In this document: positions 1-64,000 of the stretch, piece by piece
Layout of the letters: each line of letters opens with the position of its first letter
Numbering within the stretch: the stretch's first letter is position 1
Assembly (NCBI RefSeq): GCF_009792355.1
Contig: NZ_CP047045.1
Coordinates: 186,001 to 250,000 of the forward strand
Direction: 5' to 3'
From: Terricaulis silvestris
GTDB lineage: Bacteria > Pseudomonadota > Alphaproteobacteria > Caulobacterales > Aquidulcibacteraceae
Length of the DNA stretch: 64,000 bases
Position numbers and translations under genes: made by a program
Notes under the pieces: generated by a model
Seen by the model: the letters and a program-made list of their open reading frames with translations, nothing else
Database searches by the model: none
What the model was told of the DNA's origin: nothing

Positions 1-714
1 TCCGGAATTGCTCCACATCGCCGCAAGCCTGCCGATTATTTGGTGGACAAACCCGCCTCGGGGTTCGCCGAAGCGTTCCGCGTGCTGAAGACCTCGCTCA
101 TGCATGCGCGCGTGGATCGTCGGCTGAAAGTGTTGGCCGTCACGTCTGCGGTGCCAGCCGAGGGCAAAACCACGGTTTCGCTTTGCCTTGCGCGGATCGC
201 CGCGATGTCGGGCCAACGTGTCATCTTGGTCGATTGCGACTTGCGCCGGCACTCCTTGAGCGAAGCGGTCGGCGTCAGTCCAAGCCTTGGTCTGCTCGAC
301 GTGCTGTCAGGCGGGAGCGATTGGCGGGGCGCCGCGGTGCAAGACCCCGAGAGTGCAGCGCAATTATTGGCGGTGTTGCCCTCCAGGTTTAATCCCCGAG
401 ACGTGTTCGACTCGGTGGCGATGGAGCAGTTGCTGGACGATTTGCGCGCCCATTTCGATCTTGTCGTTCTCGATTGCCCGCCAGTGTTGGCGGTTGCGGA
501 GACGCGCACCGTGGCCAAACTCGCGGATCTGACCTTGATGGTGGTGCGCAGCGACAAGACGCCGACAACGGCGGCGCGAATGGCGATCCGGGAAATCTCG
601 CAGGCAGGGGCCGACATTGGTGGCGTGGCGCTGAATTGGGTGAACCCGCGGCGCCGCGGCGGCTATGGCGATACGCTTTATTACAGTTACGCGAGCAGCT
701 ATTATCACAGCTGA
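1..714 (+). CDS. Capsule/EPS tyrosine autokinase, C-terminal part (5' end outside window)
   Basis: The frame is open from base 1, so only the C-terminal cytoplasmic kinase part is present. It shows the bacterial tyrosine kinase (BY-kinase, Wzc/CpsD) signatures: a Walker A with AEGKTT, a Walker A' at VILVDCDLRR and a Walker B at LVVLDCPP. It ends in a tyrosine-rich tail (YYSYASSYYHS), the usual autophosphorylation cluster. In the family such kinases are often fused to, or encoded beside, a Wzz/CpsC chain-length domain and control EPS polymerisation and export through phosphorylation cycling. The position just upstream of the lasso cluster and EPS genes fits that role. Whether this one is fused to a Wzz domain cannot be seen. 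Confidence 0.9.
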   Translation, partial: SGIAPHRRKPADYLVDKPASGFAEAFRVLKTSLMHARVDRRLKVLAVTSAVPAEGKTTVSLCLARIAAMSGQRVILVDCDLRRHSLSEAVGVSPSLGLLDVLSGGSDWRGAAVQDPESAAQLLAVLPSRFNPRDVFDSVAMEQLLDDLRAHFDLVVLDCPPVLAVAETRTVAKLADLTLMVVRSDKTPTTAARMAIREISQAGADIGGVALNWVNPRRRGGYGDTLYYSYASSYYHS

Positions 715-750
715 CGGGTAACGTTTGGTTTGTGAGGGCGAGGCCGTTTA

Positions 751-2382
751 TTGCGGCTCCGTTGGGTCTTCGCGTTGACGCCCGAAGCACTGGACGATCT
801 GATAAGCGCGGTCCTTCGCAAGGAGGACGTCTCGTGGCTGTGCGCGGTTCAACCCGAAATCGACGCGGCATTTGTTCGGCGTGCGAGCGACCATGGCGTT
901 GTGCCGTTGCTGAACGAGCGCTTGGCTGGACGCTCCGATTGGCCAGCTTCAATCAAAGCGGCGCTTCGTCATGAGACCTTGGCTCAGGCCATGTGGGAAT
1001 TGCGCCATCATCAGGTGTTGACGTTGCTGTTTCAGGCGTTCGCCGGTCGCGGCGTCGAGCCGGTGGTCTTTAAGGGCGCAGCACTGGCCTACGACCTCTA
1101 CGCCAACCCAGTTTTGAGGACACGCGGGGACGCCGACATCATCGTCGCCTCAGAGGACCTCGAGGATTGTCGTGACACGCTCCGGTCGCAAGGGTTTCGC
1201 CTCGATCCGGCGTTACCCGGAGAGTTTGTGAGCCATCAGGAGAGTTGGACGCTGCTCGGCCCCGATGGGGACACGCATTCAATCGACCTCCACCGCAGGA
1301 TCAACAATTCGGAAGTGTTGTCTTCGCTTTTTAGCTACGCCGAACTTCGCGGCGTTGCCTGCCCAATTCCAAAATTTTGTGTTGGCGCCATGAGGGCAAG
1401 TCGCGTGCACGCGCTGCTTATCGCTTGCATGCATCGGCTGACCCATAGGCATGCGCCGTATTATTCCGACGGGGTTGCCCTTTATGGCGGCGACCGGTTG
1501 ATCTGGGTTTATGACTTTCACGTGCTTGCAAGTGCTCTCACGGGCGCTGAGTGGGCTGAACTCGTCTCAATCGCGCGGGAAAAAGGGCTGGCCTCTGTGT
1601 GTTTGGAAGCGCTGCATCTATCGGAAGCACGCTTCAATACCAATTTTCCCGAGCACGTTCGCGCTCAGTTGTCGCGCCCCGGCGCCGATGAACGCGCGTC
1701 GGTCTATTTGAGGAGTTCGTCGGCGCAACAGTTACAGTTGGATTTTTTTGCGCTCAGAGGTGTTGGAGCGAAGCTCCAGTTCGTTCGAGAAGTCACGCTG
1801 CCGCCTCCGGACTACATGCGCTCGAAGTATGCCGGCGCCTCGTTTTCATTGCTGCCCTGGCTTTATGTGCGCCGTGTGATCGAAGGCGCGGGCAAACGGC
1901 TCTTGGGTCCAAGGTCGCTCGATCGCGCCGCGCGCCCAACACATAAAAGGCGCATCGTGCTATGGGGAGAATTGGCCTGGTGGGAGCGCTTGCTGCTTGC
2001 GCGCCTTGTAGTGCTGCTGGCCTTGATCGGCACGAGCTTGCGCGTGATCGGATATAGCAAAACCCGCGCTTCGCTTGAACGCCTTTCTTCACCGCACTCA
2101 GACACACTCAATAGCGATGCGACGAATGCGGAGGCAATCGGGCGAATCGCCCGCCTGGTGAGCATTGCCGCCAATCATGGTCTTTATCGTGCAAAGTGTC
2201 TGCCCCAATCGCTGGCGCTTTGGTGGCTGTTGCGGCGCCGCGGAACGCGGGCGGAATTAAGGTTCGGCGTGCGTCGCGAACGCGACGAACTCGATGCGCA
2301 TGCCTGGGTCGAGTTCGATGGCGTGGTGTTGAACGGCGATGCGCGAGCGACGGAGCGCTTTGCGGTGCTCGAAACCTCGTGA
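751..2382 (+). CDS. Fusion: nucleotidyltransferase domain + lasso peptide B2 (transglutaminase-like leader peptidase) domain
   Basis: This 543-aa protein has two recognisable parts. Residues about 60-340 resemble the NTP_transf_5 family: a VVFKGAALA motif, then D127-x-D129 in RGDADIIV and a third acidic residue D179 in SIDLHRR. Residues about 405-543 match the lasso B2 (McjB C-terminal) cysteine peptidase. A hydrophobic helix is followed by C483 in KCLPQSLALWWLLRRRG, H517 in AHAWVEFDG and a nearby Asp (D530), with spacing close to the McjB Cys-His-Asp triad. B2 removes the precursor leader in an ATP-dependent way. The TTG start at 751 is preceded by GAGGGCGAGG; TTG at 775 is an alternative. 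It overlaps the cyclase gene by 4 nt (GTGA). What the nucleotidyltransferase half transfers is unknown. Confidence 0.85.
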   Translation: MRLRWVFALTPEALDDLISAVLRKEDVSWLCAVQPEIDAAFVRRASDHGVVPLLNERLAGRSDWPASIKAALRHETLAQAMWELRHHQVLTLLFQAFAGRGVEPVVFKGAALAYDLYANPVLRTRGDADIIVASEDLEDCRDTLRSQGFRLDPALPGEFVSHQESWTLLGPDGDTHSIDLHRRINNSEVLSSLFSYAELRGVACPIPKFCVGAMRASRVHALLIACMHRLTHRHAPYYSDGVALYGGDRLIWVYDFHVLASALTGAEWAELVSIAREKGLASVCLEALHLSEARFNTNFPEHVRAQLSRPGADERASVYLRSSSAQQLQLDFFALRGVGAKLQFVREVTLPPPDYMRSKYAGASFSLLPWLYVRRVIEGAGKRLLGPRSLDRAARPTHKRRIVLWGELAWWERLLLARLVVLLALIGTSLRVIGYSKTRASLERLSSPHSDTLNSDATNAEAIGRIARLVSIAANHGLYRAKCLPQSLALWWLLRRRGTRAELRFGVRRERDELDAHAWVEFDGVVLNGDARATERFAVLETS

Positions 2383-4259
2383 GCGGCATCGCGGGCATTA
2401 TCCGTTTTGACGGGGGACCGGCTGAGCCCGCGCTGGTGGAGCAAATGACGAGCGCCATGGCTCATCGTGGCCCTGATGGCGTCCATCATTGGTTCAACGG
2501 GTCGGTTGGGTTGGGTCAGTGCATGCTGCGCACGACGCCGGAATCTCTTGCCGAGAGCCAGCCGCTCGCCAACGAGGACGAAAGCGTCGTCCTCGTCATG
2601 GACGGTCGGGTCGATAATTGTCAGGAACTGCGGCAGGATTTGCTGAGCCGGGGCCTCCGGTTACGCGACGTGTCGGACGCGGAGCTGGTTCTCAGAGCTT
2701 ACGAGTTCTGGGGCGAGGGGTGCCTCTCTCGAATTGAAGGGGATTTCGCGCTCGTTATCTGGAACGCGAAAAAGCAGCGGGCGTTCTGCGCGCGAGACAG
2801 GCTGGGCAACAAGCCCTTTTATTATCATCGCGCTGTCGGCGGATTTTATTTCGCGTCGGAATGCCATGCGCTGCTCGCCCTGCCGGGCGTGCCTGACAGG
2901 TTGAACGAAGGCATGGTCGCGGAGTTTCTGACGGGGCGATGGTGCTCTATGGACGAGACGTTTTGGTTGGACGTTGCCAAGCTCCAGGCCTCTTACGCTA
3001 TTGTCGTCGATCAATTGGGCCTCCGCCTCGACAAATATTGGTCGCCAGATCTTCAAGCCTGCTTGGCCTACAAAGATGAGCGGCAATATGTCGAACACTA
3101 CCGTCAGCTCTTGACCACAATCGTGCGGCGCATGTGTCGTTCGGCGGCGCCTGTTGCGTGCGAAGTAAGTGGGGGATTGGATTCGTCTGCTATTTACGCG
3201 GTTGCCGAACGTCTGCGTCAAGACGGCAAGCTTCCTGCGCCAGCGCTCGACGGCTATACGTTGGACTTCGCGCACGACGCGGCTGCCAACGAGCTTACGT
3301 ACGCGCGTTCTGTCGCATCGCACCTTGGCCGCGAGGTCCGCGAGATCCCACCATCGCGTATGGAGTTTTCATGGTTCCAGGAGAGAGCCACTCGCTACAG
3401 GGAGTTTCCGTCGTATCCAAATGGCGCGATGGGTCTTGGCATAAGAGAAGCGGCGCGGACGCGGGGCAGCCGCGTCTTGCTCGTCGGCGTCGGTGGCGAT
3501 GAATGGCTTGGTGGCAGCCGGAGTTATTATGCCGAAGCGCTTGCTGAAGGATCACTTCGCAACCTTTGCACGGCTCTCGTTGCAGATACCCGGCATGCGG
3601 GTTTTCACGTGAGCCTGTGGTGGTTGTTGCGGCACGGGCTCTATCCGCTGCTGCCCAGCGCTGCTCGAGATTGTCTGCGTGACATGATCGATCCCGTCGA
3701 CAGGCGCAGAGAAGCCTGGCTGGCGCCAAGGATGACCAAATTGCTGGCGGAACGTCGTGCGCTGGTTGGCATCGCTCCAGACGCCAAGGCTCGGCGCGTT
3801 GGACAGCGGGAAATGGCGCTCACGTTGTCGGGCGCCTTTTCCAAACACGCGCTGGAGCTTGAGGAGCGCATGGCATCGGAAGTCGGGATCGAATTGCGGC
3901 GCCCTTTCTTCGACGCGAACTTGATCGAGTTCTGTTTCGCGCTTCCGAGACGCCTTCAGCTTCAAGGCGGTTCGGACAAATATCTACACCGCCGAGCAAT
4001 GGCCGACCTGCTGCCGCAACAGGTGGTCGAGCGGCAAGGCAAGGCTGAGTTCAGCGTGATGTTTCGATCGTATCGCGCCGACGTCAGCCGCGAGATGCGC
4101 CAAATGCGCACCGAGGAGACCAGAAGCTGGCTCAGCGAGAAGGCGATGGCGGGCGCCTTGGGGAAATATGGCGATGACCGCAACTCATCTTGGACGGACT
4201 GGCAGGTTTGGGCGCTGCTCGCGTGCGAGGCTGTTTCCCGGAGCGGCAAGCACACCTAG
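2379..4259 (+). CDS. Lasso cyclase (asparagine synthetase-like, C protein)
   Basis: This 626-aa protein has the asparagine synthetase B fold. The start is taken at GTG 2379 because it gives the family N-terminus SGIAGIIRF and overlaps the B2 stop by 4 nt. A longer open frame upstream is only a shadow of the B2 gene. The catalytic Cys2 of true AsnB glutaminases is Ser here, as expected for lasso cyclases, which use no glutamine. The ATP-pyrophosphatase loop SGGLDSS is at residues 264-270, and a GVGGDEWLGG segment follows. Family knowledge: the enzyme adenylates an Asp/Glu side chain of the core and closes an isopeptide ring with the new N-terminus. The partner precursor is encoded 185 nt downstream. 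Confidence 0.88.
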   Translation: MSGIAGIIRFDGGPAEPALVEQMTSAMAHRGPDGVHHWFNGSVGLGQCMLRTTPESLAESQPLANEDESVVLVMDGRVDNCQELRQDLLSRGLRLRDVSDAELVLRAYEFWGEGCLSRIEGDFALVIWNAKKQRAFCARDRLGNKPFYYHRAVGGFYFASECHALLALPGVPDRLNEGMVAEFLTGRWCSMDETFWLDVAKLQASYAIVVDQLGLRLDKYWSPDLQACLAYKDERQYVEHYRQLLTTIVRRMCRSAAPVACEVSGGLDSSAIYAVAERLRQDGKLPAPALDGYTLDFAHDAAANELTYARSVASHLGREVREIPPSRMEFSWFQERATRYREFPSYPNGAMGLGIREAARTRGSRVLLVGVGGDEWLGGSRSYYAEALAEGSLRNLCTALVADTRHAGFHVSLWWLLRHGLYPLLPSAARDCLRDMIDPVDRRREAWLAPRMTKLLAERRALVGIAPDAKARRVGQREMALTLSGAFSKHALELEERMASEVGIELRRPFFDANLIEFCFALPRRLQLQGGSDKYLHRRAMADLLPQQVVERQGKAEFSVMFRSYRADVSREMRQMRTEETRSWLSEKAMAGALGKYGDDRNSSWTDWQVWALLACEAVSRSGKHT

Positions 4260-4355
4260 TCCGAAAATCAGTACAAACGACCTACCGGACGGACCGCGCG
4301 AGACACTAGAGGCTTTCGCCGGTAGGCGCGCCAAGCTCGCGGCCATGCCCATACG

Positions 4356-4385
4356 TTGACCCGCGAACGACTTTTCAGCTATAAA
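4356..4385 (+). promoter_or_regulatory. Candidate sigma-70 promoter for the lasso precursor gene
   Basis: TTGACC (4356-4361) is separated by 18 nt from TATAAA (4380-4385), about 60 nt before the precursor ATG. The surrounding 4260-4444 stretch carries no gene and is more AT-rich than its neighbours. A separate promoter would allow the precursor to be made in excess over the enzymes encoded upstream. Prediction from motif only. Confidence 0.5.
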
Positions 4386-4444
4386 ATTAGCGGTTGATGG
4401 CTGCGGTAATCTAGCCAAATTGTTTGGAAGGCAGGGGCGCTAAT

Positions 4445-4603
4445 ATGAAGAACCAAACACACAATGACCCCGCGAACGCGCCTCCAGCCAAAAAGCCCTA
4501 TGTTCGTCCAGAGTTGCGCACGTTCGGCGCTTTGCACAAATTGACGCAAGGCTCAATGAGCGCTGGCAACGACGGTGCGGGCGGCATGACGGCGATGATG
4601 TAA
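4445..4603 (+). CDS. Lasso peptide precursor (A)
   Basis: This 52-aa peptide has a textbook lasso leader: Y19xxP22xL24xxxG28xxxxxT34, where T34 is the penultimate leader residue. The predicted core (residues 36-52) is GSMSAGNDGAGGMTAMM. Gly1 is the N-terminal nucleophile and Asp8 (residue 43) the ring-closing acid, giving an eight-residue macrolactam. The tail is nine residues, rich in Gly and Met, with no aromatic plug residue. The ATG follows a purine-rich GGAAGGCAGGGG stretch. The gene lies between the cyclase and the methyltransferase genes (13 nt to the latter). Ring size and cleavage site are inferred from the family pattern. Confidence 0.85.
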   Translation: MKNQTHNDPANAPPAKKPYVRPELRTFGALHKLTQGSMSAGNDGAGGMTAMM

Positions 4604-4616
4604 TCCGGCTCGCGCG

Positions 4617-5735
4617 ATGCTCAGTGAGCACCTGGGCTATTTGCAAGACCGTCGCCGTCTCGCACGCTTTAAAGAGGCGATTGCGAGTGTGGTGCAACGC
4701 GGCGACCGGGTCGCTGATCTGGGATGCGGGTCTGGCCTTCTGGGGATGATGTGTCTGCAGGCCGGCGCCACACACGCATATGAGATCGAATCCGAGCCAA
4801 TAATCATTGCCGCGCGCCAAAGCTTTGAACGCGCGGGGCTCGCCGACAGAGCGACGTTTCTGCGGACGAGGTCGTTTGTCGCCGAACTTCCCGAGCCCGT
4901 GGACCTAGCGATATGCGACCATGTTGGCTATTTCGGTGTCGATTACGGCATATTGGAATTGCTGCGCGACGCGCGAGACAGACTGTTGAAACCCGGCGGT
5001 AGATTGGCGCCGGCGGGTTTGAAACTCTACCTCGGCGCCGTTCAATCGCCCACGTGCCGCGACAGCGTAGACGCGTGGAGCAACCCGGAGATTCCGTCGG
5101 AGTTCCGTTGGCTTGGCCAGCACAACATCAACACCAAGCATTCGGCGAAGCTGGAGCCCGACCACCTGCTGAGTGCGCCCGTCGAGTTGTGCTATTTGGA
5201 TTTTTATCAGGATCAGCCCGACTTTTTTTCCTGGACGGCTGAATTGCGAATTTCGAGAGATGGCGTTTTCCATGGGCTCGCAGGTTGGTTCGACTGCAAG
5301 CTTGCTGATGATGTGTGGATGACAAATTCGCCGCTATCGGATGAGGCGATCGACCGTCAGCAAGCATTTTTCCCGATCAGCGAGCCGGTCGAGGTGAGGG
5401 CCGGCGCGTTGGTGACGGCAAAGGTCAGGACGCGGCCCGACGATCACATGATCGCTTGGACCGTGGAATTTCCGGCGACAGGTCGCACGTTCAAGCATTC
5501 GACGCTGGACGGCATGGTGTTGGATGCGGGTGACTTGATGCATGGGCTACCAGAGCGAGTGCCGCTCTTGAGCCCGGAGGGGCGGGCGCGCGTTACCGTG
5601 CTCAGTTATTGCGACGGCCGCAGAACGGCGCGCGAGGTGGAACAGGCAGTGCTTGCTGAGCATCCGATGCTGTTGCCGTCCAAACGCGAGATTTCCAGGT
5701 TTGTTGCGAGCGTACTCAGCAAAGACGCAACCTAA
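4617..5735 (+). CDS. PRMT-like SAM-dependent methyltransferase with C-terminal PqqD-like tail
   Basis: This 372-aa protein has a class I SAM site at VADLGCGSGLLGMM (about residues 34-47) and acidic residues in AYEIESE. The segment CDHVGYFGVDYGILELLRDA, followed by LLKPGGRLAPAGLKLYLGAV, aligns with protein arginine methyltransferases. The diagnostic PRMT double-Glu loop is not kept: the first Glu is Asp and the second position is not acidic in the same register. The predicted core has no Arg, so another acceptor is likely. The last ~65 residues (from about PLLSPEGRARVTVLSYCDGR) look like a PqqD-type winged helix, which could bind the leader. The gene lies 13 nt after the precursor and its TAATG stop/start overlaps the kinase-like gene. 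Tailoring of the lasso peptide is inferred. Confidence 0.75.
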   Translation: MLSEHLGYLQDRRRLARFKEAIASVVQRGDRVADLGCGSGLLGMMCLQAGATHAYEIESEPIIIAARQSFERAGLADRATFLRTRSFVAELPEPVDLAICDHVGYFGVDYGILELLRDARDRLLKPGGRLAPAGLKLYLGAVQSPTCRDSVDAWSNPEIPSEFRWLGQHNINTKHSAKLEPDHLLSAPVELCYLDFYQDQPDFFSWTAELRISRDGVFHGLAGWFDCKLADDVWMTNSPLSDEAIDRQQAFFPISEPVEVRAGALVTAKVRTRPDDHMIAWTVEFPATGRTFKHSTLDGMVLDAGDLMHGLPERVPLLSPEGRARVTVLSYCDGRRTAREVEQAVLAEHPMLLPSKREISRFVASVLSKDAT

Positions 5736-6589
5736 TGGATGATTTCCTCAAGCGTCCGGCGGTTGCGCAGCCGCCGATGCAAGGCGCTCCATTTCATACT
5801 TGGTCATTTGATGATGGTGCGCTTTGGACGGCGTTTTATCGGATCGAGGGCGGTTATCTTCTGCGCTTTCCAAGCTTGGCGGACTTCCAGATTTGCCGGC
5901 AGGGCGGCCAAGTGATTTGCACGCCCGCCCCGGACGCCTCCGAGGCTGATATCGAGCATCTCTATCTCAACCAAGTCTTGCCGCTGGTGTTGAGCGCGCT
6001 GGGCACGCCCGTGTTTCACGCCAGTGCGGTTGAGCTGTGCGGAGGTGCGGTTGCTTTCGTTGCGACGACGGGGCGGGGTAAGTCCACTTTGGCCGCGGCC
6101 TTTACGGTTGCTGGCAACAGACTGATGACGGACGACAGTCTCATTCTAAGCGAGAGGGACGGTCAGTACGATGTCATTCCTAGTCACCCGTCCATCCGAC
6201 TGTGGGAAGACAGCCTAGGCGCCATTTTGCCGACCGGGCTCCAGCCGACCCCGAGCTTAAGCTTCACGAGCAAGTCGCGGTTCAATGCCGGTGGCCAGAT
6301 TCCTTATGGCGATCAGCCGCGCCGGTTTCTTGGCGCGTACTTTCTGGGGGAGGCGATCTGTGAGGAGATCTTGCTCCACCAACTGAGCGAGGCGGAAGCC
6401 CTGCGCGAATGGACCAAACATTCATTCTTGCTGGACGTCCAAGACCGGGACAATCTGCGCGAGCATTTCGATCGGGTGTCGACGCTCGCCGCCGCCGTGC
6501 CGTGCTTTCGTTTGGACTATCCGCGGCGGTTCGCGGAGCTGGAACGCGTTCGCGATGCGGTCAGTGAAAAAACAGCGGCGCTGGTTTGA
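5735..6589 (+). CDS. HPr kinase-like protein of the lasso cluster
   Basis: This 284-aa protein has an HprK-type P-loop TTGRGKST (G113-T118), preceded by FHASAVELCGGAVAFVA and followed by the LMTDDSLIL acidic motif of the HprK/PadeK family. It lacks the N-terminal HPr-binding domain of classical HprK. In some lasso clusters (paeninodin type) such kinases phosphorylate a C-terminal Ser. Here the core ends in Met-Met, so that exact reaction is not available; Ser2, Ser4 or Thr14 of the core remain possible. The gene shares one base with the upstream methyltransferase stop and is 3 nt from the PqqD gene, so co-translation is likely. Confidence 0.8.
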   Translation: MDDFLKRPAVAQPPMQGAPFHTWSFDDGALWTAFYRIEGGYLLRFPSLADFQICRQGGQVICTPAPDASEADIEHLYLNQVLPLVLSALGTPVFHASAVELCGGAVAFVATTGRGKSTLAAAFTVAGNRLMTDDSLILSERDGQYDVIPSHPSIRLWEDSLGAILPTGLQPTPSLSFTSKSRFNAGGQIPYGDQPRRFLGAYFLGEAICEEILLHQLSEAEALREWTKHSFLLDVQDRDNLREHFDRVSTLAAAVPCFRLDYPRRFAELERVRDAVSEKTAALV

Positions 6590-6592
6590 GCC

Positions 6593-6877
6593 ATGGATAT
6601 GAGCATTCGATACGAGATCTCTGACCAGGTCATCTCGCGCGAAGTTGGCGAGGAGGCAGTCATCCTCGACTTGGAGTCGGGCACATATTTTGGTCTGGCG
6701 ACGACCGGCGCACGCATCTGGCAACTCATCGGGCAGGGTAAAACCCTTCAAGAAATTTGCGACCTTGTTGCAGGCGAATACGAAGTCTCGCGCGCTGAAC
6801 TCCTCCATGATCTCATTGCATTGGCTCAGGATTTGACCGCGCGCGGCGTCATTCGCGCGCGCCCAAGCAACGCGTGA
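6593..6877 (+). CDS. PqqD-family leader-recognition protein (lasso B1 / RRE)
   Basis: This 94-aa protein of the PqqD fold contains ISREVGEEAVILDLESGTYFGL, then ARIWQLIGQGKTLQEICDLV, a short winged-helix RiPP recognition element. In lasso systems with a split B protein, B1 binds the YxxPxL leader motif and delivers the precursor to B2. It closes the + strand lasso operon, 3 nt after the kinase-like gene. An ATG two codons downstream (6599) is an alternative start. The following 254 nt (6878-7131) hold no gene. Confidence 0.85.
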   Translation: MDMSIRYEISDQVISREVGEEAVILDLESGTYFGLATTGARIWQLIGQGKTLQEICDLVAGEYEVSRAELLHDLIALAQDLTARGVIRARPSNA

Positions 6878-7131
6878 CTTTACCTATCCGTGCCCGCGCG
6901 CTTCGTGGACGTAGGCGCGTGCGCTAACTCCTCGTTTGAATGAGTTCACGGGCGGTGTGCGAGCGCGCTCGGCGCTGCAAGGGCCACGTTGTCGGCAGGC
7001 CACATGACCGGCGCTCTCGCTCTGGACGCGAATTGGCCGTTGCTCTGTGTTAGTATTTCGTTAACATCCCAATTAGCGCTGGTGTTCCATTTATGTTCTC
7101 ATAACATTTTGGGACGCCGTGGGGGTGCAGA

Positions 7132-7911
7132 ATGGACGCTGCTGCAAGACGTCACGATGAGGCGTGGGCGAGCCCTACGCCGGCCGATGCAGGCTCTTGC
7201 GGCATCGCGGAATCGAGCGAATTGGGAAAGCTGACCGCTGAGCCGGTTGCCATTGCGCTGGCCATTTCAAGCGCGCCGTTCATTTCACCGGTCGACCATG
7301 TGGCCCGGCGAACCCCAGCCGAAGCCAAGCCAAAGGCGCCCTTGTTTCGGGCGATCAAACGGTGCCTCGACATTGTGATTGCAGCGTTGGGCTTGTTCAT
7401 GCTTTCGCCGATAATGGCGATGATCTGGACCGCGGTGATCAGCACAAGTCGCGGTCCTGCGATCCATCATTCGTCCCGCGTCGGTCGCCACGGCCGCATC
7501 TTTCTAATGCCGAAATTTCGAACCATGAATTCGGATGCGCCAGTGTGTGCACGCGAAGCATTGCAGGGCAGCGAGCAGCGCATTACTCGCGTCGGAAAAT
7601 TTCTTCGGCGCACGGGACTCGATGAGTTGCCTCAACTCCTCTGCGTTCTGAGTGGCGAAATGAGTCTCATAGGACCCAGGCCCTTGCTCGCAGATGATCC
7701 CGGCGCAAGCGAACGGACGAAATTTCCGGGCGCGCTCGAAGTCAGACCTGGCATTAGCGGTCTGGCTCAAGTCAGTGGCCGCAACTCAGTTCCGGCGCGC
7801 CGCAAAGCGCGGCTTGACGCCTTCTACGCGCGTGCAAACTCGCTGGGGTTCGAACTCGTTCTACTTGTTCGAACCATCGGCGTCATCATCAGCGGCAAAG
7901 GGTTTATGTGA
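7132..7911 (+). CDS. Bacterial sugar transferase (phosphoglycosyl transferase, EPS priming)
   Basis: This 259-aa protein has a low-complexity N-terminal extension of about 75 residues. It is followed by the PF02397 core: one hydrophobic hairpin (CLDIVIAALGLFMLSPIMAMIWTAVI), then PKFRTMNSD, LRRTGLDELPQL with the catalytic Asp-Glu dyad, GEMSLIGPRPLL and RPGISGLAQVSGRN. Such monotopic enzymes start repeat-unit assembly by moving a sugar phosphate onto undecaprenyl phosphate at the inner membrane. This is the only priming enzyme seen in the locus. The preceding intergenic sequence is AT-richer (7045-7110) and may carry a promoter. Confidence 0.92.
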   Translation: MDAAARRHDEAWASPTPADAGSCGIAESSELGKLTAEPVAIALAISSAPFISPVDHVARRTPAEAKPKAPLFRAIKRCLDIVIAALGLFMLSPIMAMIWTAVISTSRGPAIHHSSRVGRHGRIFLMPKFRTMNSDAPVCAREALQGSEQRITRVGKFLRRTGLDELPQLLCVLSGEMSLIGPRPLLADDPGASERTKFPGALEVRPGISGLAQVSGRNSVPARRKARLDAFYARANSLGFELVLLVRTIGVIISGKGFM

Positions 7912-7984
7912 CGCTCGTACATGCATCCCGCATTTGGCCGCCCGCGAAGGCGCCCCCCGCCACGGCGCGGAGTTAGGGGCAACC

Positions 7985-8482
7985 GTGGCCAGACACTGGT
8001 ACGTTGCTCGCGCAAAAACAGGCAAGGAAGACTTGGCCGCGGTCAATCTTCGCCGCCAGGGCTTTGAAGTTTTTCTGCCCTGTTCTTATCGAACCATTCG
8101 ACACGCTCGAAAGATCACGACGATACGCGCGGCGTTTTTCCCGGGCTATCTATTCGTTGCAATCGATGTCGAACATGAGCGTTGGCGCTCGATCGACGGG
8201 ACGATCGGTGTCATGGGGCTGATCAAGGCCAATGATCGCCCGTTGGCGACCCCGGCTGGTTTGGTGCAAACGCTGATCGCCGCCAGTGGCGCCGATGGCA
8301 TGCTCGACTTGTCGCGTTCGCTGAGGCCAGGAGCTGCGGCGCGCGTGATTGGCGGTCCTTTCGCCGATCAGCTCGCCATCGTCGAGCGAATGACCGGGCC
8401 TGATCGCGTGCGTGTGTTGTTGTCGATCATGAACCAGACCGTGCCGGTCGAAGTGGAACGTGGTGCGCTTGCGGCGATCTGA
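7985..8482 (+). CDS. NusG/RfaH-like specialised transcription antiterminator
   Basis: This 165-aa protein begins ARHWYVARAKTGKEDLAAVNLRRQGFEVFLP, the NusG N-terminal domain of RfaH/UpxY-type factors. It continues through FFPGYLFVAIDVEHERW, and has a KOW-like C-terminal domain (PGAAARVIGGPFADQLAIVERM). The open frame extends further upstream, but GTG 7985 with AGGGG upstream gives the family start; the upstream part overlaps the sugar transferase. Family role: accompanies RNA polymerase to prevent premature termination in long polysaccharide operons. The main glycosyltransferase operon lies on the opposite strand, so action there would be in trans. Confidence 0.88.
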   Translation: MARHWYVARAKTGKEDLAAVNLRRQGFEVFLPCSYRTIRHARKITTIRAAFFPGYLFVAIDVEHERWRSIDGTIGVMGLIKANDRPLATPAGLVQTLIAASGADGMLDLSRSLRPGAAARVIGGPFADQLAIVERMTGPDRVRVLLSIMNQTVPVEVERGALAAI

Positions 8483-8552
8483 TGGTCAGCAATTGTGATG
8501 AGGCGCCAACACTTGGCGCGTCGGCAAAGACAAGAGAGTTTGGGAGGGGAAG

Positions 8553-9545
8553 GTGCAAACGGTGAAAGCGGCTCTTGTCTGCGGGGCCGGGGGATTCATC
8601 GGAAACCACTTGGTGAAGCGCCTGAAGCGCGAGGGGTTCTGGGTCCGCGGTGTTGATCTCAAATTCCCCGAATACGCCGACACCGAAGCAGACGATTTTG
8701 TCGTAGGAGACCTTCGCGATCCATCATTTGTGCGCGACGTGATCGACCGGAAATTTGACGAAACATATCAGCTCGCCGCGGATATGGGCGGCGCTGGGTT
8801 CATCTTCAGCGGCGAAAACGACGCCGCGATTATGCATAATTCGGCGACGATCAACCTCAACATTCTCGATGCTGCGTATAAGCGCAACAACAAGCGGATC
8901 TTTTATTCGTCGTCGGCGTGTATGTATCCCGCCCACAATCAGGACGATCCGGATAATCCAAACTGCCGGGAAGACAGCGCTTATCCGGCGGCGCCCGATA
9001 GCGAATACGGTTGGGAGAAACTCTTCTCAGAGCGGCTCTATCTCTCTTACGCACGCTGCCGCGGCATGGATGTGCGCGTTGCGCGCTACCACAATATCTT
9101 TGGGCCGGAAGGCACGTGGGATGGCGGTCGCGAGAAGGCGCCGGCGGCCTTGTGCCGCAAGATCGCGCTCGCTAATAACGGCGACGCCATTGACGTGTGG
9201 GGCGACGGGCAGCAGACGCGCTCATTCCTTTATGTCGACGATTGCCTTGAAGGGACAGTTCGGCTGACCCGCTCTGATTTCCAGGGACCCGTGAACATCG
9301 GCTCTGACGAGATGGTCAGCATAAATGGCCTGGTTGATATGATCGCCGACATTGCCGGCAAGACCGTCAAACGCAACAACGTCCCTGGCCCACTGGGCGT
9401 GAGAGGGCGCAATTCACACAACGCGCTGATCCAAGAGAAGCTTGGGTGGGCACCGTCGCGCCCTCTGCTGCGGGGCCTCGAAATCACCTACGAGTGGATC
9501 GAGCGCCAAGTCCACTCAAATGTCGCGATGAATCTGGCGGAATGA
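8553..9545 (+). CDS. GDP-mannose 3,5-epimerase-like NAD-dependent sugar epimerase
   Basis: This 330-aa extended SDR has the Rossmann motif GAGGFIG (11-17), the catalytic YGWEK pair (Y152, K156) and SSACMYP with C123. It also has the EGTWDGGREKAPAALCRK segment and GVRGRNSHN near the end. These features, including the ADMGGAGF stretch, match GDP-mannose 3,5-epimerase closely, where the Cys and Lys act as acid/base. The product would be GDP-L-galactose or GDP-L-gulose for the polysaccharide. GTG start after GGGAGGGGAAG. It ends the + strand series and faces the convergent glycosyltransferase operon with 38 nt between stops. Confidence 0.85.
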   Translation: MQTVKAALVCGAGGFIGNHLVKRLKREGFWVRGVDLKFPEYADTEADDFVVGDLRDPSFVRDVIDRKFDETYQLAADMGGAGFIFSGENDAAIMHNSATINLNILDAAYKRNNKRIFYSSSACMYPAHNQDDPDNPNCREDSAYPAAPDSEYGWEKLFSERLYLSYARCRGMDVRVARYHNIFGPEGTWDGGREKAPAALCRKIALANNGDAIDVWGDGQQTRSFLYVDDCLEGTVRLTRSDFQGPVNIGSDEMVSINGLVDMIADIAGKTVKRNNVPGPLGVRGRNSHNALIQEKLGWAPSRPLLRGLEITYEWIERQVHSNVAMNLAE

Positions 9546-9583
9546 GCGAACGAAGCGCTCGTCGAACTTCGCCCAATCCCCGC

Positions 9584-10705
9584 CTAAGACACGGTTATGG
9601 CCCGGCTTTGCTCCAGGCTTGCGAGCACCCGCTCAACACCCGAGACGTCGTTGCTTCGTATGGAGTGATGGCGTCCATCCACCGACACGAGGACATGAAG
9701 GTCGGACTCCTCGGGGCCCACGTAAAGGCAGGGCCGCCCGCTTGCGACGCAACCATAGATTTTTGAAGGGATCACATAGCCCCAAAACGAGTCGCCGAGC
9801 AAAATCAGATGCGCGTCCGCCGCGAGAAGTACGCCGGCGAGCGCTTCGACCGGCGCGGGCTGAGTGTGGTGCACCGGGAGCTTGTGCGCGTCACAGAACG
9901 CCTTGAGCGGCGCGACGCCGGTTCCAGTGGCATTGAGCCAAAGACGTACGCGGTTGGAGCCCGTGTGCACATGCAGGCGATAAGCTTCGGCAAACGTGCG
10001 CCAATCGTGCGCCACGCCCAGGTTTCCGGAATAGAGAAGGACGATGTCTTTCGCTTCGAAAGGTCGCTCCGCCGGGATGGTCCGAGAAGAGAAAGTGACG
10101 GGCGAGCCGTCGCGTACGATGGCAACGCGGCTTAGGTCGACCCCGCTCTCAACAAGGCGCACTTTCTGGCAATCACTCAGAGCTTCGATGCGATCGGCGC
10201 GGCGTCGCAACGCGTGGAAGACGCGAGCCAAGGGTTTAAGCCAATGGGCCTTGCCTGACGCGATCGCAGTCTCCGGATAAAAATCAGTGATGCGGTAGGT
10301 GATGCGATGACTTCGAATGAACATCGCCCGTAGCAGCACGAGATACGAGAGAAACGGCGGCGAGCCCGTGACTTTGATTTCGCACGCGCCTTTGCCTCGC
10401 GTCGCCTTCCCCATGGCGGCGATGAGCGCGAAATTGGCGCTGAGCGCCCAGAACGCGCGCTCCAACAGGTTTTTCTTGTTAGGGGTTGCGCGCGCGATGC
10501 GCACGACGGTGAGTTCGCCCTCCCCACAGTTCTCGAAAGAACGTTCACTGGCGCGGCCCAAACCGATCAACGTGACTTTGCGTCCCGCCGCTGCAGCGCG
10601 TTGCGCTTCGGCCAATTGATACTGGCCTACAGCGCCAAATTCCGGCGGAATCCAATCGCAGACGATGATGAGAGGGAGAAGCTCGGGCGCGACTGGTGTC
10701 GTCAT
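9584..10705 (-). CDS. Glycosyltransferase, GT4-like (GT-B fold)
   Basis: A 373-aa GT-B protein. The N-terminal half has DWIPPEFGAVGQYQLAEAQ, a typical GT4 acceptor-side opening. The C-terminal half has IVLLYSGNLGVAHDW and IPSKIYGCVASGRPCLYVG, the nucleotide-sugar side with the P-S-K-x-Y variant common in WbuB-like enzymes. The ATG at 10705 is preferred because it gives an ATGA overlap with the upstream gene stop; an ATG two codons earlier exists. It is the last gene of the long minus-strand EPS operon. Donor and acceptor cannot be told from sequence. Confidence 0.85.
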   Translation of the reverse strand: MTTPVAPELLPLIIVCDWIPPEFGAVGQYQLAEAQRAAAAGRKVTLIGLGRASERSFENCGEGELTVVRIARATPNKKNLLERAFWALSANFALIAAMGKATRGKGACEIKVTGSPPFLSYLVLLRAMFIRSHRITYRITDFYPETAIASGKAHWLKPLARVFHALRRRADRIEALSDCQKVRLVESGVDLSRVAIVRDGSPVTFSSRTIPAERPFEAKDIVLLYSGNLGVAHDWRTFAEAYRLHVHTGSNRVRLWLNATGTGVAPLKAFCDAHKLPVHHTQPAPVEALAGVLLAADAHLILLGDSFWGYVIPSKIYGCVASGRPCLYVGPEESDLHVLVSVDGRHHSIRSNDVSGVERVLASLEQSRAITVS

Positions 10706-11529
10706 GCGCACGCTTCAGCGCCGTTCGGTCCTGGAAGGAGATCGCCCGTCTTCCCCGTCAACCAATAGATCAAAAGACCGAGATATTCCTTGGCCGCCAG
10801 ATCGAGTTTGTGAAGGCGGTCAGAGACGCTGAAAGACAAAAGCCTGCTGCGTTCATCGACCTGCCAATCCGTCGGCGCGGCGATCACGTCCAGGCCCGCT
10901 TTGCGAAATGTTCCCACGGCGCGCGGCATGTGGAAGGCCGATGTCACCAGTAACCAGCGGCCGCGGGCACGGCCCGCGTGCGTGGCCGCTAGGAGAGCGT
11001 TCTCCGCCGTGGTTCGCGACGCTGTCTCCAGAACTAGCCGCTCGCGAGATACGCCAAGCTCGCCGAGCAAATCCGCCGTCGCCTCCGCTTCGCTTCTAAC
11101 GCCTTGGCGCGCAAAGGTCTGACCTCCTGACACCAGCATAAGCGCTTGCGGGTGGGCTCTCGCGAGCGCTGCGGCGAGGCGGATGCGGTCAGCTCCGTCC
11201 TGGAGGTCCTCCTCTATGCGACCATCGACGCTGACCGAGCCCATCGATCCGCCAAGCAGCAAGATGCCCGCAATGTCGCGTGGCTCCGAAGCAGGGCAGC
11301 TCGCCAGCGGCGGGAAACGCCGCTCAAGCGTGCGCAAGCTTGCGTCACCAATGGGAAAAACGATCACGGTCGCTATCACGACGGCGGCGGTCGACGCGAC
11401 GCGCTTTCCGAACAAAGCGGTGCGCCTAAAACGTTCCAACGCTAAGCCCGCTAAAGCGATTAAGAATAGAAGGTTCGTTGGAGACAGTGCGAGCCAGGCA
11501 ATCTTCGACCCGAGGAAGAGTAGATTCAT
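10702..11529 (-). CDS. YdcF/ElyC-like DUF218 membrane protein
   Basis: This 275-aa protein has two N-terminal transmembrane helices (about residues 15-31 and 45-61) followed by a DUF218 domain: GILLLGGSMGS, LMLVSGGQTF, ETASRTTAENALLA and RWLLVTSAFHMPRAVGTFRKAGLDVIAAPTDW. DUF218 proteins such as ElyC/SanA act in envelope polymer metabolism, but the reaction is not settled. It overlaps the downstream glycosyltransferase start by 4 nt. There is a gap of 109 nt to the carbamoyltransferase, in which I see no gene. Its role in the EPS locus is inferred from position. Confidence 0.85.
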   Translation of the reverse strand: MNLLFLGSKIAWLALSPTNLLFLIALAGLALERFRRTALFGKRVASTAAVVIATVIVFPIGDASLRTLERRFPPLASCPASEPRDIAGILLLGGSMGSVSVDGRIEEDLQDGADRIRLAAALARAHPQALMLVSGGQTFARQGVRSEAEATADLLGELGVSRERLVLETASRTTAENALLAATHAGRARGRWLLVTSAFHMPRAVGTFRKAGLDVIAAPTDWQVDERSRLLSFSVSDRLHKLDLAAKEYLGLLIYWLTGKTGDLLPGPNGAEACA

Positions 11530-11638
11530 CGCAGCGCGCTATTGGGTGACCACGAGCGAGGGCTCGCCGCGGTCGCTGACTTCGAAAATGCGGAATCGCT
11601 GGGTACAAAGCGAAACCAATATCGCCGCTGCATAATGC

Positions 11639-13408
11639 TCACGTCACAAGCGCGGCACTGACGGCGTGGGTCCGCTCGACAAAGTGTTCGCCTATCACCA
11701 GCACATCCATCTGTGTGCGCAAGAAGCAATCAAGCGCCTCTTCTGGACGGCAGACGACAGGCTCATTTTCGTTGAAACTCGTATTGAGCACTATCGGCAC
11801 GCCCGTGATTTCATGGAAGGCGTCGATCAATTTGGCGTAACGCGGGTTGGTGTCGCGGTTGACGCTCTGGAGTCGCCCTGAACCGTCAACATGGGTGACC
11901 GCGGGAAGTTGGGCGCGCTTCTCCTCGCGAATCTGGAACACCTGCATCATGAACGGCACCGCGTCGTCTTCCTCAAACCACGCGCCGACGTATTCGGCGA
12001 GGACCGAGGGCGCGAAGGGTCGAAAGCTTTCTCGCCGCTTGATCTTGGCGTTGAGAATTTGCTTCATATCGCCCCTGCGCGGATCACACACGATCGAGCG
12101 GTTTCCGAGGGCGCGAGGGCCCCATTCCATTCTGCCTTGAAACCAGCCAACCACTTTCCCGACCGCTACTGCCTCTGCGGTGCGGCGACATAGTGCTTCC
12201 TCGTCAACAAGCCTTGCGACGGTGCAGCCAGCGGCGTCCAACTCCGCTTGTTTGCTCTGAAGGAGCGCCGCGCAGGTGGCGTCGCCAAAGGCCGGCCCCC
12301 AATAGGCATGATCCATGACAAAATGGCGGGCGCCGCCCTGTTCGTGCCAGACCGCGAACGCCGCGCCGATCGCGCCGCCAGCGTCACCTGGCGCCGCATG
12401 AACGTAGACACGTTTGAATGGGGTTTGACGGCGCACCTTGCCGTTGGCGACCGAGTTATTGGCGCAGCCTCCGGCAAGCACAAGATCAGTGATGCCGGAC
12501 TCGTTCTGCGCGGCGGCGATAAGGTGAAAGAACGCCTCTTCATAGAGCGCTTGGGTTGAGCGGGCCAGATCACGATGCCGTTGCATGAGCGGGTCGTCGG
12601 GCTTGCGGCGCGGGCCGAGCAAGGCCTCCAGTTCCTCGGCGAATAGATCGCCAAAGACGGGTGACCCGTTCTCCCATTGGTAGGGCACGTACTCTTTGTG
12701 ATGCCTGAAGTACTTTAGGTTAAGCGCGAAGCGTCCCTTGTCTTTCAAGACGAGCATGTCACGCACTCGGTCCACATACCGGGGCTGGCCGTAGGGCGCC
12801 AGGCCCATCACCTTGTACTCATCGCCGTAGTGCGCAAATCCCAAAAACTGCGTCATCGCTTGATAGAAGATGCCCAGCGAGTGCGGGAAATAAATTCTGT
12901 CGTTTATGTCTATCTCGACGCCGCGCCCGATGCCCCAGGCGGCGCTGGCAAAGTCGCCAAATCCATCAACCGAGATGGCCACTGCTTGCTCAAACGGCGA
13001 GACATGGAATGCCGAAGAGAGGTGCGCGAGGTGATGTTCGACCGCGTGCGTCTGCCCTTTGAAGTGTTGACCGGGATAGATTTCCTCCAAGAGTTGGGCC
13101 GCACTTGCTCGTTTCTTGCGCGTCGACAGGCGATCGATCACCATCGCCATGCTTGGTCGTTGCCGCAGCAGGAACTCCGCGCGACGCCAGTTGTTGGCGC
13201 TGCTGTCTTGATTGACAGCGAGATGAGAGATGTCGCCAAGCGATGCGCCTGCCTCTTGTAGGCACCACTTTATCGCCTCCGACGGAAAGCCAGCCCAGTG
13301 CTTAATCCGGCGAAAGCGTTCCTCTTCAGCTGCAGCTATGAGCTTGCCATCGGAGACAAGGCAGGCGGCGGCATCAGCGTGAAAGGCGTTAAGGCCCAAG
13401 ATTAGCAT
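11639..13408 (-). CDS. Carbamoyltransferase (NodU/CmcH family)
   Basis: This 589-aa protein is of normal family length. The N-terminal Kae1-like domain begins MLILGLNAFHADAAACLV and contains AVEHHLAHLSSAF, with the metal-binding His residues, and GGCANNSVANGK. The C-terminal domain has GRMEWGPRALGNRSIVCDPR and PIVLNTSFNENEPVV. Such enzymes use carbamoyl phosphate and ATP to O-carbamoylate sugars or antibiotics, so an O-carbamoyl decoration on the polysaccharide is likely. It overlaps the upstream glycosyltransferase gene end by 20 nt. Confidence 0.93.
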   Translation of the reverse strand: MLILGLNAFHADAAACLVSDGKLIAAAEEERFRRIKHWAGFPSEAIKWCLQEAGASLGDISHLAVNQDSSANNWRRAEFLLRQRPSMAMVIDRLSTRKKRASAAQLLEEIYPGQHFKGQTHAVEHHLAHLSSAFHVSPFEQAVAISVDGFGDFASAAWGIGRGVEIDINDRIYFPHSLGIFYQAMTQFLGFAHYGDEYKVMGLAPYGQPRYVDRVRDMLVLKDKGRFALNLKYFRHHKEYVPYQWENGSPVFGDLFAEELEALLGPRRKPDDPLMQRHRDLARSTQALYEEAFFHLIAAAQNESGITDLVLAGGCANNSVANGKVRRQTPFKRVYVHAAPGDAGGAIGAAFAVWHEQGGARHFVMDHAYWGPAFGDATCAALLQSKQAELDAAGCTVARLVDEEALCRRTAEAVAVGKVVGWFQGRMEWGPRALGNRSIVCDPRRGDMKQILNAKIKRRESFRPFAPSVLAEYVGAWFEEDDAVPFMMQVFQIREEKRAQLPAVTHVDGSGRLQSVNRDTNPRYAKLIDAFHEITGVPIVLNTSFNENEPVVCRPEEALDCFLRTQMDVLVIGEHFVERTHAVSAALVT

Positions 13409-14180
13409 CTGTACTCCTCCGTCGCAGCCGTCGATCTTGATACGCGATGACGATTAGCCCCTCTGCAACCATTCGCTGCAGCGCGTAGAGCCACCCACTC
13501 GGCCCCTCAAAAAGTCCGCCTCGCAGAACCAGACAGTGGAGTCCGATCAGTAAGGGCGAAATGGGCAAGCTGGTTCTCAGCCACGCCTTCAAACCGCTGC
13601 TGCGCACTTCCAGCTTTTCGGCCTCTAGTTGGGCGTAGCGACCTTGAGACCGAAACCATTGCGCGAGCGGCTTTCTATCATCGTGAATGAGGGCGATCGG
13701 GGCTCGCGCTACGCGCCCCTCAATCTCGACGCGCTGGGTGTGACCATCTTGGACGTAGGTCGCGCGCATCCGTCGATAGAGAACTGTGACCGGGGGATAA
13801 ATGCCGGAGCGAAGAACGCGTCCGAACACGGCGTAGCGAAACGGAAATGAAACTCCCACGACCTCCGCAGCGTCTAATTGTGCGATCCACTCTGTTACCG
13901 CAAGTGGCACAACGTAGTCAGCATCGAGCGCCAGAATCCAATCGGTAGAAATCCCAGTTTCTTCGACGGCAAAGCGCCACTGCGTGGAGTGATTGTCAAA
14001 CGATCGCGTAAAGAGTTTTACGTTTGAGAAGGCGGCAGCGACACGCTGCGTGTCGTCTTCGCTTTCGCTGTCAACTACAACGACCTGCTTCGCCCAGCGC
14101 AAGTGCGCCAAGCAACGGGCGATGTTACTCGTCTCGTTGTAGGTCAAGATCACGGGCGTGATGTCCGCCAAAGCAGGCAT
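13389..14180 (-). CDS. Glycosyltransferase family 2
   Basis: A 263-aa GT-A protein. ATG 14180 is chosen since it yields ADITPVILTYNETSNIARCL, the GT2 opening, and a TAATG overlap with the preceding gene; a 72-residue upstream extension of the frame is a shadow. The donor-binding ALDADYV (DxD) and VVVDSESEDDT are visible. The C-terminal portion has a hydrophobic segment (LPISPLLIGLHCLVLRGGLF). The YNE and SxSxDDT style is that of WaaE/KdtX-like family 2 enzymes. The sugar transferred is unknown. Confidence 0.88.
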   Translation of the reverse strand: MPALADITPVILTYNETSNIARCLAHLRWAKQVVVVDSESEDDTQRVAAAFSNVKLFTRSFDNHSTQWRFAVEETGISTDWILALDADYVVPLAVTEWIAQLDAAEVVGVSFPFRYAVFGRVLRSGIYPPVTVLYRRMRATYVQDGHTQRVEIEGRVARAPIALIHDDRKPLAQWFRSQGRYAQLEAEKLEVRSSGLKAWLRTSLPISPLLIGLHCLVLRGGLFEGPSGWLYALQRMVAEGLIVIAYQDRRLRRRSTDANLGP

Positions 14181-15325
14181 TAGTCGATCCGCACCGTGGC
14201 AGGAGGAACGCCGCCATGCTGCAGCCAGCGATATACGTCCAACATATCGGCGGCCACGCGATCCCATGAATAGTCGCGCGCCATCCAGGCTCGGCCGTTG
14301 GCGCCCATTGCTTGTAATTCTTGGCGTGGCTTTGCCATCGCGATATCGAGGGCCTCCACCAATGGAGCCACGCCGTGGTCGATCCACCATCCGCAATCGT
14401 GAGTCTCAATGCCAGGCCAAGGAGCGCCTTTCGTTGAAATGACGGACGTCCCTGCTACTAAAGCCTCAGCTATGGTCAGTCCGAAATTCTCCTTTCGCGT
14501 CGGCATCACAAACAGGTCTGCTTGACGGTAGGCGTCAAGCCGTTCCGAGCCGTACAATGGACCTTCAATCGACACGTTAGAGAGCTTCAGGCGAGCAGCC
14601 TGCGCCCGCAATTCATCCGCGTGCCCATTCTCGTCAACCCCGACAATTCTGAGCCGCCATGATGGTCGATACGCAGCTTGCCAAGCGTCCAGCAGGCAAT
14701 CGAGACCCTTTATTGGGTGCAGCCGGCCAAGGTACAGCACCGTCCGATTTTCTGACGCGTTGCGTGTTTCTGCCAAAGCAGGGACGTCAACGCCGTTCCT
14801 TATGATGGCTACCGGTCGGCCGATCCCGAAGTGTCGCAAGTCTTGGAATTCGGCGTCCGAGGTGGCGTGATAGCACGCGGCATGACGGAAGAGTGGTCCC
14901 TGCAAGAGGTTCCAGAACAGGCTTTTTTTTGCCGACGAGAATGCGAGCGCCTCTTGGTTCAGCATGCCACGGGGAGAAATTATCAGGGGCCTGCTGTGTC
15001 TCTTCGTAACCCACCCCGAATAAATATTGGGTGCGAGCCAAAGGCCGTGATTGTGAATGATGTCCACGCGGCTCGCTTCATGGTCGAGCATTTCGAATAA
15101 GGCCCGCGACAAGCGAAGCTTGCGCAGAATGGGGACTTTGGCGAAGTCCTGTTTAAAGCGGAGGTCATCGGAAGAAGCTGGCGCGCTATCGGTTCTCTCT
15201 TGAACAGACAAGATTCTGGCGTCTGCTTCCTTCGATCTCAGTGCCTGGCAGAGTCGGGGTACCGAGTAGGACGGTCCGCCATAGCGCGGCGCAAGGCCAG
15301 CGATCACGTGCAGACACTTGATCAC
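14180..15325 (-). CDS. Glycosyltransferase, GT4 family
   Basis: A 381-aa protein when started at GTG 15325, which overlaps the polymerase stop by 4 nt (GTGA) and gives IKCLHVIAGLAPRYGGPSYSV. The longer open frame upstream lies inside the polymerase gene. GT4 hallmarks: HNHGLWLAPNIYSG, ISPRGMLNQEAL, TVLYLGRLHPIKGLDCLLDAW and the EX7E-like ENFGLTIAEALVAGTSVISTKGAPW. Resembles WcaL/WbdA-like mannosyl- or galactosyltransferases in layout, but specificity is not readable. Confidence 0.88.
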   Translation of the reverse strand: MIKCLHVIAGLAPRYGGPSYSVPRLCQALRSKEADARILSVQERTDSAPASSDDLRFKQDFAKVPILRKLRLSRALFEMLDHEASRVDIIHNHGLWLAPNIYSGWVTKRHSRPLIISPRGMLNQEALAFSSAKKSLFWNLLQGPLFRHAACYHATSDAEFQDLRHFGIGRPVAIIRNGVDVPALAETRNASENRTVLYLGRLHPIKGLDCLLDAWQAAYRPSWRLRIVGVDENGHADELRAQAARLKLSNVSIEGPLYGSERLDAYRQADLFVMPTRKENFGLTIAEALVAGTSVISTKGAPWPGIETHDCGWWIDHGVAPLVEALDIAMAKPRQELQAMGANGRAWMARDYSWDRVAADMLDVYRWLQHGGVPPATVRID

Positions 15326-16788
15326 GGCCCGCGTCGTGACCGTGCGTGGTCGGCGGGTGGCGTTACTTGCCCCGCGGGTTTTCGCATCAACACAAACGGC
15401 TCTAAGCGCGGCCAAAGAATGACCGCGAACAGGGCGCTGCCGGCCCAACCCCAACCAAGCGCGCCGACAAGCTTTACGTTGCTCATTTCGAATTGTTGCA
15501 CGGGCCACAGGAATGAAATCGTCAAGGCTAGCCCGAGCGCAGCGCCTCCCGAACGACTGAGGCGAACGAGTCCGAGAACGCCAACGCCATAAACAAGCCC
15601 CATGAAAAAGGCGGTGACGATTGCGCCGAACGCGCCAAAATCGATGTAGCTTTCACCGACATAGCCGATGGAGATCGAGGTGCCCGAGGAGTCCGATGCA
15701 AGCCGCCGACCTGTATACTGCATGGTGCGCACGCTGTCGGACGGGAGGGGGGGCTTGTCAGGAAACAAGAGCCTTGGTGTAAGAATGTTTTGAAACGCTT
15801 CGCCCCATAGCCCTCCGTTTTGATGCTCAATCCGTGCCGGCACGCTCCGAAGCGTTTCGGCGAGAAAATCGACATACGAAACGCGCGACAAGAGATCCAA
15901 AAAGCCATCAGACAGGTCTTGAGGTTTGATGCTCAGGATTGAGTCAGACAACGCGGCCGCCTGTTCATCCGGCGAGATCAGGATCACTTGTTGGCCGGTG
16001 CCAGCGTTCAGAATTTCACGATAATTGGGTTTGATGATCGTCCAGACCGTCCCCAGCAATAACAACGAAACGAAAGTGCCAATCAATAAGGGCCAAGAGC
16101 GACGCCAAGCATGACGGGCAAGAGAGATCAACGTGATGCCGGCCAGCGCCAGCACGGTTTTCCAATCGGAAAAGAAACTGAGGAAGCCGATCAGGATTTC
16201 AGCGCCGAAGACAGCGGCCAATGCAATACCGCCTCGCCTCGTATAGAACCAATGGCCGATAAGCAGAACGATAGGCGCGAGTCGGAGAGCGCCAATGGCG
16301 GAGATGAGTTGCGCCAGTCCGCCGCCGAAATAGGGCCCGGCCACTTGGCTGACAAGCAACAGGGGGAGATAGATCAGCACGAGCCCGCGGGGCGCGAACC
16401 GAGTGAAGTCTGATCCGCTCAGCGCAACGTTAGGGACAAATACGCGCGCGCCCAAGGAGAGCGCGGCGATTGCGGCCAACGCGAGATAAATAGCGGCGTT
16501 CGTTTGCGGCGTAACCACGAACAAGCTCAAACCGGTGATCCAGCGGGACGTTGGTTCTTCGAGAGAAATACCGATTAGGTTCGCGAGCCAGATCTTAGAA
16601 GACGCCTGCAACCATTGGACCGAAAGCATGCAAGCTACAACGCTGCTGATCGCGTTGTTGAATGCGCCCCACCAGATTGCGCTGAGCGTTAGTCCCCCCG
16701 CCAGCGTGAGCAGGGGATTGCTTGTTGCGATGGACGCCAAAGCGAGCGCCAGACCCAAGATAACTGCGGGGTTCGATTTATTGGTCAT
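15322..16788 (-). CDS. Wzy-like polysaccharide polymerase (polytopic membrane protein)
   Basis: A 488-aa protein with about 11-12 hydrophobic segments spread over its length. One large hydrophilic loop (roughly residues 255-365) contains ILTPRLLFPDKPPLPSD and a following SISIGYVGESYIDFG segment. This pattern, with the PRxxFPDKP motif and an E near a transmembrane entry, is seen in O-antigen/EPS polymerases. Its place among glycosyltransferases and a Wzx-like flippase supports polymerisation of lipid-linked repeats in the periplasm. Sequence families of Wzy are very divergent, so the call rests on topology, motif and context. Confidence 0.78.
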   Translation of the reverse strand: MTNKSNPAVILGLALALASIATSNPLLTLAGGLTLSAIWWGAFNNAISSVVACMLSVQWLQASSKIWLANLIGISLEEPTSRWITGLSLFVVTPQTNAAIYLALAAIAALSLGARVFVPNVALSGSDFTRFAPRGLVLIYLPLLLVSQVAGPYFGGGLAQLISAIGALRLAPIVLLIGHWFYTRRGGIALAAVFGAEILIGFLSFFSDWKTVLALAGITLISLARHAWRRSWPLLIGTFVSLLLLGTVWTIIKPNYREILNAGTGQQVILISPDEQAAALSDSILSIKPQDLSDGFLDLLSRVSYVDFLAETLRSVPARIEHQNGGLWGEAFQNILTPRLLFPDKPPLPSDSVRTMQYTGRRLASDSSGTSISIGYVGESYIDFGAFGAIVTAFFMGLVYGVGVLGLVRLSRSGGAALGLALTISFLWPVQQFEMSNVKLVGALGWGWAGSALFAVILWPRLEPFVLMRKPAGQVTPPADHARSRRGP

Positions 16789-16804
16789 GCCTCACACAGC
16801 AATG

Positions 16805-17983
16805 TCAGTTCTCGCGGTCGGCCGCATTTATGACATGGCGCCAACGCTCGGCGAAGCGGTTGATTTGGAATCGCTGCAGGGACGCGCGCGCGGCCTGCCC
16901 GTGACGTCTGGCCACCTCTGGGTCCTTTAGATAACTCGTCAACGCATTTGCCAAAGCCAGAGCAGTCTTCTCCGTGCACACGACGCCGTCGACGCCATTT
17001 TCGATCATTTCAGGTAGGCCGCCGCTCGGAAAAACGATCGACCCAACGCCCGCCTCTTTGGCCTCCATCACGACATTGCCGAGCGGTTCTTCAAACAGCG
17101 AGGGGCAGACATGGATCTGCCCAAACCTGAATAGTGAGGGCGTATCCTCGACATATCCCAAAAACACAACACGATCTCGAATCAAAGCTTCGCCGGCCAC
17201 GCGCGCAGCTAACTCCCTTGCCCAAGCATCGCCTGCCCATTCAGACACACGACCGGCTATCAGTAGGCGAGCATTGAGGAATTCAGGCGCCACGTGACGG
17301 AACGCTTCAATGAGGACATCGACACCCTTATCGGCGATAAGTTGGCCAACATAGACAATAGAGAATGAATCAGGATGTTGAAGGTCAGCACCCGGGGAGA
17401 AACCATTGGATTTGGGGCGTCCCTGGGGCGGTTTGTTGTAGATGACCGACACGCGTTCTCTTTCGACGCCCGTGTTGATCAGTAGCTCCTCTATAAATCT
17501 GCTGATTGCTACGAAGCGCTGGGTTCGGCGCACAACGAAGGACCAAAGCCAACGAAACGGTGCACTGTGGCGTGTTGGGGCGTCGCCCGCGCGATATACC
17601 ATCGGCGTGCGGGTGAGCGCCAAGCCGAACAGAAAGTTCAGCGCATATAAGCTATTGAAGGCGTAGATGTGGGATGGACGATATCGCGCAAAGACCCAAA
17701 AGAAGGCGATGTTGGCCAGTATGAACGCGATAGGGTTGCGGAATAGGAAATAGAACAAGCGGCCGGGCATTCGTTGTTCAATATACGGCACCCTACAAAA
17801 AGCGATGCCGCGCGATTCTAACGCGGACGGGATGTCTTTACTCCATGAACTGTCTCGAACGAGGCACAGTACATCGCAGCCCTGATCCTGAAGCGCTGCG
17901 AGCGCCTCGATGTTTCCGCGCTCTTGTCCAAAGAGTACGCCGCTGCCGAATAGGGCCAATATGCGCGGTGGTGGAGGGGTCAT
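16805..17983 (-). CDS. Glycosyltransferase, GT4 family
   Basis: A 392-aa GT-B protein. The N-terminal part (LALFGSGVLFGQERGNIEALAAL) contains a hydrophobic patch around residues 80-120 that may dock to the membrane. The C-terminal part has IVYVGQLIADKGVDVLIEAF, RLLIAGR and CPSLFEEPLGNVVMEAKEAGVGSIVFPSGGLPEMI, a good EX7E motif. Its start overlaps the preceding gene's stop by 4 nt (ATGA), so the two are probably translationally coupled. Substrates unknown. Confidence 0.88.
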   Translation of the reverse strand: MTPPPPRILALFGSGVLFGQERGNIEALAALQDQGCDVLCLVRDSSWSKDIPSALESRGIAFCRVPYIEQRMPGRLFYFLFRNPIAFILANIAFFWVFARYRPSHIYAFNSLYALNFLFGLALTRTPMVYRAGDAPTRHSAPFRWLWSFVVRRTQRFVAISRFIEELLINTGVERERVSVIYNKPPQGRPKSNGFSPGADLQHPDSFSIVYVGQLIADKGVDVLIEAFRHVAPEFLNARLLIAGRVSEWAGDAWARELAARVAGEALIRDRVVFLGYVEDTPSLFRFGQIHVCPSLFEEPLGNVVMEAKEAGVGSIVFPSGGLPEMIENGVDGVVCTEKTALALANALTSYLKDPEVARRHGQAARASLQRFQINRFAERWRHVINAADREN

Positions 17984-19149
17984 GATTGCGGGGCGTCTTT
18001 CCGGAGGACAGCGAGCGCTGCATCTTTGACGCCTGCAGCAGCGGCCTCCGGGCTATAAAGTGCTATTTTAGTCGCGATCGTTTCATGCGCAGGGGGCGCC
18101 CCCAAAATGTGCTGCAGTGCTGCGGACAATGCGTTGGGGCTTTTGACGGGTACAACGCGACCAGTAGTCCCATCTCCCGCAAGGTCCGGGGCACAGCCGC
18201 AGGCTTCTGTTACAATTATGGGCCGGGCACACGCCAATGCTTCGTTGGCGACCAAGCCCCACGTCTCTTCTCCAGAAGAAGGGAGGACGAGTACATCACT
18301 CGCGGCGTAGGCGGCAGGCATCTCGCTTTGGTTTTGGAAGCCAATGAAATGCGCGGGTACGCCCAACTGCTGTGCTTGCGCGCGCAGTTGACCTTCCTGC
18401 TCGCCCGATCCCGCGAACACCACATTAAGGTCGGCGCCTTGACTGCGAACTTGCGCAGCTGCGGAGACCAAGTCTTGCGGCCTCTTGAAAGCCAATAGTT
18501 TGCCTGCAAACAGGGCGACTGGCGTAAGGTTTGCGATGCCAAGTCGAGCCCGTAACGTGTTTCTGCTGTGTTGGGTCGCGCGTGAGGCGAAATAAAAATT
18601 ATCCACGCAATGCGGTGAGAAGAATAGGCGTTGGACAGGGTAGTGATACCGCCGCCAATACGCGAGGTTGCGCTGTCCGACGTAAAGCGCCGCATCGAAT
18701 AGGCGCAGCAACGGCGGGTAGGCGATCGATTTTACAGCGAGCGTGACCGCTGCGCGTGGCGTCTCAAGCTGACTGTCGCCACGCACGAGTATCGGAACGC
18801 CTCGTCGCTTGGCCGCCAAGATGCCTTGCCAGTAGCTTTTCAAGTTCCAGCCTGTAACCAACAGCGCATCGAAGTTGCCTTCTCGAAGGCGCGCGCCGAT
18901 CCCTGGCGTATCGCAGCCTAGGAAGTGGTGCGTGCCGGGGTCGAGCGCAGCGTTGCGCAAGAACTCGTGTGCATAGCCGGTCAGTATATCCACGTCCCAC
19001 TCAAAGGCCGTGCCGAACCCGGCCGCGGCTTGCTGTTGGGGCGTGGCCTTGTGCGCGAAATAGACAGTCATGTCCGTTGATCGCGCGAGTTCTCGAAACC
19101 AGGGCGCGTTATACTGGATAGGGTGCGATGTCAGGACAGCGAGGCGCAT
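17980..19149 (-). CDS. Glycosyltransferase, GT4 family
   Basis: A 389-aa protein beginning MRLAVLTSHPIQYNAPWFREL, a start shared by many GT4 enzymes of EPS loci. Donor-site features are PVALFAGKLLAFKRPQDLV, NVVFAGSG and SSGEETWGLVANEALACARPIIVTEACGCAPDL with the EX7E acids. Overlaps the upstream gene end by 19 nt and the downstream start by 4 nt. Specificity unknown. Confidence 0.88.
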   Translation of the reverse strand: MRLAVLTSHPIQYNAPWFRELARSTDMTVYFAHKATPQQQAAAGFGTAFEWDVDILTGYAHEFLRNAALDPGTHHFLGCDTPGIGARLREGNFDALLVTGWNLKSYWQGILAAKRRGVPILVRGDSQLETPRAAVTLAVKSIAYPPLLRLFDAALYVGQRNLAYWRRYHYPVQRLFFSPHCVDNFYFASRATQHSRNTLRARLGIANLTPVALFAGKLLAFKRPQDLVSAAAQVRSQGADLNVVFAGSGEQEGQLRAQAQQLGVPAHFIGFQNQSEMPAAYAASDVLVLPSSGEETWGLVANEALACARPIIVTEACGCAPDLAGDGTTGRVVPVKSPNALSAALQHILGAPPAHETIATKIALYSPEAAAAGVKDAALAVLRKDAPQS

Positions 19150-20507
19150 TGCGACGCGGTTGTCCCTTGGGCGATGCTTTCAAAAATTGCAGCGAAGCGC
19201 CCAGCGACCGCATGAGCGGTGTAGGCCTCGAACGCAGCGGGGTCGGATTTGCAAAAGCTTCTCGGCTCACAAGCTAGCCTAACCAAAGCCTCGGAAATCG
19301 GGTCGATGAGGTTTCGAATCGCCTCCGCATCCTCGAACCCTAACGACACGCCGCCGCCAGCTCTGGATAAGATGCTGTGTGAGCTTGAGGCTGCATGAAA
19401 CACTGACAAGTAAGGTCGACCGGACATCAGGGCTGGATAGATTTTCGACGCCGTGTAGTGCGGCTCGTCGGACCCAAGCAGAATGACGCCGCGCGCCCCT
19501 GCCATGGTGGCCAATGCCTGCACGAACGAAAGTCTTCGTGGAAATTCTTCAACGACGAACGAAATACCTTTTCGCTCGGCTTGTTGTGCCACCTGATACA
19601 CTGGCGGCTCCACTAGGCGCGCGTCGGTACCGTAAAAGCGGATCGCTAAACGCTGCGCAATAGCAGGGTTGGTTTTGGCCACTTGTGCGACTGCATCCAG
19701 AAACACGTCAAGCGTATTGGATAAACGTGGCCATACACTGCCAACGAACACAAGTTCAGCGCGTTCCGACCGATCAACTGTTGACGCGGTGGCGCTATGA
19801 TGAGTTTGCGTTGCGTTGAAATCCTCAGGGTCGCCACCGATCGGTATTGCTGCCATTCGTTTGGGATTGATCCAGGGATATCGTGCCGCCATCTCCTGGT
19901 TCTGAATTTCAGATACCGATGTGACAAAAGCCGCGTGACGGAGCGCTTTGGGTTCGAGCATCACCGCCAATCGATGCGCAAGCCCGCCCTTTGATAGTTC
20001 TGGGAGTGTAGCCCCCCACGAAGAGACCCAAGGATCCTGAAAATCGAGAACAACGGGAAGCTGCAGATCGTGGCTAATCCATTTTGCGAGTAGCATCGGG
20101 TAATAAGGAGAACCAGTGATGAGCACTGCTCGCAGTGGTGTGGTCTGGGCGAGTTGCGACAAGGCCCGCTTAAAATGAAGGAATCCACGCAGGCCGATAT
20201 CGCCAACCCCGATCAGTCTCGTGACACTGGCGGGCATTGCTCCCGTAGCAATCTGTTCGACCGTGTTGGGCACTAGCGCCGCCAAGTCGGGGTCCAGTCG
20301 CTCAGTGTATTGGGTCTCGTGCGCGCGGATTACGATCGGCCGCCAACCATGGGCGGGAAGGTGCTTTGCCAAGTGTCGCGCGCGGTGGACACCAGCCAGC
20401 GAGCAGGGTGGAAAGTGCGGAGAGACGATCGCGATCGTTCCGCTCAATGCCTTGTCTCCCAAGGCCGAGCGTTTGGTGTCGGGCAGTGAATTCTTAGCGC
20501 GATGCAC
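19131..20507 (-). CDS. Glycosyltransferase, GT4-like
   Basis: A 458-aa protein. The N-terminal portion has IAIVSPHFPPCSLAGVHRARHLAKHLPAHGW and VVLDFQDPWVSSWG; the C-terminal donor side has ELVFVGSVWPRLSNTLDVFLDAV and HYTASKIYPALMSGRPYLSVFH. Longer than most GT4 enzymes by about 60 residues. The initiating codon is uncertain: the first Met precedes a non-conserved ~22-residue stretch. It overlaps both neighbours by 14-19 nt, consistent with a tightly packed operon. Confidence 0.83.
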   Translation of the reverse strand: MHRAKNSLPDTKRSALGDKALSGTIAIVSPHFPPCSLAGVHRARHLAKHLPAHGWRPIVIRAHETQYTERLDPDLAALVPNTVEQIATGAMPASVTRLIGVGDIGLRGFLHFKRALSQLAQTTPLRAVLITGSPYYPMLLAKWISHDLQLPVVLDFQDPWVSSWGATLPELSKGGLAHRLAVMLEPKALRHAAFVTSVSEIQNQEMAARYPWINPKRMAAIPIGGDPEDFNATQTHHSATASTVDRSERAELVFVGSVWPRLSNTLDVFLDAVAQVAKTNPAIAQRLAIRFYGTDARLVEPPVYQVAQQAERKGISFVVEEFPRRLSFVQALATMAGARGVILLGSDEPHYTASKIYPALMSGRPYLSVFHAASSSHSILSRAGGGVSLGFEDAEAIRNLIDPISEALVRLACEPRSFCKSDPAAFEAYTAHAVAGRFAAIFESIAQGTTASQCASLS

Positions 20508-21765
20508 GTGTTGTCGCCGTTATTCGTACGAACGCTGCGTCGACGCTGCGAAGAAGAGCACCCTGCTCTTCCTCCCAACAATATCGTCCTTGCCCCAGAC
20601 GCCAAGCGTCTTCGCGGGCTGCCGCTAGGCGAACGGGGTTAAGGAGAAGGTCATCAAGCAATGTGGCGAGAGCGGCGGCATTGCCGGCGGGGAAAAGCGC
20701 CATCGCGTCACCTAACTCCGTTGCGATGGCTTGGTGCGAGGCGGTGCTTGACGCCAAAATTGGGAGTCCGCTGCAAAGATAGCTGAAAAGCTTGTTGCCC
20801 AGCGCAAGGCTGTTGTTGCGAGAGAAGCCCGTTTCTCCTGAAAACCCGATGTCGTATTGCGCGCCCAGGCGCTCCATCGCCAATGGTGTCTCAGGTGCAA
20901 TCAGATGGAGTCGGTCGCCAACGCCTTGCTGCATGGCCAATGCTCGCAACCGCTTGTCAAAACCTGCAGCCGCTTTTCCCCGAACATAGAGATGCGGTGA
21001 ACTCGACGTCAGGGCAATTGCTTGGATAGCTGTCTCAAGGCCGCGGCCGGGTCCCACGGTCTGCGAAAACCAATAGAGGCTCGGACCCGGCGTGGCCGAT
21101 CCCTTAGGCGACCATTCGCCGGGAGCCCACGCGCGGGGAAAGGTGTTCAGCACCACGGTCGGTCGCGGGATTTGGTATGTCTGCGCGTATGCGTCAGCAA
21201 TCATAGGCGCAGCGGCCGTTACGTAGGCGGCGCCCGGGAGATATCGGCTCTCAATACCCCGAATGATGAGCTTCTCGAACTCGTGTTTGGGATCGTCCGA
21301 GAGATCTCCCAGGTGAAAGTCCTCGGCGTCGAAGGCGTAGCGGGCGCCGTACCGTTGGGCGGCGCGCGCTGCAGCGGGCAACGCTGCTACGTAGTGAGCT
21401 ATGTACAGATCCGCTGGAGTATTGAGCGCGGTTTTGAGTAGTCCAGTGGTTGCTGCCGCGTGCGCCGCTGCAATCGCGCGCTCGCCTCGATACCCCAGAC
21501 GCACGAGTAGCCGCGCGCTATGTCGAGTAATCGCTTGCGCAAAGTAGAGCGAGGGCCTCGCTTCAAAGGGCCCGAACGGCACGGATGAGGCTCGCCAGCG
21601 AGGGTCGGCTAACAATGCATCATGCTCTCGAGCCCGAGGCACGGATAGGCCGTAGATGACGCGTACGTCGTAGCCGGCGTCGGTTAGCGCGTGGGCCTCC
21701 TTCACGAGACGCGGGTTGGTTGCCAAGTGACTCGGTGAGAGTATGCAAATGCGACCGATACTCAT
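20494..21765 (-). CDS. Glycosyltransferase, GT4-like
   Basis: A 423-aa protein if started at ATG 21765 (MSIGRICILSPSHLATNPRLVKEAHALTDAGYDVRVIYG); a GTG 33 nt upstream is possible. The opening SPSHLATNPRLVKEA is characteristic of a GT4-like clade found in EPS operons. Further on are YDIGFSGETGFSRNNSLALGNKLFSYLCSGLPILASSTASH and a donor-binding region with SLYWFSQTVGPGRGLE. Sits 48 nt after the FkbM gene and overlaps the next glycosyltransferase by 14 nt. Confidence 0.82.
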   Translation of the reverse strand: MSIGRICILSPSHLATNPRLVKEAHALTDAGYDVRVIYGLSVPRAREHDALLADPRWRASSVPFGPFEARPSLYFAQAITRHSARLLVRLGYRGERAIAAAHAAATTGLLKTALNTPADLYIAHYVAALPAAARAAQRYGARYAFDAEDFHLGDLSDDPKHEFEKLIIRGIESRYLPGAAYVTAAAPMIADAYAQTYQIPRPTVVLNTFPRAWAPGEWSPKGSATPGPSLYWFSQTVGPGRGLETAIQAIALTSSSPHLYVRGKAAAGFDKRLRALAMQQGVGDRLHLIAPETPLAMERLGAQYDIGFSGETGFSRNNSLALGNKLFSYLCSGLPILASSTASHQAIATELGDAMALFPAGNAAALATLLDDLLLNPVRLAAAREDAWRLGQGRYCWEEEQGALLRSVDAAFVRITATTRASR

Positions 21766-21813
21766 CCGCCGATTTTCCGCCCTAAGTCTCGGTGCCACAT
21801 ATTCAAGTGAGGC

Positions 21814-22617
21814 TTAATTGGCGCGCGGCTTTGCAAGGAGCGTCGGCGTGTGCACGCCCTCCAGCCAACTGGCACAATAGTCCAAGCTGACGAATAGACT
21901 GATGAGGTCTTCTGGCGAGTAACCGAAAGGTGCAGTGTTTTCTGCTGATGCCTCGCATAGGACGAGCGGTCTAAATTTTGCGATCGTTCCCCGTGCACCT
22001 TCGATTACAGATTTTTCGGCGCCCTCAACGTCAATTTTAATCACGTCTACTCGATCCAGCGAACGCTCCTCGGCCCAAGTATCAATTCGAATCGATCGAA
22101 TTGAGCGGCCGGTCCTTCCTGCAGGGTCTATGCGATTGTGTCCGTGCTCTGCGGCCGGAACAAACGTGAGAACGCCGTCGACGTCAGACACGGCGCACTC
22201 GTGCACAGCTATATTAAGAAGATCGAATGACGAGATTGATTTTCTTAAAGCGCTTAAGGGACGCGGATCTATCTCAAAGCAATGAATCTGGCCGCTCGGT
22301 CCCACCGCGTCTAATGCCAGCATTGCGTAAACGCCGATATTCGCCCCTATATCTATGTAGGTTGCGCCCGGCGTCAGGGCGTCAAGAGCAGGTCGTATAG
22401 CTTCCGGGTCGAACTCGCCGGTCGCAAAGACCCCGCGGCCGATGCTGGAGCGCAAATCGACATACATTCGTCGACCGTTTTGAAGGCGCGCGATTACAGG
22501 AAACGGCCAGCGCGAGGCCGCTGCGCGCCCCAACGCCTGAACGCCAATCTTGCGCGCCGCGCGCCACAAAAGCGCCGGCAGGCTAGTGATTGAAGTTGGT
22601 TGCTTTGATGTAGTCAC
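21814..22617 (-). CDS. FkbM-family methyltransferase
   Basis: A 267-aa SAM-dependent enzyme. Motif I is ATYIDIGANIGVYAMLAL, motif II IHCFEIDPRPLSAL, then AVSDVDGVLTFVPA and DVIKIDVEGAEKSVIEGA, which is diagnostic of the FkbM family. These O-methylate hydroxyls on sugars or small molecules; in an EPS operon a sugar O-methylation is the likely role. Flanked by a 17-nt gap to the flippase gene upstream. Confidence 0.9.
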   Translation of the reverse strand: MTTSKQPTSITSLPALLWRAARKIGVQALGRAAASRWPFPVIARLQNGRRMYVDLRSSIGRGVFATGEFDPEAIRPALDALTPGATYIDIGANIGVYAMLALDAVGPSGQIHCFEIDPRPLSALRKSISSFDLLNIAVHECAVSDVDGVLTFVPAAEHGHNRIDPAGRTGRSIRSIRIDTWAEERSLDRVDVIKIDVEGAEKSVIEGARGTIAKFRPLVLCEASAENTAPFGYSPEDLISLFVSLDYCASWLEGVHTPTLLAKPRAN

Positions 22618-22634
22618 TTGGGCGGTGGATTGTA

Positions 22635-24155
22635 CTAGCCGACGCTGCGCCGGGGAAACAATCGCGCCACCACGTTGCGTGCACCTGCGTCAAGCGGCAG
22701 CGCGTCGAGCATCGCCGCGGTGGCGCTAGGTGCACACAGCCGCAAGACGAAAAGATAGGTTGCAGCGAACATTACGCCGTGGCCGACAAGGCCCAGGGCG
22801 GCGAAATACCAAGCCGATGCCTGCGCCGATGACTGAGAGGGCAAGACAGCAAGCAGCAGGCAAGCGATCGACGTCGCCGCCAGGCAGGGTGCTGCAATGG
22901 CGATAAGTGCTGACACTGCAGTCGCCTGACCGCGCTGCGCCAAGTAGATCGACGCGCAAAGCGCCAATGCCTCACATCCAGTTAGCGTTGCCAAGTAAGC
23001 GGCGACACCGAACGGTAGGGCGATGGGGATGGCGGCTATCGCCAGTGACGCCGTCGCCACGTCGATGCTTAGGCAGTCGCGGGTTTGCAAATTCGCGAGC
23101 ATGATTTGATTTAGCGTTGCGGAAACCCCGCGTATCGCGAGGAGAGCGCTCGCCATTGGGAGGAAGGGAATGACGCTTTCCCATCGCGCGCCGTAAAGTA
23201 GTTGCACGACGGCGCGCGCTTCATACGCAAGAAAGGCTGCAGCAGGAAGCGAAACCCATACCACGCCTTGGAGCAGTAGCGCGGAAAAGCGCTGAAATCT
23301 CTCCGACGATGCTTCCGCGCGCGTGAGCACCGGGTAGAGCGTTTGGGCAACAACGGGTCCGATGCGACCGCTACTGATACTGGCGAGCCCAATGGCGCGC
23401 GAAAACGTGCCAAGGGCGGCGAAGCCGAAAGCGCCGGAAAGTGCGGCGTGTTCGGCGAGAGCTCGTCCATTCGTCACCAAGCCAGAAACGGCGCGATTAA
23501 TGCCGAAGCTCACGCCATGGGCATAGTCTCTTAGGCGAGAGAGCGCGAAATTCGGCCGTCGCTCGCCAAGCATAAAAAAATCCACCACCAGTGGAAGCGC
23601 AAAAAAATGGCCCATTGAGGCGAGAGCGAACACACCCCATCCCATCAAGGCGAGCACGACGCCGGCCATTCCAGACATGAAGGCGCCAACAAACAGCAAG
23701 ATGCGCAAGCGCCGCCAACGATGATATGCTTGCAACCAGCTCATATGGTACGTGCAAGCGATCTCTAGAATGAAAATAAAAGACAGAAGAATAAGGACGC
23801 CACCCACGGTGGCTGCGTTGCCGTCACCGAAGAACAGGATGACCATCCCGACCAAGTTTGTCAGCGCAAACGCGACGAAGTTTAGGGCTGCTCCCGCTGT
23901 AAAATGCGCGTCCCAGTCGAATTCCTCAGGTTCACGCGCTTGCAGTGGATACTGCGCCAGCGTCTTCAGCGACGCGATTGCGACAAAGCCAAGGATCGTC
24001 TGCGCGAGCGCCGCCTGGCCATAAGTCAGCGGCGACAACAAGCGAACCATGACCAACATTGTAAGGAACTGAATGATGTCCCGGGCGAGCATGGATCCAG
24101 CTCCCCACAGGAGTCCTGAACCCGCGGATGCGCGAAGGTTTTCGCGCTCGGTCAC
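22635..24155 (-). CDS. Wzx-like lipopolysaccharide/EPS flippase (MOP superfamily)
   Basis: A 506-aa protein with about 12-14 transmembrane segments. The N-terminus (GLLWGAGSMLARDIIQFLTMLVMVRLLSPLTYGQAALAQTILGF) is characteristic of the polysaccharide transporter family (MOP exporters, RfbX/Wzx). Moves undecaprenyl-linked repeat units across the inner membrane. Its start overlaps the stop of the upstream glycosyltransferase by 4 nt. Confidence 0.9.
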   Translation of the reverse strand: MTERENLRASAGSGLLWGAGSMLARDIIQFLTMLVMVRLLSPLTYGQAALAQTILGFVAIASLKTLAQYPLQAREPEEFDWDAHFTAGAALNFVAFALTNLVGMVILFFGDGNAATVGGVLILLSFIFILEIACTYHMSWLQAYHRWRRLRILLFVGAFMSGMAGVVLALMGWGVFALASMGHFFALPLVVDFFMLGERRPNFALSRLRDYAHGVSFGINRAVSGLVTNGRALAEHAALSGAFGFAALGTFSRAIGLASISSGRIGPVVAQTLYPVLTRAEASSERFQRFSALLLQGVVWVSLPAAAFLAYEARAVVQLLYGARWESVIPFLPMASALLAIRGVSATLNQIMLANLQTRDCLSIDVATASLAIAAIPIALPFGVAAYLATLTGCEALALCASIYLAQRGQATAVSALIAIAAPCLAATSIACLLLAVLPSQSSAQASAWYFAALGLVGHGVMFAATYLFVLRLCAPSATAAMLDALPLDAGARNVVARLFPRRSVG

Positions 24156-25321
24156 AAAATGGAGATCCCCGGACTGGCGTCGGCGTCATGGTTCTCTAGG
24201 GGCCGTATTGATCTGTGCTCGCTGAGGCTTGAGGCGTCACAAATGTTCGAAGCGAACGCCAAAGAGAGCGATTGCGCCACTCGTTCGCGCAACACGGCGC
24301 GACCAAAGCGGGCGTGCACGGCAGCACTGAGCTGGTCCGGGTTGGGGCGCGGTGCAGTGAGGGCCGATTGCAGTGCTCCAGCGAAGTCCACCTCGGCAAC
24401 GCAAGCTCCCAGTTCGCCGTCCGCGAGGGCATCGGTTGCGCCACCAATTGCGAGGCCGATTGCTGGCGTGCCGCAGGCCATGGCCTCCAGAAACGCAATG
24501 CCGAAGCCTTCGCCAACCGAAGGCAGTGCGAATAGATCGGCGGCGCGGTAAAGGTCCGGCAATTCCCTCGCCTCGACATTTCCAAGGAAGCGCACGTGAC
24601 TGGCGACGCCGCGCTGTCGCGCTAGCGCTTCCAGGCGTGATCGATCTTCGCCTTCACCCCCAATGAGGTATCCAAGGTCGGGACAACAAGTGATGAGATG
24701 AGGGAGTGCGCCGATTACTCGGTCGTGACCTTTATAACGCTCTCTCGGATCAAGCCGACCCAGAGAAAGCAAGGTGATCTCATTGGCAGTTCCGAAGCGC
24801 TGTTTGGCGGCGGCGCGATTGCCGGGGACGAATTCGGGCCTTACCCCATTGTTAACGACGATGGCGCGCTCCGGCTTGATGTCGGCGTGCGCCAGTGCCC
24901 GGGCGCGAGTATCCCGGCTCACACACCACAAAAAATCCGCGCGTTCGATAGCCCGTCGTCTAATAGGCGATGGCACAGGCCACATCTCGATGCCATGAAG
25001 TTGAATGACAAGCTTAGCCTTACTCATGTAAGCGACGAACGCGGCCAGCGGCGCCATATAAAGATGATTGCAGAAGACAATGTCAGGCCGATTTCGTGCA
25101 GCTCTGAGCGCGCCCGTCGCATAGGCAATCCGGCCGAGGCGCTCCGCGTGCTGATGCGCCTTCATCGGAATTCCCGTCGGCGGATCGGCCCTGCGCCTCG
25201 GTAGAATGTCGATTTGCTTGACGTAGTCGAGCGCGCATATCGCGTCGATCACATCGCGGCAGGCTTGGGCGATGCCGCCACGGCCGCCATACGCATCAGT
25301 GACTAAACACAGCACTTTCAT
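24152..25321 (-). CDS. Glycosyltransferase, GT4 family
   Basis: A 389-aa GT-B protein. Opening CLVTDAYGGRGGIAQACRDVI, then VIQLHGIEMWPVPS, TLLSLGRLDPRERYKGHDRVIGAL, YLIGGEGEDRSRLEALARQRGV and SVGEGFGIAFLEAMACGTPAIGLAIGG, a full GT4 set with the EX7E motif. Two nt separate it from the asnB-like gene. Substrate unknown. Confidence 0.9.
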   Translation of the reverse strand: MKVLCLVTDAYGGRGGIAQACRDVIDAICALDYVKQIDILPRRRADPPTGIPMKAHQHAERLGRIAYATGALRAARNRPDIVFCNHLYMAPLAAFVAYMSKAKLVIQLHGIEMWPVPSPIRRRAIERADFLWCVSRDTRARALAHADIKPERAIVVNNGVRPEFVPGNRAAAKQRFGTANEITLLSLGRLDPRERYKGHDRVIGALPHLITCCPDLGYLIGGEGEDRSRLEALARQRGVASHVRFLGNVEARELPDLYRAADLFALPSVGEGFGIAFLEAMACGTPAIGLAIGGATDALADGELGACVAEVDFAGALQSALTAPRPNPDQLSAAVHARFGRAVLRERVAQSLSLAFASNICDASSLSEHRSIRPLENHDADASPGISIL

Positions 25322-25323
25322 AA

Positions 25324-27159
25324 CTAGCTAGGCAACGCAGCGGGTGTTTCGTCGCTTGAAGAAGAGCGTGCCCAGACTTCGCAGGCCCATGCGCGCGATG
25401 CGGCGCCCTTACTCTGCGCAATCGCGTGCGCCGAATGGTCGATCCACCCGCCGATCGGCACGCCAAAGCCACTCTTTGGTCGGTCCGTGACGGATACGGG
25501 CAGTGGCGTTGATGGCGCCCTGGCGAGAGCGCGCTTGCCGACCCCGGGCTTGAAGCGTGAAATCACCGGGGCAATTGAACGCAGCAATTCAGAATCGACG
25601 AGAGGTACGCGTATTTCAAGGGAATGAGCCATGCCCGCCCAATCGGCATCTCGCAACAACTGGTTGCGCATGTAATTCGCGCTCTCGAGTGCGGCAACGC
25701 GCGAGATTGGTTCTTTTGGATCTGGATGCATGCTTTGTTTGAGTCGGCGAATTGGTGCGAGTCGGCGTAGGCCGTGGCGCACCAATTCGGGATCGAGAAC
25801 GGTCTTCAAGTCGAAGGGGAGAAAAAGTCCCCTGCGCAACAGATACGCTCCGGAGTATGTGCCGCCATATTCAAGCATTGCGACCGCTTTCGGCGATTGT
25901 TTTGCGACCCCAAGAAATCCCAACAAGGCGCGAGTGGCGATGCCGGCTCCTGGGATCTTGGCCGGCAGCGCAAATAAATTCACCCAGCGTGGAAGGTCGC
26001 GGAAGCTTGGATACCCTGCAAATATTTCGTCACCGCCGAGTCCCGAGAGCGCAACCTTCAAGCCGACCTCTCGAGCAGCTTTGGCGACGAACCAGGTGTT
26101 GATTCCATCGATCGACGGTTGGTCCATCGCCTGAAGGATGGCGGGGAGGTCGCTCTTGAACTCTTGGTGCGACACTACTCGCACAATGTGTTCAGCTTGG
26201 TAGAGTTTTGCAACGTCACGAGCCAACGGCACCTCGTCTTCCGTGCCTCCGCTGAATTCCTCAAACGCCAAAGTGACTGCACGTATCTCGTTCTGCCCGG
26301 CATCGCGCATCAGGCCAAGAAGCGCACCAGAATCGACTCCGGCGGATAGGAAAACTCCAACTTCAACATCCGCCAGCAGGTGTGCCCTCACGCTGTCGAG
26401 TGTCGCGACCGCAATTCGATTTATGGCTTCGCCTGCCGGAGCAGGATTACTCGCCCCCTCCGCTAGCAGTTGGGCGATCGATGTATATGCCTTAGGCTCG
26501 CGTGGCCCCGCCGCGTCGATGTACTGGGTGTGCCCAGCCGGCAGCGCACGGATGTCGCGGTAGAGGGTGAACGGTTCAGGGACGCTGCCCCAGAGGTGAA
26601 ACCCGACAATGCCGGCGGGCTCCGGATCGCGGCTGACCTTGCCGCCGGCGAGCAGTGCCTTTACCTGACTTGCGAAGCGGAAACTCCAACCATCATTCGC
26701 CGTGTAGAGCGGCTTGATGCCATATGGATCTCTCGCGAGGAAAAGGCTGCGCTCGGTCGTATCCCAAATGGCAAACGCGAACATGCCTCGCAAACGATGC
26801 ACCATATCTGCGCCATGGCGTTCGTAGAGGTGAAGAAGTGTCTCGGTGTCAGAGGTTGTCTTGAACCTGACACCCGACGACTCCAGATCAATGCGCAGAT
26901 CTGGGTGGTTATAAATCTCACCGTTGAAGACGATGACGAAGCGACCGTCACTGCTTTCCATCGGCTGAAGCGCGCGCTCGGACAAATCGATGATCGAAAG
27001 CCGCCTGTGGCCGAGGCAAAGTCTTGTATCGTCGCTCCACCATTCTCCCACGCCGTCCGGTCCCCGGGCACGCATGTAGTCGCGCGTTGCGACGAGTTCA
27101 GTCTCGTGCGGAGGTCCCGCGGACCTATTGTAGGCGAAAATGCCATTTATCCCGCACAT
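25324..27159 (-). CDS. asnB: Asparagine synthetase (glutamine-hydrolysing), EPS-associated
   Basis: A 611-aa protein with an intact class II amidotransferase N-terminus MCGINGIFA (Cys2 present), RGPDGVGEWW, HRRLSIIDLS and FNGEIYNH. The synthetase loop is FLSAGVDSGALL. This contrasts with the lasso cyclase at 2379-4259, where Cys2 is lost. AsnB homologues in O-antigen/EPS clusters (WbpS-like) are thought to amidate uronic acids; with the neighbouring UDP-sugar dehydrogenase this is a reasonable role. Plain asparagine synthesis cannot be excluded. A 104-nt gap precedes it. Confidence 0.88.
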   Translation of the reverse strand: MCGINGIFAYNRSAGPPHETELVATRDYMRARGPDGVGEWWSDDTRLCLGHRRLSIIDLSERALQPMESSDGRFVIVFNGEIYNHPDLRIDLESSGVRFKTTSDTETLLHLYERHGADMVHRLRGMFAFAIWDTTERSLFLARDPYGIKPLYTANDGWSFRFASQVKALLAGGKVSRDPEPAGIVGFHLWGSVPEPFTLYRDIRALPAGHTQYIDAAGPREPKAYTSIAQLLAEGASNPAPAGEAINRIAVATLDSVRAHLLADVEVGVFLSAGVDSGALLGLMRDAGQNEIRAVTLAFEEFSGGTEDEVPLARDVAKLYQAEHIVRVVSHQEFKSDLPAILQAMDQPSIDGINTWFVAKAAREVGLKVALSGLGGDEIFAGYPSFRDLPRWVNLFALPAKIPGAGIATRALLGFLGVAKQSPKAVAMLEYGGTYSGAYLLRRGLFLPFDLKTVLDPELVRHGLRRLAPIRRLKQSMHPDPKEPISRVAALESANYMRNQLLRDADWAGMAHSLEIRVPLVDSELLRSIAPVISRFKPGVGKRALARAPSTPLPVSVTDRPKSGFGVPIGGWIDHSAHAIAQSKGAASRAWACEVWARSSSSDETPAALPS

Positions 27160-27263
27160 TTCATCATCCGAACGTTGATGCCGCCGCTCACTAGAGCCTG
27201 CGTATGGACCTGCGCGAAACTACGCCGACTCGCTGTGGTGCGATCAAGTTCGCATATCTTAGT

Positions 27264-28598
27264 TCAGGCCCGAACGACGCGAGCCATGTTCGCGCCCGCT
27301 CGCGCACAGGCGTTACGGGTATCGATCACAAGTTTGGCGACATCGGCTAACAGTTTGTAATCCACACCGTCGTGATCGGTGGCGATCAATGCTGCATCGT
27401 AACTGGCTAGTTGGGCAGGGTCCCACGCGACGGATTTGCGTCCGACGAGAGCAGGATATTCGCGCACCTTCGGTATTTCTGGAGCATGGGGATCGAAGTA
27501 GTCAGTCGAGCACCCGCGCGCTTCGAGCAGATCTATGAGCCGTAGTGCCGGGCTTTCGCGCGTGTCATCGACATTCTTCTTGTATGCGAGACCCAAGATA
27601 AGGACGCGTGCCCCGTTGAGGCCCTTGCTGAACCGAGCGTCCAATGCATCGGACAAGACGCGCACGACGTGCCAGGGCATGTCCGAGTTGATTTGTCCTG
27701 CGAGCTCAATGAAACGCGTATGCTGATTATATTCCCGCGCCTTCCAGGTCAGATAGAACGGATCGATTGGAATGCAGTGACCGCCCAGACCAGGTCCCGG
27801 ATAGAAGGGCATATATCCGAATGGCTTTGTCTTTGCGGCCTCGATCACTTCCCAAATGTCGATACCCATCGCGTCAAAGACCACCTTGAGTTCGTTCACA
27901 AGCGCGATGTTGACTGCTCGAAAGACATTTTCGGTGATCTTGACAGCTTCGGCAGTGGCCGTGGAGCTGACGGGGACCGTTTTTGGAACGACGGTCCCGT
28001 AGAGCTCAAGGGCAATAGCAAGCGAACGTTCGTCGTCGGCGCCAACCACCTTCGGAATACGTGCGGTCGAATGGTCGATGTTTCCGGGATCTTCGCGCTC
28101 GGGAGAATACGCAATGAAGAAGTCGACACCGGCGCGGAGTCCTTTTCTTTCCAGCAGAGGCTTCATGACCTCTAACGTAGTTCCAGGGTAGGTCGTCGAC
28201 TCCAAGATTACGATTTGGTTTGGTCGCAATCGAGATGCGATGGCCTCGGTCGTATCTACCACATACCTGAGGTCAGGCTCATGGTGGCGGGTGAGGGGCG
28301 TTGGAACGCATATTAGCAGCGCGTCCGGCTCGTCCAGCCGTTCAAAGTGAGAAGTAGCCTCGAACCGACCGTGCTTTCGCATTTCGGCAATTCGCTCATT
28401 GCCTATGTGATTTATGTAGCTTCGGCCTTCGTTGAGCGCTGTCGTCTTCTCGTCATCTATATCAAAAGCAAGCACCTTGAAATTCGCGGCGCCGAAGGCG
28501 ACCGCAAGCGGCAGGCCCACGTATCCCATTCCAATGATGCCCACGACGAAGTCGCGACTCTGGATTCGGGAAAGTAAATGATGGTCCATTGTGATCAA
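27264..28598 (-). CDS. wbpA: UDP-N-acetylglucosamine 6-dehydrogenase-like nucleotide-sugar dehydrogenase
   Basis: A 444-aa protein with an NAD-binding GIIGMGYVGLPLAVAF. It has VPTPLTRHHEPDLRYV, ILESTTYPGTT, the YSPEREDPGN segment typical of the WbpA/WecC group, and the catalytic-Cys motif GPGLGGHCIPIDP. It ends with LGLAYKKNVDDTRESPALRLIDLL. Oxidises C6 of a UDP-HexNAc to the uronic acid in two NAD steps. Start at 28598 or three codons later (MDHHLL). First biosynthetic gene of the EPS operon, 97 nt downstream of the nucleotidyltransferase gene. Assignment to UDP-GlcNAc rather than UDP-Glc rests on motif resemblance. Confidence 0.88.
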   Translation of the reverse strand: MITMDHHLLSRIQSRDFVVGIIGMGYVGLPLAVAFGAANFKVLAFDIDDEKTTALNEGRSYINHIGNERIAEMRKHGRFEATSHFERLDEPDALLICVPTPLTRHHEPDLRYVVDTTEAIASRLRPNQIVILESTTYPGTTLEVMKPLLERKGLRAGVDFFIAYSPEREDPGNIDHSTARIPKVVGADDERSLAIALELYGTVVPKTVPVSSTATAEAVKITENVFRAVNIALVNELKVVFDAMGIDIWEVIEAAKTKPFGYMPFYPGPGLGGHCIPIDPFYLTWKAREYNQHTRFIELAGQINSDMPWHVVRVLSDALDARFSKGLNGARVLILGLAYKKNVDDTRESPALRLIDLLEARGCSTDYFDPHAPEIPKVREYPALVGRKSVAWDPAQLASYDAALIATDHDGVDYKLLADVAKLVIDTRNACARAGANMARVVRA

Positions 28599-28695
28599 TG
28601 CTCAGCTTTCGGCGCTACGGGTATGACTCTGGTTGATACAGACCTGCAGGCTATTCGACACGGAACGGTTGGCGTCGCGCCCCGTGCTGACGCCG

Positions 28696-29694
28696 TCATG
28701 CGGATGTCCGCACGCCAACGACCCGAGTTCGGGAAGGTAGATGGCGCCACCTGACAATGCGACCGAGCCAACGCAAGGGCACGTTTATCATAGGATCAGT
28801 ATATTGAAGCCTGATGCGAAAATACTGTGCCTTGATCCACATGCGCGAACCGACGTGATTTGGTGTCTCAGCTGCTGCAATGCGCGTCGCTGCTGCGAGT
28901 TGGATCTCGACAACGTCGAGCAGGAATGGCGTTGGGCAGGCGGTCGCAAGGAACGACCAATCAATTCTTGCCGCGGCCCTTGTTAGCTTGGCGATATCGA
29001 TCAAATGGCGCAGGTGGAAATTGCCCATCCAAAAATCGCCGTCGATTATCTGGTCATGCAGGCTTGTGACCAAAATCTGCAATTCTGAACGCGGGAGTTT
29101 TGCTCTAAAATCGCCGACGCTGACCGGTTGGCAGTGGGCATGCAAATTGTCGACTTCCGCAATTCCAACCGGACAGGGCGGCCGGTCATGCAAATCGATA
29201 GAGCCTGCGTCTTGCTCGCGTCCAAGAACTGCGATTGCGTGGTCTTCGTCGGTCTCGTGATCTTCGAGCAGAAGAAACCCAGATCGCATCAAAGCGTCTC
29301 TTGCGCGTCGTCCTTCTGATGGCAACACAAGCAGATCTAGATCCAAGACCATTCGATCGCCGTTAGGCTCAAGGATCGCGCCGTCGCATGCGCACCACGT
29401 AGCACAACCTTTTAAAAGAACCGGCTCAATCCCAACCGCGTTGAGCGCCGCCAGCGCATCCTTCAAGGTCCCGAACAGACTGACGTTGCGCTTGAGGTTT
29501 CTCCTGTACACTTCAGCGAGAAACGTTCTCACCTCCTCTGGAAGCTCTTGCTTCGACGTCGCCAGGAGTGGGTAGAGTTCTGACGTGATCAAGGCGTCGT
29601 TGGCCATTGACAAGATTGCGGTCCAGTCGGCGTTCGAAGGAACTTGACCACGAAGGCACGTTGAAAGCTGCGAGAGCGCTCGCCTTCTATTCAT
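28696..29694 (-). CDS. Nucleotidyltransferase-family protein (stand-alone)
   Basis: A 332-aa protein of the same NTP_transf_5-like family as the N-terminal half of the B2 fusion at 751-2382. It has PVLLKGCATW, D118-x-D120 in MVLDLDLLV and D168 in SIDLHDRPP, the three acids expected of a polymerase-beta-type active site. Its substrate is unknown. It overlaps the PqqD-HprK gene by 8 nt and completes a three-gene set with it and the Tat-signal peptide. Members of this family recur next to HprK-related kinases and PqqD-like proteins. Confidence 0.75.
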   Translation of the reverse strand: MNRRRALSQLSTCLRGQVPSNADWTAILSMANDALITSELYPLLATSKQELPEEVRTFLAEVYRRNLKRNVSLFGTLKDALAALNAVGIEPVLLKGCATWCACDGAILEPNGDRMVLDLDLLVLPSEGRRARDALMRSGFLLLEDHETDEDHAIAVLGREQDAGSIDLHDRPPCPVGIAEVDNLHAHCQPVSVGDFRAKLPRSELQILVTSLHDQIIDGDFWMGNFHLRHLIDIAKLTRAAARIDWSFLATACPTPFLLDVVEIQLAAATRIAAAETPNHVGSRMWIKAQYFRIRLQYTDPMINVPLRWLGRIVRWRHLPSRTRVVGVRTSA

Positions 29695-30823
29695 GCACGA
29701 CTTTTTTTATTAGAGCGACAGCGTCAGCAAGGCCGTCATAGACAAACCGTGCGCACGTGGCGTTGCTGAGGTTGGTGGCCAGCCCTTCGATTGTTTGGGC
29801 ACTGACAGAGTGGCGCGTTGAGTAGCCGCTCTCAAGAAGGACGCGCAGTGCCTGAAGCGGGGTCAAGCGGTCAAGGCGCGCATCGACGCCCTGAGTACGA
29901 TGGAGCAGCAACACCACGTCGATTGGCTGGGGGCCTTCATTGTCCAAATCAACTGGCACGACGTAGCGCGTTCGTTTTCCGTCGTTGCGTTCGTAAATAG
30001 GAAGGTCCTCGAGACCAGTGACGTAGTTACCAAGCAACCGCCAAGCGTCAGACTTCGCGGCAGCGGCGAAAGAAATGCCTGAAGCAGTTCCATCGGCCTC
30101 GATCTGAACGATGTCGTCACCTCCATAGGCAAAACCGCTTGCGGCCAAAGCCAAGGTCAACGTGGTCTTTCCAGCGCCGGGCGCGCCGCTTAGCAACACG
30201 CGCTTGCCTTTGAGCGAGACCAGTGCCGCGTGGGCCAAGAAGCCTCCGTGGACAGAGGCGCAATAGGCTTCGGTAAGCAGCGCCTTCAAGCGGGGTATTG
30301 TTTGAGTCCGTGGCGCCATCCCCACCGGCGCATCACCAACGAAGAGGTAATCAGTGCCTTTGCGTCCGACGATGCCAATCCGCTCGTGAGGCGTCGCGTT
30401 GTCGTGCGCAAAGTGTCCAAACGCCGCTTCGGCAGATTGCAGATCAGCATCGCCGACGAAGCAGAGCTCGGCTGCAAGCGGTCCTATTCGCAGAGCTATC
30501 GAGGTCGGACACGAGTCGGAGTACTCGGCCATGATCTCTTGGGGGACAAGGTGACCAAGGCGCAGCCATTGGTCCAAGAGAGGCGTTACGATTGCCTCCG
30601 CATCTCGTCGCGATGCGCCGATACCTTCAAGGCGCTGGACCGCGGACTTCAGGTCAAAACCGGCAGCAAGTTCGTCCCAGATAAGTCGTGCGGTGCTGTT
30701 GAGTTCGAATAAGGCTTGGGTGCGCTCACAGAATAACGCCGTGCTCGATCCAACGGGCACGGCGCGCAATCTAGGCGACCTTGTAAACCTCCAGCTAAGC
30801 GGAAGGTCCGACTGGTCCATCAA
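29687..30823 (-). CDS. PqqD-like domain fused to HprK-related kinase
   Basis: A 378-aa protein. Residues about 10-95 look like a PqqD domain: VPVGSSTALFCERTQALFELNSTARLIWDEL, then SAVQRLEGIGASRRDAEAIVTPLLDQWLRLGHLV. Residues about 185-330 are HprK-like: GGFLAHAALVSLKGKRVLLSGAPGAGKTT (P-loop 213-221) and FAYGGDDIVQIEADG. It resembles the HPr-rel-A type kinases known beside PqqD-like chaperones; here the two are one polypeptide. The adjacent gene 26 nt upstream encodes a small exported peptide that is the natural candidate substrate. No phosphate acceptor is proven. Confidence 0.78.
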   Translation of the reverse strand: MMDQSDLPLSWRFTRSPRLRAVPVGSSTALFCERTQALFELNSTARLIWDELAAGFDLKSAVQRLEGIGASRRDAEAIVTPLLDQWLRLGHLVPQEIMAEYSDSCPTSIALRIGPLAAELCFVGDADLQSAEAAFGHFAHDNATPHERIGIVGRKGTDYLFVGDAPVGMAPRTQTIPRLKALLTEAYCASVHGGFLAHAALVSLKGKRVLLSGAPGAGKTTLTLALAASGFAYGGDDIVQIEADGTASGISFAAAAKSDAWRLLGNYVTGLEDLPIYERNDGKRTRYVVPVDLDNEGPQPIDVVLLLHRTQGVDARLDRLTPLQALRVLLESGYSTRHSVSAQTIEGLATNLSNATCARFVYDGLADAVALIKKVVHE

Positions 30824-30849
30824 TACTCACAACAACGAAAATCGCCGAC

Positions 30850-31098
30850 CTAACCCATGTTCTCCATGGTGTTATCCATGTTGTTATCGCCGGAATTACC
30901 CGGATCGCATTCGTTGCCATTTTCGTCGAATTCTGGGCCGTTGCCGTTGCCGGAGTTGCAGCTGCCGCCGCCACCGGATTGGGCGATCGCAGGCGAACTC
31001 AACGTCGTGGACAGTAGGAAAGTCATGGCGGGCGGCACAATTATCGCAAATTTGCCGGCGGTCTTTAGAAACTCACGACGGTCTTCAGGTTCCACCAT
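30850..31098 (-). CDS. Small Tat-signal Gly/Asn-rich peptide, candidate modified peptide
   Basis: An 82-aa protein with an RR signal: DRREFLKT (R7-R8), a hydrophobic stretch FAIIVPPAMTFLLSTTLSS and an A-x-A site in SSPAIAQ. Cleavage after A39 leaves a mature chain of about 43 residues that starts QSGGGGSC. It holds two Cys (C47, C64) and is rich in Gly, Asn and acidic residues, ending in NNMDNTMENMG. The ATG has a good ribosome site (AAGGGG). Tat export implies folding or modification in the cytoplasm first. It lies directly upstream of the PqqD-HprK and nucleotidyltransferase genes on the same strand. Function unknown; a substrate of those enzymes is an inference. Confidence 0.7.
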   Translation of the reverse strand: MVEPEDRREFLKTAGKFAIIVPPAMTFLLSTTLSSPAIAQSGGGGSCNSGNGNGPEFDENGNECDPGNSGDNNMDNTMENMG

Positions 31099-31149
31099 AA
31101 CGCCACCCCTTAGAAGATCTCTAGATTACGTACGCAGTTACAACTGTTA

Positions 31150-31179
31150 ATTATAACCAGCCAGAAAGGAAGACTGCAA
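31150..31179 (-). promoter_or_regulatory. Candidate promoter for the Tat-peptide/EPS minus-strand operon
   Basis: Read on the minus strand, TTGCAG (31179-31174) and TATAAT (31155-31150) are 18 nt apart, about 52 nt before the ATG at 31098. The -10 is a perfect consensus; the -35 is weak. It is the best promoter-like site at the head of the minus-strand array, which then has no gap over 110 nt down to 9584. Motif-based only. Confidence 0.45.
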
Positions 31180-31659
31180 ACCAAAAAATCCCTTTTAGCG
31201 AGAGGGATTGCGCCTTTTCCGACACGCTACCGCACGCCGGGTGCGCTAACTCGCCCCCAGGTTGTGTGGATCGCAGTCTGTTGCGTCCTAATCCAGCCAG
31301 ATTGCTTCTAAGCAAGAGTACTCAGCGCAGCAACCTAGGGAGGTGTGTTTGGGGTGTGCGACGCGGCCTATCCCAAGTCGCGTCGAACTGAGGTCGGTTG
31401 GCGTCGGATGGAGCTGCAACCTCGCTAACGGATGTTGAGGTTGGCGCTCGCGCGATCGGCGAGATCTCGATCGACCTCACCCAGCGGACAATCTCGGGCG
31501 TCGTGACTGCAAGCAAGCGCCGATCCTTCCGACTATGGTGGACCTATATCGCGTTCGTTGCGCCATACGAATTGCGTGATGACATCGCAAAAACAGACGA
31601 GCATTGACTCGGCTGTCTCAGCTTTTCAAGCTGCAGAGGGTTTCGGGCAGGGGTAGCGC
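31180..31659. other. Intergenic region between divergent units
   Basis: This 480-nt stretch separates the Tat-peptide gene from the fused MFS/spermidine-synthase-like gene. I see no convincing coding sequence, RNA gene or strong repeat. Short open frames (for example 31398-31607 on the + strand) lack a ribosome site and recognisable composition. It probably holds regulatory sites for both directions. Confidence 0.5.
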
Positions 31660-34600
31660 GTGAGCGGCGCCAAGGCATCACTCGCGCGGCACAGTGCGCC
31701 TTCGAACACGATGTTCGCACTCGTCGCCCTTTGCTTCACGCTGAGTGGCGCGTCTGCGCTCATCTTCCAAGTCGCGTGGGCAAGGCAGTTCGCGGTTGTG
31801 CTCGGCACTTCGGAACTGGCAATCGCGGCAGTGCTTGCCGCCTTTATGGGTGGATTGGCGCTCGGTGCGTTCGCTGCCGGACATTTCGAGCGGAGAGTAC
31901 GCAGACCATTACATGTTTACGCCGCGCTCGAATTCGGGATCGCGATTTTTGCTGTCGTTTTTGTGCCTGGCCTGATTTGGCTATTGAATGCCGGCGTTAT
32001 TGTATTGCTTGGCAATCAGACAGCGCCCCCCAACGGCGTTGACACTCAAGCAGCAATCACTTTTTTTATTGGCGCGCTTTTGATCATTGGCGCGCCGGCG
32101 GCGCTGATGGGGGCGACGTTGCCCATTCTTTTGCGCTTTTCGGTGCTGGAGGATCGTCACGTCGGAGTTCGGACCGGCGTGCTCTATGCGCTGAATACGC
32201 TTGGTGCGGTCGTCGGTGCGCTTGCAAGCGCTTTCGTGCTTTTGCCCCTCCTTGGCGTCTCGCGGTCAACGTGGTTTGCCGCCGGTCTGAATTTGGTCGC
32301 AGGCGTCGTTGCGCTCACTTTGGCGAACGCGTGGCGTAAAGAGCGTGATAAGACAAACGACGGCTTAGCTACGGGGGCAGCCGCGGACACCTCGTTCAGA
32401 GTGTATGCGCTGCTGTTGGTGATGCTGGGTTCGGGTGTTGTCTCTTTCCTGCATGAAGTGCTGTGGACAAGGCTGTTGTCGCACGTCATGGGCGGCAGCA
32501 TTCGATCGTTTGGCGTAATGCTGGCGACGTTCCTCGCTGGCATCGCAATCGGCGGCTTGTGCGGAGGATTGCTGGCGCGTCGACGAGAGTCTGCAATATT
32601 GGCCTTGACCATTGCGCAACTCGCAGTCGCGGTGTGCGCCATTCTTGCATGGCGGACAATTGCTGGCTCGCTCCCCGATATGACGTCGGAGGCGTCGCGA
32701 CTTCGATATTGTTTCAAGGTCATGTTTCCGCTCGCGCTTGCGATCGGAGTTACGTTTCCTCTCGCCGTTCGCGCCGTGACTGGCGCGCCCGAGGAGACCG
32801 CTCAACGCAGCGCGCAGGTGTATTCCTGGAATACTATCGGTTGCGTTATCGGCGCGACGCTCGGCGCCTTCGTCATTATTCCAGCCGTTCGCTATGAAGG
32901 CGCCATTCAATTGGCGGTGTTTGGCAGTTCTGTTCTGGCGGCCGTTGGAGCGCTATTTGTCTTCTCGAACCGTCGCATAACGGCAAGCGCGCTCATGGCC
33001 GGCGCGCTGGCGTTGTGCCTGTGGTTTCGACCCCCGCCGCCAACTGAGCTGGTCTCGATTTCTCCTCTCATCGGTTCGAGCGGAGGTGGCGTGGTCTTTT
33101 ATGGGGTGGGGCGCAGTGCAGATGTTTTGCTGCTTGAGCGGGATGACGGGTATTACCTTCGCACAAACGGTTTGCCCGAAGCGTTCATCGATCGTCCCGG
33201 CGCGCCGCCCTATCACCTTGGTGAAACATGGATGGCGCCGTTGGCCGCGTTAGCGCGACCGCAGGCGCGGTCGTTGCTAATTGTCGGGCTGGGTAGCGGG
33301 CGCACGGTGATGTACGCGCCCGGTTCCATTACGTCGATCGACATCATTGAATTGGAGCCGCAGGTTATTGCCGCCAATCGGTTTGCATCTGCGCGACGAG
33401 CCTTCGACCCACTTTCCGACCCAAGGATATCACTCATTGAAAACGATGCGCGCGGCGCTCTCTCGCTGACATCAAGACAGTATGATGTGATCATCTCCCA
33501 GCCATCGCATCCGTGGACCGCGGGCGCATCGCACCTCTACACCCGAGAATTTCTCGACCTTGCAAAGGCCCACCTCACGCGGGATGGGGTCTTCGTGCAA
33601 TGGATCGGGACCGACTATCTGGATGAAACTCTACTGCGCGCGATTGTAGCGACTGCCAGCTCGGTGTTCGCGCACGTGAGGGTCTATCGGCCGTCGGAGC
33701 GCACAATTCTGCTGATGGGATCGCAAGCTTCGATCGATCCAGAGGCTGGGTGGACCGCCACGACCAGCTCGTCGGCATTTCGTGCGGCAGGAATGCTTGC
33801 ACGCGAGGATGTCGCCAGCGCCCTGGTGCTGGACTCAAATGCGGCGAGAGCATTTGCCGCCGGTCAACGACCCGTCACCGATGACCACAATCTCTTCGCC
33901 ACCAGTGATGTGCTGGAGCGCGGCGAGCCGCTGACAGCAAGCACTGCCGGTGCTATTTTATTGCCCCAAAACGTTTTGCCGAGATTGGTGGGCGCCTATC
34001 GGGCGAGAGGCGAGCCGTTGGCGACAAACTACATAGTGCAGCGCCTTTTGAACCTTAACTCGCACGACCGAAGTGTGGGCGACCTGGCGACGTTGCTTGC
34101 CGCTGAAGCGACCCCGGATCAGGGGATTTGGATACGGGCAGCTGTGGCGAGGTCAGCGCGATCGGAGAGCGCCGATGGCCTCTTGTCGCAAGGGTTGAGA
34201 CAAACTCCCACTAGCGATCTGTTGCGGTTCGAGACCATGAGACCGGCGTTGAACGCAGCATCGATCCCGACCGGGACATCGCTATTGTCATCAGAACCGC
34301 GCGCGGTTGTGAACGCCGTGCATCTTGCCAACAGCGGTGATTGGGACGGCGTCGCGTCCCTGGAATCGACGCTCTCGGGGGTTGCTGCAACGGCTCCTTG
34401 GGCCTCGACGGCGGCTCGTGTGCGGGCTGAATGGCGCATCCGGATGTTAAATGAAACAAATAGTGCGGCCCTCAGCGCTGAGGCGATCGAGATTATTGAC
34501 GTTGCAAATACGGCCCACCCCACAATCGAGTTGTTGTGGTTGCGGATGCAGGTGGGCGAGCGGTCGGGGCGACACGATGTAGAGCTTGAGACCGGCCTCG

Positions 34601-34803
34601 CCTTGGCTCGCGCCGTGCAACGCGAAAGCGGTCAGATGTCTGACGCTGAACGGGAGCGGACGAAGGTCGTGGTGCTCGCGTCTTCGAACCTTCTCTGGCC
34701 CATCTTGACGGGCGGTGGTCGCGATGCGGACCGCGCGAGGCGGGTTCGCTATCGCCTTGATCGGGCTGCGCAGACTCTTGCTCGACCGAGGAGTTTGCAT
34801 TGA
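31660..34803 (+). CDS. Fused MFS-like membrane domain / spermidine synthase-like protein
   Basis: A 1047-aa protein. Residues 1-470 hold about a dozen transmembrane helices in the arrangement of the 'fused MFS/spermidine synthase' family (FTLSGASALIFQVAWARQF near the start). Residues about 490-690 form a spermidine-synthase-like Rossmann domain: LIVGLGSGRTVMYA, IDIIELEPQVI, NDARGALSLTSRQYDVIISQPSHPW and GVFVQWIG. The catalytic Asp of true spermidine synthases appears replaced (SQPSHP), so polyamine synthesis is doubtful. Residues 700-1047 are alpha-helical and repeat-like. GTG start after GGGCAGGGG. Often found near EPS or surface genes; its reaction is unknown. Confidence 0.82.
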   Translation: MSGAKASLARHSAPSNTMFALVALCFTLSGASALIFQVAWARQFAVVLGTSELAIAAVLAAFMGGLALGAFAAGHFERRVRRPLHVYAALEFGIAIFAVVFVPGLIWLLNAGVIVLLGNQTAPPNGVDTQAAITFFIGALLIIGAPAALMGATLPILLRFSVLEDRHVGVRTGVLYALNTLGAVVGALASAFVLLPLLGVSRSTWFAAGLNLVAGVVALTLANAWRKERDKTNDGLATGAAADTSFRVYALLLVMLGSGVVSFLHEVLWTRLLSHVMGGSIRSFGVMLATFLAGIAIGGLCGGLLARRRESAILALTIAQLAVAVCAILAWRTIAGSLPDMTSEASRLRYCFKVMFPLALAIGVTFPLAVRAVTGAPEETAQRSAQVYSWNTIGCVIGATLGAFVIIPAVRYEGAIQLAVFGSSVLAAVGALFVFSNRRITASALMAGALALCLWFRPPPPTELVSISPLIGSSGGGVVFYGVGRSADVLLLERDDGYYLRTNGLPEAFIDRPGAPPYHLGETWMAPLAALARPQARSLLIVGLGSGRTVMYAPGSITSIDIIELEPQVIAANRFASARRAFDPLSDPRISLIENDARGALSLTSRQYDVIISQPSHPWTAGASHLYTREFLDLAKAHLTRDGVFVQWIGTDYLDETLLRAIVATASSVFAHVRVYRPSERTILLMGSQASIDPEAGWTATTSSSAFRAAGMLAREDVASALVLDSNAARAFAAGQRPVTDDHNLFATSDVLERGEPLTASTAGAILLPQNVLPRLVGAYRARGEPLATNYIVQRLLNLNSHDRSVGDLATLLAAEATPDQGIWIRAAVARSARSESADGLLSQGLRQTPTSDLLRFETMRPALNAASIPTGTSLLSSEPRAVVNAVHLANSGDWDGVASLESTLSGVAATAPWASTAARVRAEWRIRMLNETNSAALSAEAIEIIDVANTAHPTIELLWLRMQVGERSGRHDVELETGLALARAVQRESGQMSDAERERTKVVVLASSNLLWPILTGGGRDADRARRVRYRLDRAAQTLARPRSLH

Positions 34804-34875
34804 CGACGCGCCAATAGGGGGCGCCGCTCTCTGGTGTCCCCCGATGTGGGCATGTGATAGTTCAGAGTCGGGAGA

Positions 34876-36354
34876 TTATCCAAACAAGATGCGCAACACC
34901 GTGCGGAACGCACCTCGCCGCGGGGCGGCAACGGTGTCGGGGCTGGGTCTGTCGCTCTTGTTCGTAGCGACGTTGATTGCCGATCGCGCGGGTCTTCCCT
35001 GATGGTTCGATGCCGCTGAAGCCGGTGTCCAAAGGAGGCCCGAGTAAGCGTCGCTGCCAGGCGCGCGGGCGATTTCGCCTTGGTCGTTCGACGATGCTGC
35101 AGTTGGCGCCCAAAGGGTCTCGTTGTTGACGACCTCTGAGGGCGGGTCGTTGGTCAACTCGGCGGTTGTGCGGACCACGGGAAAATCCTCGCCGGAGCTG
35201 GCGCTGCTTTGGTCGTCGCCCTCAGGGGAAGTCGTTGCGAGATATGTAGCTGCCGACAAGTCGCGGCGCTGTCGTGTGCGGGCATCCGCGAGTTCTTGAG
35301 TAAGCGAAGCTGACGTTTGCGGCGAAAAGGCTCGTGCTTGCTCAAAATCGGCAATCGCGCGCTCATATTGGCCCAACTCGAGCAAGGCGCGAGCGCGGTT
35401 TCGAAACGTCTCGGGGTCTCGATCTTCCCACGATAAAACGGCGGTGTAGTCCGCAACCGCTTGCTCGTAATTGTTTGCCTGATGGCGAGCAATGCCACGG
35501 CTACGGTGCGCGGCAACGTAATCGGGGTCGATTGCGATGACGCCATCGTAGTCAGCGATGGCGCGGTCAAGGTCGCCTGCCCGATGAAAGGAAATGCCCC
35601 GGCTGTAGAGGGTATTCAAATCCGCGGGATGCAGGCGAAGCGCTTGGTCGAAATCGTCAATGGCGGCTTCGAAATTGTGTTGGTTGAAACGGGCGTGCGC
35701 GCGTTCGACAAAAATTGACGCTTCGTTCGGATAAAGGCGCGTCGCCTGATCATAGTCGGCGATCGCGCGCTCCAGCGATCCTTGCTGCACGTAGGCGCGC
35801 GCGCGTGCACGGTAAGCGATCGCGTCAGTGGGGTTGAGCTCGATCGCACGGCCGTAGTCGGCGATCGCCGGGACTAACTCGCCTCGGCCCTGCCGAGCCA
35901 AGCCGCGATTGAGGAACGTTCGCGGATCTCGCTGACCGAGTTGAACGGCGACATCGTAGTCGGAGATGGCGCGATCCAATTCGTGCTTCCGGTAATAGGC
36001 CGTTCCGCGATCGTTGTAGGCTTGGGCGCACAACGGATTGAGACGGATGGCTTCGTCAAAATCCTCGACCGCATTGTCGTAGTCACCGAGTTCGTAATAA
36101 GCGCGTCCGCGATTATGGAAGGCGACCGAAACGGAAGTTGGCGCGGCGGTCGATAAAGTGGCTATCAGCGACGAACACGCGCCGACGGCATCCCAAGACG
36201 TCGCCACGGTTCCGGCATCACAGCCACCAAGCGGTGTTGGCGGTGTTTCGGCGCTCGCCGGTGCTTCGACCGCGGCCGCGCACGACGCCAACACCAGCAA
36301 ACCGAGCGGCCCTCGGTCGTTGCTCCAGGTCATTCTGTCCCCCTGCGCGGACAA
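34876..36354 (-). CDS. TPR-repeat protein, probable exported lipoprotein
   Basis: A 492-aa protein. The N-terminus has a signal-like stretch with a lipobox candidate LASC (Cys25), best read from the ATG at 36333. Residues about 75-370 are eight or nine consecutive 34-residue TPR units with repeated A-Y-x-x-R-G-x-A-Y and A-I-x-D-Y/F-D-x-A-I motifs. The C-terminal ~130 residues are low complexity, with an imperfect internal duplication: LWAPTAASSNDQGEIAR and LLWTPASAASNHQGRPAR. TPRs mediate protein interactions; partner unknown. Convergent with the upstream gene (72 nt gap). Confidence 0.82.
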   Translation of the reverse strand: MSAQGDRMTWSNDRGPLGLLVLASCAAAVEAPASAETPPTPLGGCDAGTVATSWDAVGACSSLIATLSTAAPTSVSVAFHNRGRAYYELGDYDNAVEDFDEAIRLNPLCAQAYNDRGTAYYRKHELDRAISDYDVAVQLGQRDPRTFLNRGLARQGRGELVPAIADYGRAIELNPTDAIAYRARARAYVQQGSLERAIADYDQATRLYPNEASIFVERAHARFNQHNFEAAIDDFDQALRLHPADLNTLYSRGISFHRAGDLDRAIADYDGVIAIDPDYVAAHRSRGIARHQANNYEQAVADYTAVLSWEDRDPETFRNRARALLELGQYERAIADFEQARAFSPQTSASLTQELADARTRQRRDLSAATYLATTSPEGDDQSSASSGEDFPVVRTTAELTNDPPSEVVNNETLWAPTAASSNDQGEIARAPGSDAYSGLLWTPASAASNHQGRPARSAINVATNKSDRPSPDTVAAPRRGAFRTVLRILFG

Positions 36355-36613
36355 TTTAGAAGCGGATTAACCAATTGCAACAAATGTTTGGTCGCGGGGG
36401 GTTAGATCTCCTAATCGGCGAAACGCGGAAGCAAAGGGCCTCTTGGCGAACGAACAAAGAACCAATGTGGCTCATCTTGTCGCTCGAAATCTTGGCGCCC
36501 ACAGTCGCGATAGTCGTGGGCCTTCCGCTGCAGACGACGAGCGCCGCACCCCATGCCGCGAGAGTGACTTGAGGTTAAGAGTCATCGACCCGCGAGTGGC
36601 TGCTTTCCGAATT

Positions 36614-37603
36614 CTAGGAGGGTGCAGGCACAAAGGTCGCGACGATCGGATAGTGGTCCGAGCCAATATTCGGTCCGAGGCAGATTTCGATGAGCCGCCA
36701 TTGGCGGCCGGCGTAAATATGATCGATAGGCGCAACGGGCAGGGGCGCGCGAAGGCGCAAGCGCGTGAAGGAACGCGTGGACGTTGGCCACGAAAACAGG
36801 GCTCGCGTGCGCCGTTCAAGCGGAATGACCTCGTCTAAGTCACGCAGCGCGCGCGACCACGGCGCCGCGTTGAAATCGCCGGCGATAACGGCGCGGCTTC
36901 CAAACGAACCGGCAATTGCGGTGACCTCGGCCAATTGCGCACGTTCCATCTCAACGGTCGTCGAACGGCTGAGGTGCACACCCATCACCTCGATCGATCC
37001 CGCGCCGAAGCGCGGAGGCAGTTCAAGGCGCACCGCGGCCATCCCGGCCGTCCATGGGGCGATCGTGTCAACAGGTGTGAGCTTGGACAGAATGACTACG
37101 TTGCAATCAGAGTCATATTGGCAACCGGCGTGGATCTGATACTCGGGCGCCAACCTCTCCAATAGCGCCTTCCACCGTCCCCATGCCTCCTGCACCACAA
37201 TGATGTCTGGGCGCTCGCGCCGGATTAGGGCCTCGAACGCTGCCGGATTGTCGTTGATGCTCCAGACATTTGCGGTGAGCAGCTTGAGTTGCGGTGCGTC
37301 CGCCGCATGGCGAGAGTCCACGTGCAAAGCGGCGACCAATTCCGGAACGACGAGCCATGCCGGAGCGAGCACGCCGATGAAAGCCGCCGCGACGATTGCG
37401 CGCGACGCGCGCACGGACAATGCCAAGGCGATGGAAAGGAGCGCAATCACAAATGCGAAGGGCGCAAAATTCGCAAAGGTTTCGAGGCCTGGCGAGGCGT
37501 GTTCAACCACTATGGCGATTCCCGCCGCTGCGCTTACAAGCGCCGCGACGCCGACGACAAGACGCGCCGTCCCGAGCGCAAAGCCAAGCGCGTTTCCCAC
37601 CAA
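36614..37603 (-). CDS. Endonuclease/exonuclease/phosphatase-family protein with N-terminal membrane helices
   Basis: A 329-aa protein. Three hydrophobic segments in residues 10-90 are followed by an EEP catalytic domain: KLLTANVWSINDN, PDIIVVQEAWGRW (metal-binding Glu), GVHLSRS, AVIAGDFNAAPWS and PIDHIYAG, and GSDHYPIVATF at the end. The order N-E-H-DFN-DH-SDH matches the family. Membrane-anchored members hydrolyse phosphodiesters in lipids, nucleotides or DNA; the substrate is unknown. The 259 nt upstream of the TPR gene (36355-36613) hold nothing recognisable. Confidence 0.88.
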   Translation of the reverse strand: MVGNALGFALGTARLVVGVAALVSAAAGIAIVVEHASPGLETFANFAPFAFVIALLSIALALSVRASRAIVAAAFIGVLAPAWLVVPELVAALHVDSRHAADAPQLKLLTANVWSINDNPAAFEALIRRERPDIIVVQEAWGRWKALLERLAPEYQIHAGCQYDSDCNVVILSKLTPVDTIAPWTAGMAAVRLELPPRFGAGSIEVMGVHLSRSTTVEMERAQLAEVTAIAGSFGSRAVIAGDFNAAPWSRALRDLDEVIPLERRTRALFSWPTSTRSFTRLRLRAPLPVAPIDHIYAGRQWRLIEICLGPNIGSDHYPIVATFVPAPS

Positions 37604-37691
37604 ACGCTCCCTGTCATCCCGCGCTGGAACCTAGCACATCCTTAGGGCGTCGAAGCTTATTCCGGTAGTTGATCCGCCTGAAGGCGCCGGC

Positions 37692-37944
37692 ATGCCCAAG
37701 TCGCAGTTCACACCAGCCTATGCTTCGTGAAGGCGCTGGTGCGCCGCCCAAAGAAACGGACGTCACCCAGGTCGAATTGGCTGAACGTCTCGGCAAGCCT
37801 CAGCCGTTCATTTCATCGATCGAGCAGGGCGTCCGGCGGGTTGATCTGATCGAGTTCTATGCGATCGCTCGGGCGCTCAAGCTTAGTTCGGAACTGCTGT
37901 TCGCAGAGGTGGTCCGGAAGCTTCCGAGAAACGTCGAAATCTGA
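37692..37944 (+). pseudogene. Frame-shifted XRE-type transcriptional regulator
   Basis: The family N-terminus MPKSQFTPAYAS is read in one frame from ATG 37692 and hits TGA at 37728. FVKALVRR is read in a second frame from 37724. The HTH part KETDVTQVELAERLGKPQPFISSIEQG, with DLIEFYAIARALKLSSELLF, is read in a third frame to 37944. An intact protein of this family would join these three pieces, so two frame changes within about 40 nt have broken it. A reading from TTG 37669 gives an intact but atypical N-terminus. Sequencing error is an alternative. Confidence 0.7.
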
Positions 37945-38041
37945 GATTTTCGACCTACTACAAACAACCACTACAACCCGCTATAAATAGACGCAGCAAC
38001 CCATTGAATTTGCGTGGGTTTGGCGCGGAGGATGAGTTTCC

Positions 38042-38056
38042 CTCCCTCTCCGCCAG
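38042..38056 (+). repeat. Candidate att core, left copy (tRNA-Ser 3'-end-like)
   Basis: ctccctctccgccag, preceded by tttcc, resembles the 3' end of alphaproteobacterial tRNA-Ser genes (CCCTCTCCGCCA). The same 15 bases occur in the same orientation at 55511-55525 beside the integrase gene. No tRNA body precedes it here. Confidence 0.4.
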
Positions 38057-38223
38057 CCGCATCCGTAAGTAAATGATCTTACAAAAGCAAAATCTGTTGC
38101 CCTGTCCTCGCCCCACATTTCGCCCCGGCGGCGCGGCGCAGCTTGGCCCGGTAGAAGGTCGCTTCCTTGCCGCACTTGTCGCAGTCGTTGATGGTCGAGG
38201 GCTTCGGCTTGGACGTCGCTCAG

Positions 38224-38261
38224 AACATCCCCGGCAACGAAAAACATCCCCGGCAACGAAA
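38224..38261 (+). repeat. Perfect tandem duplication of a 19-mer
   Basis: aacatccccggcaacgaaa is repeated twice head to tail without mismatch (38224-38242, 38243-38261). Lies in non-coding DNA. Probably a slippage duplication; no function inferred. Confidence 0.85.
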
Positions 38262-38366
38262 ACTCGAACTATTCGAGCAATTCCTGCGTCACCCCCTGAA
38301 CGCAAGGGAATACAGCCGGTGGAAACACCAAGCACAGCTCGACCGCTTTGGCGGCATTAGTTGACG

Positions 38367-39494
38367 TTATCTTTTCAGCGAGGCTTGGGCCGGCCAAAGC
38401 CCGGGTCCTGTGGCGAAGGCTATATCGCTCATATTCGCGAGATCGAAGAAAACGGGTTCTATAAACCCATGCATGAAGGGCTGGATGCGCTGACGGCGCA
38501 GGGTTTGGCACCAAGAATGGATTGATCCGAGCGCGGCGCGCATTTGCGCGCCGGATGCGTCTCGCATCGAGGGGACTTGGTAGCCCGCGGCCCAGGCGCC
38601 GGTCGAGGCGATAGCTGATAGCGCGCGATCACTGGGATGAAGTTCAAGCGCGACCCGCTCAAACGTGGGTTTGAGCCCGCTGATCCATTCGGTCAGCGAG
38701 ATGAGCGGCGTGCCCGGTTCGACTTCGGCGACGCCGATATACATGCGTTGACGCGCGGACGAAGCATTGGCGGCCGCGTGATCGAGATAGATCGTCCGCG
38801 CCTTACGGCTCTGAAGCGTGGTTGCATGCACGCTAACACCCACGATGCCGCCCTCAATCCGTTCGGCAGCACGAACGGCTTGTTCAAACAGGCAGAGATC
38901 CAGATCTAGAAAATCGGCGTTGCGATGTGTGGCCTTCTGGGCGAAGTCGCGATTGTAGCCCATGCGAGGGCTGGCGTCCTCAACGTCGAACGCCGGCGCG
39001 CAGAAGAAGGCCGAGACGCCGCCCTGCCGGCTGGACCAGACAGGCCAAAAACGCCCAATCTCCATGCCGCTGGCCGCGCGCTCCGCGCGGGGCGGTTCTT
39101 TCACAATTCCGGCAAGGTGGGCGGCGGTGACCGCCTCCCGCTCGACATCGGCGCTGAGCGCCTTCAGCGCGTCTTCGCCGAGATAGAAGCGGATGAGCGC
39201 GTCGCGGATTTCAGCGCAACACTGCTCCGATTGCGCGTTGGCGGCGTCGGCGAAGACGACGAGAAACCCGTCACCGCAAGACACCACGGCATCTTGTGGG
39301 CCGACATGCGAGGCGATGATCTTGAGCGAGCCTTCGCGCACGAACGCCCGCATGCGTGGCCAGCGCTCGCCGGCGGCGCGGCGCACTTCGTCGAGCCCCA
39401 CCAGCTTGACTTGCGCCGTTTCGATCAGGCCGCCGTCTCGCGCCGCGGTGCGCACGCGCGCCGCTAGGCGATCAATTTCCGCTGCTTCCATCAT
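38367..39494 (-). CDS. Unknown protein, possibly a degenerate GGDEF/EAL-like signalling protein
   Basis: A 375-aa protein from ATG 39494 (AAAAGGAAA ribosome site; 45 nt of upstream frame left out). I do not recognise a family with confidence. Residues about 55-105 (SHVGPQDAVVSCGDGFLVVFADAANAQSEQCC) have the feel of a degenerate GGDEF domain. The C-terminal half has VSVHATTLQSRKARTIYL, VEPGTPLISLTEWISGLKPTFERVALELHPSD and STGAWAAGYQVPSM, with a beta/alpha rhythm like a worn EAL domain. No catalytic GGDEF or EAL motif is present. A decayed relative lies in opposite orientation at 51816-52732. Sits divergent to the CheX-like gene. Confidence 0.65.
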   Translation of the reverse strand: MMEAAEIDRLAARVRTAARDGGLIETAQVKLVGLDEVRRAAGERWPRMRAFVREGSLKIIASHVGPQDAVVSCGDGFLVVFADAANAQSEQCCAEIRDALIRFYLGEDALKALSADVEREAVTAAHLAGIVKEPPRAERAASGMEIGRFWPVWSSRQGGVSAFFCAPAFDVEDASPRMGYNRDFAQKATHRNADFLDLDLCLFEQAVRAAERIEGGIVGVSVHATTLQSRKARTIYLDHAAANASSARQRMYIGVAEVEPGTPLISLTEWISGLKPTFERVALELHPSDRALSAIASTGAWAAGYQVPSMRDASGAQMRAALGSIHSWCQTLRRQRIQPFMHGFIEPVFFDLANMSDIAFATGPGLWPAQASLKR

Positions 39495-39895
39495 GCGCGC
39501 GTTTCCTTTTGAAGGCGCAAGCGTCATTAAAGCGCGCACTCTGCTAGGGTCGCGTTAAAATCCACACGGAAGGGTTGTAGCACTCGAGAACTAGCCAGGC
39601 GGCCTATGCACTTCAAGTCGCCCAATGGGCAGCAGCTAGCATCGAGCATAAGCGCACACCACATTCGTCCGCTCGTGCAAGCACGCGAGCGCTGGGATCG
39701 GCGACCTGCGCACTTGTCGGACGCGATGGCCTATGCCGTTAGCCATAGTGCGATCACGTCAAACGGCAGCGTGGTGTGCCGTGGAGCCCAAATAAGAACC
39801 ACGCCATCCACGCTTTTTTCGCCGAAGCGCGGGAAACAGAACTCGTTTTTCATACTCTTCGCGTGTGATGCCGGCGAACTTGAGAGGGTCGCCGT
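39495..39895. other. Divergent intergenic region
   Basis: About 400 nt between the unknown minus-strand gene and the CheX-like gene. An open frame on the + strand (39606-39899) has no ribosome site or family resemblance. GAGAGGG just before 39896 is the ribosome site of the CheX-like gene. No other structure seen. Confidence 0.5.
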
Positions 39896-40453
39896 ATGAG
39901 TGTCCAGACCAAAGTCAGTGCGCTCGATCGCGAGATCGCAGCGGTGATGGAAGTGGTGGCGGAGCGCACGATCGCGTTCTTTCGGGAGGAATTGGGCCTG
40001 CGCCCGACGGGCGTTGATTGTCGCTTGCACCACGAAAAGTCGCTGCGGTTGCGCAGCGTCACCGCGATTGTCGGGGTAGGAACGACCGCCGGCCTCTACA
40101 TCGCCTATAGCTATGATGAGGCGTTGATCCGCTCGATTACCAAGAGACACACGGCCGGAATCTCGTTCTCGCCCGACGAGGCCGACCTCTATATGCGCGA
40201 GACCGCGTCGGATGTCGTCAACATCATTATTGGCAATAGCACAGCCGACTTGGCCCAACGCGGCGAGTTGATCTCCTTGTCGCCACCGGTCTTGATGGCA
40301 GGCGCGCGGACCATCCAGGGCCGCCGCGAATCCACGATCGCGGCCTTGACCTTGACCTTTGCTGACGGTGCGCTCGACGTCGCTTTTGTTGGCCCAAAGA
40401 TCCTGTTTGACGATCAGTTGAGCTATTTCACTTTCCAGGAAGGAGTTTCCTGA
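39896..40453 (+). CDS. CheX-like chemotaxis phosphatase-family protein
   Basis: A 185-aa protein resembling CheX/CheC: a two-layer alpha/beta layout, with the signature helix ETASDVVNIIIGNSTADLAQ, where the acidic-x-x-Asn (D-V-V-N) followed by GN fits the CheY-P phosphatase motif. A C-terminal LDVAFVGP strand follows. Family role: dephosphorylates CheY-P. Its stop overlaps the start of the CheY-like gene by one base (TGATG), so the two are very likely a pair. The replacement of the usual motif Glu by Asp is a small deviation. Confidence 0.8.
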   Translation: MSVQTKVSALDREIAAVMEVVAERTIAFFREELGLRPTGVDCRLHHEKSLRLRSVTAIVGVGTTAGLYIAYSYDEALIRSITKRHTAGISFSPDEADLYMRETASDVVNIIIGNSTADLAQRGELISLSPPVLMAGARTIQGRRESTIAALTLTFADGALDVAFVGPKILFDDQLSYFTFQEGVS

Positions 40454-40854
40454 TGAGCCTCACGGTAATGATTGTTGATGACTCGCTCATCATGATTCAA
40501 AAGCTGAAAACCATGGTCACCGAACTCGGGCACGAAGTCGTGCGCGTGTGCAAGGATGGCGAAGAGGCCGCGCGCGACTATCCGCTGGTGAGGCCGGATT
40601 TGGTGACCATGGATATCACCATGCCGGGCATGGACGGCGTCGACGCCTTGAAGGCGATCAGGGCTGGCGATCCCCGCGCACGCTGCATCATGGTGACTTC
40701 GCACGGGCAAGAAGCGATGGTTGTGCGCGCCATCGAGGCTGGCGCTGTAGGATACGTGCTCAAGCCCGTGGCCAAGGCGCGGCTCGCCGAGGTGATCGGT
40801 CGCGCGCTCGGTCAAATCCCCAAGACCTCCACAACCATGCATTGGGTTGAATAG
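40453..40854 (+). CDS. CheY-like single-domain response regulator
   Basis: A 133-aa receiver: D9-D10 acidic pocket (MIVDDS), phospho-acceptor D54 in VTMDITMPGMDG, T82-S83 in MVTSHG and K104 in YVLKP. No output domain. Co-translated with the CheX-like gene. The closest kinase is the CheA-like protein 1.6 kb downstream on the same strand, separated by two minus-strand redox genes. Confidence 0.93.
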   Translation: MSLTVMIVDDSLIMIQKLKTMVTELGHEVVRVCKDGEEAARDYPLVRPDLVTMDITMPGMDGVDALKAIRAGDPRARCIMVTSHGQEAMVVRAIEAGAVGYVLKPVAKARLAEVIGRALGQIPKTSTTMHWVE

Positions 40855-40896
40855 GGCGCGCCTGCGCTTCTCACTGGCGGCAGAACCAATCGTCCG

Positions 40897-41226
40897 CTAC
40901 TGCACCTCGACGTCCAGGCGCATGCGAGGATGGATGCCGCATATGACCTGATAACGGCCAGATGCCGTAAAGGGCACCTCCAAAGCCTGACCGGGGCGCT
41001 GCAGTCCACCATTGAAATTCATGGCGCCGCCACGGACGAGAATGTTGTGCGAGCTGCGGTCGCTGTTGGTGAACGCAATGCTGTCGCCACGCTGGAGACG
41101 GAGCGCGGCCACACTGAAACGAAGGCCCGATTGATCGACGCGGTGGCGCACGATCGCAAGCGCCGAGCCGGTCGCCAACACAGTGAGCGCGATTGCAGCG
41201 AGCGTGATTTTGACCTGAAGCTTCAT
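40897..41226 (-). CDS. Exported cupredoxin (type 1 copper protein)
   Basis: A 109-aa protein from ATG 41226, which has AAAGGAA at good spacing; an ATG at 41253 overlapping the peroxidase stop is the alternative. An N-terminal hydrophobic signal/anchor (about residues 7-25) is followed by a plastocyanin-like fold. Copper ligands are H60 (SSHNIL), C96, H99 and M102 (CGIHPRM). A periplasmic electron carrier, probably for the adjacent di-haem peroxidase-like protein, whose gene ends 23 nt upstream. Confidence 0.87.
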   Translation of the reverse strand: MKLQVKITLAAIALTVLATGSALAIVRHRVDQSGLRFSVAALRLQRGDSIAFTNSDRSSHNILVRGGAMNFNGGLQRPGQALEVPFTASGRYQVICGIHPRMRLDVEVQ

Positions 41227-41249
41227 GGCAGGGTTCCTTTGGGCGGGCA

Positions 41250-42287
41250 TCATTGTGGCAAGGTCGGCGGATGGTGCGCGGCGTCCTCACTGGTGAGCGT
41301 GCCCAAGAAAGCGACGAGATCGGCGCGATCTTCGGCGCTGAGCTCGATACGTGCGAGGTCGGGCGAGAGACTTGGGCGATCGACCGGACGCGTGGCATAG
41401 AAATCGATCACGTCCTCAACGGTCTGCAGCGAACCGTCATGCATGTAAGGTGCGCGCTGGGTGATGTTGCGCAGTGTCGGGGTCTTGAAGGCGAATCTGA
41501 GCTGCTCGATGCCGGGCATCACGCCCGCCCGGCCTTCATCGTCGCGCCCAACGCCGATGTCGTGAAAACCGTCATCGGTGAAGCGCCATCCAGAATGGCA
41601 GGTTGAACAGCCGGCGCGCGTGTTGAAGAGAATGAAACCGCGCTGTGCTTGCTGGGAAATGGCGCGCTCGTCGCCGGCGATCCAACGATCGAAGGGCGCT
41701 TGGCCGGACACAAGCGTGCGTTCAAAGGCGGCGATGGCCTTGCCAATCGTGTTGATGGTGACGCCTTCATCGCCATAGGATTCCGCAAAAGCTTGGCGGT
41801 AACCCTGAATTGCGGCGATGCGGGCGATCGCTTGGGCGTGCGGCAGGTTCATTTCTCCGGGCGCCTCGATGGGCATCACCGCTTGCTGTTCGAGTGTATC
41901 GGCGCGTCCGTCCCAGAAGAAAGGGAGGCCCCAGGCCGCGTTGAGAAGGGTGGGTGTCCTGCGCGCGAGGATGCGCCCGTCACGGCCGATTGCGGTGGCC
42001 ATGCCGTCCTGCCAATCGCGATTCGGCGCATGACAGGTTGCGCACGACATGGCGCCGCTGCCGGAGAGACGCGGGTCAAAGAAGAGTTGGCGTCCGAGCG
42101 CCACGCGCTCCGGTGTCGATTGGTTGTCCTCCGGCGCCGGCGGCGAACCTCGCGGACGAACATATTGAGCCTTCAGCTCGCTTAGTGCGTGATCAGCGGC
42201 GAGCCGCGCCCGTACAGCCTGAAGGCCGGCGGTCAGCAAGCCAATCGCGGCCAATCCGACGGCAAAAAGGCGCCAGCGCTTTAACAA
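41250..42287 (-). CDS. Di-haem cytochrome c peroxidase / MauG family protein
   Basis: A 345-aa protein with an N-terminal signal anchor and two haem-binding motifs, C82-ATCH86 and C227-STCH231, in the spacing of bacterial cytochrome c peroxidases. Also typical are GRQLFFDPRLSGSGAMSCATCH, LPFFWDGRADTLEQQ and FKTPTLRNITQRAPYMHDG. Periplasmic; reduces H2O2 or performs MauG-like oxidation using electrons from a carrier such as the neighbouring cupredoxin. Divergent from the cytochrome b561-CheA gene with 170 nt between. Confidence 0.93.
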   Translation of the reverse strand: MLKRWRLFAVGLAAIGLLTAGLQAVRARLAADHALSELKAQYVRPRGSPPAPEDNQSTPERVALGRQLFFDPRLSGSGAMSCATCHAPNRDWQDGMATAIGRDGRILARRTPTLLNAAWGLPFFWDGRADTLEQQAVMPIEAPGEMNLPHAQAIARIAAIQGYRQAFAESYGDEGVTINTIGKAIAAFERTLVSGQAPFDRWIAGDERAISQQAQRGFILFNTRAGCSTCHSGWRFTDDGFHDIGVGRDDEGRAGVMPGIEQLRFAFKTPTLRNITQRAPYMHDGSLQTVEDVIDFYATRPVDRPSLSPDLARIELSAEDRADLVAFLGTLTSEDAAHHPPTLPQ

Positions 42288-42457
42288 CCAAGATCCTGTC
42301 TAGCAGTCATCTTGTTGGGAGCGGCGTAAAGGGCGGCTTAATCTTGGGCCCATATTGGCGGTTTAGGGCGCAAGGCATAGGCCGAAAACGCGGTGCTATA
42401 AGCAAGGCTTTACGGGTGTTCGTGGCACAAGTCGCACAACCAGGAGCGGCGCAAGAC

Positions 42458-45169
42458 ATGGCTGAAACCCAACAACGCTACACGCGCGCACGCCAAATCC
42501 TTCACTGGACGCTCGTGGCCTTGTTGATCGCGCAGGTTTGCGCCATCGCGCTTTTCAAAAACATGAGTTCGCTCGAAGCCGGCGCGGCCGTTCTCGCCGT
42601 TCATTTCGGCATCGGCGTCCTTGTGCTGCTTGTCGCTCTTGGCGGTGTGTTCGCGATGTCGCGCGCAGGCGGACGCCCCCACGGCGTGGGGACGCCGCGA
42701 CAGCAAATGCTGGCGCGCATCGCGCATGTGACCATGCTGGTTCTGGTTGCGGCACTCGCTGCAGCTGGGATCGCCACGGCCTGGGCCCGTGGAAACGCAA
42801 TTCCATTGGGTGCGTTTTCGCTGCCGCCTCCCTTTGAGGCGTCGGACGAGCTCGCTGAAACTCTGCTGGGCGCTCACCGTTTGCTCGGTTTCGCATTGGG
42901 CGCGCTCGTGACGGTGCATCTGGGCGCCGTCGTCCATCATTGGCGCGCGCATCGCTTGAACGTTCTAAAGCGCATGCTTCCTGGCGAGCATCCGAGCTTG
43001 TTCCGCAACTTGGTCCCGCTCTGGGCGCAGCTTTCCGTGGCCTTCGCCGCATTGCTTTTGGTTGTGGTCTTGGTGGGTTTTGCGGCGATCTCCTCGACTG
43101 GCCGAATGGCGGCGGAGGGCGAGCGCGCCTACGACGTTTCGTTTCTCTCCCTCTCACACGCACGCGCCGCCCAAAATGGCGTGAAGGATTTGCTGCTCGT
43201 TGAGGATGGTCCGGGCGCGCCGAGCGTGCGTGAAGCCTTGGACAACATTGCTTCCGATCTGGCGATTGCGATCGAGCGCGCTCCAGACGCGTCGAGCCGC
43301 GAGCATCTGGAAGACGTAGGCGCGCGGTTGGACGCGATGCGCGCGCGCGGCCTCGATCGCGGCGAGCTTGCCCGCATCGACGCCGAACTTGAGGACGAGG
43401 CAATGACTTTGACGGGCGCCTCGTTTGCGGCGCGCGCTCACATCTCCGCCGAAGCAGCGCGCCTTCACGATCTGCTCCTCATTTTGCTGGCGCCCGCGAT
43501 CCTTTTGGCGGGCCTCGCAGCGCTCATCGTCGGCGTCAACATATCGCGCCTCGTCAGCAGACTTCGAACGATGGTACGCGCGATCGGAACTGAAGAGGCC
43601 GACAGCGCAATCTCTGTTAGTGGCCAAGGTGAGTTCGCCGGCTTGATGCGCGAAGTACTGTTGAGCCGCGACGCGTTCGCCGCTCAACGCGCCCGTGCGG
43701 CGGTCCACATATTATTTGACAATGCGGAGGAGGGCTTCCTCACGGTGGACGCCGGCCTCACCGTCGGTCCCCAATACAGCGCCGCGTGCGAGGGAATTCT
43801 GGGCGAGCCCCCGGCGGGAAGATCCATTGTCGAATTGCTATGCGGCACATCGCCTGAAGCCGCCGAGGGCATACGCGCCACGATGGAGAGCGTGTTCAAG
43901 GGTTCGAGTGAATTCGCGCGCGACCTCAAGCTTGAGCTGTTGCCGAAAGAGTTCGAGCGAGGCGGCAAGTTCATCAGAGCAAACTACAAGTTCTTGACGC
44001 AAACTGGCGCGCTCATGCTCATTCTCACGGACGCAAGTGAGACGACGCTGTTGGCGCGAGAAGTCGAACGCGAACGCCGGCGTCTCGAGATGATTGTGTT
44101 GGGGTTCACCGAGGGAGAAGCATTCGCCGGCCTTGTGAATGAATATCGGCGCTTCCTCGATGTGGAGCTAAGCGAACTCATCGCGCGCGTCGATGAGGAT
44201 GCTATCCGCAGCGAGTTCGCGCGCAAGCTCCACACATTCAAGGGATTGCTTGCTCAGTTCAGTTTCCCGCTCAGTCCGGCGTGTATCCACGAGGTGGAGA
44301 CCCGACTTGCCGCGAACGCCTCGCTGTCCGCGGCGTCGGCCTCCGAATTGCTGGGACTGGATGGTTTGGAGGCCGTGTTTGAACAGGACTTGGCGAGCGT
44401 GAGCGATTTGCTGGGGCCTGGCTTCGATGCACCCGGCGGGCGCGTGCTTGTCCCGCAGCATCAGGTGCGTGCGATGGAGCAATTGGCGCGCGCCGCCCTC
44501 GCTGGCGCATCAGGCGCTGCATCCACGCCCATGAATCTGCTGCTGCGGACGCTCGCGAGCCTCGGAACATTCAACGCCAAATCCGCTCTTGGGCTTCACA
44601 GCCGTGGCGCGCCGGCATTGGCCATGCGGCTCGGAAAGGAATTGGAGCCCATCTTCGTTGAGGGTGACGATGTCCCGCTCTCGCCTGAGCGTTATGGCCC
44701 GTTCCTTCGTTCTCTTGTGCATGTCTTCCGCAACGCGGTTGACCACGGCATTGAGACGCCGGACGTGCGACTCGGCGCGGGAAAGCAATCCGCCGGATCC
44801 ATCCGATGCGTCGTTCACGACGGTGGCGATGTCCTCAAAATACATGTCGCAGATGACGGCGGAGGCATCGATCGCGCTGTACTTGTAGGCAAGCTCATCG
44901 CGAAGGGCGAAAACAAGACCGATGTGGAGCGGCTCGCGCTCTCCGAGTTGGTCTTTCGTGAAGGATTGTCTTCACGCGAAGCGGCCGACCACGTGTCGGG
45001 CCGCGGCGTAGGTTTGAGTGCCGTGAAGGCGGAGATGGATCGCATCGGCGGCACGATTGTGGTCGAGACAGAGCTGGGGCTCGGGACAGCGTTCACGTTC
45101 ATTTTGCCGCGCGAGTCCGAACTTCACGCGAAGGCGTGCGACCCGTCGTTTGAGAGCATGGCCGTATGA
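42458..45169 (+). CDS. Cytochrome b561 domain fused to a CheA-like histidine kinase
   Basis: A 903-aa protein from ATG 42458 (AGGAG upstream; GTG 42422 possible). Residues 1-175 are a cytochrome b561 domain: RYTRARQILHWTLVALLIAQV, four helices and further His residues (AVHFGIG, AHRLLGFALGALVTVHLGAVVHHW). Two more transmembrane helices (about 190-215 and 345-370) bracket a ~130-residue periplasmic helical segment. A PAS-like region follows, then an HPt domain with H592 (KLHTFKGLL), and a CheA-type ATPase with N759 (VFRNAVDHG), DDGGGID and SGRGVGLSAVK. No CheW-like P5 domain is seen. It likely autophosphorylates and signals to the nearby CheY-like protein; haem or redox input is an inference. 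Confidence 0.82.
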   Translation: MAETQQRYTRARQILHWTLVALLIAQVCAIALFKNMSSLEAGAAVLAVHFGIGVLVLLVALGGVFAMSRAGGRPHGVGTPRQQMLARIAHVTMLVLVAALAAAGIATAWARGNAIPLGAFSLPPPFEASDELAETLLGAHRLLGFALGALVTVHLGAVVHHWRAHRLNVLKRMLPGEHPSLFRNLVPLWAQLSVAFAALLLVVVLVGFAAISSTGRMAAEGERAYDVSFLSLSHARAAQNGVKDLLLVEDGPGAPSVREALDNIASDLAIAIERAPDASSREHLEDVGARLDAMRARGLDRGELARIDAELEDEAMTLTGASFAARAHISAEAARLHDLLLILLAPAILLAGLAALIVGVNISRLVSRLRTMVRAIGTEEADSAISVSGQGEFAGLMREVLLSRDAFAAQRARAAVHILFDNAEEGFLTVDAGLTVGPQYSAACEGILGEPPAGRSIVELLCGTSPEAAEGIRATMESVFKGSSEFARDLKLELLPKEFERGGKFIRANYKFLTQTGALMLILTDASETTLLAREVERERRRLEMIVLGFTEGEAFAGLVNEYRRFLDVELSELIARVDEDAIRSEFARKLHTFKGLLAQFSFPLSPACIHEVETRLAANASLSAASASELLGLDGLEAVFEQDLASVSDLLGPGFDAPGGRVLVPQHQVRAMEQLARAALAGASGAASTPMNLLLRTLASLGTFNAKSALGLHSRGAPALAMRLGKELEPIFVEGDDVPLSPERYGPFLRSLVHVFRNAVDHGIETPDVRLGAGKQSAGSIRCVVHDGGDVLKIHVADDGGGIDRAVLVGKLIAKGENKTDVERLALSELVFREGLSSREAADHVSGRGVGLSAVKAEMDRIGGTIVVETELGLGTAFTFILPRESELHAKACDPSFESMAV

Positions 45170-45201
45170 ACGCGCTCGTTAGAACTCCAACCTGAGCCCT
45201 A

Positions 45202-45345
45202 TGACGTGCACGCCCGCGTTGCGGAGAAATCAAGGCGGGGCTGATCTATCAGAGGACCGACAATATCCGAGCCGTTCAATTGCTGTTCGGACTGACAGAG
45301 CTCTCTTATCGGCACTCGATCGGCCCTTGGATGGATTGCCGGTGA
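45202..45345 (+). pseudogene. Fragment of a phage-type tyrosine recombinase
   Basis: The frame starting at 45232 reads KAGLIYQRTDNIRAVQLLFGLTEL, which matches the C-terminal catalytic stretch of a widespread tyrosine recombinase family (usual form KASLIYRRTKNLRAVQLLLGHTKLES). The active-site His of LLGHT is Leu. An LRRNQG piece in another frame lies just upstream, and a TGA follows at 45343. Only this tail remains, with frame breaks. Evidence of a past insertion beside the CheA-like gene. Confidence 0.6.
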
Positions 45346-45651
45346 AAACCGCCAGTTTGAGCCCAGTAATGGTTGTCCTGCAGGCGCTGTGCCGATCAGC
45401 GCTGACCGCGCCAACACGCGTGCGCTAATCACAAGGGGGTACCGTCGCCTCACGGCCTACTGCCTCTTGCGGAAGGTGACGAGGCTAGACCTAACCGGTC
45501 TGCCGAAGTCATTGTTTCATTTGCCGCACTTAGGCTCTGTGGAGAAATAGGCGGCGAAGTGCAGAGCGAAATGAAATGAAGGTCGCCAAGGCAACCTAAG
45601 ATTTACTCGCCTGAGTTGAGATGTATTCTTGCTTAGGAGGCGAGGCCTTCC
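45346..45651. other. Intergenic region upstream of the TonB receptor gene
   Basis: About 300 nt with no recognisable gene. AGGAGG at 45635-45640 is the ribosome site for the GTG start at 45652. No clear promoter motif chosen. Confidence 0.45.
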
Positions 45652-47646
45652 GTGATTCGATGGGGCTGCAGTTCGTTGGTCTTCACTGCAAGCGCCCTTC
45701 TTGGGGCGCAGGCGGCGCTGGCGGACGAGACCGTCGATCCCTTCGCGCTGACTCCTGAGCAATTGTTCAGCGCGGAAGTCATTTCGGTTTCGCGCTCCGC
45801 GGAAAGTGTCTGGGAGTCGCCCGCCGCTGTCTTTGTCATCACCGCGGCCGATATGGAGCGCGCGGGCGTGACATCGATACCTGAAGCGCTCCGCCTCGCC
45901 CCGGGTGTCCAGGTGGCGCGGATCAATACATCAGGCTGGGCCATCAGCGTGCGGGGCTTCAACTCCGCGCTCGCTAACAAGCTGCTTGTGCTCGTCGATG
46001 GGCGGGAGACTTACGATCCGCTGTTTTCGGGCGTCTATTGGGACGTGCAGGATACCGCGCTCGAGGACATCGACCGCATCGAAATCGTTCGCGGCCCGGG
46101 CGCTAGCCTCTGGGGCGCCAACGCCGTCAACGGCGTCATCAACATCATCACTAGGCGTGCGGAAGACACACAAGGTTGGCTTGCAAGCGTCGTGAGCGGC
46201 AATGCCGAAGAAGCGGGCGTCACGCTGCGCTATGGCGCCGGCGGCGATGCGGCGACGCAATGGCGCGTCTTTGGCAGGGCGTATGAACGCGGCGCGGGAG
46301 AAACGCCGTCAGGCGGTGATGACAACAGTGACTGGCGCGCTTGGCGCGGCGGCTTTCGCGTCGATTCCGAGATGAGCGCGGACGATCGTCTGACCGTGCA
46401 AGGCGATATCTATCAATCAGAAACTGGGCAATTACGTCTCGTATCGTCGCTGACGGCGCCTTTCACCGCGCTAGAGCGCGAGACCATCGAGGCAGAAGGC
46501 GCAAATCTCTTGGTGCGCTGGACTCATGAAACAGACAACGATGGCGTGTTGACGGTTCAGAGTTATTTGGATCTCACAGCGCGCGACCAACGCACCCTCT
46601 CCGATCGTCGCACAACCTTTGATCTCGATGTACAGTACGACTTTCCGTCTTTGGGGTCACACGAGATCATTGCGGGTGTTCGCTATCGATATAGCAGCGA
46701 TGATATAACTCCGACCGAGATCATCCGCTCTGAAACAACAACACATCGATCGGAATTGTTGAGCGCATTCGTCCAAGACCAAATCACGCTTGCACCGGCT
46801 TGGCGGCTAACGGTTGGATCGAAGTTCGATCAAAATGACTACACCGGCTTTGAAGTCCAGCCCAACGCACGCCTGCAATGGTCGGGAGAGCGGCAGATGG
46901 CGTGGGCGTCGGTTTCGCGCGCGCTACGGTCTCCCAGCGAACTTGACCGGGAGTTCGATATCTTGCTTGCGGCCGGTCCGCCTTTTCCAATGTCGACACT
47001 GCCGCTTACGATCGAGCTCTTGCCTAGTCCGGAGTTCGAGAGCGAAGAAGTCTTGACCTATGAACTCGGATACCGCCGCCAGATCACGCGGGCGCTTGCA
47101 ATGGATGTTGCGCTCTTTCACAGCGAATATGATGGTCTAGCGACGCTTACCCCGCTTGCGCCGCAGCTTGGCAGCGATCCGCCGCGCTTCATCCTTATTC
47201 CTATCGTGACCACGAACGACACGAGGGGAGAGGCCAATGGCGGTGAGGTCGTGCTTGACTGGCGCCTCAACGAAAGTCTCGGTTTGAGCTTCGCTTATAG
47301 CTCCCTCGACATCAGCCTTGACGGACCGCCGGGAGCGATCAACGCCGAATTGGCCGAAGGGCAGTCGCCGGCCAATCAGGCCAATCTTCGTCTGCAATGG
47401 GATGCGACTGATCGCTTGGCGGTCGACGCCGCAGTCTATTACGTCGACGAATTGCCTGCGCTTGCGATCGAAAGTTACGTGCGCGCCGATCTGCGCATCG
47501 GATATAGGCTAACAGATCGGCTTCAGTTGGATGTGATCGGACAGAATGTCTTTGACGACTGGCATCGCGAGTTCACGGCGCCTGGCGATGCAAATGCCGC
47601 CGCCATCGGCCGCAGCGTGTTCGGCAGGCTGACGTGGCGCCCTTGA
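45652..47646 (+). CDS. TonB-dependent outer-membrane receptor
   Basis: A 664-aa protein with an N-terminal signal peptide (SSLVFTASALLGAQAALA-D). The plug domain comprises ESVWESPAAVFVITAADMERAGVTSIPEALRLAPGVQVARI, VRGFNS, LLVLVDGRETYDPLFSGVYWDVQ and IEIVRGPGASLWGANAVNGVINIITR. A 22-strand-type barrel follows, ending GRSVFGRLTWRP. Substrate unknown. The GTG start is set by AGGAGG upstream. Its stop overlaps the YfiR-like gene start (TGATG), so it forms one operon with the YfiR protein, hybrid kinase and receiver. Confidence 0.93.
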   Translation: MIRWGCSSLVFTASALLGAQAALADETVDPFALTPEQLFSAEVISVSRSAESVWESPAAVFVITAADMERAGVTSIPEALRLAPGVQVARINTSGWAISVRGFNSALANKLLVLVDGRETYDPLFSGVYWDVQDTALEDIDRIEIVRGPGASLWGANAVNGVINIITRRAEDTQGWLASVVSGNAEEAGVTLRYGAGGDAATQWRVFGRAYERGAGETPSGGDDNSDWRAWRGGFRVDSEMSADDRLTVQGDIYQSETGQLRLVSSLTAPFTALERETIEAEGANLLVRWTHETDNDGVLTVQSYLDLTARDQRTLSDRRTTFDLDVQYDFPSLGSHEIIAGVRYRYSSDDITPTEIIRSETTTHRSELLSAFVQDQITLAPAWRLTVGSKFDQNDYTGFEVQPNARLQWSGERQMAWASVSRALRSPSELDREFDILLAAGPPFPMSTLPLTIELLPSPEFESEEVLTYELGYRRQITRALAMDVALFHSEYDGLATLTPLAPQLGSDPPRFILIPIVTTNDTRGEANGGEVVLDWRLNESLGLSFAYSSLDISLDGPPGAINAELAEGQSPANQANLRLQWDATDRLAVDAAVYYVDELPALAIESYVRADLRIGYRLTDRLQLDVIGQNVFDDWHREFTAPGDANAAAIGRSVFGRLTWRP

Positions 47647-48191
47647 TGCGCTGTCTATCGGCGCTTGCCGCGCTAGCGATCGTGGCGGTCTCAGCCGTCG
47701 GCGACGCGTGCGCGCAGCAAACGAGCGTCCGTCTCGCCGAACAGGACATCAAGGCGGGCCTGCTCTACAATTTCCTGCGGTACACCGAATGGCCGCAGCC
47801 GACGGCATCGGGTGCCGCGATGGTCGTTTGCATCTACGGGCGCGATCCGTTCAGCGGGCGCCTGGCATCCATGTCGGGCCGCACCGTCAATCAGCGGACG
47901 ATCGAGGTGCGCGTGCTCCGGGAAGCGGCGCAAGCTAACGCTTGCTCCTTGCTCTTCGTGAGTGCTGACGAACGCTCGAACTGGCCACGCCTCAGGTCAC
48001 AATTGGGCGAGCGCGGCGTGCTTACCGTTTCTGACTACGACGGCTTTGCCCGCTCTGGCGGGATGATCGAGTTCACTCGGATAAACAACCGTATCGGTGT
48101 GCGGGTCAACATCGAAGCAGCGGAAGCCGCCAACCTCTCAGTCCAGGACCGATTGCTGCGGTTGGCCCGCGTTGTGAGGACGGCGCCATGA
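47646..48191 (+). CDS. YfiR-family periplasmic protein (DUF4154)
   Basis: A 181-aa protein from ATG 47646. It has a signal peptide (about residues 1-24, ending DACAQ), then the family signature DIKAGLLYNFLRYTEWP, VCIYGRDPFSGRLASMSGRTVNQRTIEVRVL and ACSLLFVSADER, with VLTVSDYDGFARSGGMIEFTRINNRIGVRVNIEAAE. YfiR is known as a periplasmic inhibitor of a membrane diguanylate cyclase; in this operon the neighbour is a histidine kinase, so it may regulate that sensor. Overlaps the kinase start by 4 nt (ATGA). Confidence 0.88.
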   Translation: MRCLSALAALAIVAVSAVGDACAQQTSVRLAEQDIKAGLLYNFLRYTEWPQPTASGAAMVVCIYGRDPFSGRLASMSGRTVNQRTIEVRVLREAAQANACSLLFVSADERSNWPRLRSQLGERGVLTVSDYDGFARSGGMIEFTRINNRIGVRVNIEAAEAANLSVQDRLLRLARVVRTAP

Positions 48192-51100
48192 AAGCCGGCC
48201 TCGCGCTCATCAAAGCATGGAGCGCCCCCACGCTTTCAATCCGACACGTTCTGCTCCTCATCACCGCGGCGCTGACCCTGATGATCGCGTTCCTCGCGGC
48301 GCGCGATCTTTTGAGCAATGGCGAGCGGCTGAACCGCGCTCATGAACTGCGAGACGCCATCGCTGTCAGCGATCTGTTGTTCGACGCCACCGGCAAAATC
48401 TCAATTGAGCGCGACCTTGCTTTGTCGATGCTGCAAGCGAGTGACGCCGAAACGCTGGAGTCGTTGCAAGAGCCTCTGTCTGATAGCCGGCAGGCATCCG
48501 ACGCCGCGATCGCAACCGCTCTGGATGCGCTTCATCGGTTTCCAGGGTCTGATCTTCTGGCGCTTCAAGATCAGCTTCGTCAGCGCCGCGACGAAATCGT
48601 CGCCATGCGACCGACAATTGATGCGGCCCTGTCCGTGACGGCGAGTGGGCGCGACAGCGCGCTCGCTTCGCGTTGGGAGGCAACGTCTACGGCGCTGATG
48701 ACCGACGTTGAGAACCTCTGGCTTGGTTTCGTCCGCCCCTTTAGCAACGATGACGCGGTGTTGACGCAACATCTGCGCTACCGCCACATGCTGCGAACGA
48801 TCACGGACTATACCGGCCGGGAGCGTTCCATCATCGGCCAGCTTCTGTCGGAAAACGTGAACCCGTCTTTGGAACAGACCGCTGAGTTGCTGCGAGGCCA
48901 AGGCATGCTCGACCAGAGCTGGCGCTTAAGCCGGCTTATCGCCGACGAAAGCGGCCTCTATCCGGCGATCGCGGCCGAATACAATGACGCTGAGAGTCAT
49001 TACGCCACCCTTCACGACATGACGCGCGAGATGTTCTACGTGCAGGGCGCGCGGTATCGTGGCGTCTATCCGATCGGTCCAGACCTTTGGTTTGAACTAT
49101 CGAGTCAGGCGTCGGAATCCCTCGCCGCACTCAGGGATGCGTCACGCAACGCAACGCGCGCCTACTTGGATGACATGATCGCCAAGATCGAGCGCACGAT
49201 TTTTTTACAAGTGCTGATTTCATTGCTTGCGCTGGCTCTGTGCGGGGCTGGCTTCTGGCTCATCATGGCAAGAGCGATCCGTCCGATCGATCGCATCGTT
49301 GACGCACTCACGCGCGCGGTGCGAGGAGAGGCGGTCGACTTCGCCGGCGGCGCGCGACGCGACGACGAAATCGGTAAGCTGACGACAGTGCTGGACGCGT
49401 TCCAAGACAATCTGGAAGAGGTTCGCCGGACCGCCGATGAGTTGGATCAAACGGCCCGTGCACTTGAAGAAGAGGTGGTGGTGCGCCGCGGGGCCGAACA
49501 GCGGACCCATGAGCAGCTTGAGCGGCTGGCGCTTCTGCATCAGATCAGCCGCGCTATTGGCGAACGCCAGGATCTTGGCAGCATCTTCAAAGTCGCGGTC
49601 GGAAATGTGGAGGAACGGCTTCCCGCCGATTTCGTTTGCGTCTGCACCTATGAGCGCGCCGACAATTGTCTGAAAGTTGAGCGGCACGGCCAAGCCAGTG
49701 CAGCGCGTGCGATTGCCATGGCAATGACGGAAGGCGCTTTGGTCGCCATCGACGCCAATGGCCTTTCCCGATGCATGAGCGGACGCCTTGTTTACGAGTC
49801 CAACCTGACCGACCTGCCGTTTCCATTTCCCCAGCGTTTGGCCGAGGGTGGTCTCCGCTCCTTGGTGGCGGCGCCCCTGCAGGTCGAAAGTCAGGTGTTT
49901 GGCGCATTGATTGTGGCGCGCGCGCAGGCCGAGGCCTTCAGCAGCGGCGAATGTGAATTTCTGCGCCAACTGAGCGAGCACGTAGCGCTCGCCGCTCACC
50001 AAGCTCAGCTCAATGAGGCCCTGCAGCGGGCCTACGACGAATTGCGGCAAACCCAAGAGGTCGCAACTCAACAGGAGAGGCTTCGCGCGCTCGGCCAGAT
50101 GGCAAGCGGTATCGCTCACGACATCAACAACGCGCTTTCGCCGATCGCGCTTTATACCGAATCCTTGCTCAATACGGAACCTGGGTTGAGCAAGGTCGGC
50201 AGGGGTAAGCTTGAAGTCGTTCAGCGCGCCATCGACGACGCAGCGCGCACGATCGCCCGGATGAACGAATTCTACCGCAAGCGGGATGCGGCGCTTGAGT
50301 TGGCGCCGGTGCATACAAACGTTCTGGTAAAGCAGGTGATGGATCTGACCCAGGCGCGCTGGCGAGATATGCCTCAGGAGCGCGGCGACGTCGTTGAGAT
50401 GCGCACGGATTTGACCGCGGACATTCCCGCATTGCTCGGCGTTGAAAGCGAAATTCGCGAGGCGCTGACCAACCTTGTGTTCAACGCGATCGACGCACTG
50501 CCGCTCGGCGGCGCCGTGACGTTGCGAACGCGATCGACGACGGGACCAGATGGGTCAAGCGTCGATATTGAAGTGATTGACAACGGTCATGGCATGGATG
50601 AGGCGACCCGAAGCAAATGCCTGGAGCCTTTCTTCACCACCAAAGGCGAGCGCGGCACGGGTCTTGGGCTCGCCATGGTCTACGGGATGGTCCAGCGCCA
50701 TAGCGCCGGGATCGAGATCGATAGCGCGCCCGGGCAGGGGACGACGGTGCGTCTCAAGTTTCAAGCGGCGACGGCGAGCGCCGACCAGACCGGAGCGCCG
50801 ATTGCGCGCCCGCTGAAGCGGCTGCGGTTGCTCATCGTCGATGACGATCCAATCCTATTGCGTTCGCTTCGCGACGTGCTCGCGGCTGATGGCCATGCTG
50901 TCACCTCCGCCGCCGGCGGCGCGGCGGCATTGGAGATGATTGATGGCGCAGGGGGAGATGCGCGCGTGTTTGACGCGGTCATCACCGATCTTGGCATGCC
51001 TGGCGTCGATGGCCGGCGGGTCGCCGCCGCCGTCAAGCAAAAATCCGAAACGACGCCAGTCATTCTGCTTACCGGCTGGGGTGAACGCATGCGCGCCGAA

Positions 51101-51214
51101 GAAGAAACGCCGCCAAACGTCGATTCGATCGTCAGCAAGCCCCCAAAACTCGCCGAGCTGCGCGCGGTTCTCGCCGCGCATTGTAGCGCGAACGTCCAGA
51201 CCAGGAGCGCGTAA
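48188..51214 (+). CDS. Hybrid sensor histidine kinase (HAMP-GAF-HisKA-HATPase-REC)
   Basis: A 1008-aa inner-membrane protein. A transmembrane helix near residues 20-37 and another near 335-360 enclose a ~300-residue helical periplasmic sensor. HAMP follows (about 360-415), then a coiled linker, GAF (about 450-610), HisKA with H644 in GQMASGIAHDINNALSP and HATPase (NLVFNAIDALP, DNGHGMDE, GERGTGLGLAMVYG). A C-terminal receiver has D934 (VITDLGMPGVDG). It shares 1 nt with the following receiver gene. With the YfiR-like protein in the periplasm and a TonB receptor, the operon looks like an envelope-signal pathway; the signal is unknown. Confidence 0.92.
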   Translation: MKAGLALIKAWSAPTLSIRHVLLLITAALTLMIAFLAARDLLSNGERLNRAHELRDAIAVSDLLFDATGKISIERDLALSMLQASDAETLESLQEPLSDSRQASDAAIATALDALHRFPGSDLLALQDQLRQRRDEIVAMRPTIDAALSVTASGRDSALASRWEATSTALMTDVENLWLGFVRPFSNDDAVLTQHLRYRHMLRTITDYTGRERSIIGQLLSENVNPSLEQTAELLRGQGMLDQSWRLSRLIADESGLYPAIAAEYNDAESHYATLHDMTREMFYVQGARYRGVYPIGPDLWFELSSQASESLAALRDASRNATRAYLDDMIAKIERTIFLQVLISLLALALCGAGFWLIMARAIRPIDRIVDALTRAVRGEAVDFAGGARRDDEIGKLTTVLDAFQDNLEEVRRTADELDQTARALEEEVVVRRGAEQRTHEQLERLALLHQISRAIGERQDLGSIFKVAVGNVEERLPADFVCVCTYERADNCLKVERHGQASAARAIAMAMTEGALVAIDANGLSRCMSGRLVYESNLTDLPFPFPQRLAEGGLRSLVAAPLQVESQVFGALIVARAQAEAFSSGECEFLRQLSEHVALAAHQAQLNEALQRAYDELRQTQEVATQQERLRALGQMASGIAHDINNALSPIALYTESLLNTEPGLSKVGRGKLEVVQRAIDDAARTIARMNEFYRKRDAALELAPVHTNVLVKQVMDLTQARWRDMPQERGDVVEMRTDLTADIPALLGVESEIREALTNLVFNAIDALPLGGAVTLRTRSTTGPDGSSVDIEVIDNGHGMDEATRSKCLEPFFTTKGERGTGLGLAMVYGMVQRHSAGIEIDSAPGQGTTVRLKFQAATASADQTGAPIARPLKRLRLLIVDDDPILLRSLRDVLAADGHAVTSAAGGAAALEMIDGAGGDARVFDAVITDLGMPGVDGRRVAAAVKQKSETTPVILLTGWGERMRAEEETPPNVDSIVSKPPKLAELRAVLAAHCSANVQTRSA

Positions 51215-51588
51215 TGACGAAGGGCCGGATTTGTCTGATCGACGACGATAGCTTTATCCGCGATGCGCTTGCTCTAGGCCTAACCGACGGCGGCTATGAT
51301 GTTATGACAGCGCCAGGCGCGGCGGCCGGTCTCGACTTGGTTGCGCGCCAGGGCGCGGACGCGATCGTCACAGATCTCAACATGCCCGGCACAAGTGGCG
51401 CTCAACTCATCGCAGAGGCGAGGATCGCCTGGCCAGACATGCCTATCGTCGCGATATCCGGTGAGGTCGGGGCGAACGCCGCCACGCTTGCGCGCAGTTT
51501 CGGCGCTAACGCGTATTTGCAAAAGCCGTTCTCCGCACGCACTCTCATCATGCTCCTGGAAGAACTCAGATCGCAGAACCAGTCTTAG
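51214..51588 (+). CDS. Single-domain response regulator
   Basis: A 124-aa receiver with D10-D12 acidic cluster (CLIDDDSF), phospho-acceptor D54 (IVTDLNMPGTSG), S82 (VAISGE) and K104 (YLQKPF). It has no output domain, so it likely passes phosphate on or acts by binding. Start codon overlaps the hybrid kinase stop by one base (TAATG). The next 227 nt (51589-51815) hold nothing recognisable. Confidence 0.93.
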   Translation: MTKGRICLIDDDSFIRDALALGLTDGGYDVMTAPGAAAGLDLVARQGADAIVTDLNMPGTSGAQLIAEARIAWPDMPIVAISGEVGANAATLARSFGANAYLQKPFSARTLIMLLEELRSQNQS

Positions 51589-51815
51589 TCGGCGTTTTGG
51601 CTTAACGCCGTTAGCCATGCAATTGCTTGCGCTGGCTTTGTCCGCTGCGCGCAACAAAATCCACGCTCCAGCAGCGCGTTTGTCCCGCCACAAGATTGAT
51701 CCCCGACCTTCGGCATGGAGCGGATTACAAGCGGCGCTAGACCTTCAGACCATAACGAATTTAGCGCTGCGGCGCAGCGACACTGTGCGCGTGCTTCAAA
51801 AAAGGGCCCTTGCAC

Positions 51816-52732
51816 ATGTCACCCGTAACGGACCTCATGCAGCTTGCGCTTCAGCTTCGCGCCATATCGCGCGACGATGGATCGATTGACGCAGCACAGG
51901 TGCGTTTGACCGGCTTAGATGAGCCGAAGTGACCGCTCGATCGCTGACGGCGGACGGTTTCGCCGATTTGATCGCGTCCAGTCTAGGTGGCGAACCTGAA
52001 CTGACGGCCAGAGAGTGCCTGCTTCGCAATGACATCACCGAAGCGCGCGTGTTCTCGACGCGCGAGCGGCGCGTTGTCGGACGTTGGTTGGCGCCGGTTC
52101 GCCGTGACTGGATGCAGGCTTGCCTATGATAGCGAGTTCATTTTGAACGGCGCCCATCGCGGTCAGGAATTTCTGTCACTCGACTTGGCGATCCTGGATC
52201 AGGCTCATCAACGTGCTAGGGAGGAAGATCAGCGCGCGCTCGCGATCGGGTTCACGGTGCACGCATCGACGCTGCAAGCCCGAAAGAGCCGGGAGGCGTA
52301 TCTCGCCGCTGTCGTCAACGCGCCGCCCGAATTCAAAAACCGCGCTATCATTGCCATCGCTGAGATCGAGCGCGGGACTCCACTTATCTCAATCGCGGAA
52401 TGGTGCTGCACGCTTCGAACCTTGCTGACGCGGGTGTGCTTGGATTTCCATTATATCGATCACGCTATTGCCAGCATCGGCAGCACTGGCGCGTGGGCAG
52501 CGGGCTTCATCTGCCGATCTATTCAGGCGCCCAGAAGGGTCCGCGCGCGGCGCGCACGATGGAACAAATTCGTTTCTGGTCCAAGGCGCTGTACGGCCAA
52601 GGCATGCGCCTTGCGGTCAACGGTTTTCGGGAACCGGATTTCGTTGAGGAGGCTCGGGGCGCCGGCGTCGATATCGCAACGAGCGATGTGCTTTGGCCGT
52701 TCAACGAAGGGAAGTTGAGCTTGGCTGCGTGA
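51816..52732 (+). pseudogene. Decayed relative of the unknown gene at 38367-39494
   Basis: Pieces in successive frames match that protein in order. LQLRAISRDDGSIDAAQVRLTGLDE is read from ATG 51816 to TGA 51930. LTADGFADLIASSL is read in a second frame (51929-52129). AYDSEFILNGAHRGQEFLSLDLAILDQA through VHASTLQARKSREAYL, IAEIERGTPLISIAEW and ASIGSTGAWAAG are read in a third. GLHLPIYSGAQKGPRAAR through NGFREPDFVEEARGAGVDIATSDVLWPFNEG is read in a fourth segment ending 52732. At least three frame breaks and an internal deletion have destroyed it. Confidence 0.82.
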
Positions 52733-52869
52733 AGTTGATGAGTAACGTCTGTAATCGGGAAACAGAGAGCGAATACACTCGTGTACCCGACGCGCTCGTT
52801 GCCGTTCAGAGTTGAAGTCGAGGCAAGGCCGTCGCGGCTGGGTGTTCTGTTTCGGCGCCGGAGTCGAAG

Positions 52870-53076
52870 CTAGCCAGCGCCATCAAGCAACAGGGCTTGA
52901 ATGTCTGTGGCGCGCCAAGCTGTGATCCGTGGCCCAAGCTTGACCGGTTTTGGATAGCGGCCTGATTTGACCCCGGCCCACCAAGTCGATTTGCTGACCG
53001 GCAGGGGACCGTGCGGAGCTATGATCGACGATAGGCGAAGCAGCGCGCCACTGGGCAGCTCAGCAGGGATCGGCAT
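52870..53076 (-). CDS. AlpA-family transcriptional regulator
   Basis: A 68-aa AlpA/MerR-like winged-helix protein: LRLSSIIAPHGPLPVSKSTWWAGVKSGRYPKPVKLGPRITAWRATDIQALL, the usual phage-regulator pattern. Such proteins activate integrase or excision genes of P4-like elements. It lies 1.1 kb downstream of the integrase gene on the same strand, consistent with a small integrated element. Confidence 0.85.
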   Translation of the reverse strand: MPIPAELPSGALLRLSSIIAPHGPLPVSKSTWWAGVKSGRYPKPVKLGPRITAWRATDIQALLLDGAG

Positions 53077-53172
53077 GGGCGGCAGCCTCGTTTGCGATTG
53101 AGTCTGCTGGCTAACCCCGATCCCACAGCCATTGGCCGAATTCGGAAACCGAATTGCTCACCGCTATCAGAT

Positions 53173-53832
53173 TCAATCCGGGATAGCGTGCTCGATGTCG
53201 CCTGCTGAGCACCGCAACCAATCGAGCGCGGTCTGCTCGTCAATGGTGATGCCAAACCCGGCCAAGCTCTCGACGATCTGCCTGGTTGCCTGCGTTCGCC
53301 CGCCATCTGGCCGATAGCCGTAGCGCGCCATCGCCATGCCGAGGATAAGCTTCTTGACTGAGCGCGCCTCGTTTGGGCTGAGCGCGGGCTTCTTGGACTT
53401 TGCTGCGACGGCTGGCGTCCATTCGTCCCGCGCGCGCAACAGGCTTTCCAGCTCGACCACGCGGTGTTCGTAGGCTTCGCAGCGTGTGGTCAGCGTCTCG
53501 GCCAGGTGTCGCCAATCGGCAATCGGCCCGCTGTGTTGCTTGACGGCCTCTTTGAGGCGTTGCGAGCAGGGAATGGCGTTGCTGGCCGTCCACGACAGAA
53601 ATCCGGCAGGCTCAACCAGATGCGCAAGCCTGCCGGTCCGAGCGTGGTTCATGACCAACGCGACACGCTTGGTGAGTGCGGTGCGCGTTGCGTCTGCGAG
53701 ATCGCCGGTGTCGATCGCCTCGGGATCGATATCCAAGGAGAGCGCGGCACTTTCGGGAATCGACCAGCGCGCCATCCGGGCCCAATGGGTATAATCAGGA
53801 AGGGTGGACGGTTCGGCAAGGGTTGCGGGCAT
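53173..53832 (-). CDS. Unknown integrated-element protein
   Basis: A 219-aa soluble protein that I do not recognise by function. The central part (about residues 105-135, AETLTTRCEAYEHRVVELESLLRARDEW) is a likely coiled coil. The C-terminal part (SPNEARSVKKLILGMAMARYGYRPDGGRTQATRQIVESLAGFGITIDEQTALDWL) looks helical and DNA-binding-like. Proteins of this length and layout occur between AlpA and integrase genes in genomic islands. No cargo gene accompanies it. Confidence 0.65.
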   Translation of the reverse strand: MPATLAEPSTLPDYTHWARMARWSIPESAALSLDIDPEAIDTGDLADATRTALTKRVALVMNHARTGRLAHLVEPAGFLSWTASNAIPCSQRLKEAVKQHSGPIADWRHLAETLTTRCEAYEHRVVELESLLRARDEWTPAVAAKSKKPALSPNEARSVKKLILGMAMARYGYRPDGGRTQATRQIVESLAGFGITIDEQTALDWLRCSAGDIEHAIPD

Positions 53833-54159
53833 CGATCATCCTTGAGCTTGATCTGACCCCGCAGCGCATTCCTATCAGCACGCGCGGAGGCATCTCACTT
53901 CGTGCAACCGGCAGGACTCTGGCGGAGCGCCGATACGCTTTCTGGGATGAACCCGTTCATTGGCGCGCTGATATCGTTTTGTATCGCGTCTGAGTTGCTC
54001 TTGGGTCCCGGTTGATTTGGATTTGATATGTTTTGGCTCGCCGTTGAATTGGATTTGAGTTGAGAACGAAGCCAACGTGAAGGTCAGCGTCAAGCTCGCC
54101 TGAAGCGCTGTTCAAGCTGTCTCTGGAGCTTTCCTTGGCGCGTCGCGAGGCTTGATCCA
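53833..54159. other. Intergenic region with a short near-direct repeat
   Basis: 327 nt between the unknown protein and the integrase gene. gttgatttggatttgat (54011-54027) and gttgaattggatttgag (54043-54059) match at 15 of 17 positions, spaced 32 nt apart. They could be binding sites for integrase or AlpA, or chance. No gene recognised. Confidence 0.4.
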
Positions 54160-55353
54160 TCACCCGGCGCGAAGCGGCACGATGTCGGCGCTCTTGGCAG
54201 TGGCGTAGGCCGCCCAAGCGCTCATCAGCTGGCGGCGCTTGTCGAGCAAATCGCCGCGCCGGTAGGCCGCTTCGGCTTTGTCCCGGATCGTGTGCGCCAG
54301 CGCCATCTCACAGACTTCGCGAGCAAAGTTGGTGCGTTCCGCTGCCCAGTCGCGAAAGCCGGAGCGGAAGCCGTGCGCGGTGACCTCCAAGTCCATGCGG
54401 CGCAACGTCGTCAGGAACACCATGTTGGACATCGGCGTCTCGCGCTTGCGCCCCGGAAACACCAATGTGCTATCGCCGGCCAGTTCCTTTGCTCGCGCCA
54501 GAATCTCGACAGCGCGGGGTGAAAGGGGAATGCGGTGGGCGCGTCCCGCCTTCATTCGCTCGGGCGGGATCGTCCAGATCCGTTCGTCCAAGTCGAACTC
54601 GGTCCAGCCGGCGTTCAGCGTTTCGCTGGTGCGCGTCGCGGTGAGAATGAGCAGTTCGAACGCAAGTTTTGCTGGTTCGCCCACGGTGCTTGCGCGGAGC
54701 GATCGGATGAACCGGGCGATCTCGGCATAGGGGAGCGCTGCATGATGGCGCTGACGATCAGGTTGCTTGGGAAGACCTCGCGCCACCCCATCAACGGGAT
54801 TGTCTCCACTGCGATGGCCGGAGGCCTTGGCCCAATCGAACACCGATCGCATCCGCTGCCTCACCCGGCGTGCGGTCTCCGCTTTTGCGAGCCATATAGG
54901 GGAGAGTACGCGGAGCACATCCGGCGCGGTGATCTGATCAACCCGCATGGCGCCAATGATTGGAAACGCATAGTCGGTCAGTGAATTGATCCACTGATCG
55001 CCGTGCTTAGGGTTTCGCCACGCTGGCGCGTGTTGCTTGTGTACGGCCCGCGCAGCTTCGGTGAACGTCGGTGCGGTTTGGCGGGCCTTGCGCCGCTCGG
55101 CGAGGGGATCGCCACCGTCGCGGGCGATCTTGCGGTAGGTGCGCGCGGCCTCGCGCGCCTCAGCCAGCGTAACGAGCCGGAGCCCGCCCAAACCAATGTC
55201 GCGGCGACGACCCTGCACGACGGTACGCAAAAGCCACCGCTTCGCGCCTGAACTATCGACAACGAGATACAGCCCGTTGCCGTCGGCATAGCGCCCCGCC
55301 AGTTTCAGGCTTCGTGTCCTTAGAGGCGTCAGAGCAAAGTGAGGATGCATCAA
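54160..55353 (-). CDS. P4-type tyrosine integrase
   Basis: A 397-aa integrase. An N-terminal arm-binding domain (DUF4102-like: GRYADGNGLYLVVDSSGAKRWLLRTVVQGRRRDIGLGG) is followed by a core-binding domain and the catalytic domain. Catalytic residues: R in TATRTSETLNAGW, HGFR with H and R, H in LAHTIRDK, and the tyrosine of AAYRRGDLLDKRR. All appear intact. P4-type enzymes usually integrate at tRNA 3' ends, in line with the tRNA-Ser-like repeat 157 nt upstream of its start. Probably functional or recently so. Confidence 0.93.
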   Translation of the reverse strand: MMHPHFALTPLRTRSLKLAGRYADGNGLYLVVDSSGAKRWLLRTVVQGRRRDIGLGGLRLVTLAEAREAARTYRKIARDGGDPLAERRKARQTAPTFTEAARAVHKQHAPAWRNPKHGDQWINSLTDYAFPIIGAMRVDQITAPDVLRVLSPIWLAKAETARRVRQRMRSVFDWAKASGHRSGDNPVDGVARGLPKQPDRQRHHAALPYAEIARFIRSLRASTVGEPAKLAFELLILTATRTSETLNAGWTEFDLDERIWTIPPERMKAGRAHRIPLSPRAVEILARAKELAGDSTLVFPGRKRETPMSNMVFLTTLRRMDLEVTAHGFRSGFRDWAAERTNFAREVCEMALAHTIRDKAEAAYRRGDLLDKRRQLMSAWAAYATAKSADIVPLRAG

Positions 55354-55510
55354 TCGTCCGTCGAATCGCGCCCCACAATCGCGTCCACATTTCGGAGTCG
55401 ATCATGCCGATGTCGGCTGTCCAAGCTCGGACAACGATCGCGGGAAATCTTACGTCAACTCAAGGCGCTAGCGGACTAAGCCGGACAACATCAGACTTCA
55501 ACGCGAGGGA

Positions 55511-55525
55511 CTCCCTCTCCGCCAG
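55511..55525 (+). repeat. Candidate att core, right copy (tRNA-Ser 3'-end-like)
   Basis: ctccctctccgccag, identical in sequence and orientation to 38042-38056. It lies between the integrase gene and the core gene for a DsbA-like protein, the expected place for an attachment site. No tRNA body is visible upstream. Confidence 0.45.
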
Positions 55526-55583
55526 GGCCTTACTTCCGTCACTTGGGCGCGGTGGTTAGAACATCTCGTCGTTCGAGGTGGTG

Positions 55584-56207
55584 ATGACGGTTTCACGCAG
55601 AATTATTCTTGGCGCCAGCGCCGGGTCCGCGTGCGCGGTTTTGTGTCCTTCAGGCGCGGCCGCGCTCGAAGGGGACATGACACTGGGCGATGCGTCGGCG
55701 CCGGCGCAGTTGGTTGAATACGCTTCGCTCACCTGCCCACATTGTGCAGCGTTTCACGCGGAGGTGTTTCCGCGGATCAAGGCCGAGTACATCGACGCGC
55801 GCCGCATCGGCTTCACACTGCGCGAGTTTCCGACCCCGCCGATGCCGGTGTCTTTCGCGATGTTCCAACTCGCCCGTTGCGGCGGCGCGAACGCCGAAAC
55901 CTATTTCGACCGCGTCGGCATCCTGTTCCAGGAGCAGCGTGCGGTTCTGAGTTCAGGCACCGGAGAAGGCGTGCGCGCCGCTCTGATCAACATCGGCGCT
56001 CGCTGGGGTCTCAGCGAAGATCAGGTGGTCGCCGCGATGATGGACCAGGAGGGCGTCACGCGGGTGACGGCCACGGTCGAAGATGGCCACCAACGGTTCG
56101 ATGTCCACGGAACGCCGGCCTTGGTGCTCAACGACCGGCTGTTGGAGGGACCCACGAGCCTGACATATGCCGGGCTCTCGGCTACCCTGAACGCCGCGCT
56201 GTCCTGA
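55584..56207 (+). CDS. DsbA-family thioredoxin-like protein
   Basis: A 207-aa exported protein from ATG 55584 (GTG 55578 and 55581 are alternatives). A signal-type N-terminus (SRRIILGASAGSACAVLCPSGAAA, with an RR that could be Tat-like) precedes a thioredoxin fold with an inserted helical domain. Active site CPHC in SLTCPHCAAFH and cis-Pro in HGTPALVLNDRLLEG. Makes or reshuffles disulfides in the periplasm. First core gene after the integrated element. Confidence 0.88.
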   Translation: MTVSRRIILGASAGSACAVLCPSGAAALEGDMTLGDASAPAQLVEYASLTCPHCAAFHAEVFPRIKAEYIDARRIGFTLREFPTPPMPVSFAMFQLARCGGANAETYFDRVGILFQEQRAVLSSGTGEGVRAALINIGARWGLSEDQVVAAMMDQEGVTRVTATVEDGHQRFDVHGTPALVLNDRLLEGPTSLTYAGLSATLNAALS

Positions 56208-56244
56208 GCAGCTGAAAAGAGCCGGAAAACGTCCCGGACCCGCA

Positions 56245-56274
56245 TTGACGGGCGCCTAGCCCTTCCCTTATATC
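56245..56274 (+). promoter_or_regulatory. Candidate promoter of rplU-rpmA
   Basis: TTGACG (56245-56250) and TATATC (56269-56274) with 18 nt between. Transcription would begin near 56281, just before the leader hairpin. Motif-based. Confidence 0.5.
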
Positions 56275-56283
56275 CCCGTTCCC

Positions 56284-56320
56284 CGCCCGGGCGAGCTTCG
56301 TCCGGGCGCGCTTAGTTTTT
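56284..56320 (+). terminator. Hairpin plus T-run in the rplU leader (attenuator or upstream terminator)
   Basis: Bases 56284-56293 and 56299-56308 can form a 10-bp stem (one G-U pair) with a 5-nt loop, followed by cgcttag and five T (56316-56320). A further perfect 12-nt palindrome, ggctccggagcc, lies at 56322-56333. Because the predicted promoter is upstream, the hairpin may be inside the rplU leader and act as an attenuator. Alternatively it ends dsbA transcription. Confidence 0.55.
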
Positions 56321-56347
56321 ACGGCTCCGGAGCCGGGTAGGTCTGAA

Positions 56348-56674
56348 ATGTTCGCGGTAATCAAGACGGGCGGCAAGCAATACCGGGTGGCCAAGGACGA
56401 CGTGATCGTCGTCGAGAAGCTCGAAGGCAAAGCCGGCGGCAAGATCACGTTCTCCGACGTCCTGATGACGGGCGACGGCAAGTCGCTGAAGCTCGGCAAG
56501 GATCTCGGCGGCGTCACCGTCACCGGTACGCTGGTCGAGACCAAAAAGGGCGACAAGATCACGGTGTTCAAGAAGCGCCGCCGCAACACCTATCGCCGCC
56601 GCGCCGGTCACCGCCAAGCCGAAAGCCATGTGCAGATCACGGCGATCGGCAGCGCGAAGCAAGACAAGGAATAA
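56348..56674 (+). CDS. rplU: 50S ribosomal protein L21
   Basis: A 108-aa protein with the full L21 pattern: MFAVIKTGGKQYRVAKDDVI, the central strand region and KRRRNTYRRRAGHRQAESHVQITAI. Binds 23S rRNA in the large subunit. Paired with rpmA 9 nt downstream, as in most bacteria. Confidence 0.98.
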   Translation: MFAVIKTGGKQYRVAKDDVIVVEKLEGKAGGKITFSDVLMTGDGKSLKLGKDLGGVTVTGTLVETKKGDKITVFKKRRRNTYRRRAGHRQAESHVQITAIGSAKQDKE

Positions 56675-56683
56675 GAGGGCGTC

Positions 56684-56953
56684 ATGGCTCACAAAAAAGC
56701 TGGTGGTAGCTCCCGCAACGGTCGTGACTCGCCGGGCCAACGCTTGGGCGTGAAGCGCTTCGGCGGCCAGCGCGTCAATGGTGGCGAGATCCTCGTCCGT
56801 CAGCGCGGCACCAAATTCCATCCGGGTTCAAACGTCGGCCTTGGCCGCGATCACACGCTCTTTGCCCTTTGTCAGGGCCAAGTTGCGTTCGCAACCAAGC
56901 GAGACGGCCGCACTTACGTGTCGATTATGCCGGCACAGGTAGCAGCCGAGTAA
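56684..56953 (+). CDS. rpmA: 50S ribosomal protein L27
   Basis: An 89-aa protein beginning [29 protein letters not shown], the canonical L27 N-terminus without the Firmicute pre-sequence. It reaches the peptidyl-transferase centre. Two strong hairpins follow the stop. Confidence 0.98.
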
Positions 56954-56975
56954 GGCGAGAACGGAAGAGACCTTC

Positions 56976-57050
56976 CCGGATCGCCTTCAAAGGGCGATCC
57001 GGTTCCCGAGATAGCGTGGGGCGCCCGGATCAAGGCGCCCCATTTTCTTT
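56976..57050 (+). terminator. Tandem hairpins ending rplU-rpmA
   Basis: Hairpin 1: ccggatcgcc (56976-56985) pairs perfectly with ggcgatccgg (56993-57002), loop 7 nt. Hairpin 2: tggggcgcc (57017-57025) pairs with ggcgcccca (57034-57042), followed by ttttcttt (57043-57050), a good intrinsic terminator. Confidence 0.85.
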
Positions 57051-57084
57051 GCCCCACGCGTTAGAGCCAAACAGGAGCGGCTCC

Positions 57085-57660
57085 ATGCGTGACGTGATCC
57101 AGATCGAAACCAAGCGGCTGAAATTGCGCGGCTTGCGCATCAGCGATGCAGCGCGCGTTGCGCAGCTCTGCGGCGATCCCGGCGTTGCGACCATGATTGC
57201 ACGCACACCGCTTCCATATCTCGAAGTCGCCGCCGAAGGCTGGATCATGACGCTCAACGCCAAGAAGCGCGCGGGCGATGAGTTCGTGTTCGCCGCCGAA
57301 TTGCCGGGCGAGGGGCTGATCGGCGTGATCGGCGCACACCAACGCGGCGCGTTCGAGTCAAGCGACGGATTCGAGATCGGCTATTGGTTCGGCCGGCCCT
57401 ATTGGGGCAAGGGCTTCGCATCGGAAACGCTGACTGGCTTCTTGTCGGAGGCGAAGAAGCTCGGCCAATTGCTGGCCGGCCACTTCGTCGACAACCCTGC
57501 GTCGGGGCGCGTGCTTCAGAAAGCCGGTTTCGCCTACACCGGAGAAACAGCGCCGCTGTTCTCCCTGGCGCGCGGCGAAACGGCGTTGGCCAAACGCATG
57601 CGCTATGCGCCGGACGAGAAGCGACTCGATCCGGACTTGCACCAGGCGGTCGCCGCCTAG
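57085..57660 (+). CDS. GNAT-family N-acetyltransferase (RimJ/RimL type)
   Basis: A 191-aa protein from ATG 57085 (AGGAG upstream; a longer frame upstream is an rpmA shadow). It has ETKRLKLRGLRISDAARVAQLC, GVIGAHQRG, GFEIGYWFGRPYWGKGFASETL (acetyl-CoA binding) and NPASGRVLQKAGFAYTGE. Acetylates an amino group, often a protein N-terminus. A GNAT gene after rplU-rpmA is common in alphaproteobacteria. Confidence 0.92.
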   Translation: MRDVIQIETKRLKLRGLRISDAARVAQLCGDPGVATMIARTPLPYLEVAAEGWIMTLNAKKRAGDEFVFAAELPGEGLIGVIGAHQRGAFESSDGFEIGYWFGRPYWGKGFASETLTGFLSEAKKLGQLLAGHFVDNPASGRVLQKAGFAYTGETAPLFSLARGETALAKRMRYAPDEKRLDPDLHQAVAA

Positions 57661-58160
57661 TTGACGCCGATGCGACGCAGGATGTCTGCAAAGCCATCCT
57701 GCGTCGTCGCCCAGAGCGCATCGATGTTTTCGCCGCCGATCTGCACCGCGAAGAACACGGCGTAGCCGATGATGAAGAGCACCGGCATCGCTTGCTCGAG
57801 TGAGAACCATCGCATCGCGCGGCGCTTGCCGGTGATGCTTTCCCACTCGTCGCGGATCGGATGCACCCCGAGCGCGTCCTCCATCTTGTAGATGTTCTTG
57901 TACTTCGCCCCGAGCAGCACCGTGTAATAGCTGTTCGACGTGCGCCAGATCACGCAGGTCAGCGCCAAAGCGAAGGCGCAGAGCGAAAACAGCAACGGAT
58001 TCGGCAGCCCTTCGCTGCTGGCAAGAAACCCTAGCGCACTCATGCCGGCGATGTTGAGCGTCATGAACACGTTCGAGAGTTCGCGTCGCGCCCGCCGCGC
58101 CTCGCGGACGTCCTCGACGAGGAGCTTGTAGATTTCGATCGTGGTGTTTGCGTCTGGCAC
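57657..58160 (-). CDS. Small membrane protein, RipA-like
   Basis: A 167-aa protein. Two transmembrane helices near residues 30-50 and 55-72 and one near 125-142 are separated by a cytoplasmic loop with WRTSNSYYTVLLGAKYKNIYKMEDALGVHPIRDEW. The opening YKLLVEDVREARRARRELSNVFMTLN resembles the RipA-family octameric membrane proteins; function unknown. Overlaps the GNAT gene's 3' end by 4 nt, convergent. Confidence 0.75.
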   Translation of the reverse strand: MPDANTTIEIYKLLVEDVREARRARRELSNVFMTLNIAGMSALGFLASSEGLPNPLLFSLCAFALALTCVIWRTSNSYYTVLLGAKYKNIYKMEDALGVHPIRDEWESITGKRRAMRWFSLEQAMPVLFIIGYAVFFAVQIGGENIDALWATTQDGFADILRRIGVN

Positions 58161-58314
58161 GTGCAGTCCCCACCGCTGTTTGCCTCGATCACGCAGGTTT
58201 AAGTGTCGCTTATGGCTCTGGATAGCCCCGAGGCCTTGGAAATGCCCGAGATTCTAACTAGGTGTCGGATCAGCGGCGCCGCATGATCGTGGGCGCTGTG
58301 GGAGAGCTTTTGTC

Positions 58315-59346
58315 ATGGGTTTGCGCGTAGCCGTCGTCGGCGCCACCGGGAACGTGGGCCGGGAAATGTTGACCATCCTCGAAGAGCGGCTGTTTCCTGC
58401 CGACGAAGTGGTGGCGCTCGCCTCTCGCCGTTCCGTCGGCGTCGAGGTCAGTTACGGCGACAAGACGCTCAAGATCAAGGACCTCGAGACCTACGATTTC
58501 TCCGGAGTCGATCTCGTGCTGATGAGCGCGGGCAGCAAGGTGTCGAAGGAATGGTCGCCGAAGATCGGCGCGACCGGCGCGGTGGTGATCGACAATTCCA
58601 GCGCCTGGCGCATGGACCCGCGCGTGCCGCTGATCGTGCCGGAAGTGAATCCGGAAGCCATCACCGGCTACGACAAGCTCAACATCATCGCCAACCCGAA
58701 CTGCTCGACCGCCCAACTCGTCGTCGCGCTGAAGCCGCTGCACGATCACGCCAAGATCAAGCGCGTCGTCGTGGCCACCTACCAATCGGTCTCAGGCGCC
58801 GGCAAGGACGCCATGGAAGAGCTCTGGATGCAGACCAAGAAAATCTACGTCAACGACGAGATGGTCAAAGAGCACTTCACCAAGCAGATCGCCTTCAACG
58901 TGATCCCCCACATCGATGACTTCATGGAGGATGGCTACACGAAGGAAGAGTGGAAAATGATGGTCGAGACCAAGAAGATCATGGACTCGTCGATCAAGCT
59001 CACCGCCACCTGCGTGCGCGTACCGGTGTTCGTCGGTCATTCCGAAGCCGTCACCGTCGAGTTCGAGAACCCGATCAGCGCCGAGGAAGCGCAAGACATC
59101 CTGCGCGAGGCCCCGGGCGTCATGCTGATCGATCGCCGCGAAGACGGGGGCTACATCACGCCGGTGGAATGCGTCGGCGAGTTCGCGACTTACGTGTCGC
59201 GCGTCCGCACCGACCCCACCGTGGACAACGGCCTCTCGCTCTGGGTCGTTAGCGACAACCTGCGCAAAGGCGCGGCGCTCAATGCCGTGCAGATCGCCGA
59301 GCTGATGCTGAACAAGGGCTTGTTCAAGCGCATCAAGGCCGCGTGA
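58315..59346 (+). CDS. asd: Aspartate-semialdehyde dehydrogenase
   Basis: A 343-aa protein. NADP-binding VVGATGNVGREML at the N-terminus, SAGSKVSKEW, VIDNSSAWRMDPRVPLIVPEVN, catalytic Cys in NPNCSTAQLVVAL, and TYQSVSGAGKDAMEEL. Reduces aspartyl phosphate to the semialdehyde for lysine, threonine, methionine and diaminopimelate. Its stop overlaps the start of the next gene by 4 nt (GTGA region). Confidence 0.97.
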   Translation: MGLRVAVVGATGNVGREMLTILEERLFPADEVVALASRRSVGVEVSYGDKTLKIKDLETYDFSGVDLVLMSAGSKVSKEWSPKIGATGAVVIDNSSAWRMDPRVPLIVPEVNPEAITGYDKLNIIANPNCSTAQLVVALKPLHDHAKIKRVVVATYQSVSGAGKDAMEELWMQTKKIYVNDEMVKEHFTKQIAFNVIPHIDDFMEDGYTKEEWKMMVETKKIMDSSIKLTATCVRVPVFVGHSEAVTVEFENPISAEEAQDILREAPGVMLIDRREDGGYITPVECVGEFATYVSRVRTDPTVDNGLSLWVVSDNLRKGAALNAVQIAELMLNKGLFKRIKAA

Positions 59347-60326
59347 GAAACTCGCTCGGGTCTCTCAATCAACAGTGCGCGGAGCTCTACACGAATTGGG
59401 GCATCGCGCACCAAGGCTGCATGGCGCCGGATTTGCTCGTGTCGCAGCATGCGATGGAGGCCGAGAGCCACTTCGCGATCATCGAAGAGAGCGTTAGCCG
59501 CGTCCACACGCTGATTGAAACGAACCGGCTCTTGCCTGGCGAGTTTTCGGCCATCGCGCTGGCCTCGTACGCGCTCGACGGATACGCGGGATCGCTCACA
59601 CGCGTGAGCCACGAGGACTTGCTGCTGAACGGCTGGGCCGATTCCGTGATGTTCAAGGGCGCGATTGCGGGATTCGAAGCTTTGGGCTTCCCCGAGAGTG
59701 CGCGACTGGTGGAGGACCTTGCTCAATTCCTCTCTGAAAACCGAGACCGCGTGGGCCGCCACCTAGGCGACTTGATCAGGGGTAAAGGGGGCGCCCCCTA
59801 TTGTACTGAGCGGCTCGCAGGGTTCGACGACCGAACGGGTTGGCTCGATGATGGCAACGCGCTCGGCGGTGCGTGGGCCGAGTGGTTGCGAGCGCACGCA
59901 TGCGTCTCGGACGCCAATGAAACAATACGACCGCCAGCGGATGTGTTCGACGCGCGAAAACCACGGGAAGATTGGCGGCAAAACACGCCAACTCGTGAGC
60001 AGTTGAAGGCCATGGAAGGGGTAGCGCGAACGCTATCGGCGCGCGCCAAGACGAAAATCGGCAACCCGCGCTCTGTTATCAAGGAAAAGCTAAGCAAGTT
60101 CATTCCTGGAGACGATCCAATCCCGGTCATGTCTTGGGATTACGCGCAAAAGAGTTTGCGCGACGCCGTGGCGACGCTCGACACGTCGTACTATTCGGTT
60201 GTCGTGACGCCGCCCCGTCGTGACGGCCCCGCCGAAGCGCTGGTGTTTTTCAGAGACGCCCCGCCCGCCTTGGCTAGAGTTGCTCTTGCGCCGTTGCAAT
60301 ACCGGCAGTGCGCCTTGCTCGCATAA
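59343..60326 (+). CDS. Unknown protein
   Basis: A 327-aa protein from GTG 59343, overlapping the asd stop. I do not recognise a family. The first 140 residues are mostly helical (ESHFAIIEESVSRVHTLIETNRLLPGEF). The middle carries charged low-complexity stretches, and the C-terminal part ends in PPRRDGPAEALVFFRDAPPALARVAL. No signal peptide or transmembrane segment. Translational coupling to asd is likely, but a functional link is not evident. Confidence 0.65.
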   Translation: MRNSLGSLNQQCAELYTNWGIAHQGCMAPDLLVSQHAMEAESHFAIIEESVSRVHTLIETNRLLPGEFSAIALASYALDGYAGSLTRVSHEDLLLNGWADSVMFKGAIAGFEALGFPESARLVEDLAQFLSENRDRVGRHLGDLIRGKGGAPYCTERLAGFDDRTGWLDDGNALGGAWAEWLRAHACVSDANETIRPPADVFDARKPREDWRQNTPTREQLKAMEGVARTLSARAKTKIGNPRSVIKEKLSKFIPGDDPIPVMSWDYAQKSLRDAVATLDTSYYSVVVTPPRRDGPAEALVFFRDAPPALARVALAPLQYRQCALLA

Positions 60327-60453
60327 GCGGTTGTGAGCTGCGCTGACATCCGTTGTTACAAAAAGTGTATCGGCCGCGTGCTGCAAAAGCATTCGCTGAG
60401 TCCTATTTGCTGAGGCGAGGGGGCATCATGCATTTCTTTGCCGATAGAGTGTC

Positions 60454-61371
60454 ATGAGCGAAGCCGCGCCCATCACCGAAAGCCCATCGGAGGCAGAGCG
60501 CCGCGCCGGTTTCACGGCTGCGGCGTCGGCCTACATCACCTGGGGCTTCCTGCCGCTCTATCTGAAGCTGCTCTCGATGGTCGATGTGCGCGAAGTGTTG
60601 GCGCAGCGCATCCTGTGGGCCGCGCCATCGGCGTTCATCGCCGTCTTCCTGATGAGCGGCTGGCGCCCAGGCCTTCGCGAGATCGCAACCGCTCTCAATC
60701 CGCGCATGATCGCAACGCTTGCGCTGTCATCTGCCTTCATCTTCGTGAATTGGGGCCTTTACGTTTACCTGGTGCTGAACGAGCGCGTCATTGAATCGGC
60801 ACTGGCGTATTTCCTCGCGCCGCTGGTCAGCGTCGCCGTCGGCGTGCTGTTTTTCCGTGAGAAGATCACGTCGCCGCAAGTCATCGCGCTTGCGCTCGCG
60901 CTGCTCGGCGTGGTGGTGCAAGGCTTCGCGCTCGGTGCGCCGCCGTGGGCGGCACTCGCGCTCTGCGCCACCTGGTCCACCTACGCCGTCATCCGCAAAC
61001 GCGCCGCGGTGCCCGCCGCTGTCGGGTTGCTGATCGAGAGCCTCGCATTGGCGCCGCTCGCCGCGGGTCTGCTGTTCTGGGCCGGCAGCGAAGCGCCGCT
61101 CTCCTTCACCAGCGGCTGGAGCATGGCGCTCCTGCTCGCGATCGCGGGGCCCGTCACGGCGCTCCCGCTAATGGCGTTCGCGTTCGGCGCGCGGCGCGTG
61201 TCGTTCACGACACTGGGATTGTTGCAATTCCTCGCGCCATCACTGCAATTCGCTACCGGCATCGCCTTCGGCGAGCCGTTCACGCCTTTGCGCGCCGCGA
61301 GCTTTGTGCTGATCTGGGCAGGCCTAGCGTTCTTCTCGTGGGACACGCTGCGCCGCGCCCGGAACACATGA
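60454..61371 (+). CDS. rarD: RarD/EamA-family transporter
   Basis: A 305-aa membrane protein with ten hydrophobic segments. The N-terminal ASAYITWGFLPLYLKLLSMVDVREVLAQRILWAAP and NWGLYVYLVLNERVIESALAYFLAPLVSVAVGVLFFREK are typical of RarD. A drug/metabolite-superfamily exporter; substrate unknown. Its stop overlaps the next gene's ATG (ATGA). Confidence 0.92.
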   Translation: MSEAAPITESPSEAERRAGFTAAASAYITWGFLPLYLKLLSMVDVREVLAQRILWAAPSAFIAVFLMSGWRPGLREIATALNPRMIATLALSSAFIFVNWGLYVYLVLNERVIESALAYFLAPLVSVAVGVLFFREKITSPQVIALALALLGVVVQGFALGAPPWAALALCATWSTYAVIRKRAAVPAAVGLLIESLALAPLAAGLLFWAGSEAPLSFTSGWSMALLLAIAGPVTALPLMAFAFGARRVSFTTLGLLQFLAPSLQFATGIAFGEPFTPLRAASFVLIWAGLAFFSWDTLRRARNT

Positions 61372-62081
61372 GCGAAGACACAACGTATTACGCAATCGGC
61401 GACGTTCACGGTGAGATCGAAAAGCTGGAAACGCTGCTCGGTTTCATCCGCGATGACGCGCGCAACGTCGGCGGGCCGAACAAGATCGTCTTCCTCGGTG
61501 ACCTGATCGATCGCGGCCCAGACAGCCGCGCCGTCGTCGCTCGCGCCAAACACCTCTGCGAAAGCGATCGGGCGATCGCGATCAAGGGCAATCACGAAGA
61601 GCTGATGCTCCACGCCTACGACAAGCGCGAATCCATCGGCATCTATTGGTGGGCGGAGAACGGCGGCGACGAAACGATCCTGTCCTACGCCCGCGCCAAC
61701 GGTTTCGCGGACGATTTTCGCGATGCGATCGATGCTGATCACGTCGCCTGGATTCGCAGTCTGCCCGTCATGGTCCACGTCGAGGAGCGCGGCCTCGTCT
61801 TTGTCCACGGCGGCATCGATCCGAAGACATTCCCAAACTGCAGCGACGAATTGCGGATGTGGACGCGGTCGCGCGCGTTCTTCGACTCCGATCGCTGGCC
61901 GGATCGTGACGAGCTTTACGATTTGCTCGTCGTCCACGGCCACACACCGACGTTTGATTTCGAGCCGGACCAACAAGAGCGCCGCATCAACGTTGATACT
62001 GGCGCCTGCTTTGGTGGCCCGCTCACGGCTGTGGTGCTGCCGCCGGACGACCCGCCGCGCTTCTTGCGCGCCTCAGCGTAG
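61368..62081 (+). CDS. Metallophosphoesterase, serine/threonine phosphatase-like
   Basis: A 237-aa protein from ATG 61368. Motifs: AIGDVHGEIEKLETLL, VFLGDLIDRGPDSRAVV, IAIKGNHEELML, FVHGGID and VVHGHTPT, the full PPP-like set for a two-metal site. Resembles bacterial PrpA/PrpB or ApaH-like phosphatases. A much longer open frame starting at 60945 is a shadow within rarD. Its 3' end overlaps the convergent GT87-like gene by about 59 nt. Confidence 0.9.
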   Translation: MSEDTTYYAIGDVHGEIEKLETLLGFIRDDARNVGGPNKIVFLGDLIDRGPDSRAVVARAKHLCESDRAIAIKGNHEELMLHAYDKRESIGIYWWAENGGDETILSYARANGFADDFRDAIDADHVAWIRSLPVMVHVEERGLVFVHGGIDPKTFPNCSDELRMWTRSRAFFDSDRWPDRDELYDLLVVHGHTPTFDFEPDQQERRINVDTGACFGGPLTAVVLPPDDPPRFLRASA

Positions 62082-63180
62082 CGATCAGCACTAGCCATGC
62101 CGCTGCCGCGCAGTAGGGCAACGGCAGCGCGTAACTCAGCACTAGCGACAACCCCGCGCCCCACGCGGCAATCGCGGCGAACAGCTCGAATCGGTCACGT
62201 GGCGCGCCGAGCAACGCCGCACCAACCGCAAGCAATGTGAAATCATAGAAGAACAGATATGGCGAGATCAGCAGAGTCGCCGCGCATAGCGCCGCGCCGC
62301 CTAGCGCGCGATCGCCCCACCGAAAGATGAGCGCAGAAACGGCCAGCGCCGCCACGGCGCTCAGCGCCTGCATGGCCGCCGCGATGACGGCCGGCGCGTC
62401 CAGGTTCAACAGACTTGCGTAGAGGCTGGCAAATGCGGGCGTCCCAATGCGGTTGGCGTTGATGAGCGCTTGCGATGCGCCGAGATTGTCGAAGAAGCGT
62501 CCATAAGAGTCGAACCCGAACACTGCGCCGGCGATGCAGACGAAAACGCCGGTGCTCGCGCAAGCCGCCGTGAACGCGCGCCAACGCCCGGACAGCAGCA
62601 ACAACACAGGCCAGAGAATCGCCAGGTGCGGCTTGATCGCGAGCAGTCCGACAAGCGCGCCGGAGGCCAGCGGTCGCCGGTCCAGCCAATGCAGCGCGAG
62701 TCCCGAAATACCGGCGATCACCAACCCGGTCTGCACCGTGCCCAGATGATAGACCGCCGCCGGCAGTGTCGCGGCGAAGATGAGCGCCCGCGTATCCGGA
62801 AGAAGCTTGCGCGCGGCGAAGAGATACACGGCGGCGGAAACGAGCAGAAACGCCAACGCCGCGATCAGGTAGGGCATCGTCGCCAGCGCCGACGCGATCA
62901 GCAGAAACGTGGGCGGTGAATTCCACGGCGACACCACGCCAACGCCACCCACGGCCGCGCGGCTATATTCAGAGACGAGCGCCACGTCGTGCACCCGCTC
63001 GGCCTGACCATCCAACGCCGCGCGCCCGGCGCTCCAGAACGCAATGAAGTCGCCGAACACCGGCTGCCCGCTGGCGAGCCGCAAGCCGTCGGCGCCCATC
63101 AGCAGGAACAGCATCACCCCAGTCAGCACGCCCGCGACGCCAAGCGCCGCGTTCTCCAGCGCGCGACGGCTCACAAACAT
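62023..63180 (-). CDS. GT87-like (DUF2029) polytopic membrane glycosyltransferase
   Basis: A 385-aa protein from ATG 63180, with about ten transmembrane helices. FGDFIAFWSAGRAALDGQAERVHD near the N-terminus includes the Asp-rich first periplasmic loop of polyprenyl-phosphate-dependent GT-C enzymes, and AIKPHLAILWPVLLLLSGRW is a family motif. Transfers sugars (often mannose or arabinose) on the periplasmic side; acceptor unknown. Overlaps the upstream hydrolase gene by 10 nt. Confidence 0.85.
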   Translation of the reverse strand: MFVSRRALENAALGVAGVLTGVMLFLLMGADGLRLASGQPVFGDFIAFWSAGRAALDGQAERVHDVALVSEYSRAAVGGVGVVSPWNSPPTFLLIASALATMPYLIAALAFLLVSAAVYLFAARKLLPDTRALIFAATLPAAVYHLGTVQTGLVIAGISGLALHWLDRRPLASGALVGLLAIKPHLAILWPVLLLLSGRWRAFTAACASTGVFVCIAGAVFGFDSYGRFFDNLGASQALINANRIGTPAFASLYASLLNLDAPAVIAAAMQALSAVAALAVSALIFRWGDRALGGAALCAATLLISPYLFFYDFTLLAVGAALLGAPRDRFELFAAIAAWGAGLSLVLSYALPLPYCAAAAWLVLIATLRRARSAAGRPAAAPQP

Positions 63181-64000
63181 GAATAGAGCGCGTCGATCAA
63201 TTTCAACGCGCGCGGATCGGCCATGATGTGATGCGATTGCTTGTTCATCACGTAGCCGATGGAGACGCCCGCCACCGGATCCCCAGAGCCAAACGAACCG
63301 CCATGCCCCGAATGCCCGAACGCTTCGGGGTTCGGTCCGTAAATCCGGTTCGAATTGCCGATAATGCCAGTGCGCCAATCGATATCGTACGGCAGCACCA
63401 GATCGTCGCCCTTCCAGCGCCGCTTCGTCAGCGCGTCGTAACCTTCCTGCGACAGCACCCGCGCGCCATTGATCAAGCCGCCAGTGGCGTACACTTCATA
63501 AAGCCGCGCCACCGCCAGCGCCGTGCCGTGACCGTTCGCAGATGGAATCTCGATCTCGCGCCACCGCGTGGCGCCGCGTTTCACACTGGCCCATGGCGTA
63601 AAGAACGCCGCCTTGCGCGGTGGCGTGATCTCGCCAAAGTCGCCGCCCTGCGAAGGCTTCTTGATCTCCGCCGCGCGCGCGTGTTCGGACGCCGGCGTGC
63701 CGATGCTGAAATCGATCCCGAGCGGGACACAGATATCTTCGCGCAGGATTGTCCCGAGCGAACGCCCGCCAGCGCGCAACGCCAGCTCACCAACAATGTA
63801 GCCCCACGTCAGTGGATGATACCCGCTCGCGCTCCCCGGCGGCCACAAAGGCGCCAGCGCCGCAATCGCCTCCGCGCAGGCTGGGGGATCGAGCCACAAA
63901 TCGTTGTCGATCGGCTCAAGAAAGCCCGGCACGCCAGCCTGATGCGCCAAAGTCTGCGCAATCGTGACGCGATCCTTGCCCTGCGCGCTGAAGGCCGGCC
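63171..64000 (-). CDS. Beta-lactamase-fold serine hydrolase, C-terminal part (5' end outside window)
   Basis: The frame is open to the window end, so the N-terminus with the SxxK motif is missing. Visible are KDRVTIAQTLAHQAGVPG, the YHPLTWGYIVGEL YxN-like region, GRSLGTILREDICVPLGI and FGHSGHGGSFGSGDPVAGVSIGYVMN with HSG as the KTG-like motif. Class C/esterase-type (EstB, carboxylesterase) family. Substrate unknown. Confidence 0.88.
   Translation of the reverse strand, partial: PAFSAQGKDRVTIAQTLAHQAGVPGFLEPIDNDLWLDPPACAEAIAALAPLWPPGSASGYHPLTWGYIVGELALRAGGRSLGTILREDICVPLGIDFSIGTPASEHARAAEIKKPSQGGDFGEITPPRKAAFFTPWASVKRGATRWREIEIPSANGHGTALAVARLYEVYATGGLINGARVLSQEGYDALTKRRWKGDDLVLPYDIDWRTGIIGNSNRIYGPNPEAFGHSGHGGSFGSGDPVAGVSIGYVMNKQSHHIMADPRALKLIDALYSCL

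Follow-up and report, generated by a model that had tools for sequence, protein, structure and literature searches.

Lasso clusters that encode an HprK-like kinase have been described before. The psm cluster of Bacillus pseudomycoides combines lasso genes with such a kinase and a nucleotidyltransferase, and the accessible sections of its descriptions report that its product, pseudomycoidin, is both phosphorylated and hexosylated on a Ser (PMC9266682, PMC8498205), with PsmN linked to the hexose on phospho-Ser (PMC9266682). Paeninodin-like clusters of Bacilli share the kinase, separate B1 and B2 proteins and the cyclase C, have leaders that nearly always read WxxP, and have their modification site at a C-terminal Ser; no methyltransferase is mentioned in the accessible part of that source, which gives the roles of paeninodins and of linear polyphosphorylated peptides (LPPs) as unknown (PMC13381572). 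LPPs have a SipW-like signal peptidase as leader peptidase, whereas the cluster described here has a lasso B2 and C. In the available portion of its report, the Bsf cluster of Bradymonas sediminis comprises A, B1, B2, C, K and N, and its kinase BsfK, helped by B1, adds phosphate to Ser3 in the ring of a Gly1-Asp8 core (PMC10368454). Methyltransferases also occur in lasso clusters: according to the accessible part of PMC9266682, StspM methylates the C-terminal carboxyl group and was modelled on a mitomycin O-methyltransferase, and the cellulonodin/lihuanodin enzymes are isoaspartyl-methyltransferase homologues.

Here we describe a six-gene lasso cluster in a 64 kb stretch of DNA (the window), which we read with moderate confidence as a Cys-free cluster that works like the kinase-bearing pseudomycoidin and Bsf systems, is embedded in a polysaccharide (EPS) operon and yields an envelope-acting product. 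All six genes lie on the + strand at 751–6877, as initially annotated; the accompanying claim of 1–4 nt overlaps throughout applies only to the B2/C (4 nt) and methyltransferase/kinase (1 nt) junctions, with gaps of 185 nt between C and the precursor A, 13 nt between A and the methyltransferase (MT) and 3 nt between the kinase (K) and B1. The cluster begins 36 nt after the stop codon of a Wzc-like EPS tyrosine kinase gene (1–714, + strand; AAA_31, E 8.7e-11; eps_transp_fam, 1.9e-39, below cut-off), of which the window holds the 3' part, encoding the C-terminal part of a longer gene that begins upstream of the window and that follows genes resembling, as judged by eye, those for polysaccharide export. 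Downstream on the + strand are an EPS priming glycosyltransferase (PGT; 7132–7911; Bac_transf, 4.2e-52) and an RfaH/NusG-like antiterminator (7985–8482; RfaH model, 1.4e-26, below cut-off). Promoter and terminator scans gave nothing above chance, and the 185-nt gap upstream of the precursor showed no sign of a conserved RNA element (z -0.11).

The first gene (751–2382, + strand, TTG start) encodes a 543-aa fusion of an NTP_transf_5 nucleotidyltransferase domain (aa 40–296, E 1.5e-33) to a lasso B2 leader peptidase (Transglut_core3, aa 440–541, 6e-24), which passes the lasso_biosyn_B2 cut-off (5.5e-26); the B2 Cys and His are kept in a family alignment of 14 rows, and the KG..DxD motif of NTP_transf_5 is likewise kept in its family alignments. 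Both this fusion and the HprK-like kinase had been put forward as unusual, but both are already published for phosphorylated lasso peptides (in the accessible text of PMC8498205). The cyclase C (2379–4259, + strand) has Asn_synthase and GATase_7 domains and an SGGLDS motif, and its best NCBIfam match is the lasso cyclase model at 397 bits, below the cut-off of 525; it passes the cut-off of the generic asparagine synthase model (305 against 267 bits), though with a lower score than under the lasso model. Its sequence begins VSGIAG and therefore has no Cys2, as noted at the outset. B1 (6593–6877, + strand) is a PqqD-like, leader-binding RRE protein (PqqD, 1.6e-18) that falls below the cut-off of all lasso-specific B1 models. 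Domain profiles agree with the original assignment of a B2-type peptidase, a PqqD-like B1 and a cyclase, which occur together in the cluster as they do in lasso biosynthesis. We rejected the reading of C as an asparagine-synthase-type EPS amidotransferase of XrtA/PEP-CTERM loci, since the lasso model scores 397 against 240 bits, Cys2 is lacking and the cluster has a precursor.

An EPS-type asparagine synthase that does have Cys2 is found at 25324–27159 of the window, and NTP_transf_5 and HprK-like genes stand beside it in the same EPS locus (25324–30823). This arrangement would fit a kinase, nucleotidyltransferase and methyltransferase that act on polysaccharide or its carrier, with the lasso genes as independent neighbours. 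We regard that explanation as very improbable for the cluster at 751–6877. Its NTP domain forms one protein with the lasso peptidase, and A, MT, K and B1 belong to a set that stays together in 19 of 19 clusters of f15, a family of the same class (presumably Alphaproteobacteria) and perhaps the sphingomonads; moreover, in characterised clusters it is the lasso precursor or product on which homologues of the kinase and of NTP_transf_5 act, as far as the accessible accounts describe them.

The precursor A (4445–4603, + strand, 52 aa) has the leader ...YVRPELRTFGALHKLTQ and the predicted core GSMSAGNDGAGGMTAMM, with a ring from G1 to D8, the same Gly1-Asp8 core type as in Bsf. The strict leader pattern Y..P.L...G.....T.G, described as perfect in the initial annotation, occurs once in the six frames of the window and in none of 60 simulated windows. 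We compared 21 predicted cores, comprising that of the window and those of the 19 f15 clusters (one with two precursors); the window and the 20 other cores all have a YxxPxL leader, Thr at -2 and Asp or Glu 7–9 residues into the core. Gly1 is present in 21/21, with Asp at position 8 in 16 and at position 9 in five. Ser2 is found in 20 of the 21, the remaining core having Ser3, and, with core borders as cut here, is the sole Ser/Thr in four cores from three clusters. In the window the core ends MTAMM, and the possible acceptors are S2, S4 and T14. It thus has no C-terminal Ser acceptor of the paeninodin kind, and its leader reads YVRPEL and not WxxP. Its predicted phosphorylation site lies in the ring, whereas that of pseudomycoidin is a C-terminal Ser in the accessible account; Bsf, for its part, has Ile at -2 of the leader, the Ser3 site, an exporter D and no methyltransferase in the accessible part of PMC10368454, compared with Thr(-2) and a predicted Ser2 site here. 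The kinase K (5735–6589, + strand), an HprK-like peptide kinase, matches its profile weakly (HprK_rel_A, 4.1e-12, below cut-off) and keeps the P-loop and DD motif, the former in 29/29 kinase rows. Judged by its conservation, ring Ser2 would be the likeliest target of this kinase.

The most distinctive gene is MT (4617–5735, + strand), which encodes a PRMT-fold protein with a C-terminal helical domain. By sequence it has both the PRMT fold and the PRMT_C barrel (PRMT_C, 2.6e-9) and matches solved PRMTs down to E 2.6e-20 (5fub), sharing fold family and barrel with PRMT2 and PRMT6; it differs from these in its extra C-terminal domain and in the lost double-E loop, whose positions are Asp101 and Tyr110 in the window protein. 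Both Glu are kept in two of the 29 MT rows readable there (L117 and L118), and a CDH[VI]G...DYG motif is present in the window and in every f15 row readable at that site. Arg is absent from the window core and from 16 of the 21 predicted cores; it is present in the other five and in leaders. L117, one of the two with both Glu, has Arg-containing precursors, and an MT of that type might methylate arginine. Because the double-glutamate loop is lost and those 16 cores lack arginine, MT is probably not an arginine methyltransferase; arginine methylation seems unlikely, and an acceptor other than arginine is probable, even with five Arg-containing cores. MT would then represent a PRMT-type enzyme that uses an acceptor new to this fold. 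StspM and LihM resemble it as SAM-dependent tailoring enzymes of lasso clusters and differ in fold family, which here is PRMT. A PRMT-like methyltransferase is absent from the literature that we found on lasso clusters, which bears out its designation as an unusual addition. The helical tail (about aa 318–370) may be a weakly PqqD-like, RRE-type domain, with E 0.04 for the relative L020, a match probability of 13% and a mean model pLDDT of 58.

Apart from the window, three of the 385 genomes of the class, all of them f15 members, carry full-length relatives of MT (42–45%); within f15, MT relatives occur in 10/397 genomes, and in one genus in 15/40. In the window's own order, MT had hits (3 of 249), two of them partial at 30%, and the full-length gene was found only in the window; no MT relatives were found on plasmids at E 1e-20. 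The gene order C-A-MT-K-B1 recurs among the 19 distinct f15 clusters, and a lasso-type precursor lies between C and MT in every one, so that the small gene is conserved with the cluster, as its assignment to a lasso cluster requires. Looser versions of this order occur in Acidobacteriota, with MT at some distance from C or on the opposite strand in L122, L124 and L126. The MT genes of five of the 19 f15 clusters look interrupted or truncated: L072, L077, L187 and L188 lack the tail or have it in another frame, and L189 (partial, and omitted from the tree) lacks the N-terminal half. MT may therefore be dispensable. An MsbA-like exporter stands beside B1 in 8/19 f15 clusters; in agreement with the initial annotation, our own profile found none in the 64 kb of the window at E 1e-3. 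The cluster, which had been described as complete, has no exporter nearby. This gap, the isolation of the cluster in its order and the interrupted MT genes of relatives are what one might expect of a decayed, acquired cluster whose product is no longer made here; with the reading frames of the window cluster all intact, its catalytic motifs kept and five relatives (L053, L071, L072, L074 and L075) likewise showing no exporter in the stretch read, we hold decay to be extremely unlikely.

Lasso genes are found within polysaccharide loci in two distant phyla. Polysaccharide genes stand beside 18 of the 19 f15 clusters, a count that does not represent 19 independent events since these clusters share an inherited neighbourhood, and beside 6 of 13 Acidobacteriota clusters (from 20 stretches picked by score from 31 places and fetched; eight of 21 neighbourhoods, in which MT was the only gene of the lasso set within reach, were excluded). 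Among f15 control loci, EPS genes were found at 0/15 kinase-less lasso-B2 loci, three of which have no cyclase in the stretch, and at 2/4 kinase-bearing ones; of the kinase-bearing controls, L159 has a glycosyltransferase-like neighbour that lies outside the marker list and was not counted as EPS. The controls were 20 of 76 B2 places, taken by hand at roughly every fourth row with MT clusters skipped, and included L178, a remote B2 of a genome with a Peptidase_S74 fusion, which was left out of the counts; the profiles for EPS and other genes were derived from the very clusters compared here. The EPS setting initially reported for the window accordingly extends to its relatives. EPS loci are places of gene gain, and the product could instead be a lasso peptide of the usual secreted kind, with antibacterial or signalling activity, whose genes happen to sit in a variable EPS region where acquired genes collect. 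The sporadic presence of the cluster noted above and the exporter adjoining B1 in eight f15 clusters speak for such a peptide; the linkage is seen in two phyla with differing EPS genes, is absent from the kinase-less loci and, in the accessible part of PMC13381572, is also frequent for paeninodin-like clusters in capsular polysaccharide loci of Bacilli. On balance we consider this alternative unlikely, and a role of the product at the cell surface, rather than as a secreted antibiotic, plausible.

For the envelope-acting product that we favour, the following sequence of steps may be proposed. B1 would bind the YxxPxL leader, and the kinase would act on the still linear precursor, adding phosphate most likely to ring Ser2. 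A methyl group would be placed by the PRMT-fold enzyme on a non-arginine acceptor, perhaps the C-terminal carboxylate, Asp or the phosphate. The B2 half would cleave after ...LTQ, C would join Gly1 to Asp8, and the NTP_transf_5 half would then place a nucleotidyl or hexosyl group on the phosphate, giving a product that is probably phosphorylated and methylated, perhaps sugar-decorated, and that would act in or on the polysaccharide envelope. The calculated [M+H]+ is 1527.57 for the lasso, 1541.59 with a methyl, 1607.54 with a phosphate and 1769.59 with phosphate and hexose. The sequences themselves establish the gene identities and motifs, the conserved precursor and gene set, and the EPS linkage. 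Phosphorylation, leader cleavage, cyclisation and sugar transfer are assigned here by analogy with characterised relatives; the Ser2 site, the non-arginine acceptor and the surface role we infer ourselves. Compared with pseudomycoidin, the window adds the PRMT-like methyltransferase and has the NTP domain fused to B2 and no exporter nearby. The occurrence of this gene set and a conserved ring serine at polysaccharide loci of two phyla makes the envelope hypothesis directly testable.

A more far-reaching version, which we think decidedly doubtful, is a cross-phylum branch of envelope lasso peptides in which a Ser2 phosphate serves as a handle to sugar or EPS via NTP_transf_5, the PRMT fold is re-tasked, and self-cleavage of an S74 domain sets the C-terminus of the knot in relatives. 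Within it, the self-cleavage and the EPS conjugate are hypothetical; the S74-fused precursors are seen in sequence. In six of the 19 f15 clusters, and in two precursors elsewhere (eight found), the precursor carries, fused at its C-terminal end, a phage-type Peptidase_S74 chaperone domain that keeps the Ser-Lys self-cleavage dyad and starts approximately where other cores end; in L053 the putative cut would fall before SDPRAK. No report of such a fusion was found in the literature searched, and as far as that literature goes these precursors would be new among lasso precursors in having a C-terminal protein domain that can be removed.

The six genes proposed in the initial annotation, an NTP_transf_5–lasso B2 fusion, a cyclase (C), a precursor (A), a PRMT-fold methyltransferase (MT), an HprK-like kinase (K) and a PqqD-like B1, are all present as described, with overlaps, claimed there for the junctions generally, at two junctions and not at the others. 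The cluster begins 36 nt past the 3′ end of wzc, the EPS (polysaccharide) tyrosine kinase, with the remainder of wzc and polysaccharide-export-like genes (the latter named by eye) immediately upstream, and is followed by a priming glycosyltransferase and then an RfaH-like gene, which agrees with the reported setting between an EPS kinase and an EPS priming transferase. The precursor (4445–4603) comprises the leader MKNQTHNDPANAPPAKKPYVRPELRTFGALHKLTQ and the core GSMSAGNDGAGGMTAMM, the cut being placed by the Thr(-2) rule, and a scan for the strict leader pattern gave a single match in the window and none in 60 simulated windows. The cyclase scored under the lasso cut-off and over that for generic asparagine synthase, B1 fell below the cut-offs of lasso-specific B1 models, and K was a weak HprK profile match. 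Judged from sequence, this is a real and probably working lasso cluster, to which any function assigned is putative.

The B2–nucleotidyltransferase fusion and the kinase had been counted as an unusual tailoring set, a description that does not hold for these two parts: a review (PMC8498205) covers HprK-like kinases and notes fusions of this kind 'in several cases'. Likewise, further papers describe PsmK as the phosphorylating enzyme of pseudomycoidin and PsmN as required for its hexose (PMC9266682), B1-assisted phosphorylation of ring Ser3 by BsfK, phosphorylated lasso precursors with Ile/Val(-2) in Acidobacteriaceae and Sphingomonadales (both PMC10368454), and paeninodins of Bacilli often sited in capsule loci, their role unknown (PMC13381572). 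The fusion and the kinase are therefore not new, and neither is a link to capsule loci as far as Bacilli are concerned. We regard the cluster as a new variant of kinase-bearing lasso clusters, of interest for its PRMT-fold enzyme, its repeated siting in EPS loci and the Peptidase_S74-fused precursors of its relatives. For lasso peptides with an arginine methyltransferase, literature covering few subscription papers yielded only a preprint about another antibiotic.

An MT query at E 1e-10 matched 50/385 genomes of the class, the window's own included; full-length relatives beyond the window occurred in only three, at 42–45% identity, all in another family (f15). There, 10/397 sampled genomes matched at 1e-40 and one genus carried a relative in 15/40 genomes, giving 19 distinct clusters. 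In all 19, C, MT, K and B1 share one order and strand, and the C–MT interval holds a lasso precursor, upholding both the lasso assignment and the conservation of the small gene. NTP_transf_5 is on the opposite strand throughout (downstream in 18, elsewhere in L077), as is B2, where present, upstream; an MsbA-like exporter adjoins B1 in 8/19. Within the window's own order, MT matched 3/249 genomes, at full length in the window alone and partially, at 30%, in the other two. In Acidobacteriota, the phylum of the Pyrinomonadaceae genome L020, 27/297 genomes matched at 1e-20, and MT accompanied other lasso genes in 13 of 21 neighbourhoods read. In a FastTree phylogeny built from 29 MT rows, the window fell outside the f15 group (0.93) and separate from Acidobacteriota, while its B2 half shares 44% over 139 residues with L020 vs 36% over 71 residues with L052 (another genome).

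Comparison supports the proposed EPS link. With any Wzy/ligase, priming transferase, Wzc or dTDP-rhamnose gene matched by profile within about 20 kb taken as a marker, EPS genes were found near 18/19 f15 clusters (9/10 of the first and 9/9 of the remainder, the latter taken from the gene listing) and 6/13 Acidobacteriota clusters. Under identical profiles, 19 other lasso-B2 loci of f15 gave 0/15 where kinase-less and 2/4 where kinase-bearing (Fisher p 5e-6 for 9/10 vs 0/15, among f15 clusters sharing an inherited neighbourhood). Because of that inheritance, independent support comes from how varied the EPS genes are across the window, f15 and Acidobacteriota. EPS linkage seems to go with kinase-bearing lasso clusters generally, not merely MT-carrying ones. 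The window's EPS locus also holds a carbamoyltransferase (11639–13408, minus strand) with BLAST relatives in three Acidobacteriota loci bearing the lasso–MT set (L020:2826–4619, L110 and L116).

MT aligned to PRMT2 across 270 residues. In PRMTs the double-E loop binds arginine; in the window its glutamates are replaced by Asp101 and Tyr110, and a CDH[VI]G...DYG pattern is common to the window and all f15 rows readable there. Both glutamates are kept in just two rows, L117 and L118 (Acidobacteriota), whose clusters encode three precursors with at least two Arg each, such as AAFGSTRADRIGPRPNRFSR. L115 keeps one glutamate and L113 none, Arg being present in both. Small as the numbers are, these alignments fit an MT family of arginine methyltransferase origin that later switched acceptor, and the L117 and L118 enzymes offer a natural control for genuine arginine methylation. 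The C-terminal helical domain weakly resembles PqqD and could act in leader recognition. In L072, L077, L187 and L188 the MT tail is absent or out of frame, as is the N-terminal half in L189, and same-type clusters without MT exist (3-kb stretches L205 and L207), which together disfavour a key role for MT. The five interrupted-looking genes lowered our confidence in the overall reading very slightly, leaving it moderately favoured.

Among 21 predicted cores, Gly1 is invariant, Asp is at position 8 in 16 and 9 in five, and Ser2 occurs in 20, with Ser3 in the remaining one; Met accounts for 26% of the residues beyond position 9 vs 4% at positions 1–8. Four cores, belonging to three clusters and with S74 cores cut ahead of SD, contain no Ser/Thr other than Ser2; if the kinase retained in these clusters targets a core Ser/Thr, that target has to be Ser2. 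Nine Acidobacteriota cores differ (Gly1 in three, Ser2 in two), confining this reasoning to the f15 type.

In six MT clusters the core continues straight into a Peptidase_S74 phage-type chaperone domain, identified by Pfam in L053 (9428–9787, E 4.3e-8), the only one run, and by likeness in L071, L072, L181, L182 and L185. A search matching 6/336 genomes of the order, including one leader-only and one plain precursor, added L205:1498–1893 (minus strand), in a C-A-K-B1 cluster whose genome gave no MT at 1e-40, and L206:1456–1872, with no biosynthetic genes in 3.4 kb and an MT cluster elsewhere in the genome. All eight keep a Ser and, five residues later, a Lys, the cleavage dyad of endosialidase and MYRF (S911/K916 and S587/K592; PMC8326128 and PMC3742440). 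Cutting before this Ser would give 15–17-residue cores with a terminal Met in the six MT-cluster precursors, and cores of 23 and 25 residues for the L205/L206 pair. The short domain found here seems, by eye, to be without the C-terminal coiled coil that drives trimers in MYRF, where cleavage depends on trimers; this disfavours simple self-cleavage. S74 clusters occupy two places on the MT tree and lack a nearby B2 in 5/6 cases vs 1/13 of the others (p 0.003, relatedness ignored); three S74 genomes inspected each have one B2 elsewhere. Literature covering few subscription papers held none joining lasso peptides with endosialidase or Peptidase S74.

The same EPS locus contains a second peptide–kinase module (25324–31098, minus strand): a small ORF (30850–31098) encoding what looks by eye like a Tat signal, followed by a Gly/Asn/Asp/Met-rich tail, a PqqD–HprK fusion (29687–30823), NTP_transf_5 (28696–29694), a UDP-sugar dehydrogenase and a Cys2-containing asparagine synthase. 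This module may represent the Gram-negative equivalent of the linear polyphosphorylated peptides of Bacilli; its small ORF occurs in 2/60 family genomes, the window's own and L056, where gene order is alike by eye. In L113, a second precursor-like ORF at about 14104 (plus strand, locus coordinates), with leader Ile(-2) and a core starting GGGGMMNDGGGVMSRG, continues into a longer frame and may represent a further precursor extended at its C terminus. Finally, L167, L174 and L175 (f15) carry lasso-type B2 genes with no cyclase seen within about 19 kb, accompanied in L175 by NTP_transf_5 and an ABC transporter, and possibly serve other peptide families.
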